Below are positions 1-64,000 of a DNA stretch of 64,000 nt, in pieces; the stretch's first letter is position 1; the number at the start of each line of letters is the position of its first letter. The DNA is from Apostichopus japonicus (Eukaryota; Echinodermata; Holothuroidea; Aspidochirotida; Stichopodidae). The notes under the pieces were generated by a model. That model worked only from the letters and a program-made list of their open reading frames with translations. It ran no database searches and was not told where the DNA came from. Made by a program: the position numbers and the translations under genes. The stretch is taken from assembly GCF_037975245.1 (NCBI RefSeq), contig NC_092575.1, forward strand, positions 6,118,501 to 6,182,500, in the 5' to 3' direction.

Positions 1-121
1 CAAGCTGTGTGTGTATTTTCTGGGATCGAAGGTGGTGTTTAACATTTCTGTTACACCTCATTCGAAACTAGGTCAGATTACCGGCATTAGAAGTTTCTTT
101 TTGTGCGAGTCTTCCCAGCCT
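1..121. mobile_element. Right-edge fragment of a TTAA-flanked MITE, cut by the window start
   Basis: The reverse complement of 1-121 matches the left ~120 bp of the element at 9994 (ATGCCGGTAATCTGACCTAG and GAAGACTCGCAC). It ends GCGAGTCTTCCCAGCCT followed by TTAA at 122-125, the same terminus and target type. Confidence 0.8.
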
Positions 122-391
122 TTAAGTACCTCCTTTGAATTTTTTGTTAAAGCAGCAAATTGCAGTGGGTGGCCATTAAAGGTGCAACAATGTTTAGCAA
201 ATTTAATACGCATTGTTCAAAATATGAATGCAATCAAAACAAGACACACTCTAAAGCTGTTTTTTTTCTTCTTCCAGTCAGATATAGCTACTGTAGGTCA
301 GTGCTCATTAACAATTCCATTCGATTTGGGGGGATATTTGTTGACCTGACACTGTTGTACACGAAGCATTAATCACACACGGGCCCTCACA

Positions 392-637
392 TGCCCAGGC
401 CCGTAGCCAGCAGTTCTGAGTTGGATGGGCACCAACAATTGAAAGCAAAAGAAGGACCCAATACTCAAGTCCTATAATTTTTATTCTAGAAGAAAATAAT
501 TATATGTTTTATACATTTTATAATAATATATTTTTATATGTTTTTATAAATTGTCTGTACATATGATGGTAGCTCAGAGGGGGGCAGAGTAATATACACC
601 AGGGGCCCAGACCCTCTGTGCCCCGGACTGGCTATGG
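392..637. mobile_element. Probable hAT-like MITE, decayed
   Basis: The ends CAGGCCCGTAGCCAGCAGT and ...GACTGGCTATGGGCTTG form an imperfect inverted repeat of the CARGCCCRTAGCCAG type common in animal hAT MITEs. Flanks TCACATGC and TCACACTT are only partly alike, so the target duplication is degraded. Confidence 0.5.
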
Positions 638-1062
638 GCTTGTCACACTTGCACCTCAATAAACACCAAGCTTCTCGATTATTTGAAATTAAACTTTTAT
701 CAGGGAAGTTAAATGTGAAATGCTTGACTGTAATTAGATTGCAGAAGGGTTAATCATCAGATTCGACACAAACTGTTGACTAAATGCAGCATATTGTTCA
801 GGGCAGAAGTTTTGTACTAGTGAACATCAATTAGAACCAGGCACAGATCCAGGGGAGGGTGTATGGGGGTGAACACTCCCCCCTCTTCTTTTAATTCTGT
901 GGGAGGATGCTACCAGAGTCAGCTTCGATAACCCCAGCCCCAAACTTCATAGATCCTAGCTAATCTACTGCAGAAATGGACGATATTAATTTTTAGTGTC
1001 ATTTGCAGAAATTGTTTTAAAGTTTTACAGCTAAAATACTCGAGTAATTTTGAGTCTAATAC

Positions 1063-1236
1063 CTTGATCTTTAGCGAATGTGATTTGTTTCTTCATTTGC
1101 TCCATGTATAGAGCCAGCTGACGTTGTTTCTCTCGGAGCTGAACCTGTTCCTCTTGACTAGGATGGGGACCGATGGACCCGGGTCCCCGGCCTGCGCTTC
1201 CCGGACTGGGAACCGACCCGACCGATGACGGGTTAC
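1063..1236 (-). CDS. MED15: MED15 exon 12, start of the conserved C-terminal helix
   Basis: The acceptor is CCATGCAG and the donor GATCAAG|GTATTA. The first part (NPSSVGSVPSPGSAG) is Ser/Pro/Gly-rich; the second part, EEQVQLREKQRQLALYMEQM, is a charged helix equivalent to EEQQYLDKLKQLSKYIEPLR in vertebrates. Later exons are outside the window. Confidence 0.85.
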
Positions 1237-4200
1237 CTGCATGGCAACGAACAGACCGTTAGAACAAAAGGGTTCGTTAGACGACATTAAATATTAATAC
1301 GCTCTGTGGCACTCATTTACCAAATTTTCTTCAGTTCATATGAGACACGTGTTGATAAAGACGTGATGTCGAGGCACAGCACTTATCAAAATAGTTTGGG
1401 TTCAACTTTTCCCCAAAATATGTACAAAATATATACATAAGCTGCAGATTATGTTGTATTAACAAACAACAGCAGGGAAGAGGATACAACATCCTTGAGG
1501 AATAAAGAAAAATGGAAAACTATTCCTAAAAAACGTATCTGACAGAGAATTGTATTAATTTTATCACATTTCAACCATGTTCGTAGATATCTGTAGGAGA
1601 AGTCACATTTTACTTCCACCGATTTTCATTCGACCTTCACAACGTTAAGTCGTTTAGACTTTAAACGAAAATCTCAGCAAACTTGGAAAATAAGCTCAAA
1701 TGGGATTCGAACAAAGATTACAACCCCTACGCTCCAGTGAGAAGGTGAGAAAAGAATGTCACCAGAATAAATTATTCGTAATTTGTTAAATGCAACGGGA
1801 TACAAACAGGTGTGGTTACTTTCAGCACGGTAGGACCAGATTGCAATGGGGGCTTTGTGGTGGAGTAATAATATTTATGAACACTACACATCATTCTTAT
1901 ATCACTAATGAAAAAAAAATACCAGTGAAAAAAATTAAAGGGTGATGTTGTAATTGTTTCATATCTTCTTTGTCTTTAAGTGTTAAATATCTCAATTTAT
2001 TTTAGTAAAAGGATGATGATTTTATACCTGGTGTATTCAGTGAGGTTGATGGCGAGGGCACACCTCCCCTCTGCATGGGTGAAGGCATTGACTGTTGGTT
2101 TGTAGGGCTTGGCTGCATATATGTGGCTGGAGAAAGAACTGGCTGAGAACTGAAAAATGAATTAAAAATCACAATTAATAAAAGACTTAAAAAGTGAGAA
2201 TTTATCCTTTATGAATAATGTTAAGAAAAACAAAAGAGCTAGGGAAAATGGGGTTAATAATGACAAATAGAGGGACACAGAGGCACAGTGACGCTTTGAT
2301 GATATAATATCCTCACCCTTTCCCTGATTTATTATCTATCACAATATGTATGTTCGTTTCTACAGCAAAAAGTGATCTTTTTTATTTTGGTTGAACTTTT
2401 AACATTTTGCAATTTATTTTCCATAAAAATGCTCAACCCTTTAATACATCCCAAGCATTCTTTAAGTCAGAAGAGTAATTGCTATGACAAAACATGTTTG
2501 ACACCTGTTGCAATAAAGTAGTAATTATCTGAAAAGTAGATAGGCATGGTACAAAGACATCTTATTTTGGCCTGGTGCATACCACTTTATACCACAATAC
2601 AATTCATATTCCTAAAGCATGAAAGAGAAACTCATCACTACCATATTTAATAATATACTGGGATGCGCCAGAAAGGATGGTCCCTCAAAACCATCACCTA
2701 CCTCACAATCCCCTAGACCCCCCCCACAATGGTCCCTCAAACCATCACCTACCTCACGATCCCCTTACCCCCCCCCACAATGGTCCCTCAAACCATCACC
2801 TACCTCACGATCCCCTTACCCTCCCCCCACAATGGTCCCTCAAACCATCACCTACCTCACGATCCCCTTACCCTCCCCCACAATGGTCCCTCAAACCATC
2901 ACTTACCTCACGATCCCCTTACCCCCCCCCACAATGGTCCCTCAAATCCATCACCTTCCTCGCCATCCCCTAAACCCCCCTCTCCTCAGATATAGATCTA
3001 ATTTCTCACCCAGGTTGCTGTCCTGCCGGTGACATCTGCTGTGCATACGCTGGAGATGGGACCATGCCGGGCTAGGAAGAAAAGGAAGAACTTACATTCC
3101 CACTGTTTGTATATCATGTCCTTCTTAAAATGGTTGACAGTATCAATCTATACAAAGGTCAGATACAAACTCGTTCACAATGTACGTAGCTATGTTACGA
3201 AGGAATTGTCTTCAGCTGGCAATCAACCATCATAAAGAATTGATTTGAGGTTCCATGTCAAAACTAACAAGCTAAAAGGGCAGAGACCTCAGCTGGGGAT
3301 AGTTCTACAACAATGCTGTGACCTACACTTGTTTTGTACACATGAAAAACCATACCAATGGACACACCTGCTTTTGATGTTATCATCCCTCCTCCCTTCC
3401 CCCTCCCCCTCTGGGTATACAAATGTCTGTGATCAGTCTTAAGTATGTGTGTTACTTTGTTCAGAATATTTGTTGCAGATAAAGAAATGGGCATGACTTT
3501 TGTTTTACAGTTAAATGTACATAAGCTTAGAAACCAAGAAAACTTTCACTCTTCAAATAATGACCTTTGTAAAGAAAACAAAGAAAATGTGTACATATTT
3601 ACCATGGACACAACCAACTTTGGAAAGGTATGGTTAAAAAATAATGATAAGAACAACAGCCAAGGGTACAGGATGAATATCAGAATGCCAGAAAAATGTT
3701 TAATGTCGAAGGTTAAAGAAAATGAAATGTCCCCAATCATGCACATATCAGCAAATAGTTTGTTTGTGATAAGAAAGGAATGTAATTATACAGGAATAAA
3801 TAATCTATGATTACGAAATGATTATTAAAACGTTCACATTTTTTCGTCTAAACTAGAAACTTGCACTTTAAAGAGGATTTTATATAATGAATTCACGTCA
3901 AAGCTTAATCCCAACCAGGGGCATATCTTGAAGGATATATTGCTGTTTGTCAAGGATCAACCAAATCTGGTTGTCCAATAAAATGTCAACAAAATAACCA
4001 TGACTGATCAATATGTACACTGTAGGAGTCTGGAGAGATGTTTAGGTTTGGTGGCGATAGCACCAGCTTTGAGAAAGTAAATCTCTCCTTTATGTGCATC
4101 ATCAGGCATACCCGCACTATTTCTGTTTGGTTTCAGGACCAAAATAAAATAAAACTGTTAGCAAACTGCTTATCCACTAGAGAGTCTGTGTAGGAGAATG

Positions 4201-7200
4201 TGTAAAAGTAAGTTGGCCTGATGTTTCGATCCTAGCAGGATCCTGGATCCAGGATCCTGCTAGGATTGGAACGTCAGGCCAACTTACTTTTACACATTAT
4301 TTCAGGACCGCTATATAGAGTGATGGAGGGCGATACCAATTTATCATCTTTACCTATTTGGGGGGTATTCAGTAACATTGCAATCTACATTTGATGTAAA
4401 CAACCGGTTGTCCGTTGAACAACCACCCAAGGCTGATTTTATTTTGTCCAAACAGAAATTTGGTCGTCCCTGACGACCAATTTTATATTGGCAACGTCTG
4501 ACACAAGATGTTCAATCGAATTCCATATGTAAGGCGCTTCATTCGCATACTTTACGAACAAGAACTGACAAGGCGGCTATCATAGGCATCTTTTTCCATC
4601 TTTACATGATATAGAAAACTTTTTCTCTTCCTTCGACCAATAATTCTTTTACGAGTCATCGACCCGGGAAGGATGAGAGCTACGCCTGTATAAACAAGGT
4701 TACATTTTGACCCCTAGTAAAATCAAATGACCTTTACCAATGATGAATGCAGCCAACAAATCACCAAGGGGCACATACATACCAAGGATAAATTTCATGC
4801 TGGCTGAATATGGTGATTTATCATGTTCTAAACAAGCCCAGGCCTCACATACACACACCTTAGATACACACATTTACATACACACACACACATACATGTT
4901 TGTAGTACATTCAGACCGAGGACCCCATTGTATTTTCCATTGTTCAAATCCACGTACCCTAACCTTAACAATACCCCATACAATAGAATTCTTCCGAGGA
5001 CGTGGTTCAAATCCTCGGTCAGATAGCAAAACAAACACACACACACACACATCATCATCATGTTCACATTGACACCTTTGACCTTTGGCTAGAAATAAAA
5101 AAAAATTCAACTATTTGTTATTGTAAGAAAGAGCAATTACAGGAAAAATTTGTGGGGCAGTGGAATACTGAATGAACATGTAAGAAGTATTTTGAAGAAA
5201 ATGCCACTTTCTTGTCAGACAAATACCCCAGAACCTGAAGAATGGAATAACATGATATGAAAAATATGTATTGTAGTAGAAGGAGGAGGAGAATTCAGTT
5301 GAAAACAAATGTGGTAAAAATCAATTATTGGCCTTTGAATTACATACACACCTGTAGGGGCGTCATAGGTGGGTAACCTACATACTGAAACATATGCTGT
5401 CATGTAAAGCAATAGGTATAGAACAATACAGAAAGAATTATTAACCAGAAAGCCAGTTGGCGTTTGTGATTCCTTGCCAATACAATTTACTCAAAATTCA
5501 AAGTAACTATCTGACTAAATGTAGAGCAATTGAGTTCAAATCTGTCCAAGAATTAAGTGAGAACCAGAAAAGATTTGTAGCAATCCCTTGTGGGTATCAA
5601 GCCATCAACCATGGCATTCACTTATAAGGATTTTACAGTAATATAGAATTATAAACCAAAGTGTTTCAATATCCAGAAAGAACAGTGTTCCTTCATGAAA
5701 TATAGACACATTTTACCAACTTTGAGCTAGCAAATTCCTTTAATAATTGTAGAGAGTTACATGACATTGTTCATAAACTGTGAAATATTTTGAGAAAATG
5801 CCCAAGTTTTTCACTAATTGAGATAACCTGTTGACCCCTTGAAGCTCAGTGAGAGAGAAAACTGATAGGAGGTTAAAGGACATGTTTAAAGCAAGAGTAA
5901 GAACTCTGAAGCAGATTTCTTTACCTGAATGCCAGGTATGTTTCATTGAAGACCTATCGAGCCCTTCATTGAATTAACTTGAACTGACCTAGACCATCCT
6001 ATGTTCACCAAATGAAAATCATAGCATTGGAGAATTTCCAGATTTATTGTAGCTCTACCAATTTCAATAGGATTCTTGGACAGCCGATGTAGGCGGGGTT
6101 AAGGCTATTATTCCAGTAAAAATGAGGGTGTGCAACAAGAGATTTCAGTTTTGGTTTCGATGACAATCTAACCTATGCATTCATGCGGGCGGAGAGTGTG
6201 TATGCGTGTGTGTTGGGGGGGGGGGTGTAACGCCTCGCTTGTAAATACGATATCTCAGGAAGTGAAGCTTTGACCAATCTAATATTGGTGTATATGAGTA
6301 ACACATTGGGTAGAAGAACCCTTTTGTTTTGTGGGTAGGTCAAAGATCATTTTGAGTCACCAGGGGCCAAATAGAAAAAACCTTGTAAAGACGATATCTC
6401 AAGGATGTAAGCTTAAACCAATATCATATTTAAGTTCGTGAGTAGGGGACCACATTTAGGAGCAAAAGCCTCTAGTTTAATGTGGAGGTCAAAGGTCATT
6501 TGGGTTCACCAGGGGTCAAATAGTGTAAACCTTGTAAACACGATATCTCAAGAAGGGAATGTTGAACGAATCTCATATTTAGTATGTAGTTGTTAAACGT
6601 TCAGTACAATTTTTTATTGAGATCAAAGGTCATTTTGAGTCGCCAGACGCCAAGTTGTGGAAACCTTGTTTATAAGCTACAGTATCTCCCACCGACCAGC
6701 CTATCAGATTTAGAGAATACCTTTTTTTTCTCTTAGAGAATAAATATATTCTTGGCAGAGAAAAAATATTTTTTGTGTTAGAGAATATATATTTTTGACA
6801 GAATATTTACTATAAGAGAATATATATTTTTGCACAGAATACATATTTGTTATTAGGAAAATACTTTCTGTACGCCTGGAGAATATATAAATATATACTT
6901 TAAGGGAATAAATATAATTTTCAGGGAATATATATGTGTAAACAAATATGTCTAAAATGTATTTTTGAAGTTAACCATGTTTGTATTTCGCAATTACAGC
7001 ATATATATATTTGTATGTATATATTCCGCTTTCTCGCGCCATAGCAATTGTTCGGGGGAAATTGTCCGGGGGGGGGGGGGGAATAGTCCGGGGGGAAATT
7101 GTCCGGGAAGGTTATTGACCGGGGGGGAATTGTCCGGGGGGAAGTCGTCCGGGATGGGAATTGTCCGGGGGGGAATTGTCTGGGGTGGGAACTGTCCGGG

Positions 7201-10200
7201 GTGGGAATTGTCTGGGTGGGAATTGTCCGGGGGGTAATTGTCCAGGGCGGAGTTGTCTGGGGGGTAATTGTCCGGGGGGTAATTGTCCAGGGGGGAGTTG
7301 TCCGGTCACCCCTCGGTCAGAATACAAAACAAACGCACGCACACGTGTCTTTACCATCGCATAGGCAGGGAATAAAAAAATAAAATGAACTTAAGGGAGT
7401 TGGAGGATACTGCATACAGATCTCAGGTTGTTTTCTTTGTACACAAAGGCACCCAGAAAGTTGTAGGTTTCCATAGGATCAATAACATCAAATTAAAACT
7501 AAGAACGAGGTAATGTTGTATTGGAAATGCACAACAAATTGGCACAGATTTATATGAGGCCGTCATGTTTTCCAAATCGTTCACTTCTTTCCATTGGCCT
7601 TTATTACTGAACTATATACTGCAACATACATTTTCTAGACTCTAGGTGGACCGTTACACAAATGTAATAAAAATCAAGAAATTCTAAACACTACAGTATT
7701 GGAATTGTATAATAGACTGGGCCCTCATTAGAATGTAACCCCAGAGGTGGTTTAGTAAGCCTTAGGAACTGTGACTGCTGTGCTTAATGGACCATCCTAG
7801 CATTAAAATGTTTTGATCCCTTAAAAGTGTTCATGGTCTGATAAGCAGGTCTGAAAAGAAGGTGGGGGGGGGGGGGGGAACCAGGGTTAATAAGAGGCCA
7901 GGTGAAGTGGGAAAAAGAATAACTATTTTATAATATACTTAAGGAAAACTGAAGACACAAAATGGGACTCACATCTCTGTGTATAAATATTATTTTTGCT
8001 ACTTTTGGCAACTAGAACTCTTGGATGCACGTTGCATTAAAAGACGTTCGGTCAATTTCTGCTGCACGCATGAATGCGACATTACATTCATTAACCGTTA
8101 CATTTACCCCTTTATAATTAATTTCCAACTGGAATTTTCCTGACTTGCTGCACACATCAGATACTGTACAAGATTATTGGAAATAGTCTATTAATTGCAG
8201 ATAATAAGCCAGCAATTCAGGGTCTTATGTTAAATGTTAGGAACTGAACTCATGCAATGTTTTGACTGTCCATTGTTACCCCTACTTATCATGTGTTTAT
8301 GTTCCTAATGTCTTCTGACAATAACATTGAAGGTGCCATTTTTTTCTACTGGCAAACTAACATCTAGAGATGGTTTATTACATTCAGTACCATCAGATAC
8401 ACCAAAACATAGAAACCTTGTTAAAGCTTCATTATGCATTCATCTCAATGGTCTGAACAATCCCCTTTTATTTTATATTATTGTGTAGCAAATAAACACA
8501 CAATCATGACAATGTACCCTTTTGCCAAACTTTTGGCCCATTCGTAGAGATCGAGGGAATGCAAAATTCAAACGATACATTGTTGTCCCATCAAAACCAT
8601 CCCATTTAAAACAGTAATAGTACCCATTCGTGGGCTGATTTTAACCGTCACAATTTAACATTAGGCTATTTACTGGGTTATGGATTTTACACACTCACTA
8701 AGCCTAGCACCATTACATCATGTGCGTCGAGCAAGAACTGGCCATTTGAAGGGTCACAATTCACGAATACCTCCGAGTCGTTGTTTTCGCTAGCTGGTTT
8801 TAATCCATGACTGTACCAGGCAGTAGAGAGTGAAACAAAGAATTGTTCACTCATCCATTTTCAAGAGACCTAATATCTCATCTGGCCATGCCTGCATCTG
8901 ATTAATAGTATGACCTTACCGTGGTGTCTGTTAGCACAGGCTACAGTTTTATGGTCAAAAATTTCTTTCACTCCAATCTTTGAGAATAGGCCAAAAATTT
9001 TGCCAGAGAGAGTACTTTGTCATGACTGTGTGATTATTAATTACACAATAATACGAAAAAGAGGTTGAAAGAGTTAGGGATCAGTTAGGTCGTATTTATA
9101 ATGATATGCATAAAGAGGCTAGAGCGTGCTGCAAACTACTCACTTGGTGCTGGGGTGGTGTTGGTTGTCCAGGAAAAACTGGTGCAGCAGGAGGTGCCAT
9201 AGGGTTCTGAGGGGGCTGACCAGTTGGGCTCTGTGGAATTAAAATTAGTAAAAAATTAAAAATAAATAAAGTTAAAAAAAAGAAAAAGATTTTTGTCACT
9301 GTTCCTGGTGTCATGGAGGGGATCAGGGTTTATTCAATTTTATTGCTCTTTAACAAGCATTTAATCGATGAGAATGAAACTTCTTTCACAAGCTGTGAAA
9401 TTTGAGAACGAGGGGGGGGGGGGGAGAATATAGGTAGGGCCCAGTTTGACTTTGCAACCCAGAGTGCTTACAAGAAACAAATATTTATTTCGCCAAATAA
9501 GAATTAAAAAAAAAAAATCTAGAGTGGAACTTCTTTGGAAAAACGATCCAGCTCAATCTTTAATACATCAAACTAGTCTGTCTGGTCATCCATTTAAAGA
9601 ATGACTTAAAGAATGACACAAAATTAATTTGGACATGTATGTGTTGTTGAGCACTGAGAATCACTCCTATCAGTCCATGGTGTGTACCTACACCACTTTT
9701 AAATTTTGAGAAATGTCCTTTAAATATCTGAGGCTCATCAATTAAAGTGGCTGGAATATTGAGTCTAGCACTCATTTCCTCAGTTGCAACAGGAAAACAA
9801 AGACTTTTATGACATGCATACAATACATTTATACAAATTTGTCAAGGACAAGTGGGTATTGAATGTCATCCAAGCAGTGCTCTGCTGTTTACGTGTAGTT
9901 TTCAAAAATGTTTTTGCTTGTTACTCGAATTGATAAAACAATAGACAAATGGATAGCACTGAGGATTCATCTTGATCATCAAATAACCCTTAAAGGGTGT
10001 GAAGACTCGCACACAAAGAAACGTCTCATGCCGGTAATCTGACCTAGTTTCGAATGAGGGGTAACAGAAGTGTTAGACATCCCCATCGATCCCAGAAAAT
10101 GCACACATTGCTTGCTACTATCGGTAATTAGATACTAGTGTACAGTCAATACATACAGCTACGGTCAATACACACAACACAGTGTACATAGCAGCATGGA

Positions 10201-13200
10201 CATCTCCGGTCTAGATCAAAGATAACAAGGTATCACGTTTCATGACTGTCTGCATTTTGTAGCGACAAGAAGAAAACGTTATTTGCAAGCAACCAAGAGT
10301 TAACTTTTTCAGAGCGCGGCACGTGGTTTGGGGCGAGTCTTCAATGCCTTTAAAGGGAGTCTTTCCTCTTGTTAGAGTATCGCATGTGTATTAAGACCAA
10401 AATTTTGGCTGAATTCATCCTTTTAATGGTTATGAAAATTCATGGGATGGAGTCTTTCCACCAATCACTGTCAGTGACAGTCAAAGCCACTTGAAGGCTT
10501 TGTTCACGTTGATTCAAGTCGGGTGAGGAAATGATGTCCTGGCAACTACGTTTGGTTGCAGATAATCGACACCAAGAGAACTTACGACAAAATTAGCAGC
10601 CGTCCGAATGATCTGTTGTGGTTGGTTCATGTTGTTGGGGTTGAACTGTGGCATACCGGGCTGTTGCTGCTGTTGTATGGGTACAGACTGTTGCTGCTGC
10701 TGTTGTTGGTTCATGTGCATCTGAAGGGTATGCTGCTGCTGCTGTTGGAGTTGCTTTTGCCGCATCAAATTCAATTGATCTGAAAAGTGAAGTAAATATT
10801 TGTTTTGCCAACTGTCTGAAAACTGCTACAATATCATCAGCTGTGTTGACAATTACACTGCTTTACACATCACATACTCATAGATGAATTTGATTAGCAA
10901 TGGAATTTAGCTAGCAGGTTATTTTATGCCCCCCCCCCCAAAAAAAATAATATGACAAAAATGTCAATTTAAGACATAGAAATGAGATATAACTATATGC
11001 ATCTAGATATAACTGAAAACCACCCTAAAAGTTTTCATGATTTCTGGGCCACTAATGAATATTCAATGATTTGAGCACTCACTCTGTTGAATATTCATAT
11101 GTTGCTGTTGTCCTTGTAAGGTTTGCTGGATGCCTGGCATTCCAGGCTGCCCTATCTGAAGTTGTTGTTGTTGGTTACCAGCCAGACCCTGGCCTCTATT
11201 GGGCAAGTTCTGCATTGCCATCATTGCATCTGCGTATAAATCAACACACCAGAATGAAAACATGAATAAATTTTTGGCTTTCCAAAATGTCTTTTGCTGG
11301 GAGTAGATTAATAAGGGTGCTAAATACATCATCATTCCAAGTCATTATGTTTCATTTCATTTAGTATGATAAGTTTTGTTGAGAACAATAACACCAGCAG
11401 ATTGACAGTCCTCATAGACTACAGTGTTGTGTTTACATGTTTATCTTGGCATGCAGTTTAGTGTAGGTGTTTACACAGTGTATACCACTGAGGAAGTCGC
11501 CTGGGACCATGGGCCTATCTGGCCCACTGCAAAATCCAGCCCTGCATTAGTTATGCTCGATGTCAGTTAAATCTTGGAAAATCTGAAATCCTGCTTTTAA
11601 TATGTAAGCTTAATCCTGTATCAGTATATTAGATCTTTAAATATTAACCCAAATATTTAACACATCCTCTTATGTTCATCTCTCCTCTTCCCCCTCCCCC
11701 TCCCCTTCTCCTTCCCCCTCCCCTTTCCCTTCCCAACCCCCTTCATTGTAAACTGATGTTTTATGTTCATTGTTCTCATTTCATCATAAAGGAAAATATT
11801 AAAGCATTTCCATTGTTATGCAGCTTCTTTAATATGATAGTGAAAAAAACAAAGGGTCATTGTCTTCTTTAATATCATGGTAAAAGCACAAAGGGTCTTT
11901 GTACTACACTACATTTGTTGTATGCATCTTTCAACATTTTCTCAATTTTTGCTATAGAATACCTGGCCCATTATTCCCTCCTGCCATATCATTCATGTGA
12001 TCAAGGTTAAGGAAAGGTCAAGGAAATATTACATCTTTACACTTTGCAAGCATTTCCATGGCTATGCAGCTTCTTTTATATGATAGTGAAAAGACAAATT
12101 GTCATTGTCTTGTTTAATACCATAGTAAAAACACAAAGGGTCTTTGTACTACATCTGCTGTATGCATCTTTCAACAATTTCTCAATTTTTGCTATAGAAC
12201 ACCTGGCCCATTATTCCCTCCTGCTATATTATTCATGTGATCATAGGTCAAGGACCCACAGTCTCCTGCATGGACTATCATTCAATTTCCAAAAATACCT
12301 TTGATACAATCTAAACTGAACGCAATGACGATTTCAGAATATAACAATTTTTTTAAATTATCTCCCTGTATATTGAACACATATTTTTTTCACTTTAGTT
12401 TGCAATATACAGATTCTATGTTGAAATATGCAGTAGTCATTCAACATACATTTAGTACTTTAATCCCAAGTAAGTGAATATTCTCTTTAACAAGCAAACT
12501 GCAAGCGAGTTGCAACATGCTGCCTGTCACTACTACAGTAGACTTTAGGGGAGCGAAATGCTTCATATTAATTATTTCATGGAAATATAAACATCCATTC
12601 AATGATTGTGATAAAATAATGGTTTTTGGTCACAATTCTGAAAGAGATTTATCAACTCTTAAGGAATTTACAATTTATGGCAATGTAATGTTAGTAATAA
12701 TAATAATTTATTTATTATTAATAGTAATTTATTTTAATAATAATAATAATCATATTTTGATAGAAATAGATATATATATATACAAAGAAAGATTTCTCAA
12801 GTCTATCATCAGGAAAACATATAGAAAGAATGTTCAATATGTTCAAAGAATAAAAGGTAAATGATGATATCAAGAAAACTTGATAAGAGTAACAGTGACA
12901 AGGACGAGCAGTACAAATAAGTACTTGTTAACTACCAAACAAAACATGCAACGGTAATATTGAACAAACCTTTTGAATATTGACATAATAAACCTTACTA
13001 AATTAATATTCAAGTTTGGTCTTTGTGATGAGATCACAAGATTTGGCTTGCGATATTCGATTTCATACGGAGCCTTCGGGATGCCAGGAAAGAGAGCTTA
13101 TTTTTCTATTAATGGGACATTTACAATGTGGATGGAGTACATATGACTGGTTAATATCAGGAGCAGATCCAGGACTTTTAAAAGAAGGAAATGTGGCCCT

Positions 13201-16200
13201 GGGGTCATTCAGCAGACTCCAATGTTGGGTGGTGGGGGGGGGGGGTGTTGCTGAGGGTCCTTATTCAGAAAAAATATTAAGGCTATAAATTTGGTCTATA
13301 CTTAGGTATACACACTAGGTTGTGTTAATGACTACTTTGTTTGTTTGTGTGGGGTTGAAAAGTGGGGGGGGGGAGGTTGGTAAACGACCCCCTACCTCTG
13401 GAACAGGCTCATGTTAATATGATAGGAAGGATGAAAAACAATGGTAGTATCATTGCATACATACATATACATGGCAGGTGGAGGTGTAATGTACACATAT
13501 ATGTGTTACACAGTGAATCATTGTGCAATGTTACACTAATCAAAAGTGCCACATTATTTCACAGCTGTCACAATAGGTTCAGGCGGTTCATCCAACCAGG
13601 TCCCCAATGTCCTGTTTCCCCTCAAGGGTTGGTTTTGATAGTTTGAGCCAACGGATCACAACACTGTCACTCAAGTAAAATAGCTAGACAGAGCATTGTG
13701 GCTTTTACCTCTAACGCTTTGTGTCAAAGTGCTGTTTAGATGAAGAACCACTTCTCACTCTTGAACTGGGGGTCCTGAAATCCTAGCTACATCACTTATC
13801 ATTTAAGCCAAGTGGAGTCATAAATAGTCATTTTCCTGACTTGAGTCATTGGACTCGAGTCAACTGTAGTATATCTATAGGGAAATGATGGGACAAATTT
13901 CTTTTTGAGTCACGTCACATTTTTAACACAAGTCTGTATCTGCCACACATTCTATGACTCATCACAGCAGTGCATTGTTTACACAGCTAACACATATTAG
14001 AACTGTTTCCTAAGGTATGTTTGACATGGGGGAATATAATCAAACATGAGCAGGAACAAAATGGTTCCTGACGGTGAGCTCCAAGCTAGTGTAAACTAAG
14101 GCCACATGGGTGGAGAAGGTGATCTAGATGTAAAACTTGATGGTATGGCAAAAAGTGACGCAGGGTACATATGTTATATTAAACAATACACATAGTTGTT
14201 GACCAAAACAGAGCAGAGCTTTTTGTGTTGATCACATCAGAAGGTTTCATTAACATTCAATAGTAACATCACATTAATATGCTGTTCATGAGCACAATGG
14301 TTTGAAAAGTCTTGATTTACTAATAATCAGAAAGTGCCTGGAATACTTGATCATTAGAAGAAAAAAAAATAAAGAATTTAAATATTAATCTCTAATTTAC
14401 ATTTAGTCAATGAGAAAAATCTAGAGAATAACTTTCTTTGAATATTTTTTTTATTTTGGAGGGGGGGGGGGGGGGTTGTTTAGTAATGATCAATATGGCT
14501 TGGAAAAGTTACACAAAACTAGCAACCAAGTAAATGCTTAAGTAACCTCAGATGCAGATAATCTGTTACGATATTTGGTAGACTATAAAATGTCAACCTG
14601 AGGAACTTTATTACAACTTAAGTGTTGCAAAGTGGAAGCTAGATTACAGGCCGATTAACTATCGAGCATCAAACATCAAACTGTGAAATGGTGTAAGTAC
14701 ATTAACAAGGAGTTAGTACCATGTGATGGTGTGCATATGACCCACTTGGTGTAAGCACATTAACAAGGAGTTAGTACTATGTGATGGTGTGCATATGACC
14801 CACTTGGTGTAAGCACATTAACAATGAGTTAATACAATGTGATGGTGTGCATATGTCCCAATTTTTCATCAGCAGTGTTTCTCAACCAAAATTCAGTTTG
14901 AAATGCACAAAAAGTACAATTACTTTTCACCTGATTAATCAGACAAGGCTATGTTTATATAACCCATACACCAGTCTCCTAAAATTTCAATGTTAAATAC
15001 CTCCCTAACCCCTACCACCCAGGTATTCCCTTCCTTTGCCCTGCCACCCTATCATAAATTGACTTCCATCACATCGATAGCTCCCGTAGCTCCGGGTTGA
15101 GAATCGCTGCTCAAAATGGGTGGAGGTGATATCTTTTAGAGAACCTTAAAACCCATGCAAACGACGGCTACTTAATGTCTCTGTGCAGATGCGACCTACC
15201 TCCGACAGTGTGTATGGTATACATAGTACTATGACCCTGTTGTTGTTGCATTGCCAAAGTATCTGCTATCACACAGCAAAGCACAACAGAACAGGGAAAG
15301 TGAGAAGGAACAGATTTAAATATAATCGCTATGTCAAAACATAAAATGTTGCTATATGGATACAAGACCTATAAAATATATCTCTCGATCCCATCCTCCA
15401 CTAGAATGATTATAAGCTTTGCCATTTGCCTTATCATCAAAAGCCAAAACTCTGTTCACCTTTACCCACTGAGCATGGCATTTTATCACTATATCTGAAT
15501 AACCTTTAACATGAGACCTCCTACCCCCTCTGTACCTCAGGATGAAAGAGGCACCATCCATTTTTCAATGCCCTTGGCATGAGCTTATCACCTTTCTCTT
15601 TAATCCTTTCTCCTTTTCCAGTTTTCTCCATGTCTGATCTAGATCTATACAACTAATCAGGATCCAAATTTTTCCCTCTTAACATGACCTCTCATAATCA
15701 CCTCCTATCACTCTCCGCAAAAGGAAAGTTACATCCCTTCCACGATAAATTTCAGGTGAGAACCCCTTTCTGCTTGCCACAGTAAGCTAGTCCCCTCCTC
15801 CCTCTCTCAAAGACCTAGCAGTAGTAGTCTGGCTGTCACCATCCCTTTCTATTTTTGATAGCTCTAGTTCTGTCTTTTATCTTAGCCAGAGCATGTTATA
15901 ATCATTCCCCCCCCCCACCCTCTCCTGTCTCTCTCAGATTGAGTAAGTAACCACATCTCACTATCAGCAAAAGATAATCACCCCTTCCTTGTAATGTAGT
16001 CACTGTTTCTTTGCTTGTTCTTAAATCACCAATCCCCTCCCATCCAACCCCCCCCCCCCTTGACTTTCCTCTTTATCTTTTAACTACTGTACATTTCAAC
16101 CCCTAAATCATTTCATTGATTTTTTTTTTAACATTTTAAACTACCAGTATAAGAGAAAGTTCAAAATTTCTAATTCCTGAACATCAGAATAAATAGCACA

Positions 16201-19200
16201 CAAAATGTTGTCTTATTTTGACAAAACTAGCAGATTATGATGATGATACTGTCTAAATAAAAAGATTTAAGGTGACATTGAACCACCAAATTTCTAAGTG
16301 TTTACCTTGCACATTGTTGTGACCAGCAGTAGTCTGTTGCATATTCACCATGTTCTCTTTCTTTGCTGAATAAGGAAGAAAAATGGCGACAGCATACGAT
16401 AAAAAGATGCAAACAATTTAACATCATATTGTAGAGCTGAAAGCTAATTGTATCATAAATATAGCGTGGATGTAATGAAAATCTTCACAATAACATTGTC
16501 GACATTGACAAGATACAGTATCACACACACTCGTATAAGAAACATATTATATAAAAAACAAAAACAACTGGAACTTTGTTTTCTTGTAGAAACAGTAAAG
16601 AAAAATAACAAATATGTATGTAATAAAATAAGATCATATTAAAATATTACCACTCAAAATACCAAGTCAAACATACTTTTTGTCATAAAGAATGAATAAA
16701 ACAAGAAATTTATATCAAAACAATATACATTTTGTGCACCTTTCTTTGGCCTGTAGTAATAATCCATAAGGGTTGTCCACCTCTGACTCTAAAGATGTTT
16801 ACCATCAAGAAACACTACTATTCCAACGGGCTCGCTTTCCATTCAGCACTGTTGCTCGCACAAAATATGACTGACTGTTATAAATTATGTGTAAGATAAA
16901 GTACACGTATGTGTGTATGCCACACAATACAGTAAACCTGAACAGATTCAGTATTTTGATTGAATATTTTTTTACACAGTGAATATCCCACCAGCACAAA
17001 AAATAAAAAAAGTGAAGGCCACTCGCATATTAAAGTTGCAACACAACCAGATGGGGAATAAGCTTCTATCTTCAATGGATCAAACAACAGTATAATACAG
17101 TCAAGCCTAGCAGCAAATTTGGTCATACAGTTGGTGTGGATATTAATTTTTTTTATTTTAATGATATACCTAAAGGTGAGCCACATATCATGTGTTGCAT
17201 AATGCGACACTCCAAGAACAAAAGAGGGTTCTTGTACACACTAAGGTGGTGGGTCCACATGCAGCCAATGAATTTCATCCAGCCTTTACTTTTTGAATTA
17301 CAGTTTTGATTTTGATTTTGATTGACCTCAAATGACCTTTCACTGCCACAAAAAACAATATGGGTATTGCACTTAACCAAGAAATTTCCTCTGTCACTAA
17401 CCCTAAGACTTCATGCTGATGTCAAAAGCAGACATTGCTCGACTAAGTGCATAGTCACATGACATGATGAGTGAAACTTTATTATGGAGATGTTGTACCG
17501 ATTTACTTGTTTCCCTCATAACCTGAACCAGGAAGACAACTTTTTAGATTATTTTGTACCCTACACAGATGATATTGCACAGATTCTGACAATTTGTTTT
17601 CTTAGGTGGGGTATGTGTGATACTTAAGCTGATTGGGTTGGGTGAGGTAGGGGGGGGGGGTTAAAAGTGCACTGACCATGCAATTAATCACAACATACAA
17701 CCACTCTGATTAGGTTTAGGAAATCACCCCTTCTTAAATGTTGCGATTCAACCATGTTTGGTAAAAAATTAACCCAGTACCCTCAAGCAGTAGCCTTTCA
17801 CAACTGTTGACGGACGGACGGATGGACAGACAGACAGACAGACGGAGGCATTGCCATGACTATATCTCAACTAGTGGAGTTTAAAAGCTACTGATGAGGA
17901 GGAAATAAGGTACTCAGTGAAATTTCAGGTACTGTAGGACTTATTCAAAAGATACTTCCGTAATGCAGTCACATTCTATTGACTTTTCACTCTGCTTTAT
18001 CGCTTTCAATAATTAATTAATGATTAATACTCACCACCACTGATATGGGTGAGAAGATTCTTCACCATGGTGAAATACTCCTCCTGAGTGGAAAAAAACA
18101 AGCAGGTATCGAATCATAATAATTTGTAATAGTTCCGAATAATCTTCTACGGCCTGAATTGATCATTAAAAAAAAGCACTTCGTTGCTTCTCGGATGTCT
18201 CCGTGATTCGATGCATAACTAATTCAGATTTCTGTTATAGCTTCACGTTGGTCAATAAGGGGTTAATCAACGGTCTAGCATGCGTTACTCACAGGATTAA
18301 TGCACGATCGGGGGATAATGCAAGCGATGCACGAGGGCGGAGCCCGAGTGCATCCAGCGATAGCATTAACACCCGGAGTGCATTAATCATGTGAGTAACG
18401 CACGCTAGACCGTTGATTAACCCCGTTCATTCATACACTACCATTTGTGTGGGGGAAAAATCATAAAACAAAACATTTTTGGTTACATATAACCGAAGAT
18501 TTATTAAAGTGATGCCCCGTAAGTCGAATTAACGATTAACAACCAGCATAACAATAATGTACATGTGCAATTATAAAGTAATACTGAACGATAGTGAATA
18601 ATTATAAAGGAAACGTCTTTGAAAGGCTGTCATTCATAAAAGATGAACCATAATAACATTTTAACTAATGTTTGGCAATATTGCGGCCATAAAACTATTT
18701 TTGAAAGGTCTCAATAACAAGGAACTACAAACAATTACTAGTTGGCTTCAACATATCAATACCCTACAGCTTCTGGTTCCCATAGCAACCATTCTAGGGA
18801 CAAACATGTACGTATGGTATACAGTCATACGATAACATAGTAGGCCTTGTATTGAACACGTACACTCACTTGAACGTACACACTACACAGTGCTTGGCAC
18901 TGCGGTCGTTTAACTTTAAATTTATAACACTATGAGCAACATAACGGCCTTGCGAACATTTAATTACGGACAGATACTGGATATATTTAAACTCAAAGCA
19001 TCCACAACTGTTTGGTGTTTTAATACGGATATAACTATGAATTTTGGAAGTAAACATTCACAGGACTTTGGAAAGAACATTTGGAAAACAGTTTGGACAT
19101 GTTAGACGTTTCAGCCCTAACAGCAGCAGTAACGTTAATGTCATTGTTGGAGGCAACAGCTGTGCAGCCTACACTTTGGCCTAGACTCGAGTGCGGATCC

Positions 19201-21550
19201 ATGTTTTCGCGTCCTTTACCTCTGATGGCATCTTGCAAGACTTTTGAACAAGATCGTTTCTGTGAATTAAGTCTTTCTCAATCAGGTTTGCAAATCTTCC
19301 ATTGTTTTCCTGAGTGTCTACCTCGTCTAAAGTGCGCAAATCGAAGTTCAAATCAAACGTTATATTAGCCATTTTGTGTTTTTGATGTATTTCGATAGCT
19401 CATCAAAGCAGACGACAAAACATGGTAACATGGTATCAATTGTATTCATCCGCCGGTAATTTTACCGTGCGTTACTCACAGGATTAACCACGGTCAGCTG
19501 ACCTGAATGGACCAATAGGATTTAGGAATCTTTACTAGGTATGAATGAATGTGAGATTACTTGCTATTCCAATAAAGCTTCTGCTACATGAACAAGAGAT
19601 GTCCAATACACAGTACTGAACTTTGAATATTAACTCTTACGTGGATAGCATGGAGTGTTCGTCTAGTAACAGGGTCCCAACAAAGTAAGCTTCTTGTATA
19701 CTTCTTGGGGGGGAGTGGGGGATGTAGCCTCCCTACAGAATAAGTATGGCCCCCCCCCTCCCGCTGACAGAATACAATGAAATATCCTAGTGTCATACAC
19801 GAATTTATACATTACATGTATGTGGTACAACTTCAGTCAAAACAGTAAAGAATTCTTTAATTTTGGTTTCAAAAGTCACTAACTATGCACCAAATTTGCA
19901 TCTAGGCACTATCCATTTTACAAAATTCCACAAAGGGCCCTCAGCATCATAACATTGTGACCACCCACGCCCCCCCCCCCCTCCCTCTCCTGCCTGCTAT
20001 GGACCAAATCAGTTCAAGCACTTCACACAGATCTGTAAAGTGCTTCCAAATTCAACTGTTAATTGCAGAGACAATTCAACTGTGCTTTGAGTGGTACGTG
20101 AATGAATCAAAGCTTTACCACATCTTTGTCTAAGTTTAAAAAGAAGCATAACATCCTCTTTTCTAACCACATTTTATAAAAGAATGAATCAATAGACACT
20201 GAGCCACCTAAAAGAAGAAGAAGAAGATCAAGAAAAAGAGGAAGAGAGGAAAAATATCAAACAATTTCAAGTACCTTTGTTTTCGCTTTGCTGAAGCTGG
20301 CCTTTTCAACTTCTCTTGCTCTGTTCGGATTCTGAATCTTTCGCTCTCTGCAAAAAAAGAAGAAGAAATTATTATAAGAGATGATCAACGACAAGCAATT
20401 AAATTTCATGACCGTAAACTGAGTCGCTTTTAAAGAAGTTCAACCGGTCAGAAGAGAGAAATGCATGTTCAGTCTTTTGTTGCTTTTACTACTAAACTAC
20501 TAAAGTTTCCTATTTTAATGACAACTGATTATTAATAATCATAGACTAAAGGCCCGGTCACACTACAGCGATATTTTATCGGAATACGGTCCGATATTTC
20601 CGATTTTAGGCCGAAGAGTGAGGTTTGTGGTAGTGAATGTAATGAATGCAGTGGAATATTCGAATACCTACTCCAAATCTGAGGGGTTCTGGAACGGACT
20701 ACATTCTGAAGTGACGTCACATCGAAAAACGATAAAAATCGGAAGAGAAATCGGATAGCTATCCGATAAAAGGAAACGGAGTCAATATCAAAAGTTAGGA
20801 GAGGGCTATTCCACATCGGAATGGCTCAACAGATAGCAAATCAGGTCCTTTATCACTGTGGCTAGAAGACCCGAACGAAAAACAGGCTGTTTCGATTCCT
20901 CCGGGAAAATCGGATAGTATTCCGATAAAAAATCGGTATAGTGTGACCGGGCCTTAACAGATGAAAAGCAGCATTTTGATTAATATTTTTCTGCATATAT
21001 GTTTTCAATCCTCAACTTAGGAAAAGTAGATGACAAATAATTTGAATGGAGGAGTGACAGAAATCAGACATATTTTGTTGTTGTTGAAACCCTCATTATA
21101 TATACACACAAAAGGATTCATTGCTTACCAGTCTCTAAAACAATTCAGTTTCTATGAAAAATTATGCTCTAACTCTCTTCAGGCACCCATGAGAACAGCA
21201 ACTTAAAGCAAGTAACACAAAGTCTGCTATAATTTTTGTGAAGTCATATTGTATATAAAGGCATGAGAAAAAACCCCATTGCATTAGGTCTATGGAGGTA
21301 TTCAAGGAGCTACTTCATGTTGTGCTATAATCAAACTGAGGTATAAAACCTCTGTGGTTGATCAATTTAGTGACTTTGAGACTTAGAGTAACTTAGATAC
21401 AGTTAACTCTACTGTCTAAATTTCATTTCAAAGTTCCCAGTAATAATAATCTTACAGTACATGTGTATCCCTAATGGAGATACGTAGTTGTACATACATT
21501 TGTTCAACAATTTTCCTTCTATGTTGAGGTGTTTTCCAGTCTTCATTCAT
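1063..21550 (-). CDS. MED15: Mediator complex subunit 15 (MED15), 12 coding exons, 3' end outside window
   Basis: MED15 is a tail subunit of Mediator; its KIX domain binds activation domains of transcription factors and helps pass the signal to RNA polymerase II in the nucleus. Twelve minus-strand exons (listed separately) join in frame into about 373 residues. The order matches the family: N-terminal KIX (exons 1-3, motifs EDWKTP, SKAKTK, EEYFTMVKNLL), an alanine/methionine-type linker (DAMMAMQNL), long Gln/Met/Pro-rich tracts, a Ser-Pro-rich stretch ending SLNTPG, and the charged helix QEEQVQLREKQRQLALYMEQM that leads into the conserved C-terminal domain. Human MED15 is about 790 residues, so the C-terminal half lies past base 1. 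The N-terminus could extend: no in-frame stop separates the first ATG from the upstream acceptor at 21593. Introns reach over 5 kb and hold many repeats. Splicing is inferred by eye, so alternative exons are possible. Confidence 0.9.
2028..2149 (-). CDS. MED15: MED15 exon 11, Ser/Pro-rich segment
   Basis: The acceptor is TTTTTCAG and the donor CACCAG|GTATAA. It runs from SQPVLSPATYMQPSP to SPSTSLNTPG. It matches the Ser-Pro-rich zone ending PGPLNTP just ahead of the conserved MED15 C-terminal region. It ends in phase 1. Confidence 0.87.
2677..2986. repeat. ~52-bp minisatellite, six copies, beside MED15 exon 10
   Basis: The unit ATGGTCCCTCAAACCATCAC plus CTACCTCACGATCCCCTTACC and a C-run starts at 2677, 2729, 2780, 2833, 2884 and 2935. 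Lengths vary by one or two bases through the C-run. It is pyrimidine-rich on the plus strand, hence G-rich in the MED15 pre-mRNA just downstream of a splice donor. The proline-rich open frames here are repeat artefacts. Confidence 0.95.
3010..3071 (-). CDS. MED15: MED15 exon 10
   Basis: The acceptor is TTCCTAG and the donor CCTGG|GTGAGA. It reads PGMVPSPAYAQQMSPAGQQP in phase 0 and ends in phase 2. A ~52-bp minisatellite begins a few tens of bases inside the following intron. Confidence 0.8.
4197..4298. repeat. 102-bp near-perfect palindrome without spacer
   Basis: Two 51-base arms meet at GGATCC (centre 4247/4248) with three mismatched pairs, all at transition positions. Arms read AATGTGTAAAAGTAAGTTGG inward to CTAGCAGGATCCTGG. 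It could form a long cruciform or RNA hairpin. It lies in MED15 intron 9. Confidence 0.95.
4840..5070. repeat. CA-rich microsatellites and a tRNA-like scrap
   Basis: (CA)n stretches at 4850-4890 and 5035-5050 flank a segment with GGTTCAAATCCTCGGTCAG, resembling an RNA polymerase III B box. The phrase CCTCGGTCAGA followed by ACAAAC/CAC repeats recurs at 7313-7345, so it is probably a dispersed SINE-like fragment. Confidence 0.5.
5352..5384 (-). CDS. MED15: MED15 exon 9, 33-nt microexon (probable)
   Basis: The acceptor is TGTTTCAG and the donor CTACAG|GTGTGT. It has 11 codons, YVGYPPMTPLQ, in phase 0 on both sides, so inclusion or skipping leaves the frame intact. The call depends on splice signals and Pro/Tyr/Met composition like the neighbouring linker exons. 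Confidence 0.55.
6236..6690. repeat. ~145-bp tandem repeat, three copies
   Basis: CTTGTAAAnACGATATCTCA starts copies at 6238, 6382 and 6531, with a degenerate fourth start at 6664. Each copy ends in a GGTCAAAGRTCATTTTGAGT-like block and CCAGGGGYCAAAT. Copies are diverged, so the array is old. Confidence 0.9.
6720..6945. repeat. AT-rich imperfect repeat
   Basis: AGAGAATATATATTTTTG-like phrases recur about every 30-40 bp. The spacing is irregular and there is no coding content. Confidence 0.7.
7040..7310. repeat. G-rich minisatellite, unit ~15 bp (AATTGTCCGGGGGGG)
   Basis: Roughly sixteen copies of a GGGAATTGTCCGGGG-type unit, with poly-G runs of 4-13. The open frames across it on both strands follow from the unit composition. 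The G-runs on the plus strand could form G-quadruplexes; in the MED15 pre-mRNA the strand is C-rich. Confidence 0.93.
9144..9230 (-). CDS. MED15: MED15 exon 8, Pro-rich linker
   Basis: The acceptor is TTCCACAG and the donor CACCAA|GTGAGT. It has 29 codons in phase 0 on both sides, reading SPTGQPPQNPMAPPAAPVFP and then a Pro/Gln tail. The low-complexity composition fits the MED15 linker. Confidence 0.8.
9994..10349. mobile_element. TTAA-flanked MITE in MED15 intron 7
   Basis: Flanked by TTAA at 9990-9993 and 10350-10353. The ends are inverted: AGGGTGTGAAGACTCGC on the left and the complement of AGGCATTGAAGACTCGC on the right. TTAA duplications are typical of piggyBac and Kolobok families; the ends resemble neither strictly. 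It is 356 bp and non-coding. A second copy lies at the left edge of the window in inverted orientation. Confidence 0.8.
10586..10779 (-). CDS. MED15: MED15 exon 7, polyglutamine linker
   Basis: The acceptor is CTTTTCAG and the donor TTTGTC|GTAAGT. The exon encodes Gln runs of 5-7 residues separated by Met/His/Pro-rich spacers (LQMHMN, PGMPQFNPNN), the usual composition of the low-complexity middle of MED15. It is 194 nt and ends in phase 0. The mixed CAA/CAG runs are likely to be length-polymorphic. Confidence 0.88.
11083..11229 (-). CDS. MED15: MED15 exon 6, Gln/Met-rich linker
   Basis: The acceptor is TATACGCAG and the donor CAGA|GTGAGT. It opens with DAMMAMQNL, the counterpart of DPMNALQSL in vertebrate MED15, then runs through GNQQQQLQIG and a Gly/Pro/Gln-rich tail. 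It is 147 nt and ends in phase 1. Confidence 0.88.
11803..12260. repeat. ~245-bp tandem duplication in MED15 intron 5
   Basis: 11803-12047 and 12048-12260 share AAGCATTTCCATGGTTATGC-like starts, GGGTCTTTGTACTACA, and TTTGCTATAGAAYACCTGGC followed by CCATTATTCCCTCCTG. Differences are scattered substitutions and small indels. Confidence 0.92.
12240..14690. other. MED15 intron 5 interior, no gene seen
   Basis: Apart from AT-rich triplet runs (12695-12760), G-runs at 13234 and 14461 and scattered repeat-like phrases, I recognise nothing here on either strand. Confidence 0.5.
14691..14858. repeat. 58-bp tandem repeat, three copies
   Basis: Units start GTGTAAGYACATTAACAAGG at 14691, 14749 and 14807 and run through GTGATGGTGTGCATATGACC. 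The third copy is slightly diverged. Confidence 0.95.
15200..15265 (-). CDS. MED15: MED15 exon 5, short Gln-containing exon (probable)
   Basis: The acceptor is GTGATAG and the donor GGAG|GTAGGT. It is 66 nt with phase 1 at both ends, so it fits between exons 4 and 6 but is also dispensable. It reads ADTLAMQQQQGHSTMYTIHT. It is less conserved than its neighbours and may be alternatively spliced; the call rests on splice signals and frame compatibility. Confidence 0.6.
16306..16365 (-). CDS. MED15: MED15 exon 4
   Basis: The acceptor is CTTATTCAG and the donor CAAG|GTAAAC. The exon reads KKENMVNMQQTTAGHNNVQ, continuing the KIX C-terminus (family: HNKKSQ). Both ends are phase 1, so the exon could be skipped without a frame change. 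Confidence 0.85.
17808..17850. repeat. GACG/GACA tetranucleotide microsatellite
   Basis: GACGGACGGACGGATGGACA passes into four GACA units and back to GACGG. This tract often sits at the end of dispersed repeats in marine invertebrates. Confidence 0.85.
18035..18083 (-). CDS. MED15: MED15 exon 3, end of KIX domain
   Basis: The acceptor is CCACTCAG and the donor GGTG|GTGAGT. The exon reads EEYFTMVKNLLTHISG, the counterpart of DEYLSLVARLIIHFRD in vertebrate MED15. It ends in phase 1. Confidence 0.9.
18259..18424. mobile_element. 166-bp fold-back MITE in MED15 intron 2
   Basis: Arms of about 47 bp, 18259-18305 (GGGGTTAATCAACGGTCTAG...) and 18378-18424, are inverted copies with a few mismatches. 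They surround a ~72-bp loop with ATCGGGGGATAATGCAAGCG. Related pieces occur at 19469-19510 and 41735-41880. No unambiguous target duplication is seen, and similarity extends outward (GTATGAATGAAC), so this may be the end of a larger element. Confidence 0.75.
18425..19468. other. MED15 intron 2 stretch with weak coding-like frame
   Basis: No exon of MED15 is seen. A minus-strand frame at 19181-19372 begins MANITFDLNFDLRTLDEVDT and is followed in a shifted frame by the 19035-19238 frame. The segment is bounded on both sides by pieces of the fold-back family, so it could be the interior of a decayed transposon. I cannot name the protein. Confidence 0.35.
19469..19515. repeat. Fragment related to the 18.3-kb fold-back element
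   Basis: GTGCGTTACTCACAGGATTAA matches the arm at 18284-18300 in the same orientation, followed by ACCACGGTCAGC. Together with the inverted copy at 18395-18424 it could bound a ~1.1-kb element containing the frame at 19181-19372. Confidence 0.55.
20275..20347 (-). CDS. MED15: MED15 exon 2, KIX domain
   Basis: The acceptor is TTTTTTGCAG and the donor AAG|GTACTT. The exon completes an Ile codon begun in exon 1 and reads ERKIQNPNRAREVEKASFSK followed by AKTK. The family pattern is QIEDAMRK...KAKTR, so the KIX helices continue without a gap. It ends in phase 0. Confidence 0.88.
20550..20954. mobile_element. Harbinger-type MITE in MED15 intron 1
   Basis: A 405-bp element with perfect 16-bp inverted ends AGGCCCGGTCACACTA, flanked by the 3-bp duplication TAA (20547-20549 and 20955-20957). 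TWA duplications are the signature of PIF/Harbinger transposons. Inside are repeated ATCGGA/TCCGAT boxes at both ends, probable transposase-binding subrepeats. No coding capacity. Confidence 0.82.
21498..21550 (-). CDS. MED15: MED15 exon 1 (coding part), start of KIX domain
   Basis: The ATG at 21550 reads MNEDWKTPQHRRKIVEQ, equivalent to the ETDWRS...RQKLV region at the start of animal MED15 KIX domains. The donor is CAAAT|GTATGT, phase 2. An acceptor (CTACAG) at 21593-21595 implies a further 5' exon upstream. The frame stays open back to that acceptor, so an earlier start is possible. Confidence 0.88.
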
Positions 21551-22379
21551 ATTGGGTTTGATGTTGTTTTCAAAATATAGATAAAGCTTTGCCTGTAGAT
21601 GTGAAAGAAAATAGAGAATTATATAATATGATGGATGTTGCATATGAAACATGACACAGAAGATAACAAACACAGGTTGATGGTAGTTTAAAAAACATTA
21701 AAAAATGTATAAGTTTTCACAAGTTTACTAAGTTGTGTTATGATATGTAGGGTTAACAAGACATTAATAAACTTGCCTTATTTACAGCAAACTGTAATAC
21801 TCTGGAGTAAAATAACTATCACCAATCTGCTAGCAGCTTGATATTAGACTATGTTAACAGAGGTAGTCTGAATGACAACCCTGTCAAAGTTAACCTTTGT
21901 CACATTAATGAAACATATATACATGTAAATAGTTCATGTGTATGAGTTAACACATAGAGGTCCATGTGATGTCAAGTCAACATCATAAATACCATGAGGA
22001 AATCCTTGAAAATTCAAGTCTCTACAAGATGCTCAACACAAGCAAAGCCTAGGCTACTTATCCAATCATTGATTGAGCAAGCCTCAGATAGGCACTAGAG
22101 TGCTGACAATATTGTGCTGTCATTAAATGTTGCCTGGGACGTACAATAAAGTGATGTAGCCAGATATCCTCTTGCCTTCTGTTTGATATTGGCTAGGTCT
22201 TGGATTACAGGTGTAGTTTAGAAATGTAATAATCTCAAAATATTTTTCTGTGCATATGCCACAAACAATTGAGCAGAATTTGACCACAAAATGTCTGCCG
22301 TGTCAAGTTCTTTTATAGCCCTAAATTGACACATTCCTCGATAAGCTAACTGTAACTTTTGTGTAAGTATAGATCAATT

Positions 22380-22725
22380 GACTCTGAATGCTGTTTGCTA
22401 TGCTCTGAGCCCCTATAAACCCCTAAGCTCAGACAGGTCAGGTCCCAAAGAGTAGTGGTATCATGCTGGGATAATATTGGTTATTTCTATGGAGTAAGAT
22501 TTCCAAATCCCCAAAATATGTGCAAAACTGGGGGGAGAGGGTGTTAAAAGCTTTAAAAAAACACAAATTGATCAGCACATACTGTAGCTGAAATGGATTC
22601 AAACTCATGAAATATGTAACTCTGCCTCGCTGCAAAAACTTTAGGTTGCCTGATGTATCGTTGCTAGTAATATTTGAAGGTGCGTCAATTACGACTACGA
22701 AGGTGCGTCAATTATGAAGCCTTTA
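22380..22725 (-). repeat. Decayed copy related to the 31-kb transposon
   Basis: About 340 bp resemble 31377-31705. Shared blocks include a tract around CAGGTCCCARAGAGTAGTG, a tract encoding TYFMSLNPFQL on the minus strand, CGTTGCTAGTAAT, and two GGTGCGTCAATTA boxes followed by TGAAGCC. On the minus strand this copy stays open from 22635 to 22438 and contains YFMSLNPFQL and FGDLEIL; the 31-kb copy has the same words split by a frame break. No terminal repeats were found here. Confidence 0.65.
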
Positions 22726-23999
22726 CTACAACTTGTACTAGTGTTGTAGGCCTAGACACATAGCAACTGTTGGGACCGCAAGCATTTGCCTACACATTGA
22801 CAACATTGTTGGGAGCACCCTTGGGGCTACCATACTTCTTAACATTATTACTGAGTGGTGTTCAAAACCCCTGCTTGAGTTTGAGCAAAGCATCAAATGT
22901 TTAACACGAAAGCTAGGCCTATACATGTTAGTAATATAGCGTACACACTAGCCTAAACTACAGTCTGAAGTTGTTGGTAAATCAACTTAAACACATATTT
23001 CGAAAGAATTAGGCCAAAGCCTGAATTTAAGAAAGGAAAACGTTCAACAATTGCGCTACGTGAGTATATCTGTTATGGTGACGTGAGCTTTGATATCACC
23101 CCAGTGAGGAAAACAAAAGCTTAGTCTCTTTTTTTCTCTCCCACGAATCTCTGTATACGGCTTGGCCATAGAGAATGGGCTCTGCACAAGTGTGTTTTGA
23201 AGCGCCTGCTTTTAGTATTGCCAAGCAGCTAGTGATAGCAAACGATGCAAAATTTAATCAATCAAAATTTACTTCCTAACAGAAAAATGATTAAAAATAT
23301 ATTTATACAATATTTATACATTTTTGTCTCTTTAAAAGAACCCAATAGTTTTATGTCTACACATTATAGCGGCAAAGTAAGTTGTTTGCAAGAACGAGAC
23401 TGTCATGTCTGCGCCCTTTGTTATGATGTATTCAGCGGTGTATCATCAACAATTGTATTCCCTAACATTCGCAAGTCACAATTTGAAGAATTGGAGATAA
23501 TCCTACACGGTGCGTGCAAAATGGCAGTAACGCATTTGCATATTAAAGCTTGAAAGCAATGTTAATGGCATGGCCTAAATTCATTTTGGCTAATGATAAA
23601 ATCATAAATTGCTACAACTGCAGCCTAGCCTTAGCCTAGTAATGTAGTATTATATTAAGTAAGTTAGGGCACAAGTTAGACCTAGCCTGCCTAAGTTATG
23701 TAACTGTTACTGAGTGTTGTACAGACTCATTAGGTAGTTTGCAAACGATTTGGCTGTGCGCCTAGACATATCCTAGCATTAACGGAGATACAAACCATAC
23801 CACCACCACTGAGTGATGAGATGACAGTCAAGCAAATTCTCAAACATCTTATACAAATCTTATGGATTTGGGATCAGTCTGGTCATGATATCATTGAGCC
23901 ACATATGCTTCACTAGTACTCACTAGTCCTAGGTATTGTATTTGTAGCCAAACCAATAAGAACATAATAAATCATGAAATCATGATTATTTTGTTCTTA

Positions 24000-24470
24000 G
24001 CATCATCAAATTTATATTAAAATAGATCTGACTGCAAGACGGACAAGAATAATAATTGTTCCTTTCATAATTTCTTTACAATTAATGTGCAATTATACAA
24101 TTATAATACCCGAAATGGACAAAATGCTCATAGCAACTTTTATCATACAAAATTAGGTACACGCAGCTTTCGCAACCGTGCAACTAAGTTATGGAATTCA
24201 TTAAGCAATATCGTTAAATCTAAGGCTACAAAGAATTCATTTAAGAAATGTTTAAAAAAAGAATTGATATCATCATATTAAATTATGTAAATGAGTTATT
24301 CACTTTAACAATTTGTGTATATTATGTAACAAACATTCACATTGTATTTATTAATTACTTTTATCTTTAGGGAGTCTTCCACTTTGTTTAAAGCTTTTTA
24401 AGCTTTATGGAAGACTTCCCTCCACTTTGTACTTCTGTGGAAAAACAAATAAATAAATAAATAATAACAA
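24000..24470 (+). mobile_element. 3' end of a non-LTR retrotransposon (LINE fragment)
   Basis: The frame at 24087-24281 encodes YNTRNGQN, then RSFRNRATKLWNSLSN and KNSFKKCLKKELISSY before a stop. This is the characteristic C-terminus of Jockey/CR1-like reverse transcriptase ORFs (NTR..., ...KLWNSLP..., ...FKKKLK...). About 190 bp of 3' UTR follow and end in an (AAATA)n-like tail at about 24450-24470, as expected for a LINE 3' end. The RT catalytic part is missing, so it is a 5'-truncated dead copy. It lies upstream of neuferricin in the same orientation. Confidence 0.75.
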
Positions 24471-24776
24471 ATTATATCTTTACACATTGTTTTCAATTTG
24501 CACGTTTTGCTATATCATAACAACTGAATTATTCCCGCATTGTGAATGTTATGATCAATTGATGTTTCCTTTTCCTTGTCTAAAACTTGTGCAAATACCA
24601 GTATCCCCAAATCCCAGTCTGCTTTTGTATGAATTGTTATACTTTCGAGATAGGACTTGTATATGATTCTACTGACCAATCAATTAATTTGGGCTTTTAT
24701 TTTGTCTCAAAACAGAGCAGTTCTCCAAAGGCAGTAAAAGGAGTTTTGCAAGTTGGATCAGCGAGACGTCTTTGAG

Positions 24777-25269
24777 ATGGAAATGTCCATCAAATTATTT
24801 CTTTTTTCAACATTGGCATTGGGTTTTGCAATAATTATAGCTTGGTACTACCCTAAGGAGTTCCAGTTAGCCAGTTTTTCACCATTAGGATCCATATTTT
24901 CTTTAGTATCTGTTATTGACTTTGTTTCTAAGAAGAAAGCAGCCACAGCTGAAAGAGCAAATGAACAGATGAAGAGGAGTCCCGCAGAAGGGGACAGAAT
25001 TTTCTCATCCGATGAATTAGCTGCCATGACAGAAGATCCAATTCTTCTTGGTTTCCTCGGAAAGGTTTTTGACGTCACCAAAGGCAGTAAGCATTATGGA
25101 CCTGGTGGAGGTTATCAGTTTTTCGCAGGGAAAGATGCTACCAGGGCATTTATTACGGGGGACTTTACAGAATCTGGATTACTCTCTGACATTAATGGAT
25201 TGGAACCAAAGGAAGCTCTTGAAGTGAAAACATGGCTGGATTTTTATGAAAAGGACTATATTTATGTGG
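24777..25269 (+). CDS. CYB5D2: Neuferricin exon 1
   Basis: This exon encodes the N-terminal hydrophobic anchor and most of the cytochrome-b5-like domain, ending ...DYIYV plus one base. The donor is GTGG|GTAAGT, phase 1. Translation read through the donor stops at 25340. Confidence 0.9.
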
Positions 25270-26427
25270 GTAAGTATCACAAAGTTTTCATCATTGTACA
25301 TTCTGTGAAAGGTAATGGTCGTCAATCGATTAAGGTCTGAACTTATTTTTTCCATTTCTGTCAGGGAGTTCTTAAAACAAATCTTTATTCCATTTATTCC
25401 TCATTCTATCCTATTCATTTCTTAACCTGTGGCTCCCTTTAAAAAAAAAATTCTATATCATAATTACAATTCAAATTGATTTTCTAATATGACATAATTG
25501 ATGAAACATTTTAATTCAACAATTTTTTTTTTTTAATGAGCATTTTTAATGCTTGTAAGTCTGTTTAATATGTCAGTGTGTTGAGGTAAATAATCTATTA
25601 ATTTTTTCATCTTGCATATTGGGAAACTCCATGGAAACCTGCTACCATCAGAGGTAAATAATCTATTATTTTTTTCATCTTCCATGTAGGGAAACTCCAT
25701 GGAACCTACTACGATGCTGATGGTAGACCGACAGAGAAGTTAATATCCGCCCACCGTCTGATAGCAGAGGGAGAGAAAGAGAAAGCTGCAAATGATGCGG
25801 ATAAAAGAAAATTTCCTCCTTGCAACTCAGAATGGAGCGAGAAGACCGGTACCAGGATTTGGTGCTCAACCAGGAGGTAAGTCGGGAAGGGGGGGGGGAG
25901 GTTGGGGATCTGTTTTTGCGTTAAACTTTCTGTCCAACCATCTTTATCTGTTGTTATTAATATTTATATATCTAGATTTCCATGGACATGTCCTCTTTTG
26001 CTATGTTATGTGTGATTATTGCAAAATTTTAAATGACTGGGACGTTTGGTAGTTCTGACAACTTGTAAGAAAGACAGCAGCAACAAAAAACTTTCTCAAC
26101 AGTGATTGAATAATAATAATAAAAAAATTATAAATTGCTATGTTGGGTAAGATTAATTGTGCTGTGTACATGTTTCTGACCTCACATGATTATTGCTTTT
26201 ATCTAAGCTTAACTCTGTTTTCCAAACCACTCTCTCTATTTAACTCAAACAGCGGTGGCATTTCTCGGGACTGGACGGGATTTCCGAGGAAATATTTCCA
26301 ACCCGGAGCAAAGTCTTTCAGATGCGCCTGCGTACCCGAGCAGGAATTGGACAACCCTCATTTCAAAATGTATGACAACTGTGACCCCAAAGCAATATCT
26401 TGTAAACTTGCAAGCAAAAATGAATGA
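24777..26427 (+). CDS. CYB5D2: Neuferricin (cytochrome b5 domain-containing protein 2), complete, 3 exons
   Basis: Neuferricin belongs to the membrane-associated progesterone receptor (MAPR) branch of cytochrome-b5-like haem-binding proteins; in vertebrates it is linked to neurogenesis and haem or steroid handling. Three exons join in frame into 284 residues (human protein about 264). Residues 5-23 are a hydrophobic N-terminal signal/anchor segment. The b5-like domain starts near residue 74 (RIFSSDELAAM) and includes GFLGKVFDVTKG, the Tyr in KHYGPGGGYQFFAGKDATRA, and the TWLDFYEKDYIYVGKL end typical of MAPR proteins. The C-terminal part has the cysteine-bearing family motif with RIWCSTRSGG and RDWTGFPR, ending after CACVP. 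ATG 24777 is used; a second ATG two codons on (24783) is an alternative. Haem binding is inferred from family. Confidence 0.9.
25690..25876 (+). CDS. CYB5D2: Neuferricin exon 2
   Basis: The acceptor is CCATGTAG and the donor CAGGAG|GTAAGT. It reads GKLHGTYYDADGRPTEKL through FPPCNSEWSEKTGTRIWCST. A near-duplicate of the acceptor-side sequence (GGGAAACTCCATGGAAACC) lies 67 bp upstream at 25620-25638, a possible decoy acceptor region. Confidence 0.9.
26253..26427 (+). CDS. CYB5D2: Neuferricin exon 3 with stop codon
   Basis: The acceptor is CTCAAACAG. The joined frame reads RSGGISRDWTGFPRKYFQPG and FRCACVPEQ, the family's C-terminal cysteine motif, then about 30 poorly conserved residues to TGA at 26425. 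Confidence 0.88.
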
Positions 26428-27921
26428 CTGTTTGCAAGTTATGCCATTGGTGTTTGTTGACATGGCATTGGTATTCTATAGCACAAATTTCAGTCATATC
26501 TGCTGAGTACTGTAAAATGAAAACATTTACTGTTGCTGTTTAAAGTTTTCTGTTTTTACTTGACTACAGCAGTAAGTTGCCACAGCAGAGCTCTGTGAAG
26601 CATTTATTCTTAAATAACTTTTGCCTTCTGGATATTTTAGAGCCCCTCTACCAATGGAGCAATCCATCCCTATAACCAGGCCTGACAGGGCGTGGGTCAG
26701 GGGTTACAGGCCAATACCCAGGCTTCAATTAGTGGACCAATGTAAGTATGAGATAATTGCAAAATAATAATTTGTTTTCATCTTTATAATATACTTAAGG
26801 ACTAATGAAGACCTGTCTGTCAATGTTATCTGAATATAAGCATTTGTTGGCTGTAAGCTGCTAGCAGAGAATATGTTTTATAGCTCAAGTGCAGTTTGCA
26901 TGGCCATAGAAGTTGTGTTGCAAGCATAGCCAACTTCCTGTACCTTGCAGGCAAACTGCTACCATAGTAATTTCTGAGACGGTTAAGAAAAAATCCTTGT
27001 TTTTAACAGTACATTTAATTCAAAAGTTATCCTCATGTTGAAATTTGGATGAATTTTGTCTCTTTTTTTTCTTTCTTATAAAAGGTGATGGGATGCATGC
27101 AATAATCGTAGTGTTTCTTTTCAAGTGTCATCTTTCTGTTTACTTTCTGTAGTTTATGATAAATATTGTTAAATGACATGAAATGTCTATCTGGTAGATT
27201 TGTGTTTTTTCTAGTAAAGAATCAAGAATTTATTCATCAGAAACCCACATCTTTTGTTTCCGTTTAAGTTATCGTGAGTCTGTGTGTCTTGACTGAAGTC
27301 ATATACTTTGAATTTGAAAATTGACTTCAAAATGGTTGACTTAATTACTACACCCCCCCCCCCCCCGCCCACACACACACACCTCACCATCCACACTTCT
27401 CTGTAATTATATTATTGCTATTCCTGCATATTTCTCCTCCATCCTGGCAATGCCAGTGTCAAGCGATTTGACGTGACATGATCGACAAAAACTCAGATTC
27501 AGCAATTTACCTTGTTAGAAATACAATTAAAAAAAAAGACATTAAGATCAGATTTTGAGAGGGTTCATCTAGTATAATCTTAAAGGAAATCATTATACAT
27601 TACAAGCCCTACTGAATTTGTAGCTATTACTGATATATCAATCTGTACAACATACAGCAACTTTAAGTAAAACAAAAACTTTAAAAAGCGGTTTTAACTT
27701 ATTTATACCCTCATATCACGAATTCAGGTCAGATACGAACACTTTATTGACTTGTTAAGACTGGCTGTGTTCAATCTTAGTCACTTGGTGTGCACGTTAT
27801 TTCCTGGATGACCCTCTCCGAGCTTGATATTATATCATTTGGTAGTGAAAACAAACAGACTAACATATATATTATTCAGGTTACGGCGGTGTTATTTTGC
27901 AGATCAACCTTGATTTCTTGC
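26428..27921. other. Between neuferricin and CTHRC1 3' ends (convergent genes)
   Basis: The stretch after the neuferricin stop probably includes its 3' UTR. At 26640-26742 a segment lies between an acceptor-like TATTTTAG and a donor-like AAT|GTAAGT but has no recognised coding match. A poly-C/CA run occupies 27350-27380. Confidence 0.45.
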
Positions 27922-28285
27922 CGTATCGGTTTGACGAATGCCCACCCCCCTTTTTTGAGGGAGGCAGGGGGTGTTAAGATTTACATCATATAAATAGTCT
28001 ATAGGTACTTGTGCTACATGAAACAATATTAAAATTAATCAACTGCCGATTAGTTCTGTTTCATCTATTTCTGATCGTTCGTTAATCAAATAATATGTCG
28101 TGTCGTATTGACGAATGGCACCCATTACTTTCTTTTCTTTTTTTGAGGGGAAGGGGGCGGGGAAAAGGGTTAATCATTATGTACATCATATAATTTGTCT
28201 ATAGGCCTACTTGTGCTACATGAAACAAGACTAAAATCCATCCACAGCCGATCCGTTCTATTTTCATCTAAAAACTGTTCATTTC
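27922..28285. repeat. ~180-bp diverged direct duplication downstream of CTHRC1
   Basis: CGTATCGGTTTGACGAATG... and CGTATTGACGAATGGCACCC begin two copies. Both contain TTTTTTTGAGGG-like, ACATCATATAA, GTCTATAGG and ACTTGTGCTACATGAAACAA. The C- and G-runs are out of register. Confidence 0.85.
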
Positions 28286-28308
28286 GTAAAATAACTATGT
28301 GTGAACTG

Positions 28309-28454
28309 TTAATAAGGTGAGGGCGTTCTTTCTTCAATCATCAGGTGCATAGCGCTATTCCATCCGGTGTACGTATCGTAGTAACCGTACCCAGCGCAGT
28401 TTCCAACGTGAAATCCAACCGTGTAGCTTCCAGAGGAAAGACCGTTGCAATGAC
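28309..28454 (-). CDS. CTHRC1: CTHRC1-like exon 4 with stop codon
   Basis: The acceptor is TTATTTAG. It reads HCNGLSSGSYTVGFHVGNCA, then GYYDTYTGWNSAMHLMIEE and a short tail before TAA at 28309-28311. GWNS and IEE are near-invariant in this family. Confidence 0.9.
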
Positions 28455-31400
28455 CTAAATAATGAAAATTGAGATAGGATAGCCCTATAATATATACTTT
28501 AAAGGTATAAATACGTTAAAGTATATGACTGTTTGAACGCAGAACGATGTTATACACAGCTGATATGCTATAAATGTTAGATATTCACTGCCATTATTCC
28601 ATATGTAGGACTTAACTATATCCCTACCCACTCCGTGACGTAAGATAAGTTTGAATGGTAAAATTAACCTGTTTTCATTTATACGTATCCAGAACACATT
28701 CCAACGCGTTTGTCAGCAACCACCGTCGCCGTTATCAATATTGCCTAGGAATTCAGGTAATTTTAAATGTGGCTAAAAACGACGTTATTTGGTCAGTCGT
28801 TGATAAAAAATTACAAAATAATACGTACTATAATATGTTAGATGTTAACATTTTTGTCTTATATCTATGATTTTTTTTTTTTTGGGTACGAAAGGCTAGG
28901 TCTACCAATCACTTTCATTTATATAACAACACGGGTTGTTGATAGGATAAGTATCAGTATAGTAAATTTGCTTCACCGGCCTACTGACTCCACTGGTTCC
29001 CAGGCGCTCCGCATTCCCTCCGCCGACCCCCCCCCCTCCCCCACAATATTTACCTTACGTCTCTATATGTTCCGTATTCTACCCCTTTAAATTCGACTAC
29101 ACCAAAAGTATCAACAGCAAAAAGAAAGGACTCAGGTTGGCTCATTCAGATCACATTTAGACAGATTTTAACAAACTACTAAACTGTTTAAAAAAGAAGA
29201 AAAAAGATTCTGCCTCGTAATCTTGTTGTACTTGAAATAAATCACTTATGTTTGTTTGCTGCCATTCCTGGCCACCTTACCAACCCCACCTCCTTGGGTG
29301 TAAAAATTCAACTGCGGGTATGGTTGGCTTCAAGGGCGTAGGAACCGGGGGGCTGGGGGCGCCAGCCCCCCAGTGAAAAATATGGAGGGGCGGAAGTATC
29401 ATTCCGCCCCCCGCTTCGCAAGTCAGAAAACCCCTTTTTCATTTCCAAATGAGAAAAAAATCTCATTTGGAGCACCAAATTGAATCTAAGGCCAGGTGAA
29501 AATGCAAAATTATATACAAAATGGAGTGGGTGGGTTGAAGTGTGCTATATTGCAACAAATTTCTGAGGCCACCTGGAAATGCAAAAAAATTCCAAAAGGG
29601 AAGCCCCTCCCCTTAGACCCTTCCCCAGGCCGGCCATCAGTCTTCAGCCCCCCCCCCCCACTCAAAAGTACCTTCTACGCCACTGGTTGGCTTAAATAAT
29701 GTACGAACCGAAAACGACTTTTGGTCTATGTAGATTGTAACTGCTAAGACCGCCTCCATAGACAACCGCTTCGATTCGGTTTGGGTTTGAACATTCGTTA
29801 CCATTGAAGGTAAAATACCATCTCCCGCAAGCACCATTTGTGTAGGCCACACGTAAGTTCCCGGATAGAGACACATAGAGGGACGTGTCCGAATACTGCT
29901 TGGTAAAACTACAGGACTGGGGTTAGAAAAGAGATAATATATTGTTTCAACCACAATATATTGATGATATTAAAATGATAATTTAGCCAATGAATTATGA
30001 GTTGAGGGATATACTAGCAAGGCTCCCGACATGCCTCCCTCCCAGGCTTCCCTCCGTCCTGCCCGTACGCAGACGTGTTGAGTAGCATGACGCGCACGTG
30101 ATTTCAAATATATGATTTGAAATCATATACTTGGGGGGAATGATTTCCCCCCCCACCCCACCCCGAAAACAACATACGTTAAGCAATCAAATCGTGTATT
30201 CTGTGGCGTATTCAGTTAAATTAGGTCTAAACGCAAGTTTATGCTAATAATACTAATTCTCCAAATTCTCCCCACTAAACGTCTTCCTCCGAATGACTAC
30301 GGGGGGGGGGCGGACTCTCCACCCCCTAGGCGTACGCCACTATAGTTTTGAGGGCCCTAATGAATGATACTTGACTCCCAAGCCACATCCCTAGCGCCCC
30401 AGACACCTACGAACACACACCTCTTTCTTGGTATCAGGTCTTCTGTAAATTCAAAACAACCAGTCTAACACTGTAAAAAAATTCACAAATAAAACTTTAA
30501 CCTAATGAACCAATTTATTTAGCTGTTTTAGGGGTAAAATTTACATCTCAGATGTAACATACGTGTTACTTAAGTGTTCGTGACTTAGATTTTGTCTCAT
30601 AGCTTATGAAACAAACTTCTTGGTTCAGATGCCACCCCTGCCGTCCCTAACACTCCCTACCACTTCCCTCACCGACCGTGCCCCCCCCATTTCCCCTCAC
30701 CGCTTCTTGATCTTTCTAAGGCCTCCTGGAGGTGGTACCGCCCACTATGGGAAACACTGGTCTGGAGTATAAGGGAGGGCTTTGAACTTTCTGTAATTAT
30801 TGGCTACTATAGGGGTATCTATCGTACGCGAATACGAATAATGCATGCATGATTTAAATCAAGAATAATGAAAGACGAACAAATCGACGTGAGGTGGGCT
30901 AAGAATGTAGCCGGGACGCGAATTTTTTTTTCCCAAACAGGTTCTCAATTGTGTATAAATAGTCGCTCATGATTGGTCGGAAAAGTTACGTCATAACAAT
31001 AAAACCCTTCACTTCGAGGTTATCAAAATGTCTGCATCCATTCGTTGCAACGAAGATATACCCGTTCAAAATTACCCGCAGCTTTTCGTAAATATATGTA
31101 GATGTGTTTGGAATTGGTTTAGACATAATGAGCACACTAGTATTGTATGATCTATTTTGATCGAAGATTTCTGTGAAGGCATTTATCGATAACATCGCAC
31201 AGTGAAAGTTTCGTACAGGGGTACATAACACATGCGATATAGGCCTATATGTATTATAACTGTGTACACAGTGCAGTGACGGAAATACATCATACTGTAG
31301 CATGGTGGGCTCATAATTGACGCACTTAAAGATTTGATCAACGATTTCTATCAAGGAAAAATCAAAATCACTCAACTGTATGTGTTTTGCTATACTTTGA

Positions 31401-32817
31401 GCCTCTAAGCTTAGACAGATCAGGTCCCAGAGAGTAGTGTTGTCCATGATATTGAGGAAATGTTGGTTATTTTTAGGGTGCAAGATTTCCAAATGCCCAA
31501 AAACTGAACGTACAAAACCGGGAGGAAGGGTGTTAAAAGCTTAAAAATTCCACAATTTGGTCATCAAATAGCTGAAATGGATTCAAACTCATGAAATATG
31601 TAATTCTGCTTGACTGCAAAAAGTTAAGGTGGCCTGCTCTATCGTTGCTAGTAATAATTGAAGGTGCGTCAATTACGGGGGTGCGTCAATTATGAAGCCT
31701 TGACTATACACTAAACTGTTTTGCGTATATTCATTCAAGGCTGAACTCGCGTCGTGAAGTTGATTTTGGTGTAGGCCTACCCATTCCACGAAACGAATTC
31801 CGATTTCAATAGAACGGCTGACGAATCTTGGATGGCGTAAACACGAAACCGATAGAATGTAGCGTATGTATCATAAGTAAGGTCAACATGTTATCCAAGC
31901 ATTCAAAGTAAAAGTTAGGGCGTTTGCAGGGAAACCGCATAACAAGACTTTATTAAGTGTCAGTGTATAACTCAGTGTATGTCTTCGAAATATCAAGCGT
32001 TTGATGCTGACGTCACGAGCAATCTGATTGGCTGAAAACTCCGTAATTGAGAACCTGTTTGGGAAAAAAAAATTCGCAGCCGGGACCTTTATCATCTCAA
32101 CTCGGTATATAGGTGACCAAACTTTCACGCAAGTATAGTCTCTTACCTCTATATCTATGTCTTGGAACAATCGAATACAAAGTTTAACTTGACCATCGAA
32201 TTTCGTGAGTGGGAACAGGGGAAGGGAGACTTACCCGGTGTGATATTCGGAGATTTTGGAACAAACAATTAGAGACGGCAGTGTTAGATAAACACCCTCT
32301 GGACCTCAAAGGCACTATACTACATACCCTCCTTTTTTTTTTTTTTGGTAAGTTTGAAAAAGTTGATATACTCTGGAAGGGGTGATGGTGTGGGTGGGGG
32401 TTATCATGGTGCATGGCATTTGCCTCAACGTCCTATCGGGTGATCCAGTATACTGAAGGAGGCGGGATGGGTGGTGTGAGAGACAAGGGCCTTTGAAAGC
32501 GTTACAATCCGCGTTCCCTCCCTGGTTTAACGTGCATCGCATTCACTCACCGCTACTTGTGCATTATCACTGCCATCATTTTTGTGGTACCAGGTGCAAT
32601 GATTCCAATTTGTTGACACAGTTTCGGGAGAACCAGTATCGCCTTTGTTTCCGCGTGGTCCTTTCGATCCCTTGGGGCCGTCAGCGCCGGCAGCACATTC
32701 CTATTGGGAATGCAAGCAATCGTGTCAATTCTTTCAACAACGAGTCAAAGGTCGTCAGTATTCGCCCCAAATATGATAGAATGTCAGATAATGTGCGCAT
32801 GCACTCATTCTATAACT

Positions 32818-32871
<54 letters not shown>

Positions 32872-33998
32872 CAGCAGTAATTTTTACGACGCTTAAGCGA
32901 CCACAAATGTGGGAGAAACCCGCAAGGGCTTATGGATTACAACTTACACGTCGGGTGGCTTCCAAATCAACATTTTAACTCAAATTTGGAATCTTTTCAA
33001 TTTAGAAAGTCATATCAGATGGGAAAACCGTAGATTGCTCTTGGATGAAAAACCCACCTTACTCTGACCCGGCCGGGAATCGAACCTCGAACCTCCCGAT
33101 TGCTAAGCCTCATTGCTTCAAATGCCACCGCCTTTATCCACTCGGCCACAGCACCGGTCAAGTAATATTTTACTTCCTCCCCATTCAATCCCCCCCCCCC
33201 CGTAAACTGTAACATTGAGATGACTGGCCCTTAGTGTCTGGTTGTAATTCGGACATGCAGAACGACCAGCCAAGTCCTTTAGAAAACTTCAAGCAATTTC
33301 TAGCATGCTCAAGTTTGGGCCGGACAATAGTGATGACCATTAAATTTATTTTCTGTAAATGTGTGATTACGGAAAAGTTTAATTTGTTATGAAACTTTAT
33401 ATATAATATGAACCTCATGCATACATGCATACACTCAGTTGTGGGTGGGTGTGGGTGGGTGGGCAGGGCGGGGAGGATATGCGGTCCAAACGCTCCCTTC
33501 CCTGGCTATGTTACTGAACAGAGCGAAAAACGAAAACAAAAAAGGAATACAAAAATACATGTATACATAAACACGTAAACGATGCCACTAAAAGATGTGA
33601 AAACACCATAAATATGTACGGAATAAAACAGAAAAAACATGGAAAAGCTTACAAGTTAGACCGAAGCTGGATATATTTAAAACAAAACTAAATGTAACAT
33701 ACAGGGGGGGGGGGGGGGTGGTGATATCATTGTAAGTTTATGTATATGATTTTTAAAGGAAGGAATCCGTTGCACGAAAGAGATTCATTGTTTTTGTATA
33801 GCACAAAGCTATTATGTCCAAGACAATATCATGTATTATAACCTTAGCTAACAAGTTGATACGTAAATAGGAGAAGACAAATATACTTACATCTAAATAA
33901 ACTTCTCTTTTATAAACTTCTACGACCTCACAAACAGCCACAGAAATTAAAGACAAAACTATGAAGATGTTAACTTTTGGTAATGTTCTGTCCGCCAT
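28309..33998 (-). CDS. CTHRC1: Collagen triple helix repeat-containing protein 1-like, complete, 4 exons
   Basis: CTHRC1 is a secreted glycoprotein that limits collagen matrix deposition and affects Wnt/planar polarity signalling in vertebrates. Four minus-strand exons join in frame into 203 residues (human 243). Exon 1 encodes a signal peptide (KVNIFIVLSLISVAVC). Exon 2 begins with Cys-Ala-Ala and seven Gly-X-Y triplets (GADGPKGSKGPRGNKGDTG), shorter than the vertebrate collagenous stretch. It is followed by NWNHCTWYHKNDG, equivalent to YKQCSWSSLNYG. Exon 3 holds the family signature CGRWYFTFNGNECSNP and RIEAVVY. Exon 4 holds HVGNCAGYGYYDTYTGWNSA and ends MIEERTPSPY, equivalent to ...STGWNSVSRIIIEELPK. 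The globular C-terminal domain is complete with its cysteines. Identity is strong; function in this animal is inferred. Confidence 0.9.
29331..29685. mobile_element. hAT-type MITE in CTHRC1 intron 3
   Basis: The 355-bp element starts CAAGGGCGTAGGAACC and ends CTTCTACGCCACTG, giving an imperfect terminal inverted repeat of the widespread CAGKGGCGTAG type. It is flanked by a perfect 8-bp duplication, GTTGGCTT, at 29323-29330 and 29686-29693. Eight-bp duplications with CA..TG ends are diagnostic of hAT transposons. It has no coding capacity and carries a GC-rich palindrome at its left side (GGGGGCTGGGGGCGCCAGCC). Confidence 0.85.
29709..29916 (-). CDS. CTHRC1: CTHRC1-like exon 3, globular domain core
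   Basis: The acceptor is AACCCCAG; the frame opens SCSFTKQYSDTSLYVSLSG and contains GRWYFTFNGNEC. The donor is taken as TTTTCG|GTTCGT (phase 1), a weak match to consensus, chosen because it joins exon 4 as VVFGHCNGLSSG, colinear with vertebrate CTHRC1. A hAT-type MITE ends just downstream of this donor. Confidence 0.85.
30918..32077. mobile_element. 1.16-kb DNA transposon with 33-bp inverted repeats and 9-bp target duplication, in CTHRC1 intron 2
   Basis: The ends are perfect 33-bp inverted repeats (30918-30950 and 32045-32077), beginning GCGAA, then nine T, CCCAAACAGG. The direct repeat AGCCGGGAC flanks it exactly (30909-30917 and 32078-32086). A 9-bp duplication suggests a Mutator-like or Merlin-like family, but the terminal sequence is not one I can name. 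Inside is a 168-codon minus-strand frame (30986-31492). The left part carries TTACGTCA and the right TGACGTCA near the ends. It shares sequence with 22380-22725. Confidence 0.85.
30986..31492 (-). pseudogene. Unrecognised 168-codon frame inside the 1.16-kb transposon
   Basis: The frame runs to TGA-type termination near 30986 inside the left end of the element; the first ATG is at about 31447 (MDNTTLWDLICLSLEAQSIA). Upstream of the frame, the conserved words TYFMSLNPFQL appear in a shifted frame interrupted by a stop, while the related copy at 22.4 kb keeps them open with FGDLEIL. This pattern suggests a decayed protein gene whose product I do not recognise. No DDE/D triad or zinc finger is visible. 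Confidence 0.35.
32551..32700 (-). CDS. CTHRC1: CTHRC1-like exon 2, collagen triplets
   Basis: The acceptor is CCCAATAG and the donor GTAGCG|GTGAGT; 50 codons, phase 0 on both sides. Seven consecutive Gly-X-Y triplets run from GAD to GSP, then the NWNHCTW segment opens the globular domain. The short triple helix would suffice for trimer alignment, not for a fibre. Confidence 0.88.
32820..32870. repeat. (AAT)n microsatellite, SINE tail
   Basis: About 17 perfect AAT units. They form the 3' tail of the SINE read on the opposite strand and are likely length-polymorphic. Confidence 0.95.
32821..33155 (-). mobile_element. tRNA-Ser-derived SINE with (ATT)n tail, CTHRC1 intron 1
   Basis: Read on the minus strand, the element opens GGTGCTGTGGCCGAGTGG, a perfect RNA polymerase III A box (TGGCCGAGTGG). 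A perfect B box, GGTTCGATTCC, follows with the spacing of a long-variable-arm tRNA. The anticodon loop region TTTGAAG matches tRNA-Ser(UGA). A ~240-bp unrelated body follows and ends in about 17 ATT triplets (32821-32870 on the plus strand). This is the classic head-body-tail SINE plan. No clear target duplication was found. Confidence 0.85.
33891..33998 (-). CDS. CTHRC1: CTHRC1-like exon 1, signal peptide
   Basis: ATG at 33998 encodes 36 residues, MADRTLPKVNIFIVLSLISV then AVCEVVEVYKREVYLD; cleavage after VAVC or nearby is likely. The donor is TTAGAT|GTAAGT, phase 0. The start codon sits in AAAATGGCGGAC, which resembles the AANATGGCGG core bound by YY1 in vertebrates. Confidence 0.88.
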
Positions 33999-35129
33999 TT
34001 TGAAAAGAACGATGGTAAATAGTATAAACAACATTTGCGCGTGATAGTAAACTATATTACTCTCTAAGCGATGATATTGATGTGTATTACGTCACACCCT
34101 CCGAACAATCATGCGGGGTGTAGGTAATCAATGTTTTCTTTATGATTCTTTGTTTATCAGTCTAAAGTCTCACAAGGAATCTGTCAGAGGGTGAGGACCT
34201 TCCGAGGGCCCGTTGGTACTATTTTAATCACTCTAATTTATTGATCCATCGATCGAAGTTGTGACTACTAAAAGCAGCTGCACTGAAACAGCGAGCAAGC
34301 AAAGTTGATCAAACACTATACAGCAAAGTCTATGCGCCCTGTGAGACAACCGTTGTCTCGATGCAGTAGTTGCCGGGGGGGGGGGTGGTTGGAGGGGCTT
34401 GAAGGGGGATATGTAATTCAAATTTGTCGCGCAATTCTTTTTTATATGTTCTGGATATTTCAAAAGAAATTATTATCTGGTGTATAAATCTTTGCCGCAT
34501 ATATAGATGTATAGTTTCAGTATAGTTTAGATCTTGCTTTGATTTTCACAAAGAAGGGGTGGGGATGGAATAATCAAAATCCCTGGATCTCAGATCTCAG
34601 AACAACCACATCTGTAACTACTGATCCAACCGGCAAGCATCAAAACGCACACATGCTCGAATTTTAAGGAAACACAAACCGAGTCATCATTTAAAAAAAA
34701 GACAAAAATATTCCATGCAGGTGTCACTGTTTTACTTTTCCAACAGGAAACTTTTTAGCAGTCGTCTGGATTATTTTCTTTTTCATCAATTGATAGAGAA
34801 TTTTGTGAGCAATATGACTATGAATGTGTATACACGAGGGCGAAGAACAGATCATCAGGGGTGATTCATAAGAAAAGCTAACAGCGCAGTATACCACTTT
34901 ACCGTTTCCGTCGGCCATTAACGCGGCGACACACATGCGGTTATAACACACTTAAGTGTCGGAGCATGTTTTACCAGAATATCGAAGAATACAGCCGACG
35001 TCGACACGACCAAAAGAAATGGAAAGTTGGAAAGCATCTGACTAATATGGAGTTGAGAATAGCTCCATGTACAAATAGTGCAGTGTGAAAATGGCAACAT
35101 TTTCGTCCACATTTTGGCAACAATTTTAA

Positions 35130-35183
35130 AAACTTCCTCCTCCCTCCTCCCTCCTCCCTCCTCCCTCCTCCCTCCTCCCTCCT
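35130..35183. repeat. (CCTCCTC)n heptanucleotide tract
   Basis: About seven CTCCTCC units form a homopyrimidine mirror-like run capable of triplex (H-DNA) structure. Confidence 0.9.
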
Positions 35184-36539
35184 ATAAATAATTATTACAC
35201 TGATCGAGGTTGGAAAAGTCGGTTATTATGAATCGAACAGATTTGAAATTTCCCTGGAAACTTGGCATATTCTACAGGAAGTTAAAATACCTAAAATATA
35301 ATTTTCAAAGGTTGCAAAAGTAAAAAGTATTCTGTAGACTTCAGGCTTTTTCTGATGTTCTGATGATCCCAGGGACCTTTCAACAGTCATTTTGAACTAT
35401 GGCCAGCCTGAATGTTTTCTAACGATGAAATGAGAATGGCCAAATGTCCGCTTCCACATTGGGAGTCAACGTCGGGCTACGAAAGTTTACATGAAGGAGA
35501 CAGAGTACAAGGTGTCGTTCGTTGCCAGAGTTGAGAGAGAGAGGGAGAGAGGGGGTGTGAAACGATCTCGTAAATTGAGGGATTCCCCACAAAAATGGTA
35601 ATTTGACAGGAATCTTAACTGAAAAACTAATTTTCGTCTTACTATGTTATAGTGCAAGACAAAAGGAAAATAACGAAAAAAACGAAAAAAAAAAACATGA
35701 GTGGTAGTCAGTTTTCTCTATAGCTATTTCGGTTGCGAGATATTCACCTGTAAAATATGCTAGATATTTGGAATGCTCCTATAGGCTAAATAGATGATGA
35801 CGTCAGTTCCTCAGTGCAATCCTATAAATGTTAATGTTAGTCCATATTTGATATACTTTACAAATAAGAATATAGCTCCACAGAAACATGCTCTTTTAAC
35901 TTCGTATTATAAACAACAGAACAGCTTCGCAAGACATTCAATAGCATTTGTCCTTGACAAATTTGTAACACATTGTAAACCTACAATTTAAATCCATAAA
36001 GAAAAAATCTCTTTTATGTTCTATTTAAAAAAAAATGGCTTCTGAGGAACTAATCTCCATAGGCTATTCGTTAGACCAGGGAGTTCCCTGGTTAGATATA
36101 TCAGTCACTTTAACTGATTTATAAAGGGTCATATCTCGAAAATAGTAATAAATATACCTCCTGGACTGATATAGCAGTGGTTTTTACTCGCCGGTCTTCA
36201 ACATTATCAAAATTAATTTTGTGCCTAAAGAAATACCTTAACGTTACATTTATGTCTTTATCCCTCCCTTTCCCTCGCCCACAATGGCCGATACCATAAT
36301 CTGATTTGTATTTCACTGTTTTTTTAATGCCCCTCGTATCATGGTATTCAAGCTGGCGGTTGCGGCCCTTCTTTTGTCGCCAAAAGATTCGGAAAAAAAC
36401 ATAAATTATCGATATTCCGTGAAAAGCCTCAAGCATAGGCTACATCAAAAGTAACAAAATATAACGACAATTGCATCTAAGCTATGTTAATCATTTCTCA
36501 AAGATGGGGAAGGGGTGTGGGGACCTCCTCCCCGTAGAC

Positions 36540-36625
36540 CACTTCCCAGTGTCAGTGGCGTCGCAGCCATTTCCTGTAGGAGTGTAGGGTAGGGGTGTAA
36601 GGGTAGGGGTGTCCCCCTCCCCCTT
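36540..36625. repeat. hAT-end-like fragment with GTAGGGTAGGGGTGT subrepeats
   Basis: CAGTGGCGTCGCAGCC resembles a hAT terminal repeat, followed by short GGGTAGGGGTG repeats. No partner end was found. Confidence 0.4.
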
Positions 36626-37314
36626 TAAGAAATTATTGATTACTTAAGGGTTCTTATCTGGTGCTATATTTTGCGACTTGACGTAACTTTGCTTTCAAGA
36701 ATTTTCGGGCTTAGCCTGTCCGATATTTATGTTTTTAATTGAGGCGGATCAAGAAGTTATAAAAAAAATGGAAATTAACCCTTTTTCTTTGATAATGTTT
36801 TCAAATAATTAAGGGTCTTCAGATGAAATTTGGTGCTATCTGGTGATTATCCATTATGAAAGAACAATGTGATGTATTGCGCTTGAATAGTTGGGCGGAA
36901 GATACTCAAGCCCTCCATCCAAGAGGGTTTGGGGAAAGTTTACAACGTGAAGAAGAGTGTTGAAATTTATGTTAATACAGGGTAGTAGTGAAGTTTAAGC
37001 ACTAGTAGTCCAGGAGCCCAGAAGGTTTATTCAGCTGAAGAGGTACAAAAGGTTTGGTGGCCTGATTGTGTTGGTAGGTGACCAAGCTTCAATAAAATGT
37101 GTTGCTGCCGGGACACACCCTGCATGGTAGGTGAGGGGGTCACAAAATAGGGGGGCAAAATATGCTTTTATTTAGCTGAAGAGGTACAAGCACACAAGTT
37201 TCTGGGTTTTATACCCAGGAGGGTACCTTGCATCTTGGTGGCAATGACAGCAATATCTGACTGCATGGGGCCCCAGACAGTAGCCCGAAAGGGGCCCGCC
37301 CATATGGTATTATT

Positions 37315-39140
37315 CAGCTGAAAAGGTACAAGGGTGAATTCTTTTGCATTTGAACTATTACACATTGGGGTGTACTAAAACACTAATGACAGTAACTTTG
37401 TCCTGCATAGGGGCCTAAACAGTAGCCCTAAGAATGGGCCATGCGGTACAACCAGCTGTGGCTAATTTATCTAGCTGAACAGGTACATGAACAAAACTTG
37501 TTGGATACTGCTCCCAGCAAGACTAATTACATTGCTGTAGCAACAACAGCAATATCTGACTGCATGGGGCCCCAGACAGTAGCCCAAAAGGGACCCGCCC
37601 ATATGGTATTATTCGGCTGAAAAGGTACAAGGGTGAATTCTTTTGCATTTGAACTATTACACATTGGGGGGTACTAAAACACTAATGACAGTAACTTTGT
37701 CCTGCATAGGGGCCTAAACAGTAGCCCTAAGAATGGGCCATGTGGTACAACCAGCTGTTGGCTAATTTATCTAGCTGAAATGGTACATGAACAAAACTTG
37801 TTGGATACTGCTCTCAGCAAGACTAATTACATTGCTGTAGCAACAGCAGCAATATCTGACTGCATGGGGCCCCAGACAGTAGCCCAAAAGAAGCCCGCCC
37901 ATATGGTATTATTCAGCTGAAAAGGTACAAGGGTAAATCCTTTTGCATTTGAACTATTACACATTGGGGTATACTAAAACACTAATGACAGTAACTTTGT
38001 CCTGCATAGGGGCCCAAACAGTAGCCCTAAGTATGGGCCATGCGGACCAACCAGCAGTTGGCTAATTTATCTAGCTGAAAAGGTACATAAACAAAACTTG
38101 TTGGATACTGCTCTCAGCAAGACTAATTACATTGCTGTAGCAACAACAGCAATATCTGACTGCATGGGGGCCTAAACAGTAGCCCTAAGAATGGGCCATG
38201 CGGTACAACCAGCTGTGGCTAATTTATCTAGCTGAACAGGTACATGAACAAAACTTGTTGGATACTGCTCCCAGCAAGACTAATTACATTGCTGTAGCAA
38301 CAACAGCAATATCTGACTGCATGGGGCCCCAGACAGTAGCCCAAAAGGGACCCGCCCATATGGTATTATTCAGCTGAAAAGGTACAAGGGTGAATTCTTT
38401 TGCATTTGAACTATTACACATTGGGGGGTACTAAAACACTAATGACAGTAACTTTGTCCTGCATAGGGGCCTAAACAGTAGCCCTAAGAATGGGCCATGT
38501 GGTACAACCAGCTGTTGGCTAATTTATCTAGCTGAAATGGTACATGAACAAAACTTGTTGGATACTGCTCTCAGCAAGACTAATTACATTGCTGTAGCAA
38601 CAGCAGCAATATCTGACTGCATGGGGCCCCAGACAGTAGCCCAAAAGAAGCCCGCCCATATGGTATTATTCAGCTGAAAAGGTACAAGGGTAAATCCTTT
38701 TGCATTTGAACTATTACACATTGGGGTATACTAAAACACTAATGACAGTAACTTTGTCCTGCATAGGGGCCCAAACAGTAGCCCTAAGTATGGGCCATGC
38801 GGACCAACCAGCAGTTGGCTAATTTATCTAGCTGAAAAGGTACATAAACAAAACTTGTTGGATACTGCTCTCAGCAAGACTAATTACATTGCTGTAGCAA
38901 CAACAGCAATATCTGACTGCATGGGGCCCCAGACAGTGGCCCAAAAGGGCCCCGCCCACATGGTATTATTCAGCTGAAAAGGTACAAGTGTAGATCCTTT
39001 TGCATTTGAACTATCACACATCGGGGTATACTAAAATACTAATGACAGTAACTTTGTCCTTCATAGGGGCCCAAACAGTAACCCTAAAGATAGGCCCTTC
39101 TGCCCAACCAGCTGTTAGCTAATTTTTCTAGCTGAACAGG
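37315..39140. repeat. Left-arm tandem array, ~300-bp units made of two ~150-bp halves
   Basis: Units begin with CAGCTGAAAAGGTACAAGGG at 37315, 37614, 37914, 38371, 38671 and 38971. Each ~300-bp unit has a second half starting CTAGCTGAACAGGTACATG and ending GCCCGCCCATATGGTATTATT. The palindrome TTCAGCTGAA or a variant recurs about every 150 bp. The spacing is broken once, at about 38165, where a ~757-bp block is duplicated. Confidence 0.92.
37408..38922. repeat. ~757-bp higher-order duplication within the array
   Basis: 37408-38164 and 38165-38921 are near-identical, including unit-specific variants in the same order: CAGCTGTGGC, then GCTGTTGGC with GAAATGGTAC, then GCAGTTGGC with GAAAAGGTACATAAAC. 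The junction at about 38165 fuses TGCATGGGG of one half-unit to GGCCTAAACAG of the other, as expected for unequal exchange between half-units. Confidence 0.85.
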
Positions 39141-39143
39141 TAC

Positions 39144-39512
39144 TTCATTTTATTTCATTTTATTTGTTTCTTCACAATATTATTTACATATTTATATAAC
39201 ATATATACAAGAAAATAGCATTGGTACAGAAAATTTACAATCATATAAATATAAGGAAAAAATTAGAATGAATAATATTGTGAAAGGGAAGTGTTGTACA
39301 AAAACTCTGGAGACAGGGTACAGCACTCTCCGATACAAATAATGATATATAATTAATATATAGACATATAAGCCCCACCCACAAATACAACGTCCCCTCC
39401 CCTGCCGTCCCAACCATATTTTTCTTCCCACCCAAACCTCCGCATTGCTTACCATCACTCCTCTCCCTTATCCCACACTCTGCACCCCTTCCCCACCATC
39501 CTTACCCACACA
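39144..39512 (-). mobile_element. AT-rich retroelement-like insertion in the left arm
   Basis: The array motif AGGTACATAAACAAAACTTG is split: AGGTAC ends at 39143 and ATAAACAAAACTTG resumes at about 39516. The inserted ~370 bp begin TTCATTTTATTTCATTTTATTTG, which on the minus strand is a simple A-rich tail, as at the 3' end of a LINE or SINE. A coding region was not recognised. The exact right edge is uncertain by a few bases. Confidence 0.65.
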
Positions 39513-39515
39513 CAT

Positions 39516-40030
39516 ACATAAACAAAACTTGTTGGATTCTGCTCCCAGCAAGACTAATTACTTTGCTGTAGCAATAACAGCAATATCTGCCTGCATTGTG
39601 CCCCAGACAGTGGCCCAAAAGGGTAGATCCCTTTGCATTTGAACTAATACACATTGGGGTATACTAAAATACTAATGACAGTATGTTTGTCCTGCATAGG
39701 GGTCCAAACAGTAGCTCTAAACATAGGCCCTGTTGCCTTATCAGTCTTCGACTGATTTAGTAGAAGGTACACAAATTCAACTTGTTGGAGACTGCCCCTA
39801 GCAATATTTGTTATATTATTATAGCAATAACATCAATATTTGCCTGCATGGGGCTCCAGATAGTGGTCCCGAAAGGCCCATATGGTGTTATTCAGTCAAA
39901 GTAATACAAGGGCGAATCTTTCAGCATTGATGCTGATACATTTAGGTTTACCCAAGTAGGTCTACCAATGACACCAACTTCGTTCTGCACTGGGGCCCAG
40001 ACAATGTAGCCCAACATAGCCCCTCCTTTC
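39516..40030. repeat. Degenerate inner units of the left arm
   Basis: The ~300-bp units continue past the insertion but are increasingly diverged (e.g. CTGCCTGCATTGTGCCCCAG, then CTGCCTGCATGGGGCTCCAG with extra indels). They fade out near 40030. Confidence 0.8.
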
Positions 40031-42130
40031 ATGTTTATTGTATCTTGCCACGATTGGACGAGCAGTGAGAGAAAACAGAAATAATATAATTACAAGAGGT
40101 TAATGATTTATTGAACCTGGTTAACATCGTTATTTGTCTTCTTCGTTAGAAATCCAGTGTAACGTACCTTATAAGTGGATTGCGAGGCAATTCAAAACTG
40201 TGAATGCCATACCTGAACGCTATGATAGGTGCACTTTTTGAAATGTAATTGAAAATACTTTGTGTAGCCAGAATTGTATCTTTCAGAATGACCTAAAACA
40301 TTGTACTGGCCCTAATTAACTCAAAGTTGGTCTCCATCGTTGTAGCATTGAACTGATATACTTTGATTCAAATTGCTCAATCATTGATCGTAATGATTTA
40401 TCAGTGGTAATCACATGAAGGCATGTTAACATCATCACTTGCTAAAATAACATATTTACATTTTTGGTTAAAATGATAACATATAGTAACATCCATAATA
40501 CATGTACACTAGGATAATGTACCGTAAACAGTCAATTTGACACCTTTTTGTATATCTTAGGCAACAATGATTTGCTTTATAAGATCAAACGTACAGCCAC
40601 CTGCTTACTCCCATGCATGCTATTTCACTAATACTTGTATAATTTTGATAACATAAAGTTTAGCACACACTGCCACACAGGATTATAACGAAGGAGTGTT
40701 ACTAGATGCCCATAGCTAGGTACAAAAGTTACGAATATACAGAAAAGTAACAAGTAGGCTACTGTAAGTCAGTGGAATTTTCTGAAATGTAAGCTGCTGA
40801 CATTATTGTCCATTGTCACAGCAGTACATGGAAAATACAGCACTTGACTTAGCGAGTAATATTTTGCAGTAATTTTTTGCCAAATGATGTCAACCAAGAA
40901 AAGGCCAAATAGCAAAACTACATCAATGTTCAACAGCCTGATAGGTTCTGGGTTACAGGTTTTGTACATGTCAAGCAGATGAAATGTTGCTCCAGTGTGT
41001 GGTGGAAGTTTTGTTTTTAACCACTGCAAACAGATGGGTTTTATTACGTAATAACTATGAAATCCATAAGTTCTTGTCAATAGAGAATATAACCTTTCTG
41101 CCCGTTATATTGTGTTGATGTATGTCACAATATAATGATTATTTACGACATAGAAAGCGCTCTAAGGCCTGGTGAATGTTTTCCTCAAAACAAAATAATC
41201 GATCTAGACAAAAAAATTCTCAACTAGGCCTAACGTTAAGCTAGTTCAACTGTTTAATTTAATATATTTCATGATGAATAAACTGACCGTATAATTCAAC
41301 ACAAAGTTACACTATGCTGGACTAGATTGTCCGTCCACTCGTTCGTTGACATACATGTGAACGTACGTACGTATATGTGGGATATGATATACGTACATAG
41401 GCCTAGGCCCTACATCATGTTCCGAGAGGCGCGGTTGCTATGGAAGTACGAAGAATGTTGATTAACTGTCCATGTTAATATTTGTGTTCATGTTAATCTA
41501 TAATCTTTCTAATTGCTTCCATTCCCATGTTTGATGCTTTCATTTTACTGATAGCCGTAAAATTGTTGTGAATATTCGTGATCATTTGGGCGTTTTTTTT
41601 TTGTTTTTTTTGCACATGTGCATTGTTGTTTTGGTAGTTAATAAACTAATTCTACGGGGTAACACATTTATCAAATCTGCTAATTCTTTTTTGTATATTT
41701 TGCCTCTTTATTGACAAAAAATCATAAGGTATGAATGAACGGAGTTAATCAACGGTCAGCTTGGGTTTATCTATAGGATAATGCACGATCGGGGGTTAAT
41801 TAGACTACCGTGATTAAACACAGATACTTTTATAATAATGCAAGCGATGCACGAGGGCGTAGCATCCAGCTTGGCCCTAATTATAAATACTACCCGAAAA
41901 TCCTCAAATTATGAATAAAATAATATTGTTTGGGAAAAGGGAAGCTTGTCAATTGAAAGAGATGGGATATAGTTATTTATGGCAATTGCTAGAAATGTGG
42001 AACCAGCAAATGTTATCATTTTTCTGTGAAGGTACCCCCTTAACTAGAATTTTATAGCTAAACTAATGAGTATTTGAGAAACAGAAGAATTTGTACTCAC
42101 CAAGATTTGATGATTCAATTGTTATCCGCC
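40031..42130. other. Core of the 6-kb element
   Basis: This is a 2.1-kb AT-rich stretch without tandem repeats. It contains a 103-codon minus-strand frame (40769-41080) of no recognised family, and a fragment of the GTTAATCAACGG repeat family (41735-41880). I see no transposase motif. Confidence 0.5.
41735..41880. repeat. Fragment of the GTTAATCAACGG / GATGCACGAGGGCG repeat family
   Basis: The sequences GTATGAATGAACGGAGTTAA, ATAATGCACGATCGGGGG and ATGCAAGCGATGCACGAGGG recur from the fold-back element at 18259-18424, with an unrelated insertion between them. Confidence 0.75.
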
Positions 42131-43002
42131 GTCTTGCCCCATGCAGGCAGATATGCTGTCATTACTGCAGCAATAGAGTTTATCTTGCTCGAAGCGGTAT
42201 CCAACACGTTTTATTTATGTACCTGTTCAGGTAGGGAAATTAGCTAACAGCTGGTTGGGCTGCAGGGCATATATCTTTAAGGTTACTGTTTGGGCATATA
42301 TGAAGGACAAAGTTACTGTCATTAGTATTTTAGTATACCCCAATGTGTAATAGTTCAAATGCAAAAGGATCTACCCTTGTACCTTTTCAGCTGAATAATA
42401 CCGTATGGGCGGGCCTCTTTTGGGCTACTGTCTGGGGCCCCATGCAGTCAGATATTGCTGTTGTTGCTACAGCAATGTAATTAGTCTTGCTGGGAGCAGT
42501 ATCCAACAAGTTTTGTTCATGTACCTTTTCAGCTAGATAAATTAGCCAACAGCTGGTTGTACCGCATGGCCCATTCTTAGGGCTACTGTTTAGGCCCCTA
42601 TGCAGGACAAAGTTACTGTCATTAGTGTTTTAGTACACCCCAATGTGTAATAGTTCAAATGCAAAAGAATTCACCCTTGTACCTTTTCAGCTGAATAATA
42701 CCATATGGGCGGGCCCCTTTTGGGCTACTGTCTGGGGCCCCATGCAGTCAGATATTGCTGTCATTGCCACCATGATGCAAGGTACCCTCCTGGGTATAAA
42801 ACCCAGAAACTTGTGTGCTTGTACCTCTTCAGCTAAATAAAAGCATATTTTGCCCCCCTATTTTGTGACCCCCTCACCTACCATGCAGGGTGTGTCCCGG
42901 CAGCAACACATTTTATTGAAGCTTGGTCACCTACCAACACAATCAGGCCACCAAACCTTTTGTGCCTCTTCAGCTGAATAAACCTTCTGGGCTCCTGGAC
43001 TA
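42131..43002. repeat. Right inverted arm of the 6-kb element
   Basis: The reverse complement of the left-arm units runs for about 870 bp, roughly two and a half ~300-bp units, plus the shared ~300-bp outer terminus. Inner units near 42131-42300 are more diverged than the outer ones, as on the left. Confidence 0.9.
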
Positions 43003-43139
43003 TAGCGGTTCATGCCAGGGCCTCTGTGACCTTGTTAGTGAGAAAGCAACTGCATGGTTATTGTGATGGTCGGTGGGAAGACGTTGAACTGATGAACATG
43101 ATTTGTTTCGTCCTTTGAATAAAAAGAGTTTTGTTTGAC

Positions 43140-43240
43140 GGTATTTTTTTAACACTACAACTCTCATTGGGGGTGGGGGCACGATTTTTTGGGGGAGGAA
43201 ACGTGTCCCCCGGCTCCCCTCCCCTTGGCGACGCCACTGC
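43140..43240. repeat. hAT-end-like fragment
   Basis: The phrase CCCTTGGCGACGCCACTG at 43223-43240 is the reverse complement of the CAGTGGCGTCGC type of hAT terminus. The opposite end was not identified. Confidence 0.4.
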
Positions 43241-43539
43241 CCCGTGTCACTAACATCCGTCACTAGTGGACGGTAACCAAGATGAAAATTGAGGTCACCG
43301 TTTGAAAAAGAATGCCAACGTTGTTCCGTGGTTATATGCAAACTGACTTAGCATTATTTCATTATAGCACATTTTGACACCTCTGTATGGTCAGGGCTAG
43401 GGATTGCAGGAACTTAATTTGGGTAAATTTTGGATAAACTAAAAGCATGACCATATCGATCGTGGAATACAAATGAAATAGATAAGGAAACGGTCGTTGC
43501 TACGTTAATGCAGTTGTCGAGTGATTTTTGATTGAGCAG

Positions 43540-43619
43540 AGAGAGAGAGCTTAGACTGAGATTAGAGTGAGACTCACATTACTCACAACCGTCGAGATCA
43601 TAACAATCTTAGATCAAGC
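43540..43619 (+). other. Possible 5' non-coding exon
   Basis: A purine-rich transcribed-looking segment (GAGAGAGAGAGCTTAGACTG ...) ends at a good donor, CAAGC|GTAAGTG, at 43619/43620. It lies 13 kb upstream of the sulfotransferase acceptor at 56699 on the same strand, so it could be that gene's first exon. This is a guess from one splice signal. Confidence 0.2.
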
Positions 43620-44041
43620 GTAAGTGTTTCTTGTGTTTACCCCCTGTTTACGTAACCAATGACCGAGATATCTGCAATATCACTCAGGAGTCGGGTAGGC
43701 CTAACGTTACAGACAACACACTTTCGTCGAAGATAAACACACGTTTTCATTGAGGTAGCGTAAATAGGCTAGGGTCTAACTAAAGATCGGCTATAACGTC
43801 TGAACTAGTGCTAGTGTATTATAGCTTCTTCTCTTCGCGCCTTGAACACGTTATCCAATCATTGTCGATAATGATATGCATTCATTCTGATTAAAGTTAA
43901 CCAAACCTATGCTGTTAGGGCCTACTAAGTATTCTCAATTTTAGGAGTGTCTTTAAAAGTAAAATTAGGCTAGACCTAAGTAACTAAGACTAGTCAGAGG
44001 TTGGGCCATGTCATTCCGCCATTGGTACATTCCGCCATAGA

Positions 44042-44132
44042 AAATGTGCTCTTCCACCAAAGAAAAAGTGCCATTCCGCCATATTACCTCGATGGCGGTG
44101 AAGCACTTTTGTATGGCGGAAAGAGCACATTT
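44042..44132. repeat. Imperfect hairpin built from TTCCGCCAT words
   Basis: Arms 44042-44082 and 44091-44132 are inverted copies (AAATGTGCTCTTCC... against GGAAAGAGCACATTT) with about three quarters of positions paired. The word TTCCGCCAT or its complement ATGGCGG recurs several times between 44014 and 44120. Confidence 0.8.
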
Positions 44133-45785
44133 ATTGTAGGTTCACTGTAGGCCTATATGCACTGTATATTGCTTTGTTTCTTACTAACTATACTATATAG
44201 GCCGGCAAAATCCACAAAATCGGTCATTTAAATAAAAAATAATAAACAATCAACCCAAATTATTTTGATTTATTCAACCAACTATTATATATATGAAGAC
44301 AGTGTATCAACTCAAGATTACGAACTAACAATTAAAACTATTCAATCAACATACATACATTAAAGACTGTGTATCTATTCCCCAATCTTGTCTTAACTAC
44401 AATTCAGTCTATCCAGCAAACTGTCACATTTGAAGACGGTGTACCTATCCTTCCACGCGAATCAAAGAAAGTTTCACTGATACATTCCTTTCTAAAATGT
44501 ACCTTTCTGCCTTAGGTTTCAATCCTTTCCGCCATCCTTTCATCCTTTCTTTACATGATATAAAAATTGTATGTTAATTGAGACTAGTTTTCATGGTTGC
44601 AATTATATGAGCAACATCCAGTAGAGACCTTGGTGTCTTCAATTTCTCTCTACACAAAAGGTTACAAGTTCTGTTTGCTAAACATTGACCAGAGCAAATG
44701 AATATATGTTAGAATACCACAGATACCTGCCCTTGTGTGGTACCTTGCATCATATCAGCCTGTAGCTTAATTCAGGTTTGGATAAATTGAGTTGAGTTGA
44801 GCTGCAATCAGTCTAGCATTGTGCAGATCGCTTTGAACAGTGTTACCGTGGGTAATGCTTCTATGATATTACTGTAGTATACATTTCCGAACCTGTTTGC
44901 CAGATCAAAAAATGGATATCTGTCTCTGTCTGGTATTTTATTGCCAAGAATGTTAGCCTGTACATAAGAGTCCTTTGATAATTACACATGTACAAAAGCA
45001 CAGGTTAATAGGTTAAGAGACTGAAAGTCACGTTTGCAGGTTTATATATGGAGGTAGTGTACAGAGGATACCACCAAAAATTCCATAGATTGTAGGAATA
45101 GGATTTTATGGCAAAGAGGGTCTTGTGTTCAATGCACACAGGCCTATAAGCAATTGGATCCAGTGGTTTCTATTAATATGTAGGCAGTGAGACGAGGTAT
45201 CATATTCTTCTTGAAACAAATATCGGTATTTAGCCTAGCCCCTACAACTGTTTCATAGCAGTTGTTTGCAGACTGACTAGCCCACTTTCGTACACACTGT
45301 ATATGACATTTATTGTTCTTGTCAATATAAGTTGTGAAGTGATTTTTGGTAACTTGGTACAGTATTTCATAACTTATTATATACAGGCCTCAAAATTCAA
45401 GCTGTTTACCAACTAAATGCCAGGGATATCTGGCTTTAGAAAATAAGGCACTGGCAATTTTCTGCCAGTAGACATCTGCCAGTAGATAACAGTTGATCAA
45501 CAATAGTCAATCTAAGAAATGGCTGATTTCTACATGTATATGTAGCATAAAGCCGTGTTTTACCAATTAATAATACCAACAAATATTATTGGGCTTCCCT
45601 TGAAAAACCTGTGTACACAGTATTTTTATTACTTTTACGGATTGATTTTTTGAATTATTGATCGGCTTATTTCTTTTTCTGATTTTGCTCTGACTACTTT
45701 ATTCCTTTTATTACTCGGTATGTATCTTATATTTGTACTTCTTAAGAGTTTACTATAGTCCCATGTAAAGTTTTTTGAGATTATA

Positions 45786-46108
45786 AGATCTATTGTCATT
45801 ATTATTATTATTATTTATTGTTGTATTCAGGAAAATGCCAGTGAGAGCTTGATTTTAGCCTGTAGATTTTGTAAGATTTGACATATATACTTTTATGTAG
45901 AGTGCTATATAAGATCTGTTTTTATTATTCTTATTATGATTAATATTTGTTGTATTCAGGAAAATGCCAGTGAGATTTTGTAAGCTTTGACATATTCTTT
46001 TATATAGAGTGCTGTATAATCTATTTTTATTATTCTTATTATTTGTTGTTGTTGTATTCAGGAAAATGCAAGTGAGAGCTTGATTTTAGCCTGTAGATTT
46101 TGTAAGCA
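45786..46108. repeat. ~105-130-bp tandem repeat, three copies
   Basis: Copies begin near TTGTTGTATTCAGGAAAATG at 45819, 45948 and 46050 and contain AGAGTGCTRTATAA and TTTTTATTATTCTTATTATK. The middle copy lacks the GAGCTTGATTTTAGCCTGTA block. Confidence 0.9.
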
Positions 46109-47927
46109 CTGGCTTTTTTTAGTAGGTGGCTTAAGTTGTGAAATTGTGAAGTTCAACTACTGAACTAAGTTGGGAAGTGCATCATCATCATAGTTGAGTA
46201 CATTTTATAATCCAGCTGTTTAAGTTAAGTATATATTCTGTATTAAATGTGCAACCACATGTACTCCCATCCATCTTGATGCACCATTGGCCCTAGTGTT
46301 AATACTGATTGCACTCTTGTGAAAATTCTTAATTACAGGCTTTCAATTTTTCAAAACAATGCCTCCCCCTTCCACCTCTCTGAAAGACTTTAGTTCAGGA
46401 TTTTTCCATATTATCATTGTCATCACAGGCTTCACAGCATCACTGTCCATTGTTATTAATGTGTCAATATTAATTCAGAGAGTACAGTACATACTTTAGT
46501 ATATATACATATGACACACTACAGGCCTTGATCTTTTAATGGTCTGTTTCCTGTTCAAGTTGTGTTTGGATGGATGAGAGATGCATGTTTCTCAATTACC
46601 AGTCTAAACATGTTGCGCACATACATGAACATCCTGCCCATTTAATTCCACTATTGAACACAACCTAGGTGACAGTTTCTAGTTGTGCCTGGGACAATGA
46701 CCTGGAAGTTTTAAGTATGTGGTGGTTTGCCCAAGTTAGTTGTCCAACAAAGTCAATGTTTGCTTAAAAACATAGCTTCAGTTTTTGGTTGTTGGACAAG
46801 AAGTTTTAGTGGTCACAGATGTAGCCATGGACTATCAGATGTATGAAAAACTGTTTAAGATTAAAAGTGATATAATATCTCAGCATGTCTCACAAAAGTG
46901 AGTATTATTAAGTCAGTTACAGTGAATATTCAGGCAAGTTAATTGGAGAAATAAAAGCAAACAAGTACACGTGTACATCTGTCACAGCTTTCCGTTGTTG
47001 TCTTTTGTTTTGTTCATGAAACTAGAGTGAACAATAGCCCCTGAAGATTGACATAAGTCAAGAGCTAATATAGGCTGTGAGGCACTATAAGAAAAATCCA
47101 CATGGGCCAATCAGTGGTTCACAGCAGCTTAGGAACTACCACTGAAGTGAAGGGTTCAGATAAGCATCGGGTACATTTATTAAGATGCTCATGCACCCTG
47201 CTCTTGAAGGTCTGTGCGCCGTTGTCAGAAATAGCACCAACTACGCTATGCCGTAGGCTGTTCCAGACATGTACTGCAGACTATTGCAAACAGTATCAGC
47301 TTGTTACTAACTTATATACTTAATTGTATATTAAATTAGGAAAGAGAAAACATTTGACATTATCCCAATCATTTGTATTCTCTCTGTCAGGTTATAAAAC
47401 TAAAACTATTTGAGAATCAACAGTTACCAAATAATCAAATTTACAAAGATTCTCTAGACAAGTTTTTGTACGTTATGGTTTTTAAGTGATTATCGTTATA
47501 ATTAATGTAAATCTACTAAAACAAATTGTGAGTCCTTGTCAAGTAAAGTTCTGCTATGGATAGTCATTTCCTTCACAGAGTACAAGCATTTGATTGAAAA
47601 GTTGATATATATACTGTAGGAATACGTGTCTTACTACATCCTGGTTCACATAGTCACCGGCTTCCTTTGAGTTCTTGCTTCTACTGTAAATGGTTAACTC
47701 TAAATATGACATTGCAGGCATGCACTGGTCGTCAGTGTGTGCTGTTCATTCTCAGTATCTGCCAGTGCATTTCTGCAAGATACCCTTGATTGTTTTCTGT
47801 CCATTTGGCTTCATTACTGTACGGTACGGTATATGAAGAAAGGACTGCAAACCGAGATGCAATAATAGTGACATAAGTTTCTTGTGCTTCATGTGTTTCA
47901 TGTGCTTCATGTGTTTAGGGAGTGTTA

Positions 47928-47998
47928 GCTCAGTGGTTAACGCCAGTGCCTTTCAATCATAAGGTCCCGAGTTCGAGTCACTCTAAGATTTAATGTAC
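47928..47998 (+). mobile_element. tRNA-derived SINE head
   Basis: GGAGTGTTAGCTCAGTGGTTAACG holds a perfect A box (TAGCTCAGTGG). It is followed at tRNA spacing by CCCGAGTTCGAGTCACTC, a B box with a few changes. The acceptor and anticodon stems do not pair well enough for a functional tRNA. The body and tail beyond 48000 are not clear. Confidence 0.6.
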
Positions 47999-49928
47999 CT
48001 GTCATCCAGTTACAGACTTGTTGACAATTCATAATCATGGACGTAACAATATGAATCTAAGAGACTGACTGTATGTACTGTATCATAGAGTAAAGTGTGA
48101 CAAAGACGTCATATCGTCGAACCAAAACAGGTGAAAAGTTGAAAATCTTAAATGTTATCAGCAGATTTGACTGTTTTTAAGTTGCATATCACACTCACAC
48201 GCTTTCTGTGCTATATATATGATGCCATCACTTTGTGAAATGCATTTATAACTTGAGTTTAATTTATTTATAAATATAAAGAAGATTTCATTTTTAAGTA
48301 CAGGTATATATTTTGACTTTTCATTAAATCTGGTTGTGTATTTGGTGATAATGGGACAATCACATGTTGCCTGATTCTTTTCAAGTGCGGGGGAGTCCCT
48401 GTGCAACTCTGGTTTATAGGAACGTTCAATTCAGTAGCACTGAGCCTGAGGGGTTTTCTTTTATTTCAATCAGCTTGTTAGTTGCCTGGCTTATATAGTT
48501 CACATTTTGTGGCACTGTGCAGCATGTACACAGACACATTACATCTCTCGTATATATTCACATGTGCTGTATCATTGTAAACATTACCTTTGATCAAAAC
48601 TTTCTCCAGTCGGTGGTCTGCTGAATATCCAGGCACCTCTTCCCATTACTTGCAATATCTATTGCTGTTCATAGCAAGCAGAATAATGGTCCATTGACAT
48701 TCACCATATGTTCATTAAGCTTTGTTGTCTCACCAACAGGGGGAAATCCAAAATATGATAGAACGTTTATTTTAAGTTAAAATTTGTGAATGCATCTACT
48801 CTAGATACATTCCAGTGTGTGACATCGTAAGGGTCAGATTTATTTTGATAAATCTAATAGTGTTTCTTTAAGGAACATAAAAATTATTACAAAAACTGGC
48901 ATTTTGCCATATTTGTGACTGAAATGAATTAAAGGGAAACGAAATCTCTGTCTCGAAAGTAATACATTTCAAGGCCATGGAAAGAAAACCCTCGGAGCAA
49001 CTCCCATCTGTCCTCTTTGTATAACAGCTTGTCCCCCCCTCTCTCTCCCCAACTCCCACCTCATCCCTTGATAATCCATCTTCTCAGATAACTATATACT
49101 ATATTTGTTCCAGTATGACAATTGGAAATGAGATGTCTAACAAGGACTGGATGTTCATCTGAACATTGTTAAATCATAACAAAAGAGTTTGTTGTGATAC
49201 ATATACAGTACCATCAAACAACCATTTCATTGCATTACAAACTAGTGCCACAGAAACGTATGTGTGCAGAATATCCTTTATGTAGGTTCTTTCGGTTGTG
49301 CTTTCAATCTTTAAATTTTGATGAAACCGTAAAACCTACAGACTATGTACAGTACAATTTTATAGAGTAATAGTACACGTTGTCTGAATTGACTTAGCAT
49401 GACATAATGACAAATCTCACTTGAAGATATAGTTGTCCCATAAGACAAATAGTTTGCAAGACTGATTAATCCTCTGAGTACATTTTGTATCCATTCTTCT
49501 GGGTACATTTTGTATCCATTCTTTTTGCTGATCTCAGTATTGCTTCAAAGAAGTATGTAATAGATCTAGGGATATAATCTATAGTAGTACTGTATCACAT
49601 TGCAAAATGCTATGGAAAATGGGCAAATTGGCTGTACAAGCGCAAAGATGTACAGTGCAGTTTTTGTACACAGGTACAACCATAGTATCTCGTCAGGGAG
49701 GAATGTTCAGAGCCTTCGAAACTGCAATACAATATTTCAAATACTAAATTATTCCATGGTGTCTCATTCACACAGTCACATACAGTAATAGAGGAAGACA
49801 TTTTCACATCGGTGGGAAACGTTCACACAATTCCAACAGGGTACAGTAAAAACAGTCGTCATATCTCAGTTTGCTCATAGAGTATTGGTTTCTCAATGTG
49901 TTGATTCTATTGTACGTAGATATAAGAG

Positions 49929-50370
49929 GTCCACTGTGCTGTGGATGATGTTGTACATCACATGTCTGACAGTAAGAACATAAAGTTTGATATGCTTGAA
50001 TCACCTATGTGTAACTACCATTTAATGGTATCTCCACTGCATTGTGGATGTTGTACATTACATGTCTGAGTCTGACATTAAAAGAACATATAATTTGATA
50101 TATATGGTTGAAATTACCTATGTGTTACTACCATTTACAGGTTCTCCACTGTGCTGTGGATGATGTTGTACATCACATGTCTGACATTAAAAGAACATAC
50201 AGTGTGATTTCTATGCTTGAAATTACCTATGTGTAACTACCATTTAATGGTATCTCCACTGCATTGTGGATGTTGTACATCACATGTCTGACACTAAGAA
50301 CATATAGTTTGATATATACAGTATATGCTTGAAATTACCTATGTGTAATTACCATTTAAGGGTATCTCAT
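49929..50370. repeat. ~103-111-bp tandem repeat, four copies
   Basis: TCCACTGYRYTGTGGATGNT followed by GTTGTACATCACATGTCTGA recurs at 49931, 50034, 50145 and 50256. Copies alternate between ...GTGCTGTGGATGATG and ...GCATTGTGGATG, so the ancestral unit may be a ~214-222-bp dimer. Confidence 0.92.
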
Positions 50371-52869
50371 TTCAGAAAGGGATACTCGTCACATTGAGAC
50401 CCGAGAAGAGAATAAGAAAGAGACTGGTACATGTATCTAAGAGGAAAGCAAAGTGAAATGGTTAACGGGGAGAGAACGTTAAATAAAGTTTGAAATTACA
50501 TGGCCATTGAACCGTCAAATTGTTTCACAGTTGTTTCATTCTTGAAAAGTTGTCGGTTTCCACCTGACGCTTCCACATGGAAGCAGTTTCCACATGAACG
50601 CTATGAATAATGGTCAAGTCCGAACACGTGCTACAGTATTTATGTGTACTAAGCAGTTATATATATGTTCTGTATATGAAAGGTTGCTATAAGACATAGA
50701 CTCCTGCACACATTAAATATCCTTTGTTTGATGTGGCTTGCCTTAACTGTGTAGTAATACTGTGTTGTAATAATGCTACCAGCATTTGTGTATTTTGTTA
50801 TATATGTTAAACTTTTAACGCTGGACTTTTTTATCTACATTTTTGGAATAAAAAGTATCGGGTGTACTTTGAAAATTTTGTGTTGTGAATTAATAGAGCT
50901 TCGGTTTGTATTAGCCAGCGGTGGCTTTGGTGGCTTTTTTTCCTTTTTTTTTTTTATTGGTTATCTTGCTCAGTTGGCAGAGATCCAAAAGTATTTGTTT
51001 TAGATCAAATGTGGCATAAAAAGATGACAATTCAATGATAAATGTTTGTAAACTATGAAAGTTTAATGGTTAGAAATCATGTGGTTGATGTATCCTGAGC
51101 GTGCTTGCTTGGAAACTATTAAAGCTCATTACTCATGTATTCACACATTTTGTGTCAACAATTGACATGATCAAAGCTATAGGGATATTTTTTTACGATG
51201 TTTCAATCGATTTATGTTCACCACCTGATGTTTGCTTAACCAGCTAAAATATCATTGATTTCTCAAATTTTGCATAAATTTGAATTTCTGAAAGGAGAAC
51301 CTTTCAGCGACACACTTTTGAACCGTCATTGAATGATTTCAAATGAGGAGCACTATGAATGTGTATTCTTTAGGCAGTACAGTTCACTTGCATCCGTATT
51401 GAATTTGAGGTATATATGTCGACAGTGTCTCTCAGTCTTGCTGTCTGTGTGAGATGTAACACTAGTTCCCCTGAAGTCCTTCCCCACGTCGTCAGTAAAC
51501 CAGAGGTGAAGTCAAGTAAAGGGAGTCTAAAGCATGGTTGGATTGTGTTCAGGTGTGAATGATGAGTGGGGGGGGGTGGAGGACTTATCAAGTTCTAAAC
51601 TAATTTACATGCATGTATGATTTGCATTCCGACTGCTTGGTTTAGATCTTACCACGATAGGCTGCGTTTGCATAATGTAATGAGATCTTACCCAGGCAAT
51701 CGGTGTTCAGCAGTAGAACCAGGTGAAATTGATTTTCATCCATAAAACCAGGCAAAGTTGAGTTTGATCCATAGCACGCCTAAAATTAGACCATGTGAGC
51801 TGTATCATACCCAGGTTTTGTGATTGACTATTAAACTGGGAAGTAGAGATTTGTGAAGTAGAAGAAAAGTTGCAAAACCATTATAAGCCAGGTCAACCAG
51901 GAGCTTGGTCTACAAATTTAACACGGACTGCAGTGTCTATAAATCCTCCTTCGATCCAGGAAATAATTTAGCATCATTTTACAGCTTGCATCTAGGTAAC
52001 TTAATAGAACTTGTGTTAACTCTATAATACTGAAAAAGACTATAGTGTATTGTACAAAATCTTTGGGTTTTGTATGAAAAATTGGGTCATATTTGCATCG
52101 CATTTTGCTATGGGATATGGTTTTAATGGTGCCCTAGATAAATTGTCTCTGCATTTCATTTATGCATGTAAGGATAGCTTAATTCATGTCATTATTTTCT
52201 TTTCAAAGGAAGTGTGAATCTATCAAGTATTTTACATTTTCTCATTGATTGAGAGTCAGTTTGAAGAGCCCAAGTCACTAGGCTGCCCTTTAAGACCGTC
52301 CTTTAACTCTACCTACGTAGCATTGTCACCAAAGAGTAAATTTACTCTGAAATAATCTGACTTGACTTTTTTTTTATGTACATGATCTCTGTGCTCACAC
52401 CCCAAAACCCTCTTAAGGAGATTATATTTGTTCTCTAACTCCTTTGTTGTCCTACTACACAAGTCAGGATTCTGTGTGTATTTCTGTCTGAGATACATTA
52501 GCATACATTGAGAAATGCCATGCAGTAAAGTGGTGGAGGTCCACCACTAATGTACAGAGATCCTGAAGTGTTGAGCAAGTCAAGTATATACTTCTCCACA
52601 GTGTGATAATGTAAGGTCTTAAACGCACACACGCACACCACCGGGCAAGGTGAAAATTAGTTAACCAATAATCATACTGTACTTTTATCCCCGGCACTTA
52701 CTTCCAGCCATGGTAGCATACAGTATCTTGGACTTTTTGGGATTCACTAAAGATCGTAATTATAACTACGGCATGTCTTCTCTCTCTGTCATCTTCCACC
52801 AGGCATTTAATTATATCTGTCCGTCTACCGAGAATTTGGAATCTCAATCATCAGCGTTTGTCTGTTTGT

Positions 52870-53250
52870 CTTGAAGTCGCAACGGAGCGTGGACGAAGAT
52901 ACAATGGAGCATCTCTTAATTTGAAGATGGTAAGTAAGAGGGAGGGAGAAATCAACTTGGTTGAAAGAAAATATTCTCTGTACTGTAACAAACAGAACAG
53001 TGCTCTCTCATGTGGAAGCAGATTTATAGTAATGTTAATATGCTCTGTCACCATGGTCTCGCTTTGTGTTTATGGCCATCACCTAGCTATTTACAAAAAC
53101 TGCTAAAAGTTACTTACGCTTGCTAGACTTAATACATTCAGTGATTGACGTTTCATATCGCCATGGGTTTTCATGAGTATCGATTGCACAAACTCATGAA
53201 TAAAAGTTGACTACGTTGGAGGGAAACGTCAGCTTGTGTTGCGACTTCAG
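52870..53250. repeat. Possible inverted-repeat element
   Basis: TGAAGTCGCAAC at 52872-52883 recurs inverted as GTTGCGACTTCA near 53238-53249. A good donor (GATG|GTAAGT) lies inside at 52929, so a 5' UTR exon is an alternative reading for the left part. No target duplication is evident. Confidence 0.35.
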
Positions 53251-55514
53251 TGACTAGCACTGATATATTAAAACTAAATCATGACAGTTTGCATTGCCCA
53301 TATGGCACAGGTTAATTCTAATTTATGTTATAACAGGGTCTAGAGTACATGAAAGTTACAGCTGCTGTTTCCTCTTGGTCAATAAATTAATAATCAACAG
53401 AACTTTGCATTATGTATACAATTCTTGGAATTTTTTTGGTGAATTACATTTCTTGAAGAATTTTTTCCTTTGTGACATCAACATCTGTGGAGCATAATTT
53501 TTGTATCAGGTGTGGTTAAAATGAGCTCTATAATAATTAGTTTATGTGTACTGTAGCACATACATGTCTATTCTCAGGGTTGTAAAAGTAACTAGGACTT
53601 TTAATAGAGTTTCGTTCTTTCTCATCGGCTTTTGGTGTCATCAGAGCAGTAATTCATTTAAACAGTTCTAACAGAATTCCTTGTGTGTTGACTGTTGGAA
53701 AAGCTAGCAGGTAGCATTGCTCTCGGAAATTAAGAAAAATATATATATATCAATAAACATACAATACGGGATACTCCTGGCAGTTATTCTCGTGTAAGTA
53801 TTATTAAAAAAAATTTTTTTAAGATGTATACGCACAATACTTAGTTTTTTCAACAAATGTGTTTCAGTTCATGATCAGAAAATTGTGACCTGATTACAAC
53901 TTTGATCATTCCTGTCCTGGTGTACTGTATGTTCTGATATATTTAATATGACAGATCAAAGGTTGAGTGAAATTAGAGAGAATAATTTAGTGTTCAAATT
54001 TTGTGTAGCAGGTGGTGAAGGCTCTGAAATTTGGTCCCTTATAAAATACTATGGTTCCAGTGTACAGAAACTGCTATATCTTTATACTTGTATCACAACA
54101 AAACCATTTTGATACCTGATGAAATTATTCACCGGTAAAACTGTATAGCTACGTAGCTGGAGTCAATCACTCTGGGACTATACAACAAATTGGCAAGTTT
54201 CCTACACAAATACTCTTATAGCAATGGTTGTTCACAGATCTGTGACCAGTATTGTTTTGTTAACTAATGATAACAAAATGCACAAACAGTGAACGCAAAA
54301 CTGATTAATATCGAACTTGGCTAGATACCTTTAACACTGTATGGTCTCTTCAGTACATGTTCCATTGCTAGGTGACAGTTATCTTTGGCTTGGTATAGAT
54401 CATGAGTGAGGGGGATAATAAAACAGGAGATATAGTCAAATGAGTAATATGACTAATGCACAGAAACAGCAGTAATTTATACATGTATGCATATATGAAA
54501 ACTCTTCTTGGGCTCAGAAAATTGCTCTTCATGTAGGATTTGCACAAAAGTGACACACACTGAGAGTAATGTTTGCATGGACACATAGTCGAAACAAGCG
54601 AAGAGGAGTTTGTCAAGTGTCCAGTGAATACAGTAAATGCAATTAATGTGAGAGCTAACAGTACAGTGTATGTCCTTGTGGTATTTTGACCATTACAGCA
54701 CTTATCCTAAAGGCATGTATGACACATTTCTATGGGAGATGATACTGAATGATCATACTTATGATCAACTAGTTCTAATTTTGTAGAATAAAATGTTCAG
54801 ATCTCTTAACAATTTGTTATCAATCTACTTGTTAAAACTATGATTTATTTGGCTTCTCTCTAAGCTGTCTCCATTCTGTAGGATGGAGGAGGATGAAGTA
54901 AATTGGGGTGGGAGAGGGCCGGGGGAGGGGCAGGAGGTGGGCAGGGGATTGAGCAGTGCTTAGTTAAGATACATCGGAGTGTTGATGTGATTTGAAGCTA
55001 GGTATCTTTTGAAGTTGATGGCACCTTACAATGTCTTATTGTTATTTCACATTCAGTAGAATAATGTGCCTAGGGTCATGAAGTGTAAACAGGCTTTGAA
55101 GCCTGATTGTAAATTTTTTGCACAGAAGCGCAATGGATATGTGATCCTTTTTTTAAGTAGAAAAAGAACAACTTCACATTAAAATAATGTAAATGGTCTG
55201 TATTAAAAATGCTTTTAGTGTAGTTGGGTTTTGTAATTCTCGGGTATTATGTTAAAATGAGAGATGATGAGTATAATATTATGTAGCAATTTATAGTTCT
55301 CACTTCTAAGTATACACACTGTCACAAAGTAAGTCACTTACCATCAATGTCAATGAAAGCACACTGCAAACATGTGCTATAAAAGAGCACTGTATGCTAT
55401 CAAGGATGTTACTGAATTCATATTTCATTTTTCAAGTCATGTCATTGACAAACATTTCATAAGATTTTAAGTAGGGTACCAAATAGTAACATTATGCTCT
55501 TCCCAACGCCTACT

Positions 55515-55797
55515 AAAAACCTCTTTTGTGCATCATCCAGAGCCAAATGTTAAGCTACTGTACTTTGGTCACATTGCAAGAAGAGAAGGAGACTGTATTG
55601 AGAAAGTCATCATGCAAGGTCAAGTTGAAGAGAGCAGAAAACCTGAAAGACCCAGGACCAGATGGTTTGACCAAATAAAATCTTTGGTCGGATCGAGATC
55701 TCTTCAAGATCTTTACTCTCTTGCCAAGGATAGTCAGAAATGGCGTGCCATTGTTGACGTCACAAGCTGTCAGTCATGACTGGATCGAACCAACCAA
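55515..55797 (+). mobile_element. 5'-truncated LINE with 12-bp target duplication
   Basis: The frame 55528-55779 encodes LLYFGHIARREGDCIEKVIM, ERPRTRWFDQIKSL, and ...LAKDSQKWRAIV, the well-known tail of LINE reverse transcriptase proteins (FGH..R...GRPRTRW.D.I......A.DR..WR). The element ends in the short tail AACCAACCAACCAA. The direct repeat CCAACGCCTACT flanks it at 55503-55514 and 55798-55809. This is a severely 5'-truncated insertion with a nearly clean signature, so it is fairly recent. Confidence 0.88.
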
Positions 55798-56279
55798 CCA
55801 ACGCCTACTGAACCTGTCATTGTAATTTCTCTAGTACTGTGTAGACTACAATGTCAGCAAACAATACACTACAGGTATATGTCTGTAGGCAGATATATAA
55901 ACATTTCATCCTTTGACTGCTGAAAGTATCATGTTATACTAATTTACTGTGTAAATTACATTGTGTAACAATACACAATGTTTGAAATAAATGTAACTTG
56001 TAAACTGTATTCTCTCTCTCACTCCCTCCATGTTTGAATTCCTCATAATACAGTAAATGTCTGATTCAACAGCACTTGTAAACTTCTCTTACAAGGCACG
56101 ATAATGACCTTTAAACACACTGAATATATTTATAAACATATACCGTAGTACATAAAGTTCAGTAATAGCAGTATAGCGCTCAATTGAACTGGTGCAGAGC
56201 TATATAAGCATGTACAAACACGCTATTCCATCGCGTTTCAACAAGTCGATCACCAGGCAACTGCCTGATATATATGTTA

Positions 56280-56390
56280 TGTTGAAATCGTAATATATCA
56301 TATATATCGTATATAAATCGTGTATATTATATATATATCGTATATATATATCGTATACAGAAAATCGTATATATATATATTTACATATTT
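56280..56390. repeat. (AT)n / ATATATCGT simple repeat
   Basis: TATATATCGTATA-type words recur irregularly over about 110 bp, 400 bp upstream of the sulfotransferase coding exon. Confidence 0.85.
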
Positions 56391-56834
56391 ACAAAATAAC
56401 TTCCTGCCGCTTTTGATATTACTTTTTGTAATTGCTCGCTCTAGAAACCCTTAAACTGACAGTGTTATTTTTATGATTATTTTTTTTCTTCTGCTCTGGT
56501 GCATCAAATATTGTGAATTAGCATTCAGCTGAGACTCGTCCCTCTGATATATGCTCTCATCCATGAATGTTTATCAGCGAAATATTTACTAATGGGAGCT
56601 GACTTGAGGGTACACACATAAAATGATAATTGTTGATGTTATAGTACTTGTTACATTGGTTATCTCTTAATGTTTTCTTTCTTTCATTTCTTACCTTAGG
56701 TGAGTTTCCTCTGATTTGAATGTCAAAGTGTAGCTGCTCTTATAAAAGATATAACATTGGGGAAAAACGTAGCCTTTTTATTTGGTCGACAATTTCTGAG
56801 TGACGTGGTTTCTTCAGAACCCCCCGAGTTAACG

Positions 56835-57652
56835 ATGGGTCGTTATCGCCTGCTTCATTTGATCATAACGGCGGCGGCAGCAGCTAGTCTGATGTTTTTC
56901 TTCATGCAGTCGGGTTGCAACGAACTCGAAAACGACCAATATCTAGAGAGGATGGTGCAGAAACAGCCGCACCTTTTAATCGACGAACAAAACGTGGAGT
57001 ACGAGTACAGTCGGACTATGCCGCTGATATTCATCGGCGGAATGCCCCGGAGTGGAACCACCTTGATGAGAGCTATGATAGATGCTCATTCGGACGTGAG
57101 ATGCGGAGAGGAGACTAGAGTCATCCCGAGGTTACTAGGGATGAGAGCTCAGTGGGAGAAATCTCCCAAAGAACATGCGAGATTAGAGGAGGCCGGCTTG
57201 ACGGGGTCCGTCATAGACGATGCCATCAGTGCTTTCATTTTAGAGGTCATCGCCAAACACGGCCGACCGGCCCCGCGGCTATGTAACAAAGATCCTTTCG
57301 TTCTACGTTCCACCAAATACGTCCATAAAATATTCCCCAACAGCAAGTTCCTGCTCATGATACGAGACGGGAGGGCCACGGTCCATTCCATCATCTCCCG
57401 TAAGGTGACGATATCGGGGTTCGATATAAAGAGTTACCGCGACTGCTTGAAGAAGTGGAATTTAGCTATAGAGAGTATGTACAACCAGTGTCTGGAGGTA
57501 GGGCCAGATTGGTGTATGCCGGTGTTTTACGAACAACTCGTGCTCCATCCGGAGGAGTGGCTCAGGTCCATCGTCAAATTCCTGGACTTGGATTGGGATA
57601 GCGCCGTTCTTCATCACCAGGATTACATAGGGAAAGAAATATCACTATCTAA
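56835..57652 (+). CDS. TPST: TPST exon 1 (catalytic domain)
   Basis: The acceptor CTTACCTTAG ends at 56699, so 56700-56834 is 5' UTR and at least one non-coding exon lies upstream. The donor is TCTAA|GTGAGT, phase 2. The exon's GC content is higher than the surroundings. Confidence 0.93.
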
Positions 57653-59605
57653 GTGAGTATCCTATTCCTACTCCACACTATTTGAATGTTTTTCATACAA
57701 GGCATTGTAATTCAGATGAAATCTGCAGTTGGTAGTATATATATTTATTGCAAAGAAAATATATTCAAAATGCATCATTCATTTAGCAGTGAAATCACTT
57801 AGCACAGGTGGGGGGTGTGATATAGGCACACTTTTCACTTTGAACTGGTTAAGTTTACTCATAATCAATTTTCTATATTGTTTATCGACATTGCAATGTG
57901 TCTTATACTGTACCTACATGTACATCCGTGTTTAATTATAAACAGTGGATGAAATACTGAATGACAAGGGAGGGACTCATAACTTTGCCAATCCCTCAAA
58001 GAGGTGTTTTTTAATTTCTGAAACCCTAACACTCCATATGTTGTGTTATATTCGAGCAGAAATCTATTTAGTTACTGTGGGGGGGGGGGGGGGGTGGAGG
58101 AGGAGTTGTAATTCAGCCTGTTGGTTAAAGATATTAATGATGAAATTAAAATTCCAAACTGCTACTTTATCTGTTTTTAGTAAAGTTTGCTGAACATTGT
58201 TAAATTGATATCTAAAATAGCCTCAACCCACTCAATTTGCAATTCACAGCTGTTAGCAGGCAGTCAGTGAAATCAATCATTTATCGGGATCAATTAGTTT
58301 CAGATGCGAATTATTTTCTATTTTGGAGCTCTTGTGATAGACATCAAGAGTCATTTACAATTATGGATGCAACAATTAATAATAAATATGTTTACTCCAC
58401 GAATGGCCAAATGATAAATACTAGCACTACAGAGGGGCTGCATGATCCGTGAGTGAATAAATCAACATAAAAATCCCAAATTTGACGATAAAATCATGGC
58501 TAATGCCCGAAACAGGTGTGATTTTTGACTGGGTCGGTATGGTAACAGATTGTATGGCTCTACATCTGTTGTAGTGGTTTAGCCAGATATGTTTCTTAGT
58601 TTGAAAATATAGGATTGGCTTTGTCGACAGCCAGCTGTTGCCTCTTCACTCAAGGTAACGAAAACCGTCCCACATTTACTGAACGACCAATGGCAAACAG
58701 GTCGCAATTTTGTCATTTTGCCGTTTCACCTTGATCAGACTTGTGACAATGAGTGTTTAAGTCCATTGTCACAATGAAACACACTAATCAATTGAAAGTA
58801 CTGTAACTATGTCATGGGATACTGGCGCTTTTACATTTTTAGATATTTATTTAATAATATTAATTATTATCTGTAACTGGCCATTCAAATCTGAAATGAT
58901 TGTATAAAACTATATATTACTGATATTTCATCTGGGTATAAAGTGTCTTTGTGTCGCAGAGTGGGTTGAGTAGTTGAGGATGCTAAATGAAATTAAAGCC
59001 AGATCTTTCATTGATTACAAAATAAATGTCTTTGACACTAACTTTAATGCAAGGTTTTGCCAGTTTCTTATTTGGAGTAAAAAACTTTTTAACTGTTTTT
59101 TTTCTTCTGTCCTTTCAGGAGAGAAAGATCTACAGACCAAGTAGTGAAACCTGTTAACATGGAAGGCCTTACCAAGTGGGTCGGTCAAATACCGCCCGAC
59201 GTCGTCCGCGATATGCCAGATTTAGCACCTATGCTGGAGAAATTGGGCTACGACCCGAGGGCCAACCCTCCAAACTATGGCAACCCCGATAATTTTGTCT
59301 TGAAAAATGAAGAGTTTATTCGACAGCACAAGGACCTCTTGGATGAAAAAGTCAAGGAAGTATTTGGGGATAAGGGGGTGGACTTGGAAAATAACCCTGC
59401 AGCCGATGAAAATCACCCCCTCATGAGGCAACCAGGTGATCGACCACGGCCTATGCCGCGGAAGGAGAGAGGACCGGACCAAAATCCTAGAGAGAGACCT
59501 AGAGAGAGACCCGAGCCAGAGAGAGGTCAGGGACCACTATTGGGAAATTTAAAAAATAAAATGAATAAATTTGGTAAGAGAAAAGAGGGTGTGGCACTTA
59601 GGTAG
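56835..59605 (+). CDS. TPST: Protein-tyrosine sulfotransferase (TPST), 2 coding exons
   Basis: TPST moves sulfate from PAPS to tyrosines of secreted and membrane proteins in the trans-Golgi. The joined frame gives 434 residues (human TPST1/2: 370/377). It is a type II membrane protein: residues 6-24 are the signal anchor. Key sites are the PAPS 5'-phosphosulfate loop PRSGTT (71-76), catalytic Glu 92 in [11 protein letters not shown], the 3'-phosphate site around [13 protein letters not shown] (173-185), and cysteines 90, 150, 204, 219 and 227. Their spacing matches the two human disulfides (C90-C150, C219-C227; 204 unpaired or unknown). Exon 2 has [20 protein letters not shown] and the family end AKLGYDPxANPPNYG-like motif. 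ATG 56835 is chosen; the in-frame extension upstream has no ATG. Whether it is orthologous to TPST1 or TPST2 cannot be told. Confidence 0.93.
59119..59605 (+). CDS. TPST: TPST exon 2 with long charged C-terminus
   Basis: The acceptor is CCTTTCAG. It reads [20 protein letters not shown] through ANPPNYG, then a non-conserved tail rich in Arg, Pro and Glu ([14 protein letters not shown]) and a stop at 59603. A consensus-like donor, AATTTG|GTAAGA, at 59573 could instead join to a further exon, making the last ten residues intronic read-through. Confidence 0.88.
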
Positions 59606-62600
59606 TATTTGTTGATCTATGGGGTTTGAAATGATGGGGTGGACAGGAGGGGTGATGTTTGGTTTTTAATGAGCCATCTGATGCTGTCAAGTTTTCCTTG
59701 TGTAAGTTGATGGGGGGAGAGCATTGTCATTTACCAAATTTATTAAGGCTAAAGATAACCAGGAGCTTCCATAAATTTAAAAAAATTGCCTGAGTGTCTG
59801 TCTGGTAAAATGGAGGCAGTAGAAATACTGGCCCCATGGGGATATACTTAACATCACTGAAATAGGATTTTAAATAGATTGACAAAGATGTGGAGAATTT
59901 TTTTAATGTGCTTTAAAGGACCAATTCCAGCACGTGACAAGTATCATTTAAAGTAGATTGTTGCCTCTTCATAAGTTAACTAGGTCTGTTCAAGATGTTA
60001 ACCTTAGAAAATTAAACTATAAATGCAACAAATTGTCTTTAGAGGTGGAAATGTGAAGATTACGTTGTAGGGTCTGGGTCTAAAATGATGATACACAACA
60101 CAGTATGAATTGAGTGGTGGAGGGGAGCGGGGGGGGGGGGGGGGGTCAGGGGTGGACTTCACTTATTTGGAAGGTCAGAATATGATGCTACATTTGAAGG
60201 GACGGTAGAGTACAATTGCTAGCAACAGAGCTTTTGTTGGTTTAGTAGATTGTAGATCTGTTTCAGCACAATTCACTTTAATAATTATCAACCTGGGCCA
60301 GAACTTTTTGTTTTCTTTGTAGGTTTTTTTAATTTTTCTTACAGGATGTTTCTCTCTGTGTCATCTCTTGAAATAGTTTGCTCTAAGTGTAACTTGTACA
60401 TGCCCTGCCTTGGGCTTTCTTTTGACAGTTTGTGACATGACAATACCATGAGGTTGAGTGACCATGTCGTACAATTATTGTATAGACTACACACAGTATG
60501 TAATAAAAAAAAATAGAGCAAAAATTAAAAAAAAATACTGTCACAATATTGATAGGAATGTTTTACCTTGAACAGTTAACAAAGAAACCTTGTATATGTT
60601 GTTTGAAGATGGGTGATGTTTGAAGATGGGTGATGCTTGAAGATGGGTGATGGTTGAAGATGGGTGATGTTTGAAGATGGGTGATGCTTGAATATGGGTG
60701 ATGTTTGTTCCCCAATTGTTTAACCAAACATTATAAAAAATATTGTACACAGTGATATATTTCATTGACAGCATACATTCACTATAAGTGGAATTAAATA
60801 AGGAATTGTTGACAAGATGACATTGCAATATATCAGTAGGCTGATAACTGGTGCAGACTTGTCTGGTAAGGAATTAAACATAAAAGAAAATATATATATC
60901 TTCAACTGTGGCAGAGATAATACCTTTAAACTGAAATGAAAGAACACTTCATTTTGTTCATTACATAAGGTTTTATGAAAATATGTTTTCCATGAGACAG
61001 TACACAAGTCTGTATGCAAGTATATCCAGTACCCTGTGGCTTCTACCAAAACCAGGGATCTGTGCTGTAGTGATGTCATTCATCATACAGTGCACAAGTC
61101 TGTGTGCAGCTGTACAGCTTTCAAAGCAAATATAATCCTTTTATGATTTTAAATGTCTGTTTGATAAGTTGAGGAGTATGTGTTCCTGAAAGCCCAAAAA
61201 AATTGCATAAAAACTATAGCCAATGCTGTACATAATTTTCAGTTGATATACAGAACTGCAGGGTACAATTTTACAGTAGTTTAAGGGAATCTGCAATATG
61301 TCAAATTTAATGCTGTAGTGACTAAGACTGACGATGACTGTTGTCCGTTAACATCCGGTGGCTGTTTAGGTCACATGTAAACTTATTTCCCTACGATTGG
61401 TTGCATTTTAAAGCTGAGCAGATTTATGGGTGAACTACTGTTCGCTGTCGACTACCATTCAGGAGATCGTGTTGAGTTTGGTAGCTGCCCCACTGGACTT
61501 AATGACTGCCTTATTGTGATCAGTTGTAGTTGTAAACACCCCCACCCTGCCTGACTACTCGGGTAGGCAGTGTGTAGTCAGCTTACGACACAATTAAACC
61601 CTTCAATATTGGTTTACCAGCCATACTGATATGGTAAGATCGATTCGTTCCTTCTATAAATGTGTATGATCTCATCGCTGTAGGCTTGCTTCATTATTCT
61701 TCAAAAAACCTTTACTGTTAGTCTGGCAAACAGTCTTAATGGTAGTAATATTGTTTGTATGCCTTTCTTTGGAAAGTTGCCATACTCATTTTGGGCTGAA
61801 CAACCGGTGTATGAAATTAACGCTCTTAGGTGCCAAAAACACCAACGAAAAAAGTTTTTGTTTGTAAAAAAGAAGTATTTTGTTTTTTAGTTGTTTATAT
61901 TCCTTATAAATCTATTGAATTTTACCTGTTCTGACCATTCATTTTATTTTCTGTTTCTTGAGCATTCATTGCACAGAGTTTTGCATTATATTTTTTTACG
62001 CCATTGTTTTGTGAACATTGTCCTACTCGTTTTCATGTTTCCCTATGTAAGCTATAGTCTTTGTAAATTTATTTTTACAAACCAGCAAAAAGGCAGAAAT
62101 TTTTCTCATAAATATCACCCGTTTATTGCATGTGTTGGGGGTTGGGTGGGGGTGGGGGGCAAAGACAGGCAAGAAATGTCCTCTGCAGAGAGGATGTTAT
62201 TATACAATTGGTGTTATTGCAATGATAATAATTACCCAGACTTACTCCTTAAAGCAAGTTTTCTATGTTGAGTTCGGTTCAATTTGATAGTTTACAATAC
62301 TTAAATACCATGGCAACACAGATAATAACCTTCAGTCACAATTAAATTATGTCAGTATGAAAGTCAAACTGTTTGATTGTCTCTGTGCTGGTTTGTGTAT
62401 AGATATCTCCGAGCAACTTAGTGACAAACATTTAACGATCAGATGAATTCATTTAATTTCTGTATTCTTATCGACTATGACAATATCTGTCGATTTGGTG
62501 AAATTATTGCCTGAAGTTGGCAATCAAAGTGCAAAAAAACAGAAGCTTATTTAAAGGTTACCTGCCTTGATGCTATGATGGTGAGTTTCTACAGTCATAA

Positions 62601-64000
62601 AGTTTTTGATAAACTGGCCTTGAGATAATAGATTGAAGCTGGTCAACACTGGATATTCTTCCTCACTTTCTGACCTTGTCATTTGTGGAGTAGGATTTAG
62701 ATTTTGGTACAAATGTAATTTGATTTTTAATAGCCTAACACAGTAAAGTATCAACAGTAAGTTGCCAAATAGCTATATGAATATAATATTTGCCCTGTCC
62801 AACTTACGGTTGGTAACGTTTAAGTTTGGCACATTAACGATGCCGTTATGAAGTAACTGATATAACATACAGAAATTATAATTGGGAGTTTTCAACCAGC
62901 AAATGTGATAATTTTGTAGTTTGGTTCATACTATATTTTTTTGCATTGGTGGTATGTTAAAAAGCTGACTAGCAGTTAATTATCACATCAAGACTCCAAT
63001 TTGGTACTGGGGAAGGGTCTGGTTTTCTAGTGATTGTGGTCATGTCTGGTTTCCATGTCCAGGTTCTCTTCAGGGTCAGATTTCTTTAGAAGTATCTTGT
63101 TTTTGAGAAAAATAATAAACATTGATCTTGTATTGTTGTTAGTTGTAACATCTTAGGGGCCATTCTTACCTGAAATAGTGGCAGTTTTTATAGACTTGAA
63201 CTACTGAACTCTTTTTTTTTGGATAAAATCTTCAGCTAAAATGTGAGTTGCACAGTAAATTTGACAGCATTGTCTTTAATGGCTCTTAAAACTGACCTTT
63301 GACCTTATTCAGATTTCTATCTCTTCCTTTTAAATGTTGCCTGTTTTGTTGTCATATTCTTTGATCTGTCAACAGTGGTATAGATTTCAAGGCAGTTGAT
63401 ACTTGTAGTTTTATGACTCCGTTATCAAATGTATGATATGTCGGTTGTTGTTACCGCAACCGACTCTATTTGAAAAATGTATTTCTGTACATGCAAGGAA
63501 TATATAAGATATTAATTAAAAAGTTTTCAATACAAACTATCGAAGAATGCAATTTATTTCTGCTTGTTATTTGGGCTGATTTTACTTAATACCAAGTGTC
63601 ATACATGGTTAGCTTCAAGTGTTAGGAAAGCTTTGGAACCAAAGCCAACCATACATAGATGGGGGTGGGGGAGGGGGGGTACTGGGAGAGCTAAGAAGTT
63701 CTTCAAGGTACACGTTAGGGATAGAAGTCATAGGCCTTTATTCATATATTACATTATTTGACCTCCTTTGCCCTGATGTGACCTATAAATGAGGATGTCA
63801 GATGTCATATATGCCTTTACTTTACCCATAGAAACGCATAACAAGGGATGGCATAAAAAGTCCTGTTATAGAACCTCAACTTACGGATAGGATCTCCATA
63901 GCAACCTGCTTGGTATATACGAAACTTGCAACCGAAAACGGCAAAATAAATAATGGCATAATAAAAGTGGATGGGGGCACAGTAACTCACTCCCTTCCCA
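59606..64000. other. Downstream of TPST, no gene recognised
   Basis: Contains a poly-G run (60128-60147), a 17-bp minisatellite (60601-60702) and AT-rich sequence. The 126-codon frame at 61891-62271 is hydrophobic and of low complexity with no recognisable family. TPST 3' UTR or a last exon may lie here. Confidence 0.45.
60601..60702. repeat. 17-bp minisatellite, six copies
   Basis: The unit GTTTGAAGATGGGTGAT is repeated six times with single substitutions (GTTT/GCTT/GGTT; one AAT for AAG). Confidence 0.95.

Follow-up and report, generated by a model that had tools for sequence, protein, structure and literature searches.

It is not fully settled why certain transposons have repetitive ends of kilobase length. 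The closest described systems are as follows. Galileo, a member of the P superfamily in Drosophila, has long, internally repetitive terminal inverted repeats (TIRs), the tandem repeats of which expand independently in each arm (PMC3573991); some Galileo TIRs contain tandem repeats and other TEs, and the target site duplication (TSD) in D. willistoni is 7 or 8 bp (PMC4168063). The Galileo THAP domain binds several sites inside the TIR tandem repeats, with a footprint at +63 to +80 (PMC3688188). Tetris, a foldback element of D. virilis, consists of a flanking domain, an outer domain in which ~220-bp units are repeated in tandem, an inner domain and an apparently non-coding middle; the flanking domain and the repeats have a 37-bp stretch in common, and a duplication of one unit distinguishes two of its alleles (PMC4079207). 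Tm1, a Mutator/Phantom-type foldback of root-knot nematodes, has composite TIRs with a length set by the count of a short repeated motif, and the TIR pair of one element shows a mean identity of 93.15% (PMC3169594). The sea urchin TU elements are likewise cited as foldback elements (in PMC4079207). Among the papers listed in the literature searches, none was recognised by title as being on TU elements. The outer arms of these elements are built of repeats, with 15-bp units and an 8-bp TSD.

The element described here spans positions 37006-43002 (~6 kb) of the window, the whole 64-kb stretch of DNA that was analysed, and is described from one copy only. At E 1e-3 or better, the rest of the window contained no copy of its arms. 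It has the architecture of a foldback-type element, namely long inverted termini with tandem repeats, the copy number of which is unequal between the arms. The initial annotation had regarded it as a non-autonomous, array-armed DNA element of unknown family, which fits as to element type and is right as to superfamily, but the architecture is of a known kind (Galileo, Tetris, Tm1). Our preferred reading, to which we assign a probability of roughly 0.75, is that of a non-autonomous, decaying foldback-type cut-and-paste DNA transposon, with arms in which probable transposase-binding sites stand in arrays that grew by unequal exchange. The non-autonomous, array-armed reading fits the sharply defined, symmetric ends, the distinctive terminal units found in each arm, a unit order that largely matches between the arms, and a core in which no transposase domain was recognised. 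The features are as follows:

37003..37005, plus strand: possible target duplication TAG (or TA), other copy at 43003-43005
37006..37029, plus strand: left terminal tip TAGTCCAGGAGCCCAGAAGGTTTA, same as the right tip (24/24); identity stops here
37030..37312, plus strand: left terminal units 0 (141 bp) and 1 (142 bp), unlike the A/B array, 99.3% and 98.6% identical to the right arm
37033..37047, plus strand: outermost left AGCTGAANAGGTACA box
37313..39126, plus strand: left array L2-L13, A (157-158 bp) and B (142 bp) alternating
37404..38160, plus strand: 757-bp tandem duplication that looks recent, copy 1 (copy 2 at 38161-38917)
38070-38226, plus strand: A/B hybrid half-unit L7 in the left array
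39144..39517, no strand: foreign 374-bp insert within B half-unit L14, bounded by TAC at each side and with TTCATTTTATTTCATTTTATTT at one end
39518..40027, plus strand: decayed inner left array of A/B half-units, about 73-93% identical to outer half-units (longer BLAST matches)
40028..42135, no strand: core without a recognised transposase domain
41741-41870, no strand: decayed copy of a small element in the core, other copy at 18259-18358
42136..42695, minus strand: right array of A (R2), B (R3), inner A (R4) and decayed inner B (R5)
42696..43002, minus strand: right terminal units 1 and 0 and tip

Both arms are arrays of ~150-bp half-units with a tandem period of ~300, in agreement with the ~150/300-bp units first noted, and their order is terminal units 0 and 1 followed by A (158 bp) and B (142 bp) in alternation. 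Unit 0 was 47-58% identical to the other half-units in a multiple alignment. The left arm was found to have nine half-units more than the right, five of which reflect the 757-bp duplication, whose copies differ by 2 mismatches in 757 (sum of three segment comparisons) and have the A/B hybrid unit at their junction. The unequal copy number reported earlier, left greater than right, stands, with the correction that the left arm is broken by the 374-bp insert and runs on past it, decayed, to about 40027.

The constant feature of the arrays is an asymmetric box, AGCTGAANAGGTACA, which is directed inward in both arms and recurs every 141-158 bp. There are 21 copies with no more than 1 mismatch, 15 in the left arm (the last at 39130) and 6 in the right (42975 down to 42232, minus strand), and none in the rest of the 64-kb window when up to 2 mismatches were allowed. 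The box is identical at 15-17 of 18 columns among the four unit types, compared to only 9-22 of the following 42 (17/18 then 9/42 for unit 0 and A, 15/18 then 14/42 for unit 0 and B), and the best common 18-mer scored 15, where the maximum in 60 mononucleotide shuffles was 11. A palindrome about every 150 bp had been proposed as a binding site; however, the perfect palindrome TTCAGCTGAA occurs just 9 times, in 9 of the 21 boxes and 283-599 bp apart within an arm, and the ~150-bp recurrence belongs to AGCTGAANAGGTACA. The palindrome was rejected as the repeated unit because the boxes of unit 1 and of the B units are non-palindromic. The idea of candidate binding sites was strengthened by the conservation of the box, with the directional box, and not the palindrome, as the site. 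The most likely ligand of the box is a transposase provided from another place in the genome, and the binding of the THAP domain to the TIR repeats of Galileo (PMC3688188) is a precedent which supports transposase-binding arrays in the arms.

It could instead be argued that the element is a transposon in which the box has no role in transposition, being either a site for a host factor or a relic of the common descent of the half-units. A and B do have sequence beyond the box in common, aligning well near their 3' ends with a common block CTGCAT...GTAGCCC, so that the box is not the sole conserved part; in addition, its CAGCTG core is of the E-box type and the spacing of 141-158 bp is about that of one nucleosome. 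An ungapped 14-mer test for a second conserved motif after the box gave a score of 9, with scores of up to 9 in 60 shuffles. The inner units carry poor boxes, so not all units are under constraint. We nevertheless consider this explanation rather unlikely, given that box identity is far above that of the adjoining columns, even between unit 0 and either A or B, and that the core of the outermost box is found 27 bp inside each end of the element, a plausible position for a transposase site.

The matching inverted outer ends noted initially were confirmed: the arms (37002-37870 and 43005-42136) are 93.6% identical in inverted orientation over 873 columns (E=0), the outermost 464 columns are 99.4% identical (3 mismatches), and both arms begin abruptly at TAGTCCAGG (37006 and 43002). 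Inside 37001, full 25-column bins as far as 37599 showed an arm identity of 23-25/25, which fell sharply to 12/25 and 10/25 in the two bins outside it. Similarity between the flanks was no better than that of shuffled sequence (score 13.0, reached by 142 of 200 shuffles) and the two ~30-bp flanks had no exact 6-mers in common. Differences between the arms, both in sequence and in flanks, make an assembly artefact, with one arm read twice, unlikely.

The reported TAG was indeed present outside each end (37003-37005 and 43003-43005), and the terminus can be read in two ways, as a TAG duplication with ends TAGTCC or as a TA duplication with ends GTCC. P- or Mutator-type duplications of 7-10 bp were sought at the ends and were absent; neither the 7-8 bp of Galileo and the P superfamily nor the 8-10 bp of Mutator foldbacks (Tetris, Tm1) was found, the longest exact duplication over 13 end positions and lengths of 2-12 being the 3-bp TAG. 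The TAG or TA could be due to chance: at a single fixed boundary three bases will agree once in 64 cases, and 13 boundaries were tried. Tc1/mariner and PIF/Harbinger were considered on account of the 2-3-bp duplication. Tc1/mariner elements duplicate TA and PIF/Harbinger elements TWA; the TA duplication can be read here with ends GTCC, and TAG does not match TWA.

Unit order is largely common to both arms. The R0/L0 and R1/L1 pairs differ by 1 and 2 mismatches respectively, R2 is closest to L2 (0 mismatches, 1 gap) in a group of L2, L4, L9 and R2 (support 98/94), and R4 groups with the innermost A unit, L13 (support 100/99). The right B unit R3 has no clear partner (4 mismatches to L3 and likewise to L8, 5 to each of L5 and L10), and the tree of the B half-units is only weakly supported (78/81). 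Arm identity declines inward from 99% to 78%; mismatches were significantly more frequent in L13/R4 (10/156) than in the outer units (3/464; Fisher p=1.1e-4), while the difference between L3/R3 and the outer units was not significant (p=0.056). Had a segmental duplication left an inverted copy of a local satellite array (units 0-1-A-B...) that was never a transposon, the result would share some of these properties, as tandem expansion and decay of edge units are normal in satellites and both are seen here, and symmetric outer ends in a single copy are alone no proof of transposition. We judge this reading to be quite improbable, as the arms terminate in special units that are not part of the array, both at the same base and both with TAG just beyond, and the excess of outer identity (99.4%) over inner (78-94%) is not predicted by one duplication date alone. 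A Helentron/HINE-like rolling-circle element with a satellite-like array, as in oyster, is hardly credible from the layout of the repeats, for such elements do carry satellite-like tandem repeats but in a central position (PMC7492417), whereas the arrays here lie in both arms, in opposite orientation and with long matching ends.

The absence of a visible transposase was upheld in the core, where no transposase domain, including THAP/P-type, was recognised by Pfam scan in 30 of 33 ORFs (stop-to-stop, minimum 38 aa, overlapping 39140-42140), which were all but 39372-39521, 39802-39930 and 39946-40068 on the plus strand; if a broken transposase is present in short fragments, these could escape such a scan. 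Two weak Pfam matches fell below the cut-off (NFACT-C, E=0.097; DUF1482, E=0.053), and the 64-kb window had no Rfam match at the gathering threshold.

Exact patterns CTGCATGGGGCCCCAGACAGTAGCCC, TAGTCCAGGAGCCCAGAAGG and CAAAACTTGTTGGATNCTGCTC each gave 0 matches in viral contigs, the host not being among the genomes searched. The exact pattern TTCAGCTGAANAGGTACA was found in 1 stretch in viral contigs and 13 in prokaryote genomes; when 37006-39143 was compared to these 14 stretches using BLAST, the first 20 matches listed (L005, L006, L009) were all of 18-24 bp, which we estimate to be chance matches and no copy of the element. Five 14-15-base strings from the element were absent from the literature searched, which consisted of papers; the element may already be described in repeat databases.

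The ends, the array structure, the conservation of the box, the duplication and the inward gradient of identity are seen directly in the sequence, whereas mobility, transposase binding and conversion are inferred. Each end of the element has a 24-bp tip and two special units, behind which ~150-bp half-units with a AGCTGAANAGGTACA box at their start are arrayed in tandem. Many boxes per end may provide enough specificity or affinity for a short motif, allowing the two ends to pair. Array length would shift separately in each arm as half-units undergo unequal exchange or slippage, and the similarity of the outer arm portions would be maintained, probably through inter-arm repair or conversion. 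A more specific proposal, which we put forward as doubtful, is a foldback lineage outside P and Mutator with a 2-3-bp duplication, in which arrays of the directional 15-bp box at near-nucleosomal spacing would serve as an adjustable loading ladder, with unequal exchange tuning arm length and arm-to-arm conversion renewing the outer arms. A conserved directional box per ~150 bp, together with a recent-looking expansion, makes the idea that repeats multiply binding sites testable, and a 2-3-bp target duplication, if it is a trait of the family, would mean that foldback ends had arisen in yet another superfamily.

The element was likened to known systems by their descriptions. It resembles Galileo in its repetitive long TIRs, arm-independent expansion and multiple candidate sites, but differs in having at most TAG/TA in place of a 7- or 8-bp TSD, in its first box core at 27 bp from the end compared to a footprint at +63 to +80, and in that no P-type transposase domain was recognised. 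Tm1, which is alike in its composite TIRs of variable repeat number and in the identity between its two TIRs, differs in its motif C, mostly 14 bp and consecutive, compared to a box every ~150 bp here, and in its 9-bp TSD (PMC3169594) as against TAG/TA. The 37-bp stretch of Tetris is comparable to the box common to units 0/1 and A/B; Tetris has a TSD of 8-10 bp and repeats of ~220 bp, compared to alternating 142/158-bp half-units here. As found, the element is a single decayed copy, and its design, though uncommon, is already known from Galileo and Tetris of Drosophila.

The element at 37006-43002, analysed as one copy within the 64-kb window, is best read as a non-autonomous foldback-type transposon, its long inverted arms being built as tandem arrays on either side of a core. 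BLAST of the element against itself paired 37002-37870 with 43005-42136 (93.6% identity, 873 columns). Full 25-column bins inside the element to 37599 were 23-25/25 identical between the arms, while the two bins outside 37001 fell to 12/25 and 10/25, which bears out the symmetric inverted ends proposed in the initial annotation. The left flank ends in ...AAGCACTAG and the right flank starts with TAGCGGTTC..., and their likeness was no better than that of shuffled sequence (observed score reached in 142/200 shuffles). Among 13 symmetric end positions tried, the longest exact target duplication was indeed the TAG previously reported at both ends (ends TAGTCC), followed by TA (ends GTCC). As no exact 6-mer was common to both ~30-bp flanks, an exact target duplication of 7-10 bp is absent.

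Each arm was divided into half-units, numbered from the outer end inward (L0-L14 left, R0-R5 right) and anchored on the directional motif, or box, which opens each of them. Each arm starts with a 24-bp tip, to which units 0 and 1 are joined; further in, half-units of type A (158 bp) alternate with those of type B (142 bp). Left-arm spacings were 141, 142, 157, 142, 158, 142, 158, 157, 142, 158, 142, 158, 142 and 158, while the right arm contains six half-units.

Left versus right arm comparisons, from the outer end inward
Tip: 24/24 identical
Unit 0: 1 mismatch in 141
Unit 1: 2 mismatches in 142
A, L2 and R2: 0 mismatches in 157, plus one gap
B, L3 and R3: 4 mismatches in 142
Inner A, L13 and R4: 10 mismatches in 156, plus four gap columns
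Inner B, L14 and R5: 25 mismatches in 114, plus six gap columns (one being a base omitted from the compared sequence)

With 3 mismatches, the outer 464 columns stood apart from both inner pairs (Fisher P =1.1e-4 against L13/R4, P =5e-16 against L14/R5); against L3/R3 significance was not reached (P =0.056). This inward loss of identity would fit gap repair or conversion acting mostly at the outer ends.

Among the A half-units, tree building placed L13 with R4 (support 100/99) and R2 with L2, L4 and L9 (98/94), L2 being nearest; outer and inner A were therefore already distinct before the arms separated. The B tree was weak (78/81), R3 differing from L3 and L8 by 4 mismatches each and from L5 and L10 by 5. 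The simplest reading is an order 0-1-A-B-A'-B' common to both arms, on which the left arm is nine half-units longer through left gain and/or right loss, in keeping with the unequal arms noted earlier; if L3 partners R3, the extra half-units are L4-L12.

A tandem duplication was identified in the left arm: 38161-38917 repeats 37404-38160, the two copies differing at 2 of 757 positions (the sum of three comparisons: 1 in 66, 1 in 600 and 0 in 91). The junction unit, L7, is a hybrid with an L12-like B front and an L2-like A back, the expected outcome of slippage, or of an unequal exchange, involving half-units that do not correspond. Further inward, a 374-bp foreign insert (39144-39517) lies within a half-unit with TAC on each side; it has an A-rich tail-like end on the minus strand, AAATAAAATGAAATAAAATGAA, and is possibly a 5'-truncated retroelement. 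From 39518 to about 40027 the A/B pattern is kept at ~73-93% identity (longer BLAST matches) with small deletions, and the boxes in these decayed units align poorly, as expected of parts out of use. Self-BLAST of the element found no such decayed inner array in the right arm past 42136.

The palindrome initially proposed as the recurring arm motif, TTCAGCTGAA, is present 9 times, but the feature common to the half-units is the asymmetric box AGCTGAANAGGTACA, found at up to 1 mismatch 15 times in the left arm and 6 times in the right (15/21 exact), always pointing inward. Elsewhere in the window it was absent at up to 2 mismatches and occurred at four places with three. When unit types 0, 1, A and B were compared, 15-17 of columns 1-18 were identical, against 9-22 of the 42 columns 19-60; the top-scoring 18-mer shared by the four gave 15 matches, compared to at most 11 in 60 mononucleotide shuffles. 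Towards the 3' end a further block is common to A and B, and the last ~80 bp of unit 1 resemble B, both of which count against a reading in which only the box matters.

The earlier failure to see a transposase was upheld by a Pfam scan of 30 of the 33 stop-to-stop ORFs (at least 38 aa) overlapping 39140-42140, in which no transposon domain was found; two ORFs gave weak matches below cut-off. Core positions 41741-41870 are a decayed copy of a small inverted-repeat element (83/90 aligned columns identical to 18259-18358), listed here with the coding features of the window.

Other features of the window
18254-18436: small inverted-repeat element, arms of 47 bp, 96% complementary, GGGGTTAATCAACGG...CCGTTGATTAACCCC
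24738-25340: cytochrome-b5-domain ORF
56715-57656: protein-tyrosine sulfotransferase exon (Pfam Sulfotransfer_3, E=6.8e-56)

The exon product matches protein-tyrosine sulfotransferase structures (PDB, best E=6.8e-103); an ORF at 59093-59605, which has no Pfam match, was placed with this gene by eye only (span 56715-59605). Together with the cytochrome-b5-domain ORF, the sulfotransferase exon was taken as a sign of animal DNA. The window also contains a self-complementary stretch (4197-4298, 102 bp, 94%, self-BLAST), an inverted dispersed repeat (1-126 and 9989-10114, 126 bp, 89% identical), a direct dispersed repeat unrelated to the element (22420-22728 and 31402-31706, 82% over 318 columns) and an imperfect tandem array (49930-50368, period ~112 bp, about four copies).

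As a foldback-type transposon, the element would depend for its movement on a transposase supplied in trans, which probably binds the box. Galileo is the direct precedent: its THAP domain footprint is +63 to +80, further sites are bound in the TIR tandem repeats, and the authors suggest that multiple sites give the short motif its specificity (PMC3688188). Repeats of ~210 bp make the TIRs of Galileo F copies differ in length, each TIR changing on its own (PMC3573991), and in Tm1 the variation lies in the number of motifs (PMC3169594). Tetris (PMC4079207) has the same anatomy as our element but with ~220-bp repeats, a 37-bp stretch being common to flanking domain and repeats, and two alleles differ by one unit. 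Since P-type and Mutator-type target duplication lengths were not found and no transposase is visible, the superfamily is left unassigned. The element is a further example of a known architecture and, by analogy, would work like Galileo or Tetris, a likeness of design rather than an assignment to either.
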